From contig NC_134026.1 of assembly GCF_964204645.1 (NCBI RefSeq), positions 558,001 to 622,000 on the forward strand: DNA of 64,000 bases. Direction: 5' to 3'. The notes under the pieces are model-generated. The model saw only the letters and a program-made list of their open reading frames with translations, made no database searches and was not told the DNA's origin. Positions 1 to 64,000 of the stretch are shown in pieces. The position numbers and the translations under genes were made by a program. This stretch comes from Tubulanus polymorphus. Lineage: Eukaryota; Nemertea; Palaeonemertea; Tubulaniformes; Tubulanidae. Each line of letters opens with the position of its first letter. The stretch's first letter is position 1.

Positions 1-3000
1 GATCATTTTCCGCGCGATCTCCGGTAAAATCGAGGCCTGCGACGCCGCGTCGGATAAGTCTAATTTCGGGATGAATCCGAGCGCGGCTGCTGCGGCTGCC
101 GATTCACCGATTAACGCGGCTAGATTCATATCCATCCCGACGAACGATTGCAGGTTGTGTTTGCGTCGAATCAATTCGAGTTTTTTCTCCCATGATTCCG
201 ATTCATCGTCATCGGTTTTATTATTGGTCCCGTTTTGTTGGACGATCGACGGCGATTCTTTACGGTTGTTATTACCGGGACTGATCGACCGGCTGCTGGC
301 CGCTGCCGCGGTGCCGTTTTGTAACAGGTCACCCATCGTTAGATTCTTGTTTAAGCGTAATTGTTGCGCTTCCATGTCGAGTTTATATATTTTGTTACGT
401 AAAGTGGAGCGTGGAATCCCGTAGAGAACGGCCGCACGACGAGTTCCGATTTTACCATCTCTGATTTCCTGAACGGCGGCCTGTAGTTCAGTATCGGTGT
501 AATTACGCTTCGATCCATCCCGCTTCAGTTTCCTAAATAAATCAACAAAACCAAATATTAGACAATCTTAGAGGATAATCACTTCCGAAAAATGCAACTA
601 AAAATTAGCTAAGATAAAAACCCTGTAGACACAAGTTTTAGGTTGAGAAGATACACGATATCTGATGAATCCCACAATAATTCGGGTCACTCACTCAATG
701 CCACACGTTTGATTTGTCACAACACCTGATGATGTCTGATAGTCTTTAACTGAAACATTGCTCAATTTCACTCAAGAATTTACATTTGTAGCTGAATTAT
801 CGTGGGATTTCTCTTGTACAAGTTTTAACTAGACCTTATGTAACCGGGTCTTAATGTACAAATCAATTGCAGCCTTACAACAAACATTAACAAATCAAGG
901 TTGTGGGTAAAACCCTTTACTATACACCTATGAAAGTGCTGGACAAAATTCATGGATTTTTGAAAACATATTTTCAACTTACTCAGTCTTTTTAACATGC
1001 GGTACTTTCAGTTCAATGGAGTTTTGGCCTTTTTGTTGAGGTATATTGACGTCAGAAGAAGGAGATCGTGGAGCAGTTGAACTCAGGTCCAAAGGTTGAT
1101 TATCATCACCATTCTCTCGTAAAAAATAATTAGGGAACGTTATTGGAAGACCTGAAATTAGAACAAAAAGAATTTTATCAACAGAATGATAATAGCGGTA
1201 TGAATAGGCATATAACAGGTTCAACTAGTCCAGTTTGTCAAAAATATTCATCTTATTCAGGGCTCTTACAGATCAGGGAATCTAAAATTTCCTGATATTT
1301 CCCTGAAACTGGGGCAAAAATTCACTGATCGAATTATAAGATATCCTCAGTTGGGGCTGTCCCTTGTTATATTCTTGATCTGTAAGAACTCTGTTCATTT
1401 ATTCAGTTATTCTTCATTTTATTTCAATGTTTTGGGGAAACTAAATTCATAAAATAAACTAAATTTTGAGTCAAAACTATGACACATAACTGTAGAAGTA
1501 GGAGTATGAAAAATCCTAAAATCTAAAGATTTATTCTAGACCTCAGAATTTAAGTAGATTGGTAATTTCAGTACTGTAGGTACCGGTATAGTTCAATCCA
1601 TGTAATGAACGAGAACTAAGACTAATACTATTATCGCATTCATCAATCAAATTCCTTCAGATAGATGGCAGCACTAGCGGACTAGTCAAAACTAAATTTG
1701 ATCATTGTGACCTGTAAATTGTGCACATAAACTGATGATGCAGTAGTAATCATTTGGGGAGCTGTGCATTAAAGCTACTCGTGTGTGTAGGCTGGCATCC
1801 AGTTATAGTCAACACCAGTTACAAGATGGCGGCTACTTAAACAGCTTAATGTGTCTCCTCACGTTCAATATTAGAAATTAATTACACATTGTTCACAATG
1901 AGAAGAAACAACTGAAACGCGTGGAAATAAAGAGAATCGTTTAAACATTTGAAAACATCCCAAATCATCAAATCTTTAGCCATTTTTCACTCAAATTGAT
2001 TTTCATCTAGAATTAATTCATTTAACATGAATTAACTATTAACTTTTTTCACGACAATAAAATAAACTATTTACCTGCTTCCCCATCTTCGTCTATCAGA
2101 CCATCCTGAAGTGAAAAGAGAAACAGTTTCAAATATCAACAAGTTTTAACTTTAAACTTCATTCAATAAACAGTTGATTAATTTAAGTTTCACAGTTTTC
2201 TGCGTTAAGTTTGACTCTAAAATAAGTTTCTGATATTTTAATCTTAGTTCCACCCTTAAAAAGAATTGGGGTCCAAAGTTTGTTCAGATATTGGAAATTA
2301 TGAAACAATTAAAATTTAGACTCGAACTTATTCAAATCCCGTGGAACCCGGGCCGGGTTCATAAAACCAAACCCGGATTAATTTCGATGACTTTTTTAAA
2401 ACGACGATTTCATGAAAACATGTTTAATTTCAACTGAACAGAAAGATAAAGAAAATCTAATTAGATGAAGTCACAAAATAGACTTCAAACAATGAATGAT
2501 GTTACGCGTGGATTTTATCATCTTTGAAAAAAAAAAATGCCAAAAGCAGGTAAAAATTTGTCAAGCCCCTGTATCCAATATTCAATAAGTTGACACAAAT
2601 AAACATAACTAAGTATCTTATTACACGACGGAGACTATCGTCCCTGAGAATGAATATGATTGAACCGATGATGAGCTGACAGCTTACAAAAAAAAACACA
2701 TTATTGCATACATTCTGAAAGACGACACTTCACTCTTAAATGATGAGTTCTTCTAAATAAATTGACTTCTTTGAAACGAATTCGAGTCGATAGGAAGCAA
2801 TACAATGATTGCTATACAGCGTTCAACCTCGAGATCAATTTTCATTACTTACACGACGCACGGCATCAACAGACACACCGAATTTGAAATTTGAAAGGGA
2901 AAAACTCCTACCGCGATAAACCGGATCCGTGACCGGGTATTAATTCAAACCTCACGATGAACTTACGCGGCTACATTCGACGTACCTGAAAACGGAGTCC

Positions 3001-3108
3001 TCGTCGCCGCAACCCTAAACTAAACGTAGGAGCGCGGATTCTAAGCGGACACGATATCGACTTACGACTCTCGTCTTCGAATCCACGTCGAGAAACGCCG
3101 TACAACAT
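1..3108 (-). CDS. E93: E93/Mblk-1/LCOR-family psq-domain transcription regulator (5' part, cut by window start)
   Basis: Four exons join in phase: 2986-3108, 2075-2105 (31-bp microexon), 983-1151 and 1-532, giving 285 residues before the edge. Residues 71-75 are PLDLS, a CtBP-binding motif that LCOR-family proteins carry. Then comes ELKVPHVKK, resembling the conserved DLKIPQV of LCOR, and a pipsqueak helix-turn-helix at about residues 116-160 ending GIPRSTLRNKIYKL. After it there is low-complexity Ala/Ser/Asn sequence. Known family members are nuclear DNA-binding cofactors, and E93 is an ecdysone-induced developmental regulator; this residue pattern fits the first of the two psq domains of E93/Mblk-1. 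The second would lie outside the window. The first exon (basic, 41 residues) rests on phase agreement and a fair ATG context only, so the true start could differ. Family assignment is firm; ortholog name less so. Confidence 0.75.
667..810. repeat. Short TIR element, family 1 (copy A)
   Basis: Terminal inverted repeats GAATCCCACAATAATTC (667-683) and GAATTATCGTGGGATTTC (793-810) bound about 144 bp. The interior contains CTGATGATGTCTGATAGTC followed by TTTAACTGAAACATTGC, shared with the element at 19055-19185. It lies in the intron between the 983-1151 and 1-532 exons. A non-autonomous DNA element is the likely reading. Confidence 0.5.
1257..1440. repeat. Dispersed repeat family 2 (copy A)
   Basis: Contains CTTACAGATCAGGGAATC, CCTGATATTTCCC and ATTATAAGATATCCTCAG. 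The same blocks in the same order occur at 28703-28960, a partial form at 3752-3935, and a related stretch at 41586-41815. The copies are diverged, lack a visible coding frame and have unclear ends. Confidence 0.4.
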
Positions 3109-3109
3109 T

Positions 3110-3290
3110 TCACCATTATCAGGTGTAATATTCGTTATAAATCCGTTTTGATCGAGCGAAAAAAATTACCAAAAAAATAGATAGAAAATATAGACAATAG
3201 CTGCGCGACGGTGAGCTACACGGCCGTTCACTAACGATATCGGCAATGTGTCATCGAAGAGACTCGCGTGATACCATTTTTATATAAATC
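3110..3290 (-). promoter_or_regulatory. Putative promoter of the E93-like gene
   Basis: On the minus strand a TATATAAAAA box lies at 3286-3277, about 170 bp upstream of the proposed ATG at 3108. The stretch from about 2930 to 3250 is richer in CpG than its surroundings. Inference from composition and spacing only. Confidence 0.35.
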
Positions 3291-3299
3291 AATGATCGT

Positions 3300-5640
3300 G
3301 GACCGATACATAATCTGATACTTTACTAGATATTAATAAATGCGAACATTGATATTTCTCAATATATTTCTATAACAGGATGGAATAAAATGCCCCCGAA
3401 ATCAACGCTGCACGGCACTAGTGGCCTACGTATGTGACAGCTGTTACTGATCTCTTATCTTATACCTCACTCACCGCCCGTCGCCCGCCCGTACTCTACT
3501 CTACTATGTGGTTTTCTGTGTGTATCAATTTATAAAGCAAAATGCTGCTCGAAGACCATGAAATAAATAATTTTGTCGTCGTGTGCAGATGTTGAATACT
3601 TTTAATATTCAGCGATCGAGAAAGTATAAATACCAGTTCAATACGGCCTTCAGCATAAATACACGATACTAAAGCCTGTATAAAACTCAACACTGGCTGA
3701 ATGATGAACGCAGTATCCGCACACAGGGTACAAATCTGACCACTTCTATCAGGATTCTTACAGATTGCTGGGGGGGGGGGGGGGCTTACCTGACCCGTGA
3801 CCTAAAATTCCCAGATTAGAAAGATATCTTAAATGGGACTTTTTGCTCAAGAGGTTCCTTGAGATGACGCTCGTCACTAGCAAGAAAACAAGACACTAAA
3901 ATTCAAATTCGCAGACTTTTCCCTAATTACGAAGAAAAGATTGCCGTGTATAAAACACCAGGTGAGGAAAGAGGGAAATGATGATGATTTTATGATATAT
4001 TTCTATTGTTCGACGAACGCAAAGAATTTTAAAATGAGAATTTCTTCAATAAAAATCCGATATATAATAACAACAATGAATGTACATGTGACACTCTTAT
4101 CACGCAGTCAAAAACCACACTGTTAACTAACTCACAACCATTCCAACTAAACATTTACCGAATTTCCCAATTATGTACTTCCATTTAAACAAAAAATTCT
4201 GTTAACTCGACCGCCGATCACACAACTATATCTGTACTTCGATTTCTGATTTCAAAATCAAACCCCCCGTTTCGCTCTCGGCAGGTGTGGTGGGTCTGTA
4301 AGGGACACTCAATCAGAAAATCAAACGAAATTTACCAACCAAATAAATAACAGGGACAATCCTATTTCAAGATCAAAAAAGATTTCCATATTAGCAAAAA
4401 ATTAAACGATTTAAGATTTTAGGTATTTAAACTATTGAGATATCGAAAGATAATTGATAAAGCCAGCACACCCATGCACACTACACACAGATGCGTGGTG
4501 GTAGTAGTGCTATAGATTGGCTTACTCAGCATATTGCCGGCATTGCCAAAAGGAGCGATCTAGCACTCAGATACATCCGAAGTTGAATCTGCAATTCAAT
4601 TCAGTCAAACCTTACCGAGGAGGGGCCGACTGGTTGCCATAGTAACCATGCATTTGGTAGATAGCCCAAATACCATATTTTGATACAGGGAATAATTATG
4701 ACAATAGATCTAACAGCAATAGCGTAATTGCACTATGAATGAAAGCGTGTCGATCAATTTCCTAAGACAGGCTGTGCGGGCTGTGCGGGCAGAACGTGCA
4801 GCGATAGAATGACCAAATTATAAACTGACAATCATAAAAAAAACGTCTCGATAATAGATTTAAATTGAGAGACTATAAATACACTTAAATTCGGTAAAAA
4901 TAAAACAACCGTTCTTAATTTATCCATCAAATTGAAAAAATATAAAACTTCCAGGTTTTCATCGGATTTGAGTTAAATTCTAGATTTGAGTTAATCATTT
5001 GAAAATGAGCAAATTTTTCAAACTTAAGTAACAATTGTAGAATGGATTCAACAGAGAAAAACGTCTGAAACCTTATTCCATTCGTAAAGGAGAAAGAAGC
5101 TCGTTCCAAAATATGAAACCTTCCAAATTGAATAAATTTAAAGTCATGTCTTTCTAAAATCATGATTTCTTTGATAGCTATCCGGCGACAAACTTTACAT
5201 ACGTAATTCATAAAAAGAAAAACGTCGAAAAACTGTTCGCCGATAAAATGAGTCACAGAACAACGCAACGCGTTTAATACATACTCATAATATACAAGAA
5301 AATATAATAAAGCGTTATTCGTTATTCGGGGTTTGAACGTATCGTACTGACTGCTGTATAACAATACTCCGGACCTTTCTCTTCACTTGAAAATCTCTCT
5401 TTTATTATCAACATAATAACACAACTCATTTGAATAGATCAATTGATTTTTGTCGGAATCGTTTTTTATGAGTGATGCATGCGCTACTCAAACCCTTCCG
5501 ATTCATCTCTATCCACTTTATCCACCCGTATTCTCACTAATTAACTTCACTATTGATTTTTTTCCACTCAATCCACAAATCCTAAAGACCTCATAAAGCA
5601 TCAAATATAAATTAAGATTTTCAAGAGATTTTTGGTTTAA
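3300..5640. other. Intergenic region, no supported gene
   Basis: No exon with good splice sites or recognisable protein was found. A 145-codon frame on the minus strand (5364-4927) is Phe/Ile/Leu-rich, matches nothing I recognise and is consistent with chance in AT-rich DNA. Apart from repeat copy 3752-3935 nothing else stands out. Confidence 0.5.
3752..3935. repeat. Dispersed repeat family 2 (copy B) with a G-run
   Basis: Shares CTTACAGAT, AAGATATC, CAAGAGGTTCCTTG and CACTAGCAAGAAAACAAG with the 28703-28960 copy. A run of about 14 G at 3771-3784 interrupts it. Confidence 0.4.
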
Positions 5641-5716
5641 GCGTGGTTCAGTACTTGTTGGGGATAAAATTGTGCCCATTTCTAAATATAGTAACGTTAG
5701 CCCAGTTATCAGGATA

Positions 5717-5975
5717 TCATCTAGTAACAAAGCCTGGTCTAGTAACACAACCGATTAAGCCTGATCTAGTAACACAACCGATTAAGCCTGATCTAGTAAC
5801 ACTACGGATTAAGCCTGATCTAGTAACACTACGGATTAAGCCTGATCTAGTAACACTACGGATTAAGCCTGATCTAGTAACACTACGGATTAACCCGGGT
5901 CTAATAACACTACGGATTAAGCCTGATCTAGTAACACTACGGATTAAGCCTGATCTAGTAACACTATGAAATAAC
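5717..5975. repeat. 27-bp minisatellite, about 9 copies
   Basis: The unit ATTAAGCCTGATCTAG plus TAACACTACGG repeats head to tail with few changes; early copies read ACAACCG where later ones read ACTACGG. Because 27 is a multiple of three, both strands stay open across it, producing repetitive frames that are not evidence of a gene. Confidence 0.9.
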
Positions 5976-5989
5976 CCGGGTCTATGGAT

Positions 5990-8900
5990 CCACACCTGTC
6001 ATATAACACACATACGTATTAAGAGCCGTCTGCCGATTATTAACTGCCAAAAATATCGATTTCGAATGAACGTTCAGATAATATATGCTTATTGCTGGTT
6101 GTTATTATTATCGTTCAATAAGCTGCCTTTTAACTGGTCATACATAAGTCTGGAATATTTGAACAGAAACGTTGTTCAGTGATCAGTGTTTAGTGCACCT
6201 GCAACTTCAGCGCTGTTACAATAGAGCAAAAAACTCTTTTTTATATCGAATTTTTGTTTACAGGTTATTTTGCGTTAGATTTCTGGTTTTTTACGGTTTT
6301 AAACAGATGGATTTCGAACGAATTGTCGTGTCATACCTGTATCGACGTGTCACAGTAAACACAGTTATCAGATGGCATCCAATCTCTGACATCATCATCT
6401 TCCAGACCTAAAAATATCGAAAAATATATTCAACACCCAATGATATTGCGAGCAATTAAGTCAGTGTGGAGATTTTCCACCAACTTTCAAAATCCCTGAG
6501 TTCTCCATGTTATAACACAAAATTCCCCGAATGAATCCTGAGGAATTTCATGAATTGCATCCCCCCCCCCCCGAGTTATACAGGTCAGTGGCGCCAACCT
6601 GATAGAAGGGCTATCGACTCGATAGATGGCTCTCCATAGTTTAACTAATGATTTAGATCAGATGAATCTGGATTTTGATGCAATTTTGATATCATTAATA
6701 GGTCACACGACGATATGATGTTTAATGTGGATTTCTCCAAAACCGCATTAATTTCGTTGATCTCAGATGATCCAAATTTAGCCCGCTCTACTGAATCAAA
6801 ATTCTGAGCCACAAGGGCAAAAACTTGCCTCAATTTACTGAGAAATTGAAAAATTGAAGACCTTTCGCAAAACGCATCTATTCGTTAAAATTCGGAATTC
6901 AGACCTTTTCTGGTCAAACATCTTACGAGGTGTTGATAACATCGGTTTATTCCCTCGCGGCAAAAACTGACGTCAATTTCACAATTCGAGCTATTTTAAA
7001 ATATCATCGGAAATAGATTCAAATATTTATTTCGCTCGGGGCGAGTTTCGTAACGCGTTCGTTTAAAGGTATATCATCGTATTAATGTCGCAGCTTCAGG
7101 GCAAATACACAAAGAAGAAGAAGAAGAAGAAGAAGATACAGTGTAAGATTTAGAGTAAGAAATATCAACGATTCTTATACATTAAAAATGTATTCACACC
7201 GACGGACAGACAGACGGACGGACAGACAGACGGACAGACGAGGTTTGACTGGCTGTCGATGACTGGGCACACGGGGAATCATCGCACAAAGACAATCAAT
7301 ATATTTAGAATAGCTTCTATCCCAAATGTCACATGGTTATTCATATTTGTCCATTCAGTGGCTGTAAGTACGGCACTGTACACCGCGCCACTACTACATC
7401 TAACAGAGAAATAATCAATACAGACTCAACTCGACGACCCGCTATTTAAAAGCCCTCGATTTCGATCACTGGTTTGAAATACCCACCATTCGACGCACGA
7501 CCAGAGAGAGAGAGATGGCTGCCATACATTTTTATGAATGACTTATTTTCCCAAAACGTATTCGCCGTGGCGTTTGTCTTCTAACAAACGGGAGTAGTTT
7601 TTTATACGGAGAAGGGACGAACACGGGGTTCGTCGTCTTGTTACTTACTAGAAAACGGTTGTAAAAGATGATTGACTAAATCTCTGCCCAATAATGTCTC
7701 AGCAACGACTTCTAAACCTAAAAAATACAAATTCAAAACAATTTATTCATCATGAGCTTTTCTGGTATAAACCGGAGAAAGAGAAATCTGTGGGGAGGAT
7801 CCAGGGTGCTTCCCCCTTCCCCCAGATGGGGGGTACCCAAAACATCTGAAATGCATTGTCAACAAAAGGCGGAACAAATTCAAAACATCTTTGAGAATTT
7901 TTGATACATCTTATGAGGAATATTTTTAAGTACAACACTATATGCAATAAGTTGATTGGGGTTTCAGAATGTTTAAACGGATAAACATGAATATATAGTG
8001 ATATATTACGTTTGTGATTTAAATATCAATTTTCATCACATCTATTACCGAGCCGTACATCCATCACGCAGTAGTCTTACAAAAATATGGTTGAAAATGG
8101 TATCTATAATGCGCTTGAGTCAATCAGATGGCGTTAACTTCCTGCCCAAAAGGGGTTCACATTGTTCCCTGGAATTTCATGCTCTATTCAAGCGGTTTGT
8201 TACTGGGAATAGACATCATCGAGACAACGGCTTCTGATTTTATTTCTAAGATTGATCAGCTCTTGTTAGAGTTGATATATTTTTCACCGATGTAATATTA
8301 ATATAGCCCCAGACTGTAGCAGTCAGTGACTCAGCATTCATATATTTTTTGGGTGATCTCAGCGTACACGCAGCTATAAGCTCCATACTCTCCTCCATAC
8401 TCTCCGCTCTACTCTTCAGGGGAGTTTTATCTCATACATTTATTTTTAGTATCTTCCGCCGCAGTCAAAAACAGCATACCGAACAGAACCCCGAACAGAA
8501 CCGAACGAACGGTTATATTTATCTTGCTTATGTTTGGCATAAAGTTCTATAAATAGAACGAATTGAGGCAAACATGTGGGGGTCACATACATGCCATACT
8601 CTTTACTCAGCTTCCAAATACTTATGAACGCAGCAGTTTCATTTTGAGATCCAAAATTTCTCGGTAAATTTCATTTTCAAAATCAGAGACAAGTGTCAAA
8701 CAATGATTGTAAGGTATCGTATCATTCAGATATTCAGTTCTATCCTTTCACTTTACAACGAGAAATCATATGTGAATTTTTCGCCGGGATTCGTCGGTCA
8801 GTTTGAAATAGTAAGATACGACGATATGAATCATAAAATTTGCTTGAGAAAACAATTTCATACAGAGATAGCTCAAACTTCACACGGAGAGATTACATCT
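5990..8900. other. Intergenic region with microsatellites
   Basis: Holds an AAG run at 7112-7133, a GACG/GACA tetranucleotide tract at 7199-7240 and a C-run at 6561-6571. No gene could be supported on either strand. Confidence 0.5.
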
Positions 8901-8926
8901 ACCGAGAAAGTGGTAACACACAGCGG

Positions 8927-10416
8927 TGGTGTGGCGCGCTGGTATACCACCTACTGGGGGTACAGTGTGGCGCGCTGGTGTACCACCTACTCGTGGTACA
9001 GTGTGGCGCGCGCTGGTATACCACCAACTCGGGGTACAGTGTGGCGCGCGCTGGTATACCACCTACTCATGGTACAGTGTGGCGCACGCTGGTATACCAC
9101 CTACTGGGGTAGTGTGGCACACGCTGGTATACCACCTACTCATGGTACAGTGTGGCGCACGCTGGTATACCACCTACTCGTGGTACAGTGTGGCACACGC
9201 TGGTATACCACCTACTCATGGTACAGTGTGGCGCACGCTGGTATACCACCTACTCGTGGTACAGTGTGGCGCACGCTGGTATACCACCTACTCGGGGTAC
9301 AGTGTGGCGCACGCTGGTATACCACCTACTCGGGGTACAGTGTGGCGCGCGCTGGTATACCACCTACTCGTGGTACAGTGTGGCACACGCTGGTATACCA
9401 CCTACTCATGGTACAGTGTGGCGCACGCTGGTATACCACCTACTGGGGTAGTGTGGCACACGCTGGTATACCACCTACTCGTGGTACAGTGTGGCGCACG
9501 CTGGTATACCACCTACTCGTGGTACAGTGTGGCGCGCGCTGGTATACCACCTACTCGTGGTACAGTGTGGCGCGCGCTGGTATACCACCTACTCGTGGTA
9601 CAGTGTGGCACACGCTGGTATACCACCTACTGGGGGTACAGTGTGGCGCGCGCTGGTATACCACCTACTGGGGTACAGTGTGGCGCGCTGGTATACCACC
9701 TACTCGTGGTACAGTGTGGCACACGCTGGTATACCACCTACTCGGGGTACAGTGTGGCGCGCTGGTATACCACCTACTCGTGGTACAGTGTGGCACGCGC
9801 TGGTATACCACCTACTGGGGGTACAGTGTGGCGCGCGCTGGTATTCCACCTACTCGTGGTACAGTGTGGCACATGCTGGTATACCACTTACTGGGGGTAC
9901 AGTGTGGCGCGCTGGTATACCACCTACTCGTGGTACAGTGTGGCACGCGCTGGTATACCACCTACTGGGGGTACAGTGTGGCGCGCGCTGGTATTCCACC
10001 TACTCGTGGTACAGTGTGGCACATGCTGGTATACCACTTACTGGGGGTACAGTGTGGCGCGCTGGTATACCACCTACTCGTGGTACAGTGTGGCACACGC
10101 TGGTGTACCACCTACTCGTGGTACAGTGTGGCACGCGCTGGTATACCACCTACTGGGGGTACAGTGTGGCGCGCGCTGGTATTCCACCTACTCGTGGTAC
10201 AGTGTGGCACATGCTGGTATACCACTTACTGGGGGTACAGTGTGGCGCGCTGGTATACCACCTACTCGGGGTACAGTGTGGCACACGCTGGTATACCACC
10301 TACTCGTGGTACAGTGTGGCACGCGCTGGTATACCACCTACTCGTGGTACAGTGTGGCGCACGCTGGTATACCACCTACTCGGGGTACAGTGTGGCGCGC
10401 GCTGGTATACCACCTA
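8927..10416. repeat. 38-bp minisatellite, about 39 copies
   Basis: The unit is GTACAGTGTGGCGCACGC followed by TGGTATACCACCTACTCGTG, with variants (GCGCGCG, CACACG, GGGGGT, and short units ending TACTGGGGTA). Higher-order blocks of three to four units recur around 9760-10240. 38 is not a multiple of three, so each unit shifts the frame; the unit is stop-free in all phases and all three forward frames stay open (up to 588 codons). These frames are a by-product of the repeat, not a gene. The unit contains the self-complementary GGTATACC. Confidence 0.95.
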
Positions 10417-10419
10417 GCA

Positions 10420-13400
10420 GTTATATATATGTACATATATTTAATAATCTGAATCCATTCCAGATGTAAAAACTTGATGATTATCAATCTGTGCGCATGA
10501 AATTCCCAAATGATCATCGGCGAGATTTTTCTAGTTGGCTTTTGTAATTACGGAAGTATGCGGCAAATTAATGATTCACGAGACAACAGGGTATTTCAAT
10601 AAATACTGTACATCAAACCATTTACTTCTCAAACGCACACAACACAAACATTTAAACATGTTTTTACGAGGTTTTTTCATGGAATGCGAAATGAAGAGAT
10701 GACGTAATAGATTTCTCTCGAGTTATCGCAACTCGCCGCCGCATCAAATCTATATTTGACCCTCGCGTAAACAACGGTCTCTACCGACTAACGGTAAACC
10801 TTTAATTAAAAACTCGAGATAAAAAAGTCCCGTAATCAAAGGAAAAAATTATTCAATTATTTTCTCGATGCGTCGAAATCTCGCTCGACTTAAAAAGGCT
10901 AATAATGAAACTAATAAACGGGTGATGAAAAAAACGACGTCTTTCCGCACCAGTTCGGAAGTTTCCGGCGCCAGTTTCGAGAAAACGTGAAAATAATCGG
11001 AGCCAATCTTACCTTCATAGGACATCATGATAAAACAGTCACTACTACATCACAGGTTGAAATCAAACCCTGTCGTAGTCGTCGTTATAATAAAATACTG
11101 CACTCAGTCACTAGCTCAGCTAGCTGTGTTCTACACAGTCACTTTATTTTGATTGTTATAAAGGAATACAGCTGTACACATACAAACCCGAGCCAGCCTT
11201 ACACCGGGTCCGCAACAACTTATTTTATTGGCTCTACTTGATTAATTATCGACTCGAAGCAAAATAGAAATTTATAATGCTACATGAATTGAAGGGATCA
11301 ATGAATAGTTTGGGCTTCTTAAAACTACAGCTGTTGGCCCAGATATTTCCACCTATTGTTCACGACGCGTTGTTTTCCGAATTGAAACGTCACATTTTGA
11401 CATAATCCTTTATAGAATTTCTCTGCGTTGTAATGATATTCGTATCGATATAACTTCATTAATATTTCACGTAGCACAATAATATACAAACGAACGAACG
11501 AACGAACGAACGCCGAGTCCGAAATAAGATAAATTGAAGAAACGTAACCAGAAGAGAAAATAAACGATCGTCGACTAATGATTTACTATAACTCATATCC
11601 ATTATTGAACGTGTCAAAATAGATATTACCGATAGCAACAGATTCGATTCAACTATCATTTAAAAAAAACAAAATCAGCCGAGAAAAAAGGGTTTCATAC
11701 GACTGTCAACGAATGGCCTGTTTGTCTGACAGTAGCAATCATTGAAGACAGAACAGGTGAACCATCCACATGATATAGACAGACAATCAATGAATTGTTT
11801 TATAATACACTTCGCCATATTTATTTTAGTGGGATCACCTGGGGGCCAGGGGGGAGGGGGTCCGGGGGAGGGGGAGGTACTCATCCCCCACTAAATCCGC
11901 TACTGAGTTCCCCCCCACTGAGTTCCGCTATTTTGTGTCAAGTTTGTTTGGCAACATTTTTCTATCACTGATTGTCTTTTAGCCAAGTCTGCTGTTTAAT
12001 CCCTGTTGGTTTTTTAGTTTTCTATCGGGCTACAACAAATATTCACTGAAAATACATCTAAAATGCTTCAAACTTTGCAATAAGTCAAGGCCAACATCTT
12101 GATGTTTTCAGTTTATTTACATTCAGAGAATACCTCTAACTCGAGGCCTTTTCCTTCAATTCACTAACAATGGCCAGCAAATGCATTTAAAACACTTCAT
12201 ATTTGCTTATTTTTCTAGGAAGGACCCTAAACTCTAAACTCTTCAGGCCTGCAACAGTTACAGGCTACGTACGGGCCTGAGGATACAACCCAGAATGACT
12301 TGCCGATATTTGGTATTTAGTTCGGAATTTCCTCTCATATCTCGGGGTATCATTAAATATGATCGGGAGAGAAAAATTAATAACATCACAGAGAAAAAGA
12401 CTTTGGAATTAATTTCCAAATGATTTTTGAGATGAAAATAATCACAAAATTAGAATAGCCAAGTAATTTATATATATCAAAAGGTTGATAAATCGATGGC
12501 GCGGTGGACCGAACCTATCTTGAAATATCGATATCTGATCTCTGGAAATATCGAATTATTGAATCAGTGATGAAAAAAACTCCCACCTAAATCTAACAAT
12601 AGAAACATCTAAAATAAAATAACAAATTACTAATGAATCAATCGATAAATCTCTCAAGATGACACCAGCCCTTATCGCATGTTGCTCGACAATTACAATC
12701 TAATCTATGATTCAAACCGCTGAAGAAATATTTTTTCCTTTAAAATTGACTAATTTCTAACTAAACCAGCCCTTTACATTGAATTATAAATACTTCAGAC
12801 CGACGGCTATGTCATGAGACGGCCAATATTTCATTCTGAATTATAAGTAAGTTATCAGTAACTAATAGGCCAGTTTTACCAAAAACAGGACTAAAGGTCA
12901 CAGGTACATTTGAAACCTATACAAATATACCCATTTTTGATCGACATTACATCTAAATGCATATAGTCTAAATGATGGGTAGGCCGTTGTCATAGTATCA
13001 TTATGTGGCAATAATTCATTCACAAATATAACCCACAACATTCTTGAAATTACTTCTAAGTCAAAACTTGGATCAATTGAGGAGAAAGTTAATAAAGGAG
13101 TCAGTTCCAATGGGACCAAATATTTAGCGCAGTAGCCAGTACTAGGTTTCATACGTATGTCTAATTTAGAAGTATCATGTGGGTTAATTTTAGACTTGAC
13201 TCATTTTAACTCTTCAACTCAAGTTCAATAACGTAACCCACAAAATTGGATCCAAACATAATAAATACAACATACCCCGAAAGTGAAACAAATGAATACT
13301 CATATTAAATAAAACCAAAAACTAGGAAGTGAATGCTAGGATTAAATTTTTGCCAATTGGGACATAAATCTTTTGTTACCGTGTACCACAAACTTTCAAT

Positions 13401-14480
13401 TAAAACCCTATTTGATTTTGAAGTGTGAAAATTGTACTAATATTGAGCAGAGACTGCAGTGAGATGGGATTTACGGCCAGCCAGGGCCATCAGCAAACAA
13501 AGGCAGTAACTGACTATCGACGTCATTGCTCGCTGCTAGTCGCTGATGCGGTCGAGAGACCCTCTCTCCCTGAAAAATTTGGCAGTAACCGAACTGAATT
13601 TCTCTTCGATTTCTAACGTAAATAAAGGGAATTCCGCCTCCAGAATTACACAAAACATCGATTAAAACGTTCTTATTCACTCACCGACGAGTACGGGTAC
13701 TTTCTTCGTCCATGTTAATAGTTCTTTTCTAAATGTTCGTCGTTGCTGCATACATCGGGCTGCACCACAGTCCACCATGATGCTCTTTCAGCACAGGGGT
13801 AACTCACGCGTCATCGAGGTCAATACCCGAATATCGATGACGTAGTACGCACCGGGTAATACCCGGAAGCATTATCTGGGGAATACCACCATTGATATTT
13901 GACAGATCGGACTCGTCAGCACAACTAGGCAAGTATTCTGTATCTATCATAGTTGTATTCAACAAATAAGAGTCTTATTGCACTATATTCTACTCATGAT
14001 ACTTACCCATTAAGTGAAGCTGTTCGACATTTATGTGGCCAATGATTTTATAGAGCAATTTTGATAATTGGTAGTCTGATAGTGATATCCCTTTTTTAGT
14101 ATTAGGGAAATTTAGTCTTTGTTTGTTAGTTTGTTTCTTGTTTCTTGTTTCTACCACTGCGTTTAAGCCAATATTTTGTCCCACATCTACATTTCACTAA
14201 TATTTGTGTAGAAGATTATTAACACAATTCTTTATGCTGCCTGACTGTACCGTAGGTCTATACAGCGCGTATAGCTTATTAGGTATATACATTGAACTCA
14301 ATGCACTGGAGAAGCCCACTCCCTTTATGTAAATGGGTGGTGCTCGTATTGCGGTGGTGTATTTCACTTTCCCTCATAACAACTGATGTGTTTCAATGCA
14401 GGTATTACATAGAGTACCGACAGATAGGGGCCATTGCCATACAGATCACCGACTGATACTGAGAATACAAATTTGATTTC
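10420..14480. other. Intergenic region upstream of MORN4
   Basis: No protein-coding exon was recognised. A GAAC/CGAA microsatellite lies at 11490-11512 and a G-rich tract at 11841-11878. CpG-richer stretches at 10680-10990 and 13780-13880 could be regulatory; the latter is a plausible position for the MORN4 promoter, because an acceptor TTTGCAG at 14481-14487 implies a 5' UTR exon farther upstream. Confidence 0.4.
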
Positions 14481-14504
14481 TTTGCAGTTTAGAATTTAAA
14501 AATC

Positions 14505-15746
<1,242 letters not shown>

Positions 15747-15772
15747 CAAGTTTTCACAATCTCTACAGATGC

Positions 15773-15895
15773 AGGGGTAGATCATTGATACAGGGGTAGA
15801 TCATTGATACAGGGGTAGATCATTGATACAGGGGTAGATCATTGATACAGGGGCAGATCATTGATACAGGGGCAGATCATTGATACAGGGGCAGA
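15773..15895. repeat. 19-bp minisatellite in the MORN4 3' UTR
   Basis: About seven copies of GGGGTAGATCATTGATACA, beginning some 25 bp after the MORN4 stop codon; the last three copies have GGGGC in place of GGGGT. It would be transcribed in the MORN4 3' UTR. Confidence 0.85.
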
Positions 15896-15899
15896 TCCA

Positions 15900-18160
15900 T
15901 GGACGTATAAACTGCATTGTAGATCCAATGCCTTATTTTACAGGTCTCATCATGGACGTTCACGTTCATGGTCTCATTGAAAAGGTTTATAAGAGGCATA
16001 TTAGCAAGTTGTCACTGTTAAAAATTCGTGGATGGGTTCGATGCATTCTTTACAACATTTCCAAGTGGCAGCAAACCTTATGCAAGGGAATATTATAAGA
16101 TTCCATATACGACAGTAACAAGTAAAACATATGAGGGTCTTGTTCAAGGGCTACGCGACCCCCTGGATCCGCACCTGGGATATACATCTCCGATCTACAC
16201 TCACATGAGATTTTATTCGTTAAATTATTGATTTTGTATATTTTTGAATTTCCCTCTATCCGTATGCTTGCCTGCATGTTCGATTTAGCATCACGATATG
16301 CTTTACGATGATATGTTTTTTAAATGGATTTTGTTATTATTTTATATATAGATGATAATATTTTTGCAGCTTTGTTTAGCTGAAGTGTTATATTTTACTT
16401 TTGTCTCAGAGGAAATCATTGTAACAGAACATCGATGTATTTATTAGTGTTGACTAAACACACAGTAGTGACTTTCTGTATGTCACACATACTCATATTG
16501 ATAGTTCTCACTTACAGATTAATTTCACCAAATCCCGATATATATTTTGGGTGCCTTCTTTCGTCTAGTGTGTATAAAAAAAAATGCCCAAGGACACGCC
16601 CTGCATTGTGATATTTTAGATCTGCAAAACCCTACAGTTTTAGCTACATAGCTGCGCTTACTGTACGCGCAGGGAGAGGTAAAATACACCTGCTCGTGTA
16701 TAATATTCACACAATAGCATTTTGTCAGCTCGCACACAAAAATATCGATGTTATGCCACGCTTCATGAAAAAATATTGTTCTGGTATTAAAATCACTGCT
16801 GATATTGCGCTTTATATATCTTTCATTTTGTATTGAAATAATGAAATATTTCCTTCCAACGAAATTCATTATTACATCGAAAACAAAATGCATACAGAAT
16901 CTCCAAATCAATTTCATCAACATATTGGATGTTTTTCATGTATTTTTGTACGACACCGATCAATTGCGATCGATTAATGTTTCCTAACCGGGTATAATCA
17001 ATAATGATCATCGAGAAAAGTATTACTGAAAGTTTTTTTTTTAAATGAATATTTTATTCGCACGTTGATGGAGACCATTTCAAAGGTTTCACTTTTATGA
17101 CTGGTATTACTTCAGTGTTCCATCCTGTATATATAACCGTCCAAATGAATAAAATGTTATCCATGTTGTCATATAACTGAAATGTTTTGATTCTTATTGT
17201 TTTCTTTATTAAAGTTTGTTTAGGATTTGTTTGATTCTACTTGTATCATTACTAACGCTACAAGGATCATCACGAGCCATGATACAAACACAGCCCCTTT
17301 ACACTAGAATTCAGCCCTGGTCCAGTTTGCAGAGTTCTTGGTTAAAAAAAAGACATACATTTTGGAAATAAACTGTTATTCCAACTCTAATCGTACGTTC
17401 ACAACTTAGATAACTGGATTTAAACTACATTCTCGAATCATCGTTCCGTGATGGACGAAGTCTAGATATCCGTGTAATCATTTTTCCGTTAAAAGTTGAA
17501 TTTATTTTCAGAAACAAAAGGTTTGTGCATTTATTTCATTCATTCAGTTTTGATGTTAATTTATCTGTAACACGATACAGTTGAACCTTCTTGATTCGTT
17601 TAAGATAAAACCTGTTTATTACGATGATTTCCAGCATGTCCCAGTTAACATATTCATATCAATCAAGATTTGGATAATACGAAACCCGTTAAATACTCGA
17701 CAATTTCACGTTTCACTTTTGTCCACAAGATTCGTATCAACGATGATCCACTATAGTAAGTACCATGCAACTCCATACACTTCACTTTATTAGTATGAAG
17801 TTTGAATTTTCAGCATTGAAAACCCTACTTTTTACCGGTACTTGTAATGGTAATATTGCAGTTATAAACTTAACTAATTGCCTCTTGTAGCGCTCTTTCT
17901 ATATCAGAACACAAGCCGATATCGGTAAGATTATCATAATTAGAAATCCTAAGAATTTAGCTGAGTTAGTGTTAGGATACCGCACGACGGCTCGATTATT
18001 CATTTGGTGAAATATGATTCTTATTGTGGAACTTATTCTCTTATTCCAAGCCAAGATAAATCGGATAGAATAACCCGAGAATCATTTCTATTCAACAATA
18101 AGCGGACGATTGAACAATTTAGAAAAAATTTCTTTTCATCATGGGAAAGCGCGCACATCA
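15900..18160. other. Probable MORN4 3' UTR and intergenic DNA
   Basis: No coding exon seen. The first plausible AATAAA downstream of MORN4 is at 17148, which would give a 3' UTR of about 1.4 kb. Confidence 0.35.
17148..17153 (+). promoter_or_regulatory. Candidate polyadenylation signal of MORN4
   Basis: AATAAA on the plus strand, first clear instance after the stop codon. The distance makes the link uncertain. Confidence 0.3.
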
Positions 18161-18332
18161 GATCTCGACCGCCAAGTGCTGCCCCTATGAATAACAATAG
18201 CGTTGAAATTGTGAACTAACGCAATACTCGCGTGCCAGAGTTAGTCAAATTACTCTGGCATGTGAATATTAAGTTAGTTCACATTTTTACCGCTACTGTT
18301 ATATATAGGGGCAGCACTTCACGGTCGAGATT
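18161..18332. repeat. Long near-perfect inverted repeat (hairpin)
   Basis: Two arms of 81 nt (18161-18241 and 18252-18332) pair around a 10-nt loop, 18242-18251. The register is constant: pairing positions always sum to 18493, so there are no indels. The innermost 9 bp, TGCCAGAGT/ACTCTGGCA, and blocks such as GTGAACTAAC and GTGCTGCCCCTAT pair perfectly; other parts have scattered mismatches. Weaker similarity continues outside. Either a foldback element/MITE or a hairpin RNA source. Confidence 0.8.
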
Positions 18333-19054
18333 CGAGTACTGGTCAGATACCCTCGCGTTTCCGACTGTAACATACAATGTAGAACCCTTACTTTCTAGCC
18401 CGAAAAGCAATAGTAAAAGAGAAATATGAATTAATGTTAAATGTTTTTATTTGATTTTATCTTGATTTTCATAAAATAGCTGTATTTCCGACACACATTC
18501 ATTATGCAACACAAAATAATAATTCTCCGATCTTTTCTAATATTCACATTATGAACTTTCATAACATTTTCCAGTTAATGAATTTACAAATTATTTCAAT
18601 AAACAGATTTCATACAGACATACATCAAATACAGCCCCGCATCAAAATATCGATCATCCCAAATATTGAAGTTTATTAGATCAATTGACGAATTTTTCCT
18701 TGCAATGTAAAATATAGAATTACTGATTGAGAACACTCCCAGATAGTTCAATCTGACTATTTCAGGACTGAATTTAGAAAAATACAAATCCATCACCTCA
18801 TTTTACAAACCTCTCACATAAATAAATAAATATCTCAACTCACTACTTGTCATGAAGTATTCAAAATGCCATGATCCGCACAAACCAAAAACAGTTCAAG
18901 ATTAAATGCCCGAAATGGTAATCATTGCGTACTACAATAGACTCTTCCCTACTCAGTTTAAAGTTGTATCGTGAATATATCATTGATTTCACTGAGGATC
19001 AGGGGAATTGAAAGTTTTTCTAGAAAATGTGAAATTCGAACCAACTTTAGAGCG

Positions 19055-19185
19055 GTAGAATCATGGACTCACGACTGATGATGGCTAATAGTCTTTAGCC
19101 GAAACATTGCGCAAATATAAACTCTTCTATTCAAGTTTCTCGCGTTAATGGACTCTTTTGTTTTGGAGTCCATGATGGAATCTAC
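19055..19185. repeat. Short TIR element, family 1 (copy B)
   Basis: Ends GTAGAATCATGGACTC and GAGTCCATGATGGAATCTAC are imperfect inverted repeats. The interior CTGATGATGGCTAATAGTC and TTTAGCCGAAACATTGC matches the element at 667-810, although the terminal repeats of the two copies differ. Confidence 0.5.
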
Positions 19186-19509
19186 TGTACTAAACTTAAT
19201 GCGCACAAAGCTGAATAGATATCAACATTTGCTTGTTTTGATTTAGCTCTATCAGAGTTTCCAAAGATTTATCAGTGGTAATTTCTAATGTAAAGATGTT
19301 TTTAAGAGTGACATTATTCATACACGTACAAGTATCATTATTATCTACGATGATTACATATTACATTTATCCCGTTATCGATGAGTATTAGCATCATTTT
19401 TACTCTAAAAAGTTAAGTTTCATCTCTCAGGATTCTCATCACGCATGCGCGCGCAGGACACATACTGCGTTGTCACTACGAGACACAGGTAACCGTTCTA
19501 AAGCAGTGT

Positions 19510-19515
19510 TTTATT
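19510..19515 (-). promoter_or_regulatory. Candidate polyadenylation signal of the TIR-SLOG gene
   Basis: TTTATT on the plus strand, i.e. AATAAA on the minus strand, 28 nt past the stop codon at 19543. Confidence 0.5.
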
Positions 19516-19542
19516 TTTCATCCAGACAGAATTTCACTCCTA

Positions 19543-22500
19543 TCACGATATCGTATTCGGTAAAATAAACGTCTTTATCGAACTGACTCTTTGCGGCCGA
19601 CGACTCAATCCTAGTTTACGTTTTCTAGTTTGATTCAAATTGTCTCTGTATAGTTTAAGAGTGAGTTGTAAGCTTTGTACGATTCGTGCTACGACTTGTC
19701 CGATCTTTTCCGGCGTCGCCTTTTTGTCGCTTAATACTGTCCAATCTTCAGCGGAAACTCCACCAGGAACCTGAACAAAACAACATCACATAGTAAATTG
19801 TCATTTTTATATGCATACTCCATCTGCTTCTTCAGGTAAAACAGGCTGGCACCACTTTGAATGAACAAAGTCTACTGTCCTCGACACCAAACTTTCTTTT
19901 TTTGGAAGTAACGTGCAAATCTATCATTTGAAAACTTACTTCGAATATTTTTTCCGGTACGTTAAACTTTCCGCCTGCTGCACCACCAGTCACACGAATA
20001 GGTATAACATTGTGATCGCTCCAAATGAACTGTTCAGCTTCGTGAGCCGCACCGGGACCACCTTCGGAAAAACATCGAAAATCAATTATTACATCACAGC
20101 AATATCAAAGACATGACGGATGAACTGATGTATTCTCAATGGTGAAAATAACGACGGATGAACTGATGTATTCTCAATGGTGAAAATAACGAATTATCCA
20201 ATAATTGATGATACCTAAAGTTTTCTATTCTGAAAGTATCGAGACCTCATAGGCGTCCCCAGGAATTTTCATAGGGGGTTCTAATTAGCATCAATCCAGT
20301 ATCCAAGCACAATGTCTGGTGTTTGGTGGGCCTCCCCCAAAAAACTTTTTGAAAATTGGAGGCTTTAGAGACATTTCCAGGCTCTAAATGAATCATTTAG
20401 ACGTAAAAGACTAGTTAAATTTGCAAGAAAAATCTTGAACATTGATTACATAGTATCTTGAGAAGTTAGTTATCTCGAAAAGGGGGTGCGTTCGCTACCC
20501 CGCACCCCCCTTGGGGACGCCTATGGATATATGTAAATCTCATCTACAGAGAAACAGTAATGATTACTTTAAATTATTACTGTTTCTCAAATCTCAAAAA
20601 TGTCAGATTATCAAAAACTTTTGATATCATCAATTGTGGAATCATTCATTTTCATAGCACATACCTTCTATTAATATACATATTTCGAATACTCGAGATA
20701 CAATAGTTTCTCTTTCTCTCACAGAATCACCACTAAATGCTGTACTTCCGTACGGAACAATCTGAAAGGTTTTATCTCTATTCTGTCTGGCTCTTTCCGT
20801 ACAATCCTACAACAAATATTCATCTTAACTATGACATATGATAAAACACGTGATAGATCACCTGATATGTTACTCATTTACACTCATTGACACTCATTTT
20901 ACTTAAGTATTTCATAACTACTTTAAACATTCGTAAGTTTCATAGTCCTGCAATGCAGCAATCGAAAGGTTTATTATATTCCCACCAATCGTCCCAGCTT
21001 TTAGCAGTATGAAAACAAGGAGAAACAACAAATATTGCAGATGTGAAGTAGGTCTGACCTTTTCATCTCTGACCGGTAAAACGTGCCATGTCGCCGGTGT
21101 CTTCTTCTCTTTTTGTCGTGCGTCGAAGAAGCTCTGACCGACGACATCTCCAATTCCGTAAAACCCACCGGTTACTATAGATACGTTATCCAGTTTAGCC
21201 AAGTTCTCACCAATAGCTCTACAATCAAACAGTGAATAAAGAATCAGCGAAAACTGTCAGTTTAAACAATCAAACAGTGAATAAAGAATCAGCGAAAACT
21301 GTCAGTTTAAACAATCAAACAGTGAATAAAGAATCAGCGAAAACTGTCAGTTTAAACAATCAAACAGTGAATAAAGAATCAGCGAAAACTGTCAGTTTAA
21401 ACAATCAAACAGTGAATATAAAATCAGTGAATACTGTCAGTTTAAACAATCAAACAGTGAATAAAGAATCAGCGAAAACTGTCAGTTTAAACAATCAAAC
21501 AGTGAATATAAAATCAGTGAATACTGTCAGTTTAAACAATCAAACAGTGAATATAGAATCAGCGAAAACTGTCAGTTTAAATGATTCAGAATCCATACTA
21601 ACTTGCAAATAGCTTCAGACTGTGGATAATAGAACCTCGTTCCACCAGATATATAAATACAACCTTCAGGATTTACAGCTTTCTTTAAAAGAGATACCTA
21701 CAAATATATGGATAAGGTGCTCATTAGTCAAGTATCTAGAAACCTGTAAGATTGTTTGGTATTCAGGGGTAAGTTGCACAAAAGTTGGTCAAGTTAAACA
21801 TTGGATCTATTATTCACTGGTTTAAACTCTTACAAGTCTTGGGTAGTTTCTTTAACTGACTTTTACGCAACATAGTCAGCTTTTGCCCGAAAATTAAGCA
21901 TTGAGAATGAAGCTGAGTTTGTTCACATCGCCAGCCAATCATGAACTGTGTCATTCCTGTGTGGCACTGTTGACAGAACCAGAAGTGCAAGTATATTCGT
22001 AGCCGGCAGTGAATGTGTTTTAACATGGATGTTCATAAGTAACTTACAGCTTTAGTGATTTTAGCTTCATTCACTTCCTCACTGACCATATCTCCACCGG
22101 TGGGATCTAACGCTCGAGCCACGCGACATACGAGAGAATCTTCATAACCCTCATACCGACAATTCTAACAAAAATCACAAACACAATACATTCATTATCT
22201 TTATAGCGAAACTTTGTCAGGTTGGCCATTTGTATTTCACTTGCTTTTTCCCTGACTTGATCTTTCTAAGAATCCTATCAATTAACACAGTAAAATATGT
22301 AAGATATAAATGGAAACTGTTTGATTTTAGATGGAATCTAGCAATCTCAACAAATTTCCCTGACGATTTTTAGTTCTTTACTAAATTCCCTGATTATTCC
22401 CTGAATCTTTTAAAGAAAAGAAATCCTTGACTTTTCACTGATTTCCAGGTAAGTGGCCAGCCTGATCTGTTAAAGAAATCAACAATAAATTGTTAAGGAT

Positions 22501-25500
22501 ACCTCAAGTGTACTGGTTCCGATTAACATACTCATCCAACCGGGCATACAAAACTCTTCATACTTTAAAGGTACAACTCGTTTCCTGTGCTCACAATAGA
22601 AAACCTAAAATGACAAACATGTCTTACGATTACGATTTTATTTACACTCCAACCATTTCCATGGTATATGGAGGAAAACTATTACACATGTATATACAAA
22701 TATTTACAAAACAACACTGAGTGAAGTGAATAAAATTTAGAGAATGAAAACGTAACAAAATATATATACATCAACTATTTACAATACTACCGGTATATAT
22801 ATACTATTGGAGGGATCTATATACATCTAAGCCGGTCTTAATGAATAGCATCAGTAAGGTGCTGCTATAATAGTGCGGTGGATAAACCGGTAACTAAACT
22901 AAAATTTAATACGTACTTGTTGTTTAGAAGTTTTTGAAGCAGCGAATGCCCTCGAAAGCACGAACACCACGGCTCCGGCTTCATCAGCTCGTTGTTGGAA
23001 AAGTTGTAAACGGTTTTGAGTTCCAATACTGCATGTAGATTCCTGACTTATTGGTGACAGGGGAATATCTGTAATTAAACATGGCAGAAATATCAGAATT
23101 CTCTGAATTCTCTGACTCTGAGCACAGTTTCAGGATATTCAATAATTACCATTGTCATCGCTGAGTTGAGTTTCGCGAGTGTCCTGTGAAAATAACGGCT
23201 CCTGACTGTCCATTTCAGTATCAGCATCGAGCATTTCCGTCGAGCACCAAACATCATAACCTTTCGCTTCAAACAATACCTTCAGTCTTTGACCCTGTAA
23301 GAGATAAATATAAACAGGTTTACCTCGGTATCTATTGAAATCGAACTGTCAAAATTCATTCTAGTTCATATTCGACACATTATGAAATATAAGGCATTGG
23401 ACTTTCGCTTTGGACTCGACCAATTCCAGAATCCTCTTTGTTTCATATAGAATACGCTCTACCTGTCTAGGAAAGGCAAAATCTGTAAACCTGATAGAAG
23501 CGGCCGGTAGAGAGTTTGTAATCTGTAAACCTGATAGAAGCGGCCGGTAGAGAGTTTGTAATCTGTAAACCTGATAGAAGTGGCCGGTAGAGAGTTTGTA
23601 AATTGTAAAACTGATAGAAGTGGCTGGTAGAAAGTTTGTAATCTGGAATCAATATTTCGGAACTGGGATACATTCGATCAAAACCTGCCTTATAAACCTT
23701 GGTTCACTTCTGAATTTTAGGTAAAATTATTCGCCACTATTACTTACAAATTCTTTCTGTTCTGGGTGTACTGATACGACTACTAGAGGTCTCATCGGTG
23801 GCTCCGTATTTGCATAGGCAGGCGAAGATACCCAACTGTAGCGAACATACGACGGCTAAAAATAACAATATCATAGAAACATATTTAACGAATTTGTTGT
23901 AAACTCACGCGCAGGAAAATCATTAGAATCAGAACGAGAAAATGAATTCAAATAATGAGAATGAACTAAATATCGCAGCATTAAAATAAGATCCCAATTA
24001 AGCTGTTATTATCGGTAAATGTAAAGGATTAGGTTGAAGGACATCGATAGAATTGATTTTATTCGTGATGGGTTTTCGTTCGACGTGTCGCGTTAAGCAC
24101 TAAAAACTAATACTAATAATAATAATAAGATTGATGAGAATTAAGATTCCGTTAAGATAGAGTTTCAAATACATAAAGTCAATACGGTATTGGTATTATA
24201 GAAATTATCACACATAAAATTATCACCACGGGAAGAGCAGAATTGATGGAATAGATTTAAATCTGAAGATCTGGAAGACATTGATGTAGGTTCATGAATC
24301 CAGAACAACATTTAAACCGTATTATGATTATGATTAGCAGCTCACTAGCGTGGGTTTCGAGTATTCAGTTCAGAGCAACTGCAGTTTAAATGATGTTATG
24401 GAGATCTAATTTGGTTAAATTCTAAATGACTCATTCCCAGCACTGAAGATGCTTATCAATCACCAATTCTGATTTCGCCCCCGGCTGAGAAGAAATCAAA
24501 GATTATAAAATTCCGGTATTGTTCGGGGTTTTTTTTTACTCATAGAATGTTAAAAATCAGTGAATGAAAAATGACCAGCACAACAGGACAGATATTATCT
24601 ATGGCTACCTTACGAGTATGCGGCGATAATCCATCCTGAAATAGGTATCATCAGGAATAAATTACCACACGGCAACATGAAACAATACGGAAGAGAGGAG
24701 ACGAAGGGCGGTCGAGGAATTACATCAAACGTCAGTCAGAATATCGAGTAATAATAATAATAATAATATTCAGATGAATGTAAAATACCTGTTTTTTCAA
24801 ACTTGTATGTTTTTTACCGGCTTTCACGTATTGTTTATAACGTTCAGCTAATTCTCGTGATACGACTTTATGAGTTTCTTCGTTTGAATTTACATCCTGA
24901 CTGCAACCGGTGTGATTTTGAGCTGTAAAATGACGAACGATTAGATTCCGTTCAGTAATGAGACCACAAAATGTCGGCTGTTGACTAACAACCATCAAAC
25001 TGAAATGCTTCAACTTTTTTAACTTTAAAATTCATGTTTTGCTTTTAACCCTTGCAGTGCTGACTTATCAACACCCTATAGTGCTGGAGATAATTTGAAA
25101 ATTTTGAAAAATTCCACCCTAGTGTGTTGAATTACAGGAGTACCACTATAGTGCGTCTACACCGCGGCGCGGTGTATCGTTAGTTACTAATATTTCACTA
25201 TGTTTGACAGGTGCTGCCATCTTTCAATAGAGATAAAAACTAATTAGTACTAGCAAAATCCATCACCGATTCATACACCGCACTGCGGTGTAATCGCACT
25301 GAAAGGGTTAATATGAAGAAATTCTGCTAAATCAAATCAAAATTTTCATCTCGGATATATATTCTTACAAGATCTCATCAAAGATATTTTACCTTTAATG
25401 CTTCTATTTCTCTGGTCGTTCGACCATTTGATAAACTGCGTCGTGGCAAACTGAATAGCAAGACATTTCGGGGGCCAAACATCTCCAAAATTCACCGGTA

Positions 25501-28500
25501 CTATCACTTTATTCAGAACATCGGCTAATTTCACCTGAAATTAAAACCAGACACAATTTGCAACATTTTATTCTTTATTGCGAATAGATCGACCTAACTA
25601 TTCTTTTTAGTAACGAAAATCTAAATTTTGACTCAGGCCATTCCAAAAACATGATTCCACACTAAATCCTGAATATCAAATTTTCTTTAACAAGATTGAA
25701 CTCCATTATATACAAATTTTATAAGAAAAAAACCCCAAAATTTATGTATTAAATTCATTTTTAAAAGACTCGAGTTTCAGACTCTCTCTAGACCAAAGTC
25801 AGGCATGGACAAGTACATAAATCGACAATGATTTTATCATCTATTTTCCACGTTAGAGTCTGGCTATGATAATATCAAATGTTCTATTTTCCTACCTCGC
25901 GATTGGTCCATTGAGTTTCACCGTAACTCTGAGTCACGAGTGGTACGAAAAGTTCACAGTTACTGACGGCATCGTTCAGGGCATCCTGCCAATCAATACC
26001 GGTTTTAATCTCGTGAATGTCCTGAAAAAAATACATGAAAACTACAGATGTAACAGGCTGTTTAAGAACAAGGTGAAACTAGGCTTTTATTCATACTGTT
26101 ATGGATATGAAACCAGTACAAAATGAATTTTACTGCACTGCTAATATGAAATCCCAGACGATGAATGTCAGAAATGTTTCCTTGGGCAAATATTCTTTCG
26201 ACATTTTGACTACAATTAGTCACGTTCAGGAATCACAGTCGTTATTACTAGAAGGCTTCCGTTCAAGTCTTGTCAAGTGGATAGATGTTTTCTATGCATG
26301 ATTTCGATCTTCTCTCATAGACAAACTTTAACTCATTTATTTCAACATCATCAAGATACATGATATTTTTGATATCACCAATAAAGATAGGTTGAATGTG
26401 AAAGCTTGCGTGAATAGAATATAGATGGTGCATTGAGCTACTTTTGATTATGTTACCGAACTCAGTTCACAGCATGTGGTTAATGATTCTTCATTTACAC
26501 CACCAGAACATAAATACCACGTAACCAGCACCAGCAGCAGCAGCGGCCGCTGCGGCCGCGGCGGCAACACTGATAGCAAACAGTGATGATGATTATTGTG
26601 TTGTTAGTGAAGAAGAAACTATTTCAAACCCAGCCACAACTAGTGTTGGTTTACGATGCTATAAACCTACGAGCAGAAATTGCACTAATAATATTTACGA
26701 TGGCAAAATGACAAATCAAAGCGCGGCAGGAATGTTTAGTAGCAGTATAATATATCCAACCACTTGCTTTCCATCTTAATGTTATGAATCAAATTGTTTT
26801 TTCTAGACAAAGAAACGAGTATCGCTTACAGTATGTTTGAGTACGGTACTGTTGTTGATATAACAGATACATATTTCTTAGTACTACAAATACCTCGCTA
26901 AATACAGATCGTACAGTGATTTACAAGAAAGCAGGACACAGGTCTTTCTTTGATCGGGAGTTTAAGTTAAAATCAGCCTATATAACAGATTCCAGGGCCC
27001 AGTTTCACAAAAAGGATTAAGACCTAAATCGATTTAAGATAAACTGAATTAATGAAGAAATTAAATCGATTTAAAAGTTAAAGCTTTTCATGAAACTGGA
27101 CCCAGGGTTAAATTTGAGACTAGATTTTAAATTGCTGGTAGTTCATTCCCAAACATTTGACTATAGCTTCAAATCTTGACAGGGTTAACCCTTTCTAGAC
27201 TGGGGCCATATTTAGTGGCCCCCTAAATCATAAATTTTGTACATCGATGAAATCATAATTTTCAACCATTTATTTCAGTTAGGCCTAAAGAGGACAGCAC
27301 CTTACCGAGTGAGTTTACCCGTAAATGTGATACGGTTGGAGTACGATGGGAAAGGGTTAATGCTGATTTACCGGTACTTACGAGATAGACAGTGAATCCT
27401 AATTCAGTGAGACAGCGTTTCAGATCTTGGGCGTATTGGGCAGCTTCGGCCCGTACGTAACTGATCAATATCTGATGAGACCTATTTGTACTCGACGGCA
27501 AACATTGTATAGTGCGTTCGGAATCTTTACTTGATCTGTACGTTCGTTGTCGACTGGGTGTCGATACTCTACAGAGAAAAATATAACAGACTTATTAAAC
27601 ATATATGTTCAACCTGAAGGAAAAGTTTCCAAACCTTTGATTGCTTTCCCTACAATTGAATTCAGGACCCAGTTCCACAGTTCTGAGTTTAGATTTAACT
27701 CAGAGTTAACTCATTGAAAATGAACTACCTTTAACTCAGAGTTAACACTAACTCACAACTGTGGAACTGGATCCAGGTAATTTGTGAATCATTTGGAACC
27801 AATGAAATTAAGTCGCTCGATGAGAAATGCAAATCATATTTCAAATTAATTCATGCATAAGCGGACCATGAATTAGAATGATAACTGAATTAGATCAAAA
27901 TCCAGATTGAACTGATCTGAATTACATGCGTTTGACAACCGAATCAAGACACATTTTCAATCATTTCATCTATGAATCTTCTATCAATTCATCTATTCAA
28001 TCTAAAGGAAGAAAATGATTTGCTAGTAAAAAACCACTCCTCACAGCTTCAGCCTCTCAACATACAATACGTTAGTAATCACGTCTTTATCTCATGAACA
28101 ATCCTTATCTAAGCAGAAACCAGAAACTAGCAATATCTATATCTTTATATATACATATATCATGTCATACAATATTACATGATATGACACAACAGTTAAC
28201 AAGAAACTATGATTACTCTCTCTCCTAGTCTAGTACCTAGCCGTTGTTCTTCCCCAAACAACTTGTTGTAGGGAACCTGTAACAACGACTGGTATTCAGA
28301 CTACTCTCTCTCCTCTCTCTCTCCTCTCCCCTCTCCACTCTCCTCTCTCCTCTCTCCCCTCTCCCTCCCCTCCTCAGATATAAACTTACTTTCTCTGTTT
28401 AGGTGTTAATACAGGAGTAGCTGGTGCTGATAATGAAGGCATTATTGCCGAGTATAAATTCGCCGTACTGCCCGGTGAACCGGCACTGTTACAGTCATCT

Positions 28501-31500
28501 GTCGTTATCTCATTCGAAAATACCTCGCCACAGATGCGAACGGATGCCTCGTTTAATATGTCTAATACTGCCATTTGATTCTCTTGGTCTTCGGATATCG
28601 GCCAACCGTTGCAATCAAGGAACTGGTAATTTGATTTTGCCGAGTCGCTTATGTGTCCGAGCTACAAGTAAAGTACAGATCATAAACACTTCAATCATTA
28701 AGATCAGAGAATCCCAAATTCCCTGATATTTCCCCGACCCTTGACCAGTAATTCCCTTATTAGATTATAAGATATCCTCAGTAATGCTGGTTCTAATCGA
28801 GAGGTTCCTCGCGCCACTCATCGACAGCGAGAAAAACAAGATTCATATTCCTTGAATTATTCCCTAATTTTTGGGAAACGAGTCCGAATTCACTAATTTT
28901 GCCAACAGGGAAATAATCTGGAATTCCCGAATTTCCCAGATCTGTTGGAACCCTTTAAGTGAAGCGATGAACTTTGTAAAGTTCATCATCAGGTCTGAAG
29001 GCAATTATACTGAGACAATCTTCATTTGCGAAGCCTTTCGCAGTGGTTTAGTTCAATTAGAATCTACAGTTTAACTTGAAGTCGCAACCAGTAAAATTAT
29101 AAAATTCATACAGAGAATTTTTTGTGGTTATATTTCACCTGTTCTTTGATTTCTTCTCTTAATACATTCAACGATGATGTGCTGTAGACAAAAACAAACC
29201 CTAGCGCCGAGCCAGACTGCATTTTAATTCCTACTCGAGGTTTCTCTGTAAAAATAGAAATAAAAATATTTTGATTTATAAACGATGAAAGCAGAAAAAC
29301 GTGTAGAGTTTTAAATCAAGCCGCAAACAAGTAAAAACATTTGCGAGTAAAAACATTTGCGAGAAGGAGGTGTAGTGGAACACGGGGGGGGGGGGGGGGG
29401 GAGGGGGGGAACAGATCGAGTTCTATATTCTCCAAAGAATAGGAAAGACAAGAGTTTATAGGGTTTATAGGAATGCTCGAGGGAAACATCAGGCAATATG
29501 AAAATCGATTATTTACAACTATCCATATTTCATAGACGTGATCTAAATATTCATCAGCATCAAATCTATATTCTATATTATAGTAAGACAAAATTGATCG
29601 AAAAAGAGTTTTAAAAAGTTCCCCTCGGAACTAAATACCTGAAACGACAAAACATTTTAATGCGTTGCAGCTCTGTTTCCCAGGGCAGCGAGATTGAGCT
29701 ATCATAGAATATCATTTATACCCATTAGCCAAATTTCTGGTAGCGTAAGAAAATCGGTTTCACGTTTCTTCGAGATCACGCAATGAATTCTATTCACAGA
29801 TATGACGCTGTTCGATCATTAAAAATTAGTCTAATTTCATGCTATTTTTATTTTGTGTGTATTTATTACTGATTGTTAACACATGGAGAGAGAGACTACG
29901 GAGAGAACAGGGGCGTGAGAGAGATTTTTGTCTTACATCTTATACGAGGTCTCTGACAATATGATTGACACGTTAGGATATACCAACAGGTGCCCTGGGT
30001 TTACCACAACGGTCCAGTTTCATAGAGTTAGAAAGTCAAGATTACCAATAAATATAGAGAGACCTAAAAACAATCAGACGGAGCAAGTTTTATAGACTGG
30101 TATTAAATTTAACCCGGAGGCTAATTCAATTCATTATAAATTGAGTTAACCCCTGGGTTGAGGATAATACCGATCTATAAAACCGGGCTCAGGCTATCAT
30201 CAAACTATTATTTTCTCTTCATTTTCACAATTCAGGGATCATTCCCAAAAAAAGTTTATCTCAGATTATGAAACAGATGTTTGATACATCATCAGTATTT
30301 TGATAATAAAGTAATAATCATATCATATACAAACAATACAGAACAGTAACTGATAAAACTGATTCTGTGTATAGTTCACTCAGACTTCTTAGAACGCAAC
30401 CAGAAATACAATACATGAAATGCCAAATAGCTTTTTGAAAGGTTGCATACACAAACTGTCGAATATTTTTTTCTGAATGCCAGTTGTCTCGCGGATCAGA
30501 ATAGAATAGTCTCGGGAAAGCCGGCGTTTTCTACAGAAAATTATATTCCCCAAAGTATTTAATGATGACATTGATGAAAGAAGAAAATGCTCGTTGCAAC
30601 AGTGGTGAATGTCTGCAATAATACATCATTATTCTCAGAATTGTATCCGCATTTTTCAACAATATTCAGAAAATACAATTGTATAACGCGCATAAAACTA
30701 GCATTCTCCGCAAGGTTATTTAAAGGGGCAAGCACCCATCGAAAATTTAGCCCCAGTTCAAAGATTTACTAGGTCTATGTGTGGACTTGTTAATGTTTTA
30801 TCAATGGTGATAAAAACTTCTTAAAGTAATGACATATGAACAAGAGTCTAAACTCTAGTTTATACGACTACAAATTGTAACAAATTTAAGCCTAATTCTC
30901 ACTATTCTGGGGAGATACCAGGATAAAAAGCTTTGAAACTTCGGCATTTGTTTGCATAATTTAATACGAAAAAAGAATGCAGCGTTTCTAGAATTACAGA
31001 AAACTGACTGTGATTGTATTGAGAATATCCGCGCAGGAAGCAGAGAAAAATGAGGCGTGATGTTTCAATTAATTACTGTTTCGTGTTTATAGAATTATGA
31101 ATATCACTGCTGTTTATCAGCAATGATAGAAATAAGAGACTGTTGAGATTGACTGTAGTAATTACACTATTCATACCGTAAGCTCGTTGTATTCTTACTG
31201 CGTTTTCTTTTGTAAGAATGTGCTTCAGTTTTAAGTTGTTCTCTTGATGCAGTAAAATTGGCCATCTGCAAAAAAAAAAACACCAATAGTAGGTAACACT
31301 TCATGATTTCAAATGGTAAAAACAGTAGACTCCATCCACTCAGTCAGATCTTTTGACTTGAGAGTGATATCTGAGTTGGATGGTACAGTAGACTCCACTC
31401 AGTCAGATCTTTTGACTTGAGAGTGATATCTGAGTTGGATGGTGCAGTAGACTCGACTCATGTCAGATCTTTTGACTTGAGAGTGATATCTGAGTTGGAT

Positions 31501-34500
31501 GGTACAGTAGACTCGACTCATGTCAGATCTTTTGACTTGAGAGTGATATCTGAGTTGGATGGTACAGTAGACTCGACTCATGTCAGATCTTTTGACTTGA
31601 AGAGTGATATCTGAGTTGGATGGTACAGTAGACTCCGCTCAAGTCGGATCTTTTGACTTGAGAGTGATATCTGAGTTGGATGGTACAGTAGACTCCGCTC
31701 AAGTCTGATCTTTTGACTCGAGAGTGATATCTGAGTTGGATGGTACAGTAGACTCCGCTCAAGTCGGTTCTTTTGACTTGAGAGTGATATCTGAGTTGGA
31801 TGGTACAGTAGACTCAGCTCAAGTCTGATCTTTTGACTTGAGAGTGATATCTGAGTTTGATGGTACAGTAGACTCCGCTCAAGTCAGATCATTTGACTTG
31901 AGAGTGATATCTGAGTTGGATGGTACAGTAGACTCCGCTCAAGTCTGATCTTTTGACTTGAGAGTGATATCTGAGTTGGATGGTACAGTAGACTCCGCTC
32001 AAGTCGGATCTTTTGACTTGAGAGTGATATCTGAGTTGGATGGTACAGTAGACTCCGCTCAAGTCAGATCTATAGACTTGAGAGTGATATCTGGATGGTA
32101 CAGTAGACTCCAAACTAAATCAACTCTTTCAGGACATCTGATATACCATCGGTAATTCGTTATTTGCCTCAGAAATGCAATATTCATAAGAAACAAGAGA
32201 CAAACAGTGCAAACTATTGAGGGTCATAATAAACATGAAATATCATCTTCACAATTGCGGCTGAGGAAAAGTGTCAGGCATGTCTCGTGCAGTAAACATG
32301 CAACACTAGCTATTGCACCAGATGGCGTGACTCCTAATGGGTTCATTTTATTTTAATTGAAATGTAGAACAAATCGAATGCAAAATGCAGGTGAACCTTC
32401 TACTTAGCAGAGTAGCAAGTTTCATTATAGCTCAGAATCATCTCATATTGAAAACAATGTAGAAACTAATTAGAATGTTAATATCACCAGGTGCTCGAAG
32501 AAAAGACCAATTCAGCCCCCTACTTAGCGCTGTAACAAGTTTCACAACAGGTGTTAAGAGATGATCATCAGTTCAGAATCGATCTAGTTATGAAAACAGT
32601 CGAAACGCGTTGTCACTTACCCCTCCTTGGTACGGAATGTGAAAGTTTCAGGTAGAGTAAAAAGTTGACTTTTCAGAATGTCACGAAACGCTGCCACAGA
32701 AATTGTGCGTGATTTAGCGAAAACGAAACCGAGAGATAATCCATTACTATCTGTGATTGTTTCATTAGTCAGCAGTACACCGATGATCCCATCTTCACCA
32801 TATTCATCATCTACAAATATTACATGAAGAAAATATTTAAAATAACAAAAATATCTTCACAAAATACGATGAAATCTGTGTATGGACCATAAAATCTTGT
32901 CGGATTCGGAGGAAGTAGTCCAGATCTGTTAGTCCGAGGTCAGTTGCGTAGTCAAAAAGCCCACATTTGTTCCAACAACTTAAAGCCAATTTCATGATTT
33001 TAGACAATTTTTTCATCCTTAGAAATGGCGCGAAGCCGACACCAGAAATCGTTATGAAAGATTTCTAATGTTACAATCAGTATCAGGTGATATCTGAGGT
33101 AGATCAGCTTTATCGTATAACATGTATCATAATAATCCCAGATTCGAAATAATGTAAAATTACGAATAAAAAAATTTCCACGACAACCCACGCAATGTTG
33201 CAAACATCATGAATAATTGCCTAGGACAACTTAAAATGTAATTATCACATGAATCTAATACCGACCCATCTATAGTGGTTACCGACCCATCTATACTCGT
33301 CTGATGGTTGGAAAACTCTAATATCATCTGACAGAAACAAAACATCAGAAACTGTCCTTCCCAAATATGTTCCAAGAACCCCAGAGGATGTGAGAGGAGT
33401 CCGAGAGTGCTTCCTAATGGACGGTAACCGCAATCATTAAATGTGATGAGGAATGACAAGATGAACCACGGTATCGTTAATGAAATTATCTTACACCATA
33501 AAACACAAACCAAGGCTACTAATTAAACCAGCAAAACACTTCAACACTCAAGGCGACACACCTGAAGACAATTCAGCCAAAAAATAACTTATTTTCAAAT
33601 AAATATAACGCACCTCATGTTGTAAGTTAACATTTCATATGAATTCCAAAATACTCATATTTATCTCTAAGTGAAGCCTGTAATTTGTACAGGATCGTCA
33701 TGTCCTGATTCCCTTTTCACTGACTAATTGCCAAAGTCGTTCAGGTTCATTTTCTGATTGTTAAAAGTAAAAATTTGGCAATTAATAAGAACAAGAAAAT
33801 TCATTTTAATAAATTATTTGACGCCTGCGAAAAAATGTAGTATTTCTGGGATAAGCTAATGTGGAATTGCAAATTTGAAATCGAAGTTTTAAGAAATTGG
33901 GGGAATAATTAGATTTGGCGATTGGGTAGATGATACAGGTCTTCGACTCTAGTAGTGGTTTAATTGTCAAAAAATGATAACTAATTACTCTATGGCTTAT
34001 TGTTGTTTACGCTTCCTGGATCCTAACATTCATTACTAGTTCACCGAAGTTTTATTCTATAATTCGTACATTTTGACAATTCCTATAAAAATCTAACTTA
34101 TTTAAAACTTGTAGCTCAGGTAAGTCGTGTAAATTCATTGGATCCCGAGACTTTGACCTATAATGACATCGATGATTTAATATCTGGGTTTGTATCATTC
34201 TAATATGCAGCCAGTTTTATTACCCTGGATATACATTAAAGGCAAACGTTTTGTTACCATACAAGGAAAAAACAGACATTCGATAGAAATTGGCCGAAAG
34301 CTATGATATGCATAGAAAAAAATGAAGGATATAGAAATGGCGGGTGTTTACGAGGTGTTGACGAGGGGAGTGGCTTTTCTGGATTCCCAACAGTATGCAC
34401 AATACAAGGGTGCGGTTTCTATCAATGAGATTAAAGTGATAAAGTAGATATCAGACTTCAAAAAAACAAAAACATCAAATACACTTTAAAAGCTTCATTA

Positions 34501-34995
34501 CACGCCCACGCGGCAACTAAATACCCTTAATCTAATAACGGATTCTACAGGCTTCTTTACTTGACCAAACATTTGACCTTGGATATTTTCATTCATGACA
34601 GTGATCAAGATCTTGATTAGTCTATTCGAGATAGCTACCAGTCAGCCATTTTTAGTAAAATTACTAATGCCCAAACAGTGATCTTTACTTCACAAAACCA
34701 GAGTTTTTTTAACCAGAATTATTTAAGATTTCTAGAGACAGAGATTAAGTCATAATGAAGGCTCATCCGAAGGAATGATAACATCTATTGACAGTAAATG
34801 TATTCAAGATAGCTGCCAGTCAGCCATGACGATTAAAGAGCTGGAACGGAACGCCTCACCGGTTTCTGCATCCTCATTAAATTTTCCGCAAAGTTGTCGC
34901 GCCAATTTCTGCGTCGGATTCTGTTGGTGACTGTTATCATTATTGTTCTGTTCACTGAATACTCCGCCCAACCAGAGCCAAGAGATCCAATCCAT
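19543..34995 (-). CDS. TIR-TIR-SLOG protein with N-terminal beta-grasp-like repeats
   Basis: Nineteen exons join in phase to 912 residues: 34860-34995, 32621-32810, 31177-31265, 29139-29245, 28390-28661, 27382-27568, 25896-26021, 25393-25534, 24789-24922, 23748-23855, 23150-23294, 22917-23068, 22503-22589, 22048-22164, 21603-21697, 21059-21218, 20665-20806, 19940-20061, 19543-19770. Residues 54-138 and 142-225 are two copies of one beta-grasp-like domain (LGFVF...R..I..QL...F...GWPI..QEN). TIR1 is about 296-415: ILISYV box at 298-303, then TQSYGETQWTNRE with E369 where TIR NADases have the catalytic glutamate. TIR2, about 483-625 (PLVVVSVHPEQKEFGQRLKV; VVFVLSRAFAASKTSKQQ), lacks it. SLOG spans 665-845: ISGGTR (680-685), VTGGFYGIGD (711-720), GGPGAAHEAE (797-806). 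A basic tail follows. Start chosen at ATGG (34995) because in-frame stops lie just upstream. Function inferred: NAD-derived nucleotide production and/or sensing. I do not know a named ortholog. Confidence 0.85.
20114..20189. repeat. 38-bp direct duplication (two copies)
   Basis: GACGGATGAACTGATGTATT plus CTCAATGGTGAAAATAAC occurs twice in tandem in the intron between the 19940-20061 and 20665-20806 exons. Confidence 0.8.
20248..20525. mobile_element. MITE with 14-bp perfect terminal inverted repeats
   Basis: CATAGGCGTCCCCA (20248-20261) and TGGGGACGCCTATG (20512-20525) are exact inverted repeats bounding 278 bp without coding capacity. A second inner palindrome (GGGGGTGCG...CGCACCCCC) lies near the right end. 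A target-site duplication could not be fixed. It sits in the same intron of the TIR-SLOG gene. Confidence 0.65.
21221..21582. repeat. 45-bp minisatellite abutting a splice acceptor of the SLOG exon
   Basis: Eight copies of a unit containing CTGTCAGTTTAAACAATC and AAACAGTGAATAAAGAATC. Read on the gene's strand the unit contains CACTGTTTGATTGT, which is also the sequence directly before the AG of the acceptor at 21220-21219. The array fills most of the intron between exons 21603-21697 and 21059-21218. Confidence 0.9.
23480..23650. repeat. 40-bp minisatellite, about four copies
   Basis: Unit ATCTGTAAACCTGATAGAAG plus CGGCCGGTAGAGAGTTTGTA, degenerating in the last copies. In the intron between exons 23748-23855 and 23150-23294 of the TIR-SLOG gene. 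Confidence 0.85.
25045..25311. mobile_element. piggyBac-type MITE (copy 1)
   Basis: A TTAA at 25045-25048 is followed by CCCTTGCAGTGC, and GCACTGAAAGGG precedes a TTAA at 25308-25311. TTAA duplications with CCCT...AGGG ends are the signature of piggyBac-superfamily insertions. The 259-bp interior is non-coding and holds the palindrome ACACCGCGGCGCGGTGT. In the intron between exons 25393-25534 and 24789-24922. Confidence 0.75.
26440..26782 (+). pseudogene. Possible gene relic with Ala/Ser run, unknown family
   Basis: Inside a TIR-SLOG intron, on the opposite strand, two frames look like protein. One gives ELSSQHVVNDSSFTPPEHKY leading into a Ser run. Through the GCAGCAGCAGCGGCC tract the frame shifts to an Ala run followed by NSDDDYCVVSEEETISNPA and CYKPTSRNCTNNIYDGKM, ending at a stop near 26779. 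No start codon, splice site or poly(A) tail is clear. I do not recognise the family. Either a frameshifted fragment of a retrocopy or chance. Confidence 0.3.
26995..27106. repeat. Palindromic MITE, family 3-related (copy C)
   Basis: GGGCCCAGTTTCAC at the left and TGAAACTGGACCCAGG at the right are inverted, with inner AAATCGATTTAA palindromes. Similar in design to 27665-27774 but the internal sequence differs. Confidence 0.55.
27185..27360. mobile_element. piggyBac-type MITE (copy 2)
   Basis: TTAA (27185-27188) followed by CCCTTTC, and GAAAGGG followed by TTAA (27357-27360): the same end signature as the element at 25045-25311, with a different 168-bp interior. It ends only 22 bp from the donor side of exon 27382-27568. 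Confidence 0.65.
27665..27774. repeat. Palindromic MITE, family 3 (copy B)
   Basis: GGACCCAGTTCCACAG and CTGTGGAACTGGATCC are near-perfect inverted repeats; inside, ACTCAGAGTTAACTC-type sequence repeats in both orientations. In the intron between exons 28390-28661 and 27382-27568. Confidence 0.7.
28296..28380. repeat. CT-rich microsatellite
   Basis: Irregular TCTCTCC/CTCTCC tract ending about 10 bp before the donor of exon 28390-28661, as read on the plus strand. Confidence 0.85.
28703..28960. repeat. Dispersed repeat family 2 (copy C, fullest)
   Basis: Carries CCTGATATTTCCCC, ATTATAAGATATCCTCAG, GAGAGGTTCCTCG and GAATTCCCGAATTTCCC in order. Shared with 1257-1440 and 3752-3935. In the intron between exons 29139-29245 and 28390-28661. 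Confidence 0.45.
29383..29408. repeat. Poly-G tract
   Basis: A run of 18 G with one A interruption afterwards, in an intron of the TIR-SLOG gene. No function seen. Confidence 0.9.
31323..32112. repeat. 60-bp minisatellite with internal hairpin, about 13 copies
   Basis: Unit AGACTCCGCTCAAGTCGGAT, CTTTTGACTTGAGAGTGATA, TCTGAGTTGGATGGTACAGT. Most copies contain the perfect 8-bp inverted repeat CTCAAGTC/GACTTGAG around a 9-nt loop. 60 is a multiple of three, so both strands read open, which is not evidence of coding. In the intron between exons 32621-32810 and 31177-31265. Confidence 0.95.
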
Positions 34996-36633
34996 CGTTT
35001 ACACCTAATCCTTACTGCTCCTGAATCCTAACCCATCAAATTCATATCCTTGAACTCTCGCTCGTCCAAATGCGAGTTAACAATTCAATATTCCAGGCAC
35101 AAACTGATAGCGATTAAGTGAAAATTATCTATTTCACAGACTAAAACCAACTAATCAGTCATCATTTAGTGCAGCGAAAATCAGCAATAAAATGATGAAA
35201 ACGGTAAACAATGAACCATTTCTACTGATTAATATCGCAACCACGCGAAACTAACAATCGCAAAACTGATGTCACAAATGACTCTGACTCGTGTCTCGTA
35301 TGATTTTGTGAGAAGTCAGTTTTTTATGAGAACTGTATTTGGCTGCAGTCAGTTAGCCCCAGTCGATAGTGGTTTGATCAATACTGTTACAACGTGTCCC
35401 GAATACAAGCAGATGAAAACATATTTGTGAACAGTTGAATTCTCTATGTATCTCTGAATGTTAATCCTTACGAATGGCGTATAACGTTTGTTAAAGGTTA
35501 CAATTGAAACAGAGGTCGGTGTATCCAGTCTACCAGTGTATCCAGTCTAACCGGTAAATCCAATCTAACAGTCTCGAATCACGTAACCGAATTCCATGAA
35601 ACTGATGATAAGAAAACGATTATTGCAGCTGTGAACAGATATTTTTTGTCTTTATCGTCGAGTTTAAAACTTCACATTCCGTACCAGACACTTTATTCTA
35701 AAGTTGAGAGATTTTCGAGGGCTTGTAGTTGAAACCCTCGGAAGCACTAGAATCGGTGGTTCTCCTTGTGTTTAACCAGTCGTAATTTACAACTCATTCG
35801 TCCAGGTATAATCCTGTACTTTATTTATAGGTAGCTCCCGCAGTTCTACGCATCTTTATTTCTCCAGTGATTTGTGAGAGAATTTTACAAGGAGAGAAAC
35901 AGAAATAGAGAAAGCTTCTTCTTGTGTGAGGAGAGTATATACAAATCTATGATACATCTGCCACCACTGTGAATTGTTTAATATCAGGCAGCACGTGTCT
36001 AAGCCCTTCTTAAGTTATTTGGAAAAATTCTTACTCCGGGTTCTTACTTTCTAGTCGGACATTTTTTCTAACGTTTTTCCAACCTCTTTAACGCCGAGTT
36101 CTATAGAAGATTCCGAATTACGATATCATAGTGAATCTGTCCGCTATCGAGTACAGACTGTTCATCTATTTTTATTTCGTAATCCTAAACCACTCCCCGG
36201 CTGAAAACTACTGCAGTACAAAATGCATTTTAGACGAAAAAGCTTAAAATATGCCTTGAAACGATATTGATTGATAATAAACCCATCCTCCCGTAAGGCT
36301 TTATTAACATCATAACATCTTATATCCATACATATATAGCTGTCTAGTCTGTACTGACATGATTTACTGATTTAGATTTCATGTTTTAAATGTCACAGAC
36401 AAAGAAGAAGCTATATCACATCCTACATCAATATTAACCGGGGTAATTGACCTCTGAATGTTACGTCTCGTCCCCCCATAAACCCTTCATAGTCCTTAAA
36501 CTTGAAGAAAAAGAAACATTTTTCAAATTTCGCTTCATGTCAGTAGTTTACCTACGATAAAATTTATTCTTGGGACTATTTATTACTATTTATTACTATT
36601 TATTACTATTTATCAAAGATTTTCATATTTCAG

Positions 36634-36749
36634 ATGCTATTTATTCAGAGATGATTGACCCTATACGAAAACTAATAGGAATCAAACACCAGACTGTGCC
36701 GGACATAAATCAGTCGATGAAAAAAGTACTACGATTTTGCATCTTCCAG
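36634..36749 (+). other. Orphan exon-like stretch, unknown protein
   Basis: Bounded by acceptor TTTCATATTTCAG and donor CCAG/GTACGG, 116 bp, open in one frame reading DAIYSEMIDPIRKLIGIKHQ and, a little later, MKKVLRFCIFQ. Composition is protein-like but no family is recognised and no partner exon could be joined with confidence. Confidence 0.25.
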
Positions 36750-38285
36750 GTACGGACAGGGCCTGTGACCTGATCACTTAACGATTCAGTGTCCATGCTA
36801 CGACGGACAGAAATACTAGAAACATTCAGTTACGTTTGATGACAAGTTTCAAACATATAAACAATGACAATATCGACTGATTGCGCTAGACTTACCCCTA
36901 TCACTGATACTACCATTACTTTCAATCGTACTATTTACACAGATATTACCATTCTGATGTAGTTTCGTTAAACAGCATCTTTTTTCATACATATTCATCC
37001 GTGAAATTTATAAATGTTTTGGGGTTTTTCTAACGCTGTTTTTTTCCTGGTGAGTGAATTAGATTATAGACGATTATTTGAATTTGTTGTCGTTTAATCT
37101 GCGGTTGCTAGGAAATACATTCAGCCGCCTGCAGTGATTGACATAAAATGATGCCGCATCAAGTCTCTCTCTTCTCTCCTCTCCTCTCTCCTCTCTCTCT
37201 CTGTCTCTCTCTAACAAAGTTCTATATTTACCGGTATCACCAGTTTTTCATCATATGCGAGAATCAAATCGATTATAAAAAGTTTCGTTTCAGTTTCTGC
37301 TGGCTAAATATAGGTAAAACAAGTCAAGATCAAGTGTTTCGCCTGATCATATTTCGAATACGGCAGATTTGATTACAGACATCTCTCACCCCATTATCAT
37401 TATATCTATAGAAATGTTAATGTCGCGTACAGCAACAGTTTCAGATGCTGTCTCCTGTCTACTGTCTACTGTCTACTCTGTCAGTTGAAATGATGCTTCA
37501 TATAATATCGCATCAACATGCGATATTCATATTAAACTATCAATCACACAATTCACAGTAAGATCGTTTACAAGACTTCCATCGAGACTAAGCCCCTAAA
37601 TAGGCCTTTACTTTATGGGCAATAAAACAACTGAAGAAACCTCAACTAGAAACTCACGCTTTAGAACCCGAATCAAAAGCTACAATTGTTTAGTATTTTT
37701 CTTTTCGAATATAGGCTTTACTAAATGCCTTACTGAATGTCAACGTTGTGATTTAATGGGTCACGAGTACGGGCCTAGTTTAATTCTGATTTGATTAATT
37801 CTATTCTATTCCACTTTATACATTAATACACTAAACATGAGGAAGTTCATACTACAATATATCATAATAACAGTCCATTTTGAAATACGGAAATTCAATT
37901 TTTGATGATTGTGCAAATAAGAATGAACAGCTCATTATTTCTGTGAATGAAATGTAGATATTTTATTCATCATGTTTCATGATTGCATCAGAATCCAAAG
38001 ATTGATAGACATTCACTGATAGCAAGTCTTCAATTCATAGTATTTTTGGACCCTGAAAACGAGTTTGGTTCGCGTCTAAAGAACTAACCCCTGGAAGTTA
38101 AGGTCCTAGAGAAAGCGCAAGCCAGATTAATCAGGAATCAGACTTTGACTACTGTTCAAAATGATGTGTAAACTGCATCTATTACATCACAGTCTATATA
38201 ACCTGAAGAACTGCTTCATGTTTCTGAGAAGCGATTTTCAAGGGCTAACGACTCGACTAACACTTTTTTTCATCAACTACGGTAG

Positions 38286-38413
38286 ATATTGTAGAAAAGC
38301 TAAGTAGTTTGCATTCACGAGATGAACTCACAGATACCTCTAGATCCTTATACTCATTTCTAAGAAAGACGACTAGACTATTACTTAACCCTGAGCTACA
38401 TATTACTGATTGA
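38286..38413 (+). other. Orphan terminal-exon-like stretch
   Basis: After a T-rich tract and GGTAG, one frame reads DIVEKLSSLHSRDELTDTSR and ends in a stop at 38411-38413. It may be a last exon or a relic; its phase does not fit the exon-like stretch at 36634-36749 directly. Slightly upstream, near 38100, VLEKAQARLI resembles the end of LINE reverse transcriptases, so a decayed retroelement is an alternative. Confidence 0.2.
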
Positions 38414-40343
38414 CATCTTTCAATGTATTTCAGTTAAATCTAACCATCTTTTTTAAACCAACTCACCTGAATTTAAACGACTTCTACTCAAAAACGTAAA
38501 ACACGAACAACTTTTCTTCTTGATCATATTACCGGTCGATCTGTTTGTAAGTTTTGGTCCCATGATTTCTGCGGAATGTTTATTACCGGTAGTGACAGGC
38601 ATTATACTGTACTGAACTATATAATCACGGCGTGGTCTATTATATTTCACAGCTATGAATTCAGTGAAGACCAGGATCATCGCTGTACACCTCTCGGCTA
38701 TGTGTACTCGGTTAAAATGCCTAACACCCCGGTGCTAGTGGTTAGTTATCTGCTATTTTACTGGGTCAATCTTATTATATTCATTACAAATTACTTCTAG
38801 GAAGTGGTACCCCCATTCCTATCCAGTAAATACTTTGACAGCTGATAAACATCAGTATGTGTTGCTGGCTCGAGGCCAAGCTAACTTTTCAACCCTTTTT
38901 ATCCCAACAACAGTAGGCCTACTTTAATCTCTTATCATCGATAAGATGTCTATGTAGAACATCGTAGGTAGTATTCACCACATGTTTTAATATCTAAAAC
39001 CGGTTCAAGTAATTTACATACCGAGGCACACAACGCCACCTGGTTCTATAACTATAAACTTCACAGTTAATAACCACATTCACATTGTACTTTATCATAC
39101 AATTTTCTAAATTTAGTCTGTTCAAACTTTAACGGATCAAGCATTTATATCAGTGAATAGTCTGTTCTAGATTTGTCAGTTCCATTAAAAGATTGACCAA
39201 TACAATGTAGACTGACCAAAAGTTCTACACAATTGAGAAAGAACATTTCTCTGTGTGTGGATAGAAACTTATCGTTAATTGCCTGTCAATCATAGCCTTA
39301 AATCTAATAAGTGGCAGTTATAACAGCCAGCTTAAAAACATGCGTGAATGCATATGTCTGGAACAGTCCGTTCTAAATTGGTCCTGTTCCAGGTATGGGC
39401 CAAATCAAAATGTACTAATTAGGGATGGTGTAAACGTGGCTAGACCTATTTTACAACGCTTTATCAAGAATGCCAATTATCAATTTACTCCATATTGATG
39501 CAGTGAACAAACAAAGATAATTGCTCCAACCTCCATACGCCGACCTGTATAACTATCAAATCAATTTAAGGAAAAATAATACTAATTTCATGAAAAAATT
39601 GTTTATCCCTAGAATGGGACACATGAATATAGCTGGAAAATGATGTGAGAAATTTACCACACCCAATATTAAATCAGCCAAAAATTATTTGCTAAAAAAA
39701 TAACGTCTCATCTCATTATTGTAGACCTTGGCCTAGAATCAGATCTCAAATTAAGGAGGCCCAAAATATTTGGAAATATACAGGCTTTGATGTTAATGCG
39801 CATTAGTTGAGATATAAACACTGCAATGGGCTGAAGTGCTGTTTACGTTTTGAGACATATACCCAGCTTTGCCCTGGCAAGCGAGGTTTTGAAATTTTTC
39901 ATTATTCAAATCATTTTCCTTGGAACTACGAAGGATATCTGGGGAATATTTAAAGCTAGAATTATTAAGCCAGCGTCGAAATAACGGAAAATGGAACTTA
40001 CATCCATTTGTTTCACTAATTCCTTCCATAAAGCTTCATTTAATCGATATTTTTGCTAAATTTTATGATTTTTATGTTTGACGTCCACCATCTTTGAAAT
40101 GATGAATTCTGAGCCATGAAACGTCGGAATATCATATCCTCTTTATTTATGATTTTTCAAAACCTTTATGATAAAGTTCTTCGTTAGAAATAAACATATA
40201 GAAATATATAGAAAATATTTGCCTTCTTTTTTATGAAAAATATGAATAGAAAAAATTATTCTCTTGATCGTTTCGTAACTGTGATTTGCAATGGGCGCAT
40301 TTCATTGGTATTTTGTAAATCTCCAGACTCTACAAACCCGCAC

Positions 40344-40349
40344 CACGTG
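40344..40349. promoter_or_regulatory. CACGTG E-box upstream of GLRX3
   Basis: CACGTG within CACCACGTGA, about 115 bp before the GLRX3 ATG, in a locally CpG-rich stretch (40320-40460) that is the likely promoter. bHLH-ZIP factors (USF, MITF/TFEB, MYC/MAX) bind this motif. Use here is inferred. Confidence 0.35.
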
Positions 40350-40462
40350 ATTTACACCGAGCGCGGGAGGTGTGAGGCTCAATAAAATAGGCTCAAAGAC
40401 TGGTTGCCTGTCGAATTCTGCGCCACCTGCAGGTCGCGGCCGGCAACCTGTCTAACCTCAAT

Positions 40463-43331
40463 ATGGCGGCTGCAATTATGGATATCGCTGATCAAAAGTC
40501 TTTTGATAAATTACTCGTAGATTCGGGAAAGTGAGTATAATTACACACCATTAATGTGATCACCTAGTTATTAGATTTTAATCGGGTCAGTTGTCATTTT
40601 AATCATAATGAGGTTAAAGCTTGAAATTAGACAAGAGACAACAGTCCTTTGAGTCAATTCAATTAAATCAATAAAAAGGCTTACCTCCTCACAAACTTAA
40701 GCGATTGTTCGATTGTAGGAATCTTATAGTGGTTCATTTCCAAGCATCATTTGCGACACAATGCACTCAAATGAACGAAGTGATGCAAGAATTGGCGAAA
40801 GATACACAATACATCAATGTCAAATTTGTTAAGGTAAATATCCTCCAAACAACACGCATTATTGGATTGACTGACTGCAACTATCTGAGTGAGAGTAGAA
40901 TTGAAGCCCAACTAGGATAGTTTCAGAAAGGTTTCCTTTTTATTGTCAAGTCTTAAATCCACAATAGAAAAGATAAATGCCAGTTGAAAATTAATTATAA
41001 TTGGATTTTTCATCCTGGTTTTAATGACACACCTCCTTATTTGTAACTATGACATTGGGTTTTTCTATATATGTTTATGTTTATTTAAAGGTTGATGCTG
41101 AATCAATTCCTGAGATTTCTGAACGGTTTTCCGTTGAAGCGGTTCCTACTTTCATATTCATCAAGGTTCGTTCATCTTTCAGTGAAAACAATTCATACAT
41201 AATAAATCAAAAAACAAAATGTTTCATAGATTTGGGGGCGAAATAATCCCTGGAAACATTTTGGAATTTCTCAAGTTATTACCATGGTTTCTCATCGTAA
41301 CTATGGTAGCTGATACCCAGTTCGAGGACTATGGGTAACTTAAATACCAATTTTATGAAAACAGGGCCTAATTTTTGAAAAATATTTACAGTAAATTAGT
41401 TAGGTTTTTTGTTTCTGTTTGTAGAATGGAGAAGTTGAGGGTCGTTTAGACGGAGCAAATGCTCCACAATTCACAGAGAAAGTCAAGAAACTCGCTTCAA
41501 TAAATGTCGGTGTTGCCACAACTCCAGTACAGCAGCCACCTAAACAGGTTCGATATTTCTCTTGACAAAATTTATATAGATTTTCAGGGTTCTCACGGAT
41601 CAGAGGATTCTGGACTCATTTATCCTTGCTGGCAGAGCAAGCTGCCAACTGTTCCTGATTGTCAGGGACAGTCCCTGAAAATACCTCACTGTTCCTGCTG
41701 GTGTTTTGATGCTATTGAAAATCTAAATTGCTGTTCCTGAAACAGTTTCCTTCTGAAAATTGCTGTAATTCTTATCAGGCAATTTTGGATTCCCTGATAT
41801 GTAAGAACCCTGTATTCTTTCAACTCTGGATTTTATGTATATTTTCATGTCTTTTCATATGTTTTTCTTACTAAAGGATTTGAATGAAAGAATAAAGAAG
41901 TTGATTGCGTCACATCCAGTTATGGTATTCATGAAAGGTTCTCCTGCGGAACCGAGATGCGGTTAGTTTTCAGTTTTTCATCTTTCTGTGTTGAGTTAAT
42001 TTATCTTTTTCGTAAGATTTTTGTGTAATTTTTAGGTTTCAGTCGACAACTGGTACAGATTCTTGCTGACCACGAAGCTAAATATGGACACTTTGATATT
42101 TTACAGGATAATGAAGTTAGAGAAGGTAGAATATCTAATCCTCATTCATATTACTAACTGGTATAACTACTGTAACTGCTTTAACTACTTAGTCATTAGT
42201 TGGGGCTGGTAGTTGAAATTTGGGGGTGAATAGTAGCTTAGATCATCCAGTATTTAAACACCCGCCCCTGTGGGTTATAACCAAGAATTCAGTCAGAATT
42301 TCTGATGTTTAATGAAAACTTGTTAATTGTAGGATTGAAGAAGTATTCTGATTGGCCGACGTATCCTCAATTATACGTAGATTCTGAGTTGATCGGAGGT
42401 CTCGATATAATCAAAGAGTTGGTGTCTAGTGGAGAATTTAAATCTACTTTAGGAAGTCTTAATGACAGGTGATGATTGATACTTGATCTTCTATCCGTCA
42501 TCATTTCTATCTCATTAAGTTTAATCCTAAAAATCTTTCGCTTTTCAGGTTAAAAGAATTGATCAATAAAGCTAAAGTGATGTTGTTTATGAAAGGAAAT
42601 CCGGAGACACCGCGTTGTGGATTTAGTCGGACTGTGATAGAAATAATGAATGAAACTGGGTGAGTAGTTTTACCACTAGTATCACATATACAGTATTACA
42701 TCCCTCAGTGAACACCCCTTGATCAATGCCATTGATAGCCAGTCACATAACTTTTCTATCATTTCTAAATACATACATCAATCAATACCTCTCCAATTTG
42801 GCTGATTGTTCATTGTTCAAATTACTCATTCTGCCAACTACTTATGATACGCTCTGCTGCTTATAGAAGTATTATCTAGACATGTCTAAATTGATGTCTC
42901 TGAGACCATTGATATCATTGAAAAGATTAGACTTTTGAAGTTGTGGTATTATCGGAAGATACTGTCGGCCTATGTCATGGACCACGTAGCACCACAGGCA
43001 TTCACAGGTTTCACATGGATTTATTTTGAATTTGACTCGTGTATTTATAGTACACTTTGTTTGATTTCAGGGTGAAATATGAAACCTTTGATATTCTAAC
43101 TGATAATCAAGTCAGACAAGGATTAAAGACGTATTCAGACTGGCCGACTTACCCTCAATTATACGTTAACGGAGAATTAATAGGTGGTTTAGATATTATC
43201 AAGGTACGTTTAGATATTCTATTTTCCCAATCATAATTTTGATATTCATCATTCATACCTCGTTTTATTTCATATTACAGGAATTGAAATCATCTGGAGA
43301 ACTGAAGTCAACTTTAGAAGGTGAAAACTAA
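40463..43331 (+). CDS. GLRX3: Glutaredoxin-3 (PICOT), monothiol multidomain glutaredoxin
   Basis: Ten exons join in phase to 328 residues (human 335): 40463-40530, 40719-40833, 41091-41165, 41425-41547, 41877-41961, 42036-42125, 42333-42468, 42549-42659, 43071-43203, 43281-43331. Residues 1-115 are the thioredoxin-like domain ([30 protein letters not shown]). It lacks a CxxC pair, keeping only C38, as PICOT proteins do. Two monothiol glutaredoxin domains follow, with single active cysteines in PRCGFS at C155 and C254, and the repeated WPTYPQLYV...[13 protein letters not shown]-type block. Known members bind bridged [2Fe-2S] clusters with glutathione and BolA2 and deliver iron-sulfur clusters in the cytosol. 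ATG chosen by alignment; context AATATGG. Convergent with SLF2. Confidence 0.97.
41586..41815. repeat. Repeat related to dispersed family 2, in a GLRX3 intron
   Basis: Starts GGGTTCTCACGGATCAG and ends TTCCCTGATATGTAAGAACCC, an imperfect inverted relation between the two ends. The block CCCTGATAT is shared with the family 2 copies. Confidence 0.3.
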
Positions 43332-43418
43332 CTAATTTGAGATCTACCCGATGGAATTCATATTGATGCATGTATTGCGTGTGCTACATTGTGAAGTGCA
43401 TTTTCATTGATATACGCG

Positions 43419-43424
43419 AATAAA
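43419..43424 (+). promoter_or_regulatory. GLRX3 polyadenylation signal
   Basis: AATAAA 88 nt past the GLRX3 stop, the first in the 3' flank. Confidence 0.6.
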
Positions 43425-43838
43425 TATTGCTTAAAATTTTATTACCGAAATGCATCTCTGTTGTACAGTTTTTGCTAGAGAATTCGGCTTCCCATACCTG
43501 CATGGGCTGATCCCAGGACACATTTCAGGGAGCAAGGCGTCATGTGTGAAAATGTGTAGGTGGATTTGTGAAATGTATTTTACAGCATTTCCAAGTAGTA
43601 TACTATTCCACATCCTACCAATCGTTGGGAGAGAAGATGATGAAGTATGATAGAGCAGTAAAAGGATAAGAGTTCAGGAAAGGGCAACTCAAAAGAAAGT
43701 TCAAGACCTCTGGATCCGTGAGTTTCCGCGCACCGACAAAAATCTGAAGACACCTCCTTCCAAGTCGTCGTCCACTGCTCGGGCTTTTTCCAATCGATGT
43801 TTGAACAAAGACTTGATTGGTTCATTATAAAACTCGAA

Positions 43839-43844
43839 TTTATT
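43839..43844 (-). promoter_or_regulatory. Candidate SLF2 polyadenylation signal
   Basis: TTTATT on the plus strand (AATAAA on the minus strand), about 390 bp beyond the SLF2 stop at 44232. The two convergent genes would then be separated by roughly 400 bp. Confidence 0.4.
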
Positions 43845-44231
43845 TACAATATATTTACACACTATATAACAATAATAAATGCCATAATATTTCTTAGCAC
43901 AAAGCGATAATGAATGCAAATAATGAGACATAAATACAAGGGAAATGAATAGAGGAGCCGAGCGCTACCTATACCCCAAAATATTCAAGCAGTTTTGTTT
44001 TGTTTCTCTGGAGGAAGCATTCACATTGTACGTTCTTTTCTCTTAGGGGTGTCCTTAAATAAACAGTTTGTGGACGAGGCATATCCTAAAACTGTCTGAT
44101 ACACAATAAAATTGCAGTTCATGTACCACAACACTTTAACCCTACCCCCGGTACTTCCTAGTTATAGGCTGTGTGCACACTATGTGAATGCTCCCTGTGC
44201 GCGTTGACTTGGAAGATTTGATAACTGATTT

Positions 44232-47200
44232 CTAGTCGGCAGAAACATCGACATCCGGTAATTGAGATGATTGCGATTGATTCTGTTGTGAATCGCACGG
44301 TTCCTCGTTCATCATCATCATATCATCATCGTCGATATCATCATCGTTATCATTTAACGGATCAGTAGGTTTATTGGATACAGTTATAACCGCGTGACTA
44401 GAAGTATTATTCCCAGCTGCAGTAGCTGCTGCTGCAGCTGCTGTTGATGATGGTGTCACAAAATGATCAAATAGCGTTCTCTGCAAGAAACAAACATATT
44501 TGTGATAATGAAATTATCCAACTCATCAAACATTAAACTTAGTACAGGACAAAATAAGTTCTTTTTGTGATGGAAAAATTGAATCAGGAATACGTTTCTT
44601 TATACATGTAACAAACAAGGTTCTTACAGATCTGTGAGATCCTGGTGAGTTAGATTTAGTACATCGAAACCAAAATGTTACAAATATTCATTTTGGTTAT
44701 GAAATAAACTCAACTTGTTTGAAATCAGAGAGGTTTGTATTTGAGGTGTTTTTACCTTTTTGCCGACGTTAGCCATCGCTTGATGCATGAACGTCCATTT
44801 ACTGATAATTCGTACAACGAGATCTTTCACTTTTGTACAGTCGATCATGTGTACATTATCTCTTAATTCACTCATCAACGCTCGCATTATATCAGTTAAT
44901 ATATACAACGACTCCTGCATAAATTAACCATGAATTGTGTTAGTATCGAATACTGAACTTAATCCACACTGACATTTCAGATACATAACTATCACTACCG
45001 TCCATCTTCACTGATTTATCTAAAAAGATTGATCTATGTTTGTGAAGATGAATAGAAGTGATAGTAGTTATCAATCTGAAACATCAGTGTAACACATTTT
45101 TATGGTCCAATCTTCATGTGGCTGGTTTATTTTGGTCTCTTATACATCAGTCTACGTATAACTGGACTGTGCTTATATACATTCATATTTCACTCGAATA
45201 TCTGATTATGACTTATCACTTAAAGCTTATCACCTACTACAGTCTATCCAAATAAACAAGAAATACTTATTTTAATTCAAGAGCATTGTGGGAACAGTCA
45301 AAATCGAATTTTAAATTCATTGTACTTGCTTTCGGTATGCAAATCTTTACTGGTTTGGGTAACTCATTGTTACGATCGATCAAATTCTGGAATATCTGAT
45401 CTAAATATTCTTAACACAAACCTTTTCATGTGGTGGTAACGTTTCATTGCCAACACTTAAATCAACGATCTGAACCATACTGTAAAGTCTATAGTAATCA
45501 CCATCGAATTGATCTTTCAGATTAGCCAGTAGTGCATGAAGCCGTGATACCTGAACAAACAATATCAAACATAACATTAGATTTCTAACATGTAATCCAT
45601 GCTTATACAGAGACAATACTGACCAGATCCCGCCCCATGCTTAATCAGAAAGTGTGTTTACACATAAATCATTCACTTTTTACTGAGTTAGTATCTCAAC
45701 AGAACCATTCACACGCAATCATTTGAACCGTGCTAAGAAGATAGATCAAACAGGCATGGAAACATTTAGCACCAGTGTGATTGTCCGTGCCAGATTAGGC
45801 CCAGGCCAAATTAAATCCGGATCAAAAATGCTTGAGCTATAATGATCACTAACCTTAACATCAACTCCTTCAGATGGGTTTCTAATATTTAACATTCTGT
45901 TAATCAACGTACAGTAAGCTACCGATCGTTGTAGTTTATATCCTCTCTTTCCGTGTGGCATCAGTCGAATTATATGCACTTGATTGTGATGATGTTCGCA
46001 CAGAGTCGACAGTTTATTAACCAAAACTACAAACTGAATTAAAAAGAACAGAAAACAACATTAATCGACGATCTAAAAATCCATAATAACAGTTCCGTAA
46101 ATTATTAATAAAGATTCTTACATTTTCACTCCACGTTTCAGGTTTAAATGCATCAATAATCATAGATAAACACACTTGAAAATCATATTTTAACACATCG
46201 CTGAAAATGGAGATAAGATAAACTTTAAGAATGGCAGAATCTGCTGTAAAATTTAAATGAAGACAAGATGTACAGTAAAACTTACTGAGTGAGAGTTTCA
46301 TCGATGGCCACTTTACAGATAATGAGTAGAAGGGATATTAATTCATCGCTGCTGTACAGATGAGACCTAGAATAATACAGTGAAAACAATATAGATAAAT
46401 ACAATATCATCAAGTTAACACGAAAACCATAAAATTAACAGGGCTGGGGGTTAAATTGAACTCAATCTGGTAATTTCACATCCTTAGAACTGGCTTTTTC
46501 ACAAACAAAATACAATTTTCGAACAATCGTAAAAGTGGTAAGTGATCACAATCTGGAGAGATTTTGATAAAATTTCTTCATGTTTAGCACAGGCATAAAT
46601 TCCTAAACCCGCAGTATATGGCATTCAAAGGGTATCGAAATATTTTTCTTGAATTTTTCATATATGTCCATGATATTCAGATTCTTATGAAGGCAATAAG
46701 CAGACATCCATTTGTAAAAATCTAATCACAAATTTCCACATGCATCTGAACCCTGAAATGGTTTACTAACCTCTTTTGTACAGAATAAGCAATAATCTGT
46801 ATGACTGATATCAAATTCTCCATTCCAAAATCATTTATCTCTTCTGAATCGATATCCTGATTGTCAGATCTAAGAATGAATGAATGAATGAATGAAGTTA
46901 TGAGTTGAATAGGGTTTTAAGTGTACATTGATTTATCAGATTCAAACTTACTGCACACGTAATTCGGTTAAACCTAAATTATCCAACACCTCCACTTCTA
47001 AACCAAGACTTTCCTTGGAAGCACCTGAAACAAAAAAAGCTTATGTTGAAATAAAGAAATACTATCATTAAAATTCAGAAAGTTCAAATTCCACCAAATT
47101 CTTGGAATTCAGTTCCATGGGTCTCAGTTATGTGACTTAGAATTAAAGGGTTAAAATTAGTTCATTTCAAATATGTTAAAACTTTGAACCATGTTTACTG

Positions 47201-50200
47201 GCTTTCAGATCTTTTTTTAACTTAATAATTGCTCATCATAGTTGTACTAACTGGTCTAATGGAAAACATAATTTGACTAACATTCACCAGATGGCAGTCA
47301 ACTGCTATTGGGTACATACCGTAATTGATAAATATTTCAGCAATATGTTTGATTGGTGGAGCCCAGTCTTTACATTTATCGTCCATTAAAACGCGATAAA
47401 GAATGTGAAATCCAGCTCTAATAACATTATAATCTTCATGTATAGATACTGTAATGTATAAAACACATAGAATCATTAGATCGACTCGACACCTGCCTCC
47501 ATTAAAGAATCTATTTTCCATTAGTTTGCAGTTAAAGCCCTCGTACTTTAATGCGGGATAAGCAAATAAATCCTTAATATCAAATCCATAACATTGTTCC
47601 CACATTTACCGGGGGGTACACATGAATTCAAAATTCCTAAATTTTCAATAAATATTTCACGGGTGATCTACAAAATATCAATATATCACAAAGTGGATCT
47701 ATTTCATATTATACAAAACAGAAATAGGAGAGGAGGGAACAGAAAAAGGCTCTTAACCCAAACCAAGTTTTCACAGCCATATGACAATAACGCAACACTC
47801 ACAACTCAGTCTCTCATACGTAAAATATATGTTTGAATATAAATTCAAATACAAATTAAAATCCTATCTATTATTACAGTAGCAGCGTTGTTTAAATGAT
47901 CTAAATATTTCACGGGTGATCTACAAAATATCAAAATATCACAAAGTAAATCTATTTCGCATTAGACAAAACAGAAAAAGGAGATGAGGGAACAGAAAAA
48001 GGCCCTAACCCGAACCAAGTTTTCATAAGACACACGACAACAACACTCACAATATATTCACAACAGTCTCTCATACGTAGAATATATGTTTGAATATAAA
48101 ATTCGAAAACAAATTAAAATCTAATCTAAATCCTCTCTATCATCAGTTTAGTAGCGTTGATCACTGTGAACCGACTCTTACCTGTCTGAAATAACCAGTT
48201 TAGAAATGCGTTTGGAGTCGACAACTGATGAATACATAATAGAATAAAATCCCCGTCTAAATACTGAGCGAGCATCGCTGCAATTACATTAAAAAAACAC
48301 AATAAGATTTTTGAAGAAAGTTTGAATAATTATGGATTTACAACTCGAGCAGATGAGACTTACAATAGTCTAACTTGGCCAGACATTTATCGAGAGATGA
48401 AGTCGGTGATTTGGTAAAACCACAACTGTCTAACGTCAATGATTTTACATCGAACACCTGTTGATAATTGTTCGGTATGAAGATCACTTCTCCGGGATGT
48501 TGTGTAGTGATTGTGCTAGCGTTCATTTGCAGCTGAATAAACGAAACGAATATCGGCGTAGAGTGAAACGAATATCGGCGTAGAGTGAAACAAATATCGG
48601 CGTAGATCGAAACAAATACCGGCGTAGAGAAAATCAATAGATCGCATTCAGGAAATCTGCAATCTTTTTTATTCTTTCAGTTCCCTGCAGTGCACCCATC
48701 GTTATTGCGCCTGCCCAGCAGCGCGGAGTATGCATATAATTACTAATTAATTAAAATCTCATAGATAGATGAGAGCATCAGGCAAACATATCAAACATCA
48801 ATACCTTACACTACACCGCACTGAGGGGAAGATACAATATAGCGCAATATGCCCATTATATAACGTACTGGGTTGGAATATTCCAAAAATTGTCAAATTA
48901 TCACCAGCGCTTAAGGGTATGAAACTGTCAGCACTGAACGGATTTAACAAATCGAATATACGAACCTTCTGAAGCGCAGTAAGGTATTCCTCTCCAGCTG
49001 GTAGCTCATCTTAATAAGAGAACAAATCAAATTCGTTATTTGAAAATTCGGTATAAAATGAAAGTATTTACTGCACTGTTTGGACATGTGTGACAACGGC
49101 GTACAAAACGTCAGTTGTGAGGTGTGGTAATTTGATTCCAAACTTTAATCCATGTTGGTAAAATAGAGAATATAAACACATGTCATGTTCGAATATAAAA
49201 AGTTCAGATCTATCATATTCAAATTTAAACATCTGAAATTCCAGGGTTGAATAGATTTTTTATACTAAACCATCAATCATGCTGATAAGGCTTGATATAT
49301 ATTTGTTTGAGGGAAGCATTGGATGGAAATATTGCGATTGTTTGAAACGAGATTGAACACTTACTGCTTTCTTCATCGAATGTCATGTTTCTAATGCCAC
49401 CTTTCGCCAAATCACTTTTTAAATTAGCTTCCATCGGGCCGTACAGATTTTCTTTCTTTACCTAAAATATCAACATGTAATTCATGAATCTTCTTTACGA
49501 CTGTATTACTCATTCAAAACACTCGATATAAACTGCATATCATGCGTCCAACAATTACTATCTTTACATCGTAAACTACAATTCATGCTATCGCTAGCAA
49601 TAGCATCCAATCTAGGACAATTCAGAACGTTCATGCACCAAATCAGTGCATTCACACAGATTCTTGAATCAACTGTTATCACTGGTCCAGCTAGACACAA
49701 CACTGCTGCGAAACACGGGCAATTAAAGCAAATTGTGTCTATTTAGACCCACAGAAATGGTTCGTCTAAATAGGTCGGTTTGGATCCATTCAAAAATAGA
49801 ACAGACCGAATTAGAACAATTTTTTCTAGAATGAATGCCTAGTCTATTCTGAATAGGAACCGTCTGAATTTCGAATGTTCTTAATAACAGTAGTATGAAC
49901 GCGGCTATAGCAGTACGAATACTACCGATGCATTTATTCAAAGCCTAATTTATGACAAAGTTTATGTTGCATCGAATTTCAACTCACCTGATTACGTTTA
50001 TTTTCCAGCAATGATTCTAGCGTTATAGTTGTTTTAGAACTAGTTGAGTTTGACCATGTATAGGAATTACTATCGTCCAAATCCTAAAATAAAGCAATTT
50101 TCACTCTTAAAAATACGTGTACATAAATAGTAACTAATGCAGCCTGATTTTATAAGTAGATTAAGCGGAAACTCATTATAATGAAAGCAAGATGATTTAA

Positions 50201-53200
50201 TCTATTACATATACTGGAACTTGATGTTTGTTGTATATAATTGCACAAATTAAATTGCAAAAATTTAAAATTTTTTTTGTCATGAACGATATACATACAA
50301 ATGATTTATCAGGACTTCGCGAGGAAGAATCCAAATTCTCTTCACTTAATGATAATTTTCTGCTACTGAAATTTAAGGACATTACAAAATACTTTGATAT
50401 ATTCGATAAAAATAAAGTGAAATCCCACGATTGAAGTATAAATCTAGGAATTGATTTTCATCGACGCCACGACAAAAATTTCAACGAAAAAAGAACTATT
50501 CAAACTTACGATGAATTGTTGTCTAAAATGGACGGTGCTTCCATCAAATCATCATCGCTGTCATCAGAGGCCAACAGAGCATCATTGTCGCATAGATTTA
50601 AATCTATAATAGCAATTAAATCAACGGAATCGTTATCAAACAAGAGATTTAACTCTAAAGAGAAATCACGAGAATTTTCATCCAGAAAGTGTATCTAGTT
50701 TTTCAATGTTCTTCTCACCACCAACAACTAAAGCAACTAACCGTCAGCAAATGAGCTAATCCTATCACCACCACCACCGGCTCCACTACATTGATCTGAA
50801 TCTGCTGAAACAGCAATTTTATTTTCGACATCTGCAACACAATCAAAACAGCTGTTACAACATACAGTGGAGACATCTATTGTTTACGACGTGAAGTGCT
50901 GACATCAGCACACTGTTTTATAATAACGACATCAAAAATCAATACCAAAAGATTTGGGTTTAAATATTCTGCTTTCAGTTTAGAGTAGCCTAAATAGGTT
51001 AATAGGAGCCTCATAAATTGGGAATCAACCATTTGTCGAGGCGGGAAAATTATAAATAACATTCAAAACCTATTTTTTTGTAATTTTTAACCACTGCCTG
51101 TTAACAGCCAGTGATTGATGACATATAGATGGAGACAACAGTTATTTGTGCACAAAATCTAATTCTAAATTGATCCATTTGAAAATGACAAATAAATTCA
51201 ATTACAATCGTGATGGGATGAGGGAAAATTATGCTATGATTAGATATTTATCAAAGTAAATCATGAATTAATAAAAATTCTAATCAGCACCATCTGAAAA
51301 TCAGCATTCACGATTAAATGCATCATTACGAAATTCTTTTACCATTAACTATTTCTGAATGCTGATGATGAGTAGGTGCATTTGAATTAGTTTATGCATG
51401 CGGCACAGTCTACAGTTACAATCACTGTCACAATTACCTTAAGTATATATTAGTATTTAATTCATCTAGCTCATTAAATTATTCGGCTCGAACCCAGTTC
51501 TACATCTATGATTTTAAGTTTACTACGAATTACCGTTAAATAAGTGAGTCAAGTAAATTAAAGTAGAGTTGTAGAACTGGGTGCGGATTGAGATATCTAC
51601 TGAAAGCACAGGCACCAAACCACAGCTTTTGTGATGGCACCGAAATAATGAATATCATTTGAAACCATGCATTAACACGCACAGATGTTTCTGATTAAGT
51701 GAAAATCTTGTGAAGAGCTGCCAGGAAATCATTACACTCAGCACCAACACTCAGTCTTACGTAGTCAATATTAGTTTCTTTTCCAATCATTGCGAGCTGA
51801 ATTCTTAGGTTATTATCCTACGAAACCTCCAAAAACATTCAAGATTGTCTTTTTTGCTTGTATTTATCATAATTAGACTACCGGGGCGCTCTTAATGTAG
51901 AATATATTGAAACACGGAAGACCGAGATACAACTAACGACACCTAGTGGCATCCTCGTTCACCACAGTATCGTCGATTATTCTAACACTACACTCCACAA
52001 ACCTCGAGTAAGTAAGAACACCACCAAACAAAACCGATTGTTTCCCGTTACCAAAATACACAACGTTTCTACGCACCTTCAACAGTCGACAAACGAAATT
52101 CATCCCAGATATTGCGTGATTTATTGTCGATTCGAACGTCCGATAATAGAGGGCGTGACGATGTGTTTGTAGTCAGCTCAGATGTCGCGAGTGGTTTCGG
52201 TGAATTCGGTACACGCGCCCGATTATCTTTAAACAGCTTTTTCAGGTTGTTTAAACCGGCGAGTAGTTTGAGCGGACTAGTTTGAGGTGACGCGGTTCCG
52301 TCTTTCGTCACCGGTCGCGTCGGACTCTGCAGACGTGTGTGTTCTACGTCGTGTATCTCGAGTGATTGAAGCGAATCCTCCAAACAACCGAACACGCCGC
52401 GATCGTATTTCATTTTATCATCAATACTATCCACACTCGATTCCACACGACTATCCACACTCGATTCCACACGACTATCCACACTCGATTCCACACGACT
52501 ATCCGGGAGAGTTGGATTTGTATCCAGGAAACTATCCGAGCAAGTCAAGCTCGAATCCATGTGACTGTCCAGGTGAGTAGTGCTTGAATCCACGCGACTA
52601 TCTGCGTGTGTCGCGCTTGAATCCACGCGACTATCTGCGTGGGTCGCGCTTGAATCCACGCGACTATCTGCGTGGGTCGCGCTTGAATCCACACGACTAT
52701 CTGCGTGGGTCGGGCTTGAATCCACGCGACTATCTGGTCGAGTAGAGGTAGAAGCCGCGACATGATTTACTACCTCAGAAACGCGTCGTTTAAAATCAGT
52801 CGGATCAACGTGACTCAATTTCCACGACTTCAACAACTTGTTACTGATTTCGATCGCTTTGTCGCGAGTTGAAATTTCGCAGTCGTTCGTCTCTTTACAA
52901 ACGTCATTAGAATGAGGAGCTGGTTGAACACCGCGTTCTATTGAGTCACTGGAATGAGGAGCTGGTTGAACACCGCGTTCTATACAGTCACTGGAATCAG
53001 TAGAGTTCACACGAGTCTGCGATGAAACGATTGAATCAACCGTCGCCGTGGGATACGCTATGATATCATCGGTAATATGACCCGTTAATTCTTCTTCTAC
53101 CGCGCATTCGATACTACGATCCTCAAAAACAGGATCAGAAATGTTTGAAGGTATTTCTAGAGGAGTAACAGTTTCGCTATGATCCTTATCGGTCATTTTC

Positions 53201-54294
53201 ACATCGGTGTCAACATTCTCATCAATTACTAAATTGTCATAATTAAAATGGAACAATTGTTGCTGCTGCTGCTGCTGCTGCTGCTTACATTCACTGAGAT
53301 CATCACGTTTACCGATCAGATCACGCGAGATATTATTATCACCAATTTCTTGTGATTGAGCTGCATTATCTCTATTATTATCATCAGACCGAGACAGGTG
53401 GTGACCTCTATTGTTTCCTCGATCTTTCTTTCTCTTACGTTCATGGCTTCGCGAGTGTCTACGATTGTGCTTCGGACATTTCTTACACTTCGAGTTGTCA
53501 TCGTCATCATCATCATCATCATCATTCTCAGTGGCTTTAACATCTTCAGTAACTGGTAAATCATTCTTCTCCTTACTTTCTTCATCTTTAATGTCGCATT
53601 CGGGTTCTTCCGCCTCGGGTTCTTCGCTAGGTTTATCCACGGATAGTCGTTGACAAACTGTACTCAGCTCTGAAGTTGCATTGTTCTCTTCTGCTGGAGA
53701 GTTTTTCTCGATATTATCTGTTAATTTTGTTGGAGATATAAGCGAGCTGCCGGTTAGAACTTTAGATACATCGTCCATATTCTTTATAACGGGCGATAAA
53801 AACTGAGCGGGCAGAGAAGGAAATCTAGTCGGGACGTGAGATGAAGGTTTTGTATTGTGTTGCCGCTGCCGATCGGGTCGGAAAAACGGTCGATCGTTAA
53901 ATTCACCGCCGAACGGAGGTAAAGACGGTCCCATCGCCAATAGGGGGCGTATTCTCGAACGGGGAAAGTTCTGATCGTTGTTAGGCGTGAAAAGCGACGG
54001 GATATTGTTGCGTTGCTGTATCCCGGCGCTGTTCGTATTATCGATAAAAGATTGCGAAGGAACATCGCGGAATTTCCGTTGAAAATTGCGCCTCTGTTTA
54101 CGGCTCCATCCCGGTTGAGGATAGCGCGGAATTTGATCGGCAAAGTTTTGACGGAAGTTTGGTCGGTTTGGTTGCCATCGATTTTGTGGTCGAGGCCACT
54201 CATTGTTGCACCCATAGGGATTTCTAAATCTCCATCTATTATTATCATTATTATAATTATCATCATTACTATAATAATTGTTGTTAAACTTCAT
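44232..54294 (-). CDS. SLF2: SMC5-SMC6 complex localization factor 2 (SLF2/FAM178-like)
   Basis: Eighteen exons join in phase to 1399 residues: 52077-54294, 50742-50831, 50510-50654, 50299-50365, 49988-50083, 49365-49461, 48966-49009, 48364-48532, 48182-48277, 47320-47448, 46952-47024, 46771-46869, 46286-46366, 46122-46200, 45854-46033, 45422-45550, 44756-44914, 44232-44480. Exon 1 encodes a disordered 739-residue N-terminus: Asn/Arg-rich start, Asp run near 255, basic CPKHNRRHSRSHERKRKK, Gln run near 337, 11- and 8-residue tandem repeats near 520-620. Residues 919-1317 match the SLF2 CANIN/FAM178 domain in order: HPGEVIF, DSCGF, FLNWLFQT, the HxxRxxP-like MPHGKRGYKLQRSV block, and TKVKDLVVRIISKW. 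Tail RTLFDHF then Ala run and acidic/Gln-rich end. Known SLF2 recruits SMC5/6 to DNA damage and to extrachromosomal DNA. A further upstream exon is likely. Confidence 0.88.
47651..48161. repeat. About 250-bp tandem duplication in an SLF2 intron
   Basis: Copy 1 starts TATTTCACGGGTGATCTAC near 47651 and copy 2 near 47904; both continue with CAAAATATCA, GAACAGAAAAAGGC, ACCAAGTTTTCA and AATATATGTTTGAATATA. Diverged by point changes and small indels; lies between exons 48182-48277 and 47320-47448. Confidence 0.8.
48541..48628. repeat. 22-bp tandem repeat, four copies, beside an SLF2 acceptor
   Basis: Unit AAACGAATATCGGCG plus TAGAGTG, starting about 9 bp from the acceptor of exon 48364-48532, so it occupies the region where branch point and pyrimidine tract would be expected. 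Confidence 0.85.
51490..51584. repeat. Palindromic MITE, family 3 (copy D)
   Basis: GAACCCAGTTCTAC and GTAGAACTGGGTGC are inverted repeats, 95 bp in all, in SLF2 intron 1. Same end sequence type as 27665-27774. Confidence 0.6.
52435..52512 (-). repeat. Coding 24-bp repeat in SLF2 exon 1
   Basis: Three units encoding VDSRVESS in tandem. Synonymous sites are almost identical between units, so the expansion is recent. Confidence 0.85.
52570..52740 (-). repeat. Coding 33-bp repeat in SLF2 exon 1
   Basis: About five units encoding HADSRVDSSAT in tandem, nearly identical at the DNA level. Together with the neighbouring 8-residue repeat it makes a Ser/Asp-rich segment at about residues 515-620. 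Confidence 0.85.
53258..53285 (-). repeat. CAG repeat coding a glutamine run in SLF2 exon 1
   Basis: Nine consecutive glutamines, mostly CAG (CTG on the plus strand). A GAT/GAC run coding nine aspartates lies at about 53500-53527. Confidence 0.9.
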
Positions 54295-54607
54295 TTTTCT
54301 GCTGTTTCTACTATGTATGTCGAAAGCTAATTTCTTTTTTTTATTTTCTAATTCTCAGAGTGGAGGCACTAGCAACTCAAATCATACGTAGCCATAAAAT
54401 ATCAGAGTCTGGTCCCGGTTGAGTTTGTGTTGAACCGATGTTGAATTCGTTCGTTTAGAAAATTTTAGGTTCAAAGTAAGACCAAGTTTTCGGTCGGGTC
54501 TGAAATTAAGACACCAAAAAACTCTCGAATAATATCAATAATAACTCATCACTTTTGAGACCATCTTATTATTAGTTTATGAGATTATAAGAATGATTAA
54601 AACTTAC

Positions 54608-54641
54608 CTTTCTTGAATAACTTAGCGGCAGATTCTTCGCT
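54608..54641 (-). other. Probable upstream exon of SLF2
   Basis: Acceptor CCTTTTTTCAG, 34-bp exon, donor AAAG/GTAAGT. One frame reads EESAAKLFKK. If joined to TAGAAACAGCAGAAAAATG just before the exon 1 start it would stay in frame with that ATG, so the protein could begin farther upstream; the second acceptor (ACATAG) is weak. Alternatively this is a 5' UTR exon. Confidence 0.4.
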
Positions 54642-54936
54642 GAAAAAAGGATAGTCAATAAAGTGAATTTGATTTGAACTTTAAGATCGTCATCAAAACC
54701 GATTGATAAATGACTGATTCATTAAAATATGATTAAAGGCGGCTAACCTAGATAAACAGTCGCTACTTCTTCTTTTCATTCTTTAATTTCTATCACCATT
54801 TACTATAGTTCAGGCATAATAATGACAATACAAACAAGTTGACAAAAATACTCAACAAAAGAGTCTCTTCGTAACCGCAAATATTTCCTCGCTTGCCAGG
54901 ATGTAATTTAATTCAATTTTGACTTTATTGATAACT

Positions 54937-55262
54937 TGCACCGGGCAACAACTATATACTGGACTGTAGCTCTCCAGTCAATTTGACCCTCAAGGAGCCC
55001 TAGCACCGGGCAATAACCATATACCGGGCTGTAGCTCTAGACTAGGTCTATCCTCTCTGAAAGTTTCAGAGACATTGACCGCTTTGTATTTTATTTATGA
55101 ATTTATTTATTTTTTTAACAATTTTTTATTATTTTGGGGTTTTGGGGTCGATTAGACCCCCAAGGAGCCCTTGCATCGGGCGAAAATTATAAACACCGGG
55201 CTGTAGCTCTTGCATAGCTCTATCTTCGATGGAAATTTCGGGAAAATTGGCCCTATTTTAGA
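54937..55262. repeat. Diverged tandem repeat with ACCGGGC/CTGTAGCTCT core
   Basis: Three occurrences of a block like CACCGGGCAATAACCATATA then CCGGGCTGTAGCTCT, at about 54940, 55002 and 55170, two preceded by CAAGGAGCCCT. A weaker echo, CTAATAACCATATACCGG, is at about 56897. Origin unknown. Confidence 0.6.
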
Positions 55263-55269
55263 ATGTCTC

Positions 55270-56050
55270 CATAGAGACCGAGAACCAGTCTACGTTGCCG
55301 CCGAGTCCGTTTCCGTACAATAACAACTACAAACGAATTAGATGAAATATGTTGTATATTCACAATTTAATTTTAACGTAAAATATCTTTTTATTCAATA
55401 ACAGTGCAAAAAATACAAATTAAAAACCACTAAAAATTTATAATAAATTTGAATCGAGTGATACCGAATCCAGTGCTCACTTCACGACGGTTAATGCGAT
55501 ATTTTGTTATATTCTTTTTAAAAGTGCTCCGAGGGTGCGATTTTCAGCTTTCAGTGTTAAATGCAGGTTTTTATTATTTGCGATCATGCACTAAGATAGT
55601 ATAATCAATACGGTACCGGTTCATTCCCAAATATATATATATTGATAATTTTCGAAAACACAATCAAAGAAAACGTAGCATACTATGATTTTGTGAAGCA
55701 ACAAAAAATTACTGAAACTAAATACGACATCTATGCCCTTAGTCCCGTGAGATCTCCCAACGTACGAATAGCTCAGGCCACTTTGAATAAAATTTGGGAA
55801 ACCTGCATTTGAATGAGAGATAAACAATTAAAGAAACAAACCAAGAAAAAATTCACTTTATTTTGAAAAATATCATCACATTTGTATTTGAGAACATAAA
55901 AGAACCATAAAAGAAGAACTTCAATTTCATTTAATAATTCATTACAAGTAGACTGCAATCTGGTAAATTTTGTGAACTACATTTTCGCCTGGACCAGTTT
56001 ATATAAGTGTGATGTGTAAAGATAGATAAGTACTTTACTATACTTTAAGT
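55270..56050. other. Gene-free AT-rich stretch
   Basis: Nothing supported. AGACCGAGAACCAGTCTA at about 55275 resembles AGACCGGGGACCAGTCTA at about 59652, perhaps parts of one dispersed element. Confidence 0.4.
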
Positions 56051-56059
56051 CCACTATTG

Positions 56060-56335
56060 TCTCTGTTGCTCCTTAGTGTTTATTAGATGCACTAGCTGCT
56101 CTTCAAGTGTTTATAAGATGCACTAGCTGCTCCTCAAATGTTTATATGATGCACTAGCTGCTCCCGATTCAGTGTTTATAAGATGAACTAATATCTTTGC
56201 TCCTCCGGAATCAGTGTTTGTAAGATACACTATTGTCTCTGTTGCTCCTGGATCAGAGTTTTTAAGATGCGCTATTGTCCATGCTGCTCCTCGAAGGTTT
56301 ATAAGATCCGCTACTGCTGCTCCTGAAGTGTTGGT
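56060..56335 (-). repeat. Degenerate 33-42 bp tandem repeat, open on the minus strand
   Basis: Seven or eight units built on GTTTATAAGATGCACTA and CTGCTCCT. On the minus strand one frame stays open and gives repeats like GATETIVYLTNTDS and GGAKILVHLINTES. Unit length varies by multiples of three in this frame, which hints at, but does not prove, past coding use. Confidence 0.55.
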
Positions 56336-56413
56336 AGAAATCCATCGTTGGGCGATAACTCGCTGCTGCTGGCTCCACAACTGCATCTGTGGTCGTCTAG
56401 CTACTTCTGGTTG

Positions 56414-56680
56414 TTGTTTACCAATCGAAGACCATTATTTCCAGGATAGAGTTTGGCTGAAATAAGAAAAAACAGATCACCCTTTGAGGCAGACCATCCT
56501 AATAAGCATTGATTATGATTCACAAATTAATTTTGATTATACGGTTGTCATCTACCAATCATGGACCATTATTTCCAGGATAGAATTGTGCTGAAATAAG
56601 TCAAGAAGAACAACATCCTTTGAGGCAGACGATCCTTACAAGCATTGATTATAATTTAAACGTTAATTTGAATTATACGG
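56414..56680. repeat. 133-bp tandem duplication, two copies
   Basis: TACCAATC, ACCATTATTTCCAGGATAGA, GCTGAAATAAG and CTTTGAGGCAGAC recur with a 133-bp period (starts near 56420 and 56553). Each copy carries a minus-strand acceptor-like CTTATTTCAG. Confidence 0.8.
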
Positions 56681-57104
56681 GCTGCCATGCTTTTTTTGTA
56701 GGGGAGAAATTCATCGGAAATTTATTGCGGCTTAAGACCACAATAATTAATACATCACTGTTTATGACTAGTGACAATAGAATATGAGGCTGAATATAAG
56801 GTAACTGGCCTTTCTACACTTCAATACTCAGCCAAGAATATTCATATGAGACCTAACGAGTAATATTAGAGCAATGATTGTTTTAGATTTCAACTCACTA
56901 ATAACCATATACCGGCCACAGAGCTTCAATCTTCAATCACTTTATAGTAAAATTGAGAACTTCACCAGCTTCTCTGTTCTCTCCAGTGCTATACGCATCC
57001 TGCCCTTGATGCTAACCCAGAAATGAAAAATCAACTTAGCTTTTTATCAAGACGGCCAGGTTCAGTTTCGAAAGGTCTCTTGGTGTTTTATTGTCGAGTT
57101 TAAT

Positions 57105-58659
57105 TTAAGCTGGAGTCGGTGGTCGCTTCTGGTCGGTAGGATCTAGATGGCTAATGTATCTCATGCTGGGCCTTTCCAGATTCATGTTAGGCTGAAATGA
57201 GTAAATGAACGACATTTCTGTGGTCATACAATTCTTTGATCAATTGTAATTGACATGTGTATCAACTTATCTTTCTTAAGATTGCCGAGCATCCTTTTTT
57301 CATCGTCCTATGGTGTCCACGTCATCTTCTTAATCATGGTGGGCCTGTTCAGATTAAGTTTACCTAAAATGAGTAAAAAAGGCATTTTGTAGTCAAACAA
57401 TTCTTTGATTAATTTTAATTTACATGTGTATCAACTTAACTTTCTCAAGATTGCCGAGTTCAGTATCGTCATCTTCTGTCCTCTTGGGGGCGTCGTCGTC
57501 TTCTGGGGTGTCCTGAAATGAAAAAAAGAACAGAGATAAAAACCTGGTACGGAACAAAACTAATGTCCGAAAGCGTCGGATGCCCGACGCCGGTCATGTG
57601 CAGAGAATACCAGAAAAAGAATCAGCCAGGAATTCGCTGCCCTCTACACGCCCTCACACAGAACGCGAAAACCTGAATGACAACGCCTCACGTTCACCAT
57701 CTAACCACAGGGTGCACTGGGCGATGTTAGTAATTGACACACCTGTAAGATTGTTCAAGACAAAAATAGAGCAGTACAACCAGATTGCCCGAATTGAGAT
57801 TCAGGATCTCAACTAGCACTCAAAAGCGTGACAAGAGACTTCATCCACTGACCGAGGTTGTCACAAGGACACAATGAAACTAGCACTCACAAGCCGACAA
57901 GAGACTTCATCTACTGACCGGGGTTGTCACAAGGACACAATGAAAACTAGCACTCAAACTAGAAATCAAAGAGCGTGACAGTAGAATCATCCCTCAGCCA
58001 ACTCAGAATACCAGAAACAAAGAGCGTGACAGTAGAATCATCCCTCATCCGGGCGGTCACAAGGACACAATGAATGCTAGTAGCGTGACAATCCAGTATA
58101 ACCACTCCATTTGTATCCCGCGCAATCCCACAGATATGCCCGTCATTGACATCACTCAGCGCACTTTGTAGATAGGTGGGGGCAGTGAGGCCTCGTCATC
58201 CTGGTTTTCGTGTTCCGTATGAGGGCATGTAGAGAGCAGCATTTCCTGACCGACTCTTTTTCTGACATCCTCTGCACATGACCGGCGAAGGGGCCGACGC
58301 TTTCGGACATTAGTTTTGTTCCATAGAACGTTGAAAATCGACAGAAAAATCGGCCCTGAAAAATAGAACAAATTAAACGCTGAAAAATAGAACGGATTAA
58401 TACACAGAACTGAACAGAACACAGAACAGAACAGGACAGTGCGGAGACGAACAGTAACACGTAAAACATAAAGACGTCGTTCCTCATGAAGGAACCAGCT
58501 TGTAGAGCGCAGCGTCATCGCGAGGAAGAACGCCAGGAGGAGAATCCACGTCAGCATAGTGTCCGCACGGTGTGAAGAGCCTGAGGTGAATGACTGGCTT
58601 AGCGATTCTACTTTCTGTCGACCGGTGGCGTATTTCAATAATGACCAATAGGCAGCCAC
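57105..58659 (-). CDS. Candidate small membrane protein with PPxY motif and acidic tail
   Basis: Three exons can be joined in phase to 217 residues: 58165-58659, 57441-57512, 57105-57191. A hydrophobic segment begins at residue 35 (MLTWILLLAFFLAMTLRS) and another runs about 77-115, so one or two membrane passes are likely. Residues 160-164 are PPPIY, a PPxY motif of the type WW domains bind. Then an acidic exon (DTPEDDDAPKRTEDDDTEL) and a Pro-rich end (PTDQKRPPTPA). No family is recognised. Two acceptor-like CTATTTTTCAG sequences inside exon 1 (about 58357-58400) and a degenerate extra copy of the last exon (about 57305-57363, ends early) leave room for other models. A perfect CRE lies 75 bp upstream of the ATG. 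Confidence 0.4.
57132..57470. repeat. 169-bp tandem duplication covering a terminal exon cassette
   Basis: AAGATTGCCGAG, CATGTGTATCAACTTA and the minus-strand acceptor/exon (TTACTCATTT(C/T)AG, then AGGCCCA) recur with a 169-bp period. The lower-coordinate copy is the last exon of the candidate gene; the other has an early stop. Confidence 0.75.
57551..58330. repeat. Inverted duplication, arms about 170 bp
   Basis: Plus-strand 57551-57720 matches the minus strand of about 58152-58330: GGAACAAAACTAATGTCCGA, AAGCGTCGG, GCCGGTCATGTGCAGAG, CAGAAAAAGA and ACGAAAACC appear in both. The right arm is the end of exon 1 of the candidate gene; the left arm keeps the same reading frame (PHTERENLNDNAS versus PHTEHENQDDEAS), so it is a duplicated coding piece. 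Confidence 0.75.
57820..58095. repeat. Irregular direct repeats between the inverted arms
   Basis: GTCACAAGGACACAATGAA occurs three times, CACTAGCACTCA-like three times, and AAAGAGCGTGACAGTAGAAT twice. No coding frame is supported. Confidence 0.75.
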
Positions 58660-58733
58660 GCTTTTGTCTTCTGATGAATGGGTTTACTGAAGTTTGTGGA
58701 ACGTTCTGCGCTGATACACACGCGGGGAGATCG

Positions 58734-58741
58734 TGACGTCA
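58734..58741. promoter_or_regulatory. Perfect CRE (TGACGTCA)
   Basis: Full palindromic cAMP response element, bound by CREB/ATF factors in animals, 75 bp upstream of the minus-strand ATG at 58659. A partial copy, GCGACGTCACC followed by a similar GTACACCCGGCATATAG, is at about 58856, part of a local duplication. Confidence 0.5.
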
Positions 58742-58759
58742 CCTCGGTATACATCCAGT

Positions 58760-59720
58760 ATATAGACCGGGCACTGACCATTCAAATATTGATGTATAGA
58801 AATATCTCTGAACACATTTGCATTGTCGAAGTTACCGCATGATAAAACACTACGCGACGTCACCTTTGTACACCCGGCATATAGAATAAACTTTTTAGAA
58901 AACTAATGATTAAAGCAAAAAATTAAATACTGATCCAAATGCTTCGATGATGCCCATGAAAATAATCTGGTCGTTTTCAGACCCTCTTGGTTGCAACGAA
59001 GTGTAGATTATCATTTACAGTTCGATGATGGACGATTGTACAACCGGTATATGTAATAAAAAGCAAAAAATATCGACCAACTTAAGTGAACGTAAATCTT
59101 GAGTCAAATGACGGACGCAGTTGAAGGCTACTGAAGGTGGCCGGTCTATTTTCTAAATGAATATAACGACCGCCTGAGATGGAATGTTTGACCGTCCAAT
59201 ACTCGGGAATTCTCATATGTCGGTGCTTTGAAATGAAACCTCAAAACAGGCGCGGTTCCAGAGGGGGTTTCAGGAGTCGTGACCCCCTGCTCAGCAACCA
59301 AAAAAGAATTTTAATCGTTTCCTTGAAAGGATGTACTAATGCACCCGTCAATGAAATCCCTGTACCCCCCCTATATAGGCATTCGACATAGATACGACTC
59401 ATACGACTGTCATTCGACCTCGTATGCCTTACTAATAAAATTCCACTGCGATCGTTTGAAAGTCGTATGTCTCTCTTCAAAACAGCAAAGATTTTCGAAT
59501 GGATATCGAGTTGCAAGCGAATGGATGTCTAATGGTGCATAGATGAAAGCGATTGGATGTCGTATGCCAGTAGAATGCATTTCATGATTTGGGATTCGAA
59601 CCTTATACATTTGATTAGACTGGTTCCGTCGATTCTGTTCAGAACTGAAAGTAGAGACCGGGGACCAGTCTAACATAGATGTCGCATCTATACGGACAAG
59701 TTCAATCCAATTTACGACTC
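58760..59720. other. Intergenic region upstream of the transposase-like gene
   Basis: No gene is supported. A GC-richer tract at 59248-59300 with GGGGGTTTCAGGAGTCGTGAC looks like a fragment of a dispersed element. The promoter of the gene starting at 59728 should lie in the last few hundred bases; no clear core motif is seen. Confidence 0.35.
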
Positions 59721-59727
59721 ATCCAAA

Positions 59728-62700
59728 ATGGCTGAACTTGCCGAATTGCCGATGAGGTAATTTCTTTTTGCTTTTGGATGCATGTGATGGCAACTTCTTT
59801 ATGAATTGTTATAGACTACTTTTAAACAAGAATAAGTAATTAATTGATATGTGCAGCGTCAGATAAGCGGGCGTGGCCGTCACCATCCTCTACGTATCAG
59901 ATTTAATGCAAGTCCCAATCTCAATATTCAATTCAATTCAATAATAAAAACTTTAATGATTTCATTAGAAAAAGTCATGTCTAGGCCTATATTTCTTATA
60001 TTTCGGTGTTGGTAACTAGACTTTGGATCAGTTTCACGATTGGTATTCTTATACAACCTAATAATAATCATGATAATAGTCCAATGGCATAAGTCTAGTA
60101 TAAAAAAGGCTACCTAGTTTTTCAGCCTGGTAATGGTAGGCCTATTGGTAATCCCTGTGTGTTGGATTGGTAATCCCTGTGTGTTGTTGATTTGATTGTT
60201 GCTTACACCCCTGCCAGAACTTTGTAAAGTATGATTCAAGGGTCGGTTTTTTTTATCCTCTCCTTCACATGCAAGAATAAGATACATTTTCATGAAACTC
60301 TGGACTCTCGTCTCAGACGGTATCTCAATGTGCAGGCCTAGGCTTATTATTGGAGATCCCGTTGTCATCTGATTAATCAGTTGCTCCCTGTGGTGGAAAT
60401 TTTTAAACTATTTGAAGTTTTAAATTTTAGATTTCGTCGTATATGGAACGCCCCTATAACATATCTGAAAACATGGTATTAACTTATAAATTTTTTTCAG
60501 GTTTTTCCGGGTACAAATTGGAGATGAAAGGAAAATAATGAAAGTAACATGTTACGACGAAATCGTCCAAAAAGGTATCTAAATGTCACTGACATTAGTA
60601 TTACATTGTACAATATCAAAATCACCATAGAATTAGGCCTATAGTTGACATAGCTTCATGGCTTGAATTTCATACTATTCTGAGAATATCGCTGATGATT
60701 ATCCTTTGGTTTCCTGTACCTGTTACATGAGCCAGCCACCAAAATTATCTCTAATAGGCCCACTTTAAGATTTCTTCTATATAGGCTTAATATGTTCATT
60801 TTTTAGCTGCGTCTAAGCTGAATATAGAACCGCAACATGTAAGAGTATATCTCTCAGATAGAAAAACTCAAATAGATGACGAATCATTCGATGTCATTGC
60901 CAACGACAGTGTTCTCGTTATCGATGATATAACTACATGTACAGTGAAAGAAGATTCTAGTACTACATGTGGTAGCACCATAATTCTAAGTGAAGATGAA
61001 GGTATGTGTTCAAGGCTCCATTAAAATTCAGATAGGCCTATGTAGGATAAACTGCATCCGTTTGATTTGTATATTTTGTGTCACGTTTTTGTAGAACCCT
61101 TTGAGATATTGTCATGAAACTTGGTACACATGTTCAGGGTGATCCCTGTTGTTTGCTATTTAGATTCAAGTTGATTCGATTATCGGTTGCGCCACCTTGT
61201 TGGGACTTTGTATTTTGTGATATATATGATACATTTAAATATAGGCCTACAATGTATTTTGATAAATGTGATATATTTTCTGTATTTTTTCTCATATTGC
61301 AGGTTCTGACCCTATTCTGGAGCCGAGACCAGTCATGTTGTTGAAACAACAAAAATTACCATACAATTTAATGTCATGGGTACAGAAATCTTCAAAGATA
61401 TATCCTGAGACGGGAAAAAATGCGAATTACTATAAACAGATTAACAAAACGTGTGAGGGATTAGCTTTAGATCAACCAGACCTATTGGATAAAAAAGGTG
61501 AATTATTAACTAAGGCAAGAAAAATTGTGAATGAGACATACAAATTTCAGAAAGGTTATACCAAATCAAAATTGGTAGAGAGACCCGAGAATCCAGGAAA
61601 ACGAAAACGGTGGCTTAATAACGCTGTAAGGGCTGAGGTCAAAGCTGAAAAACTGAAAAAAGTTGAACATTTGGAAACAGACATTAAAATTTTAGAGGGC
61701 TCGTTAAAGTCAAAAATTGCCCATGAGAAATGGGAAGATGCCCAGTCTATTCAGGATAAAATTAAGGTTTTATCAAGTGAAAAATTTGGGCTTATAAGAG
61801 AATGCAACTTAATCAACAAAGCTGAGAAAAAAGCGAAAACTGACAAAAAGTGCTTAGCTAAAAGGAAGTCCTGTACTATTACAAAGCCGAGTAACAGTAC
61901 CAGTGGTTCATCTGATGATATAATTCCTCTTGACCAGCAGCTCATTCCAGAAGCAACTTCAGTGATAGAGGTTGCTACAACCGATATTCAACCGAGTACT
62001 TCTGGCCATCAGAGCGATCACAACTATGTGGACTTTTCTGTCAATGAATATCACAATGATTATGATACTGATGACCAGGTAAGTCAGAGTTTATATTATT
62101 CTGAACGAAGTGTTGTTCCTCTCATTAATGGTGATGTCAAGATCTCTCCATTTAAAAAATTAACATTGGATAAATTCATATCAGTAACAAGTTCCATTTG
62201 CAAGTCAGAAAATCATGAAAACTGTTCTTGCCCAGAGAAATTAAAAGTTGCTCAATATATCTTACAAAATCAGCCTGTAACCATGGAACAGATTAGAAAT
62301 GTTTGTAAAAAGAATTTATCACCCCACAATTTCGATATGTTCTTGTTAAGATTGCCTGTAGTTATTTTGACATTAGGAAGGGATAATCTCGGTGTTGTTA
62401 TCAATGGTGCAACCACCAAATACGTAGTAGAAAAAGATCCAGAGATCGATTACTCCAAGCTTTATTTAACACTAGAAAAACTAGGGCTGATACAGAGGCA
62501 GAAGCCAACATCCTCGTTTACTGGTCTTACCTTAGAAAAACTAAGAGACTTGAAGGCACTAGCATCTTCAGAAATTGATAGACAACTGATTTCCTATGCA
62601 GCCACTGCTGGTCTAGGCACTCGTAAGTCGAGAGAGATTCTTCATGTTACCACTGATAAGAGGCGCATAGATGAAGCCATATTCGAGCATAAGAAATTGG

Positions 62701-64000
62701 TTGGTATTTATAACAAGTTAGCCATTTGTGAAGACAAAGTATTTCTCAGTGCCAATGGTATCAGTGATGATGAAAACTTACTGTATAATATGGACTCAGA
62801 CACAGAAATAGGGAGTATTGTTGATGAGGATTCAGACAAAAATGATGGCAATTTGGAGGACAACTCGTTTCCTTTGGAATTAAGTAGCTCATCATCCGAA
62901 GAAGAGACTGTCAACTGGTCAAATATGGAAGGTGTATCAGATCCTACTTTCCGTAGTATTGTTATTAATCATCGTAAGAAGATTAAAGCTAAAATGCAGC
63001 GACGCATTCAGCGCAAAAAGTCCGAAATGAGAACATGTGGGCGTAAATACAGGAGGAAAGCTAAAACAATACTACAGCGACATCCAAACATTGGACAGTT
63101 CATAGAGGAATGCGTCAGAAAATCAGGTGTGGGAGCTGATAAGTGGAGATCCTCCGGAAGCCTTACATGGGAAAGAAAACACGTAGGACAAAAGATGACA
63201 TTCGAGAAACTACGGAAAAAAGTGTCTGAAGAAATTAATGAAAAAATCAGTCATGGGACATTAGTCCAGTTATGTTATCCAAAAAATAGAAGGAATAAAT
63301 CGGCTGAAAGGTATAAAGGGGTGGCAAATATTCGAAGCAGGAGAGCCAGGAAGGGGTTTGACATCAAGCTCAATGTCGATGAAAAATGGTCAAACGCTCT
63401 TTATAAAAGTCTTGACACCCTTCAAAAAAATAACCCCAAGGAAATACTCTACATAAACCGTGACGACACAACTGGTCACCGACTGGACACCTTGACCACA
63501 TCAGCAAAGCACAGATCTTTGATGGTTCAAGACAACGTAGACATGGCAACCAGGACTGATTTTACAAATAAAGAACAGTCAGTAATACAAACTTCATCAT
63601 ATTATTTTGCTGGGCACAATGATTCTACTGTTGATGATCAATATGCTGGTGTGGTCAAGGCTGTCAAACTTACAGCGAAAAATGCATCTCAGCATAGTGC
63701 AGACCTCAGAATGTTGAAAGATCAACCAGAATTTAAAGGCCGTTTCGATAAACCCATTGATTGCATACGCGTTGATGGGGGCAATGATGAAAGTCCTTCT
63801 CACCTAGAGAATCAGTTCATCTGGGCCGAATGGCACTTGGAACAAAGTAAGTTGGTAACCATGGTAACCACTCGCTGTAGTGGAAACAGTTATTTAAACG
63901 AGGTTGAGAGGCTGAATGGAGAAATCGGCAGGGCAGCAACTAATCTATTTATTCCATCCAACATTCTTGGACCAAACAAAAATCCTCAAACAGGAAAGAT
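59728..64000 (+). CDS. Beta-grasp/CIDE-N-like domain fused to long transposase-like protein (3' end outside window)
   Basis: Exons 59728-59756, 60501-60574, 60807-61001 and 61303 to the window end join in phase; 998 codons are visible and still open. Residues 9-75 (FRVQIGDERKIMKVTCYDEI; VRVYLSDRKTQIDDESFDVI; SVLVIDD) look like a CIDE-N or ubiquitin-like fold. A charged coiled coil spans about 205-290, with a stretch resembling a UVR motif at about 220-262 (HEKWEDAQSIQDKI). Then acidic and basic low-complexity parts. The C-terminal portion has YINRDDTTGHRLD (D820/D821) and CIRVDGGNDESPSHLENQF (D924) followed by WAEWHLEQ and VTTRCSGNSYLNEVERLNG, which fits an RNase H-fold DDE-type transposase family present in many copies in aquatic invertebrates; that recollection is from memory. 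A GTAAGT at 62079 inside the open frame could be an alternative donor. Confidence 0.65.

What the first reader, a model, noticed from the sequence alone, without database searches (positions are those of the whole stretch)
19543..34995. Animal gene joining two TIR domains to a SLOG nucleotide-sensor domain
Seen: nineteen exons with fully consistent phases encode TIR1, TIR2 and a C-terminal domain with the Rossmann-like glycine motifs ISGGTR, VTGGFYGIGD and GGPGAAHEAE typical of SLOG. Known: in the bacterial Thoeris anti-phage system a TIR protein (ThsB) makes a cyclic ADP-ribose isomer that binds the SLOG domain of ThsA; animal TRPM channels also carry SLOG-type domains. Inferred: this protein holds the maker and the sensor types of domain in one chain, and may act in NAD-derived nucleotide signalling in innate immunity or cell death. 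TIR-SLOG links have been discussed in comparative genomics, but I cannot say whether this exact architecture has been studied.
Basis: partly seen in the sequence, partly recalled or inferred. Interest (0 to 1): 0.92.

Follow-up and report, generated by a model that had tools for sequence, protein, structure and literature searches.

The report
Animal protein fusing TIRs to SLOG
A gene found once in an unnamed animal genome encodes one protein that joins an NAD-cutting type of TIR domain, a worn-down second TIR and a nucleotide-binding type of domain (SLOG), the two kinds of part that bacteria use as maker and sensor of an antiviral alarm signal.

Summary
On the minus strand, 34995-19543, 19 GT-AG exons with matching phases encode 913 or 926 residues (reader: 912). 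TIR1 is clear (Pfam TIR_2 3.2e-23; best PDB relative SARM1) and keeps the SARM1 catalytic glutamate. TIR2 is degenerate and lacks it. The C-terminus is a SLOG: sequence matches fall just below Pfam's cut-offs, but a fold model made with 49 bacterial SLOG rows (pLDDT 71) has the BcThsA SLOG with 3'cADPR as best PDB match, E 7.5e-6. Pfam shows no SIR2, channel or other effector. No second copy was found.
New here: a bacterial TIR family close to TIR1 lies directly before a SLOG gene (84 of 85 loci, the other ends at a contig edge; 11 of 18 plasmid loci found with TIR1 alone), and one bacterium has both in one chain. The animal SLOG is not recognised by a profile of the operon's SLOG family, so descent from that operon is unproven.
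Most likely mechanism (inferred): the SLOG binds a nucleotide and gates the TIR1 NADase. No activity or transcript was tested. Fifteen open-access papers hold both words; passages of six showed no such animal protein; the key 2015 survey could not be read.

The parts
34860..34995 (-). Exon 1, start codon; aa 1-46
   Evidence: in-frame TAA 6 nt upstream
31177..32810 (-). Exons 2-3 (32810-32621, 31265-31177): N-terminal repeat 1, about aa 50-139, fold unknown
28390..29245 (-). Exons 4-5 (29245-29112, 28661 or 28622 to 28390): N-terminal repeat 2, about aa 139-232, and linker
   Evidence: the inner acceptor gives the 913-aa form
25393..27568 (-). Exons 6-8 (27568-27382, 26021-25896, 25534-25393): TIR1, about aa 305-425
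   Evidence: Pfam TIR_2 307-418, 3.2e-23 for the chain; SARM1 1e-6; ThsB 8.1e-12
25896..25898 (-). Glu378 of TQWTNRE, aligned with the SARM1 catalytic Glu
   Evidence: alignment; coordinates; role of the residue recalled
24789..24922 (-). Exon 9: linker between TIR1 and TIR2
22503..23855 (-). Exons 10-13 (23855-23748, 23294-23150, 23068-22917, 22604-22503): TIR2, degenerate, SKTSKQQ where TIR1 has TQWTNRE
   Evidence: TIR_2 28.2 bits, E 2.9e-6 as a fragment
22048..22164 (-). Exon 14: end of TIR2 and linker to SLOG, phase 0 on both sides
19543..21697 (-). Exons 15-19 (21697-21603, 21218-21059, 20806-20665, 20061-19940, 19770-19543): SLOG, about aa 679-880, C-terminal tail and stop
19510..19515 (-). 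AATAAA, likely polyadenylation signal

Best explanation
This is one animal gene for a protein with two N-terminal repeats, a catalytically equipped TIR (TIR1), a TIR without the active-site residues (TIR2) and a C-terminal SLOG. Shown: gene model by sequence, domains, a SLOG-like fold model, the retained TIR1 glutamate, no second copy found. Inferred: TIR1 cleaves NAD+ when chains cluster through the N-terminal repeats and TIR2; the SLOG binds an NAD-related nucleotide (ADP-ribose, a cyclic isomer, or NMN/NAD+ itself) and switches TIR1 on or off. That is SARM1 logic (a sensor domain gating a TIR NADase, recalled) built with Thoeris-type parts; the output would be NAD+ loss and/or an ADP-ribose signal. 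I put about 0.93 on the domain identification and about 0.45 on this mechanism.
For: Frame, splice sites, AATAAA. TIR1: TIR_2 3.2e-23, SARM1 1e-6 with the catalytic Glu and nearby Trp aligned, ThsB 8.1e-12. SLOG: four related models from two libraries at E 1.4e-4 to 4.4e-4; model with bacterial rows pLDDT 70.7, pTM 0.69; Foldseek best match BcThsA SLOG with 3'cADPR, E 7.5e-6; VIA-align Z 12-14 for ThsA and 14 for PpnN and a molybdenum-cofactor carrier. A profile of seven ThsA sequences scores it 13.4 bits, E 0.019 in 7007 sequences; the 21 above it are bacterial SLOG genes and the best of 1000 shuffles has 3.7. Of the STALD pocket residues named in PMC7272460 (passage: Ser288, Phe357, Arg371, Glu403) the animal has Ser (ISGG), Glu (GAAHE) and, within one residue of alignment, Arg (RERE); Phe is Leu (my reading). 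Bacterial relatives of TIR1 are paired with SLOG genes, one in one chain.
Against: No activity, ligand or transcript data. ThsA Lys388, one of the residues that hold 3'cADPR (PMC10022894 passage), lies in a loop missing here, so the ligand may differ. SLOG scores are below Pfam's cut-offs, and in the ThsA profile search the single aligned stretch has an E-value of only 0.54. The good fold model used 49 bacterial SLOG rows, which may steer it; alone the sequence gave pLDDT 42. No effector domain is seen, so the output is guessed. Animal TIRs are often adaptors (recalled).
Confidence: 0.5

Rival explanations
1. The SLOG is an enzyme, not a sensor: a LOG-like N-glycosidase that processes or clears the TIR1 product, so maker and eraser are in one chain.
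For: The motif EGGPGAAHE resembles the LOG signature PGGxGTxxE (recalled), with an Arg upstream; PpnN nucleosidase and LOG proteins are among the best structural matches (Z about 11-14). PMC9503650 (passages) proposes SLOGs that attack the ribosyl-adenine bond.
Against: The Thr of the signature is Ala and its first Pro is Glu. The top Foldseek match is the ThsA SLOG, a sensor rather than an enzyme. No LOG-type Pfam model matched at E up to 1; STALD and LDcluster4 did.
Confidence: 0.2
2. The protein is a TIR adaptor: both TIRs work by protein contacts and the SLOG is a structural leftover.
For: Many animal TIR proteins are adaptors (recalled); TIR2 has lost the active-site Glu; Pfam shows no effector domain.
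Against: TIR1 keeps the catalytic Glu. Its PDB matches at E up to 1 are SARM1, bacterial and plant TIRs, with no TLR or MyD88 chain among the 26. The SLOG keeps Ser, Glu and probably Arg of the pocket.
Confidence: 0.2
3. Gene-model artefact: TIR and SLOG belong to neighbouring genes joined by the reader and by me.
For: No RNA data; the acceptors of exons 5 and 9 were chosen by repeat fit or frame.
Against: Exon 14 runs from TIR2 into the SLOG linker with phase 0 on both sides; the intron after it has 350 nt, and an ATG with an upstream stop and an AATAAA frame the whole.
Confidence: 0.07

Closest known systems
Thoeris (ThsB TIR plus ThsA SIR2-SLOG)
   Same: TIR1 matches ThsB models, the SLOG matches ThsA models weakly and in fold.
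   Different: One chain instead of two genes; no SIR2 match; extra N-terminal repeats and a degenerate TIR; Lys388 loop missing; in an animal.
Bacterial TIR - SLOG cluster 3 operon (PADLOC PDLC00434 + Pfam PF18180)
   Same: Its TIR is close to TIR1 (26-31% identity); TIR then SLOG in that order; fused in Succinivibrio L079.
   Different: My cluster 3 profile does not recognise the animal SLOG (3.7 bits).
SARM1
   Same: Animal TIR NADase; Trp and Glu of the active site align.
   Different: No ARM or SAM match by Pfam; SLOG and a second TIR instead.
TRPM channels (LSDAT SLOG)
   Same: Animal protein with a SLOG fold (Z about 10).
   Different: No channel match; different SLOG family by sequence.
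ecTIR-DC proteins of invertebrates
   Same: Non-TLR animal TIR proteins (PMC6321704 passages).
   Different: Cannot tell whether one of these families has this architecture; the paper that defined them did not turn up.

Membership tests
Thoeris | ThsB-type TIR | tested here: met
   PDLC00434 8.1e-12
Thoeris | ThsA effector with a SIR2 (or TM-macro) domain | tested here: not met
   no SIR2 or macro match at E up to 1 in the 926 aa; TM segments not tested
Thoeris | Makes and senses a cADPR isomer | not testable with these tools
   needs biochemistry
STALD SLOG (Pfam PF18185) | Score above the curated cut-off of 24 bits | tested here: not met
   21.8 bits as a fragment, 17.9 in the chain
STALD SLOG (Pfam PF18185) | Pocket residues Ser288, Phe357, Arg371, Glu403 of BcThsA | tested here: inconclusive
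   Ser and Glu align, Arg within one residue, Phe replaced by Leu (my reading; residues from PMC7272460)
SLOG superfamily | Rossmann-like SLOG fold | tested here: met
   caveat: the model used bacterial SLOG rows
SLOG cluster 3 (PF18180) | Recognised by the family profile | tested here: not met
   no Pfam match at E up to 1; own profile 3.7 bits; hhalign matches only 43 columns, probability 5 and 16%
NADase TIR (SARM1-like) | Catalytic Glu in the W-xxx-E motif | tested here: met
   TIR1 only; TIR2 has Gln there
NADase TIR (SARM1-like) | NAD+ cleavage | not testable with these tools
   needs an assay
TRPM / LSDAT | LSDAT_euk SLOG | tested here: not met
   no PF18139 match in the chain at E up to 1; 15 matches at four other loci of the genome

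The most novel reading that the evidence does not exclude
The gene is an animal, one-chain form of a bacterial TIR-SLOG defence operon: TIR1 makes an ADP-ribose-type signal that the fused SLOG reads, a self-sensing innate immune switch inherited or acquired from bacteria.
Probability: 0.2. Interest if true: 0.92.

Novelty: new variant of a known kind. Interest (0 to 1): 0.7.

Why it matters
Bacterial TIR-SLOG signalling is well studied, while the animal TIR enzyme that is well known is SARM1. An animal protein with a catalytically equipped TIR and a SLOG in one chain would give a direct test of whether animals also read TIR-made nucleotides, and what they use them for.

Tried and rejected
TRPM-type SLOG: rejected by sequence. 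Close bacterial, phage or plasmid relatives of the animal SLOG: none found. Pattern scan of genome contigs: none of 21 stretches; phages and plasmids none; viral contigs none of 87 (query A2); 0 of 398 and 0 of 297 genomes at E 0.001 and 1 of 394 at 0.01, a 57-residue match in a frame with stops that I take as noise. These empty answers had no positive control. A ThsA query in viral contigs confirmed none of 14 stretches. STALD in 249 genomes of one phylum gave 2, which I used as ThsA examples. The single-sequence fold failed, pLDDT 42. The STALD search of the own genome found nothing, not even this gene, because it works exon by exon; its controls were also empty. The N-terminal repeats found no relative. 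TIR2 was not found by the operon TIR profile (-2.3 bits) nor did it find any of 6009 bacterial frames.

Operon descent of the animal SLOG: not supported by the cluster 3 profile (3.7 bits; 1 of 929 scored shuffles and about 19 unrelated bacterial frames score higher), although the only two of 6009 frames that the animal SLOG found (E 0.035, 0.054) are both SLOG genes of the operon. TIR tree: the branch that joins TIR1 to the operon TIRs, to plasmid TIR L114 and to a two-TIR gene of the same genome, apart from SARM1, has 85/90 support, below the tool's mark of 95/80; fragments L099 and L100 were left out. One result cuts against the operon TIRs as sole nearest kin: two plasmid proteins with three TIRs each score higher in total with TIR1.
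Full report
THE GENE. The finding lies on the minus strand of contig C2 of a 267.8-Mb genome in 77 contigs. I rebuilt it by hand from the sequence. The final model has 19 exons, 18 GT..AG introns of 81-2049 nt, one continuous frame and 926 codons. An inner acceptor for exon 5 (28622 instead of 28661) gives 913 codons and fits the repeat homology better. The ATG has an in-frame stop 6 nt upstream; AATAAA starts 27 nt after the stop. No RNA data were at hand. A search of the own genome with the protein found its 19 exons and one other match, a TIR on C11 (20 matches, 19 candidates scored); such counts are lower bounds. That the host is an animal rests on TRPM-type SLOG exons at four loci and many TIR frames of about 770 codons that look like Toll-like receptors (both readings are inference). 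The species is not told.

DOMAINS. Two N-terminal repeats, 38% identical, match nothing in PDB and nothing significant in Pfam. TIR1 is strong: TIR_2 3.2e-23 for the chain, SARM1 as best PDB relative at 1e-6, ThsB model 8.1e-12. In the SARM1 alignment the motif DWVHKE pairs with QWTNRE, so the catalytic glutamate (E642, recalled) is Glu378. TIR2 is weak (28.2 bits against a cut-off of 28; no PADLOC match) and reads SKTSKQQ at that place. The C-terminal part scores below Pfam's cut-offs: STALD 21.8 of 24 and LDcluster4 20.6 of 26.3 as a fragment (E 1.4e-4, 3.7e-4), 17.9 and 16.8 in the whole chain. It hits two ThsA models at 3.5e-4 and 4.4e-4, one over most of the SLOG, and no PHROG. Pfam at E up to 1 shows no SIR2, macro, channel or nuclease domain; membrane segments were not tested.

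IS IT A SLOG. A fold from the single sequence failed (pLDDT 42). With 49 bacterial SLOG rows the model reached pLDDT 70.7 and pTM 0.69, with alternating strands and helices. Foldseek's best PDB match is the BcThsA SLOG with 3'cADPR, E 7.5e-6. VIA-align gives Z 14 for PpnN and a molybdenum-cofactor carrier, 12-14 for ThsA, about 11-13 for LOG and about 10 for TRPM; rows within 1 Z are tied. The rows may steer the fold, so I also tested sequence alone. A profile of seven ThsA sequences scores the animal SLOG at 13.4 bits (E 0.019 in 7007 sequences). The 21 above it are bacterial SLOG genes, and the best of 1000 shuffles scores 3.7; but its one aligned stretch, residues 40-85, has an E-value of 0.54. 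PMC7272460 (passage read) names Ser288, Phe357, Arg371 and Glu403 as conserved STALD pocket residues. I located them through and the alignments: the animal keeps Ser, Glu and, within one residue of alignment, Arg; Phe is Leu. Lys388, which with Arg371 and Glu403 holds 3'cADPR (PMC10022894 passage), is in a loop the animal lacks.

BACTERIAL RELATIVES. tblastn with TIR1 alone against 72,556 plasmid records found 37 with a match, best E 5e-10. I fetched places in 18 of the 37. In 11 of 18 the match lies in a TIR protein of about 390 residues directly followed by a SLOG cluster 3 gene. In 7 of 18 none was seen; in three of these (L110, L111, L115) the TIR frame runs off the fetched stretch. An alignment of TIR1 and five of these TIRs was then used on genome contigs: 135 stretches, 104 confirmed, 80 kept. 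In these 80 plus the first 5 plasmid loci, 84 of 85 have the SLOG gene directly behind the TIR gene on the same strand; in L013 the contig ends just after the TIR. The query alignment was built from operon members, so this number shows how fixed the operon is, not how often any TIR1 relative has it. A small TIR gene lies directly upstream in 48 of 82 loci with enough sequence. In Succinivibrio (L079) TIR and SLOG are in one 682-residue frame (Pfam 3.6e-19 and 4.2e-37), and a second SLOG gene follows it. Four of the 85 loci also hold a ThsA-like frame. Two plasmid proteins with three TIRs each (L109, L110) score even higher in total with TIR1, so the operon TIRs are close but not the only relatives.

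WHAT DOES NOT FIT OPERON DESCENT. The cluster 3 profile scores the animal SLOG at 3.7 bits, E 2.1; one of 929 scored shuffles and about 19 unrelated bacterial frames are higher. hhalign joins them over 43 columns only, at 5 and 16% probability. With the ThsA profile the animal SLOG scores in the same range as the cluster 3 genes do. In a 36-row tree TIR1 joins the operon TIRs, one more plasmid TIR and a two-TIR gene of the same genome (L097), apart from SARM1, at 85/90 support, below the tool's mark. Fusion of a bacterial operon is possible, not shown.

MECHANISM. Shown: domains, fold model, retained residues. Inferred: TIR1 is an NADase; TIR2 and the N-terminal repeats bring chains together; the SLOG binds an NAD-related nucleotide and gates TIR1. 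With no effector domain seen, the output would be NAD+ loss or the product itself. The main rivals are that the SLOG acts as a LOG-like nucleosidase on the product, or that the protein is a plain adaptor.

NOVELTY. Fifteen papers in the open library hold both SLOG and TIR as whole words. I read passages of six of them (PMC9503650, PMC7159879, PMC10022894, PMC7272460, PMC11204291, PMC10952713) and saw no animal TIR-SLOG protein; the other nine I saw only as listings. I also read passages of PMC7075850, PMC13174449, PMC6321704 and PMC13143021. Further searches. The 2015 survey that defined these SLOG families (doi 10.1093/nar/gkv1267) is not held and may already mention such fusions. I therefore rate it a new variant of a known kind.

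Noticed in passing
L079:4010-6055 (Succinivibrio MAG): A bacterial protein that carries a TIR and a SLOG cluster 3 domain in one chain, followed by a second SLOG cluster 3 gene at 5986-6672.
   Followed up: partly
L011-L090: A conserved operon of a ThsB-like TIR gene of about 390 codons followed directly by a SLOG cluster 3 gene, in several bacterial phyla and on plasmids; PADLOC labels the TIR as ThsB and gave no match for the two SLOG genes tested.
   Followed up: partly
L045, L065, L072, L074: Four of the TIR-SLOG loci also hold a ThsA-like frame nearby.
   Followed up: no
L097 (own genome C11:7171700-7173400): Another stretch of the same genome with two TIR frames, nearer to TIR1 than the other own-genome TIRs tested.
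   Followed up: partly
L109 and L110 (Bernardetia, Kovacikia plasmids): Bacterial proteins with three TIR matches each that score highly with the animal TIR1.
   Followed up: no
31335-32111, 21221-21581, 23480-23645: Minisatellite arrays inside introns of the gene: 60-nt unit x13, 45-nt unit x8, 40-nt unit x4.
   Followed up: no
8628-10469: 613-codon open frame on the + strand with a weak gag p24 match (E 1e-4, below the cut-off), probably a retroelement.
   Followed up: no
52069-54354: 761-codon open frame on the minus strand in a GC-richer stretch with no Pfam match at E 0.001.
   Followed up: no
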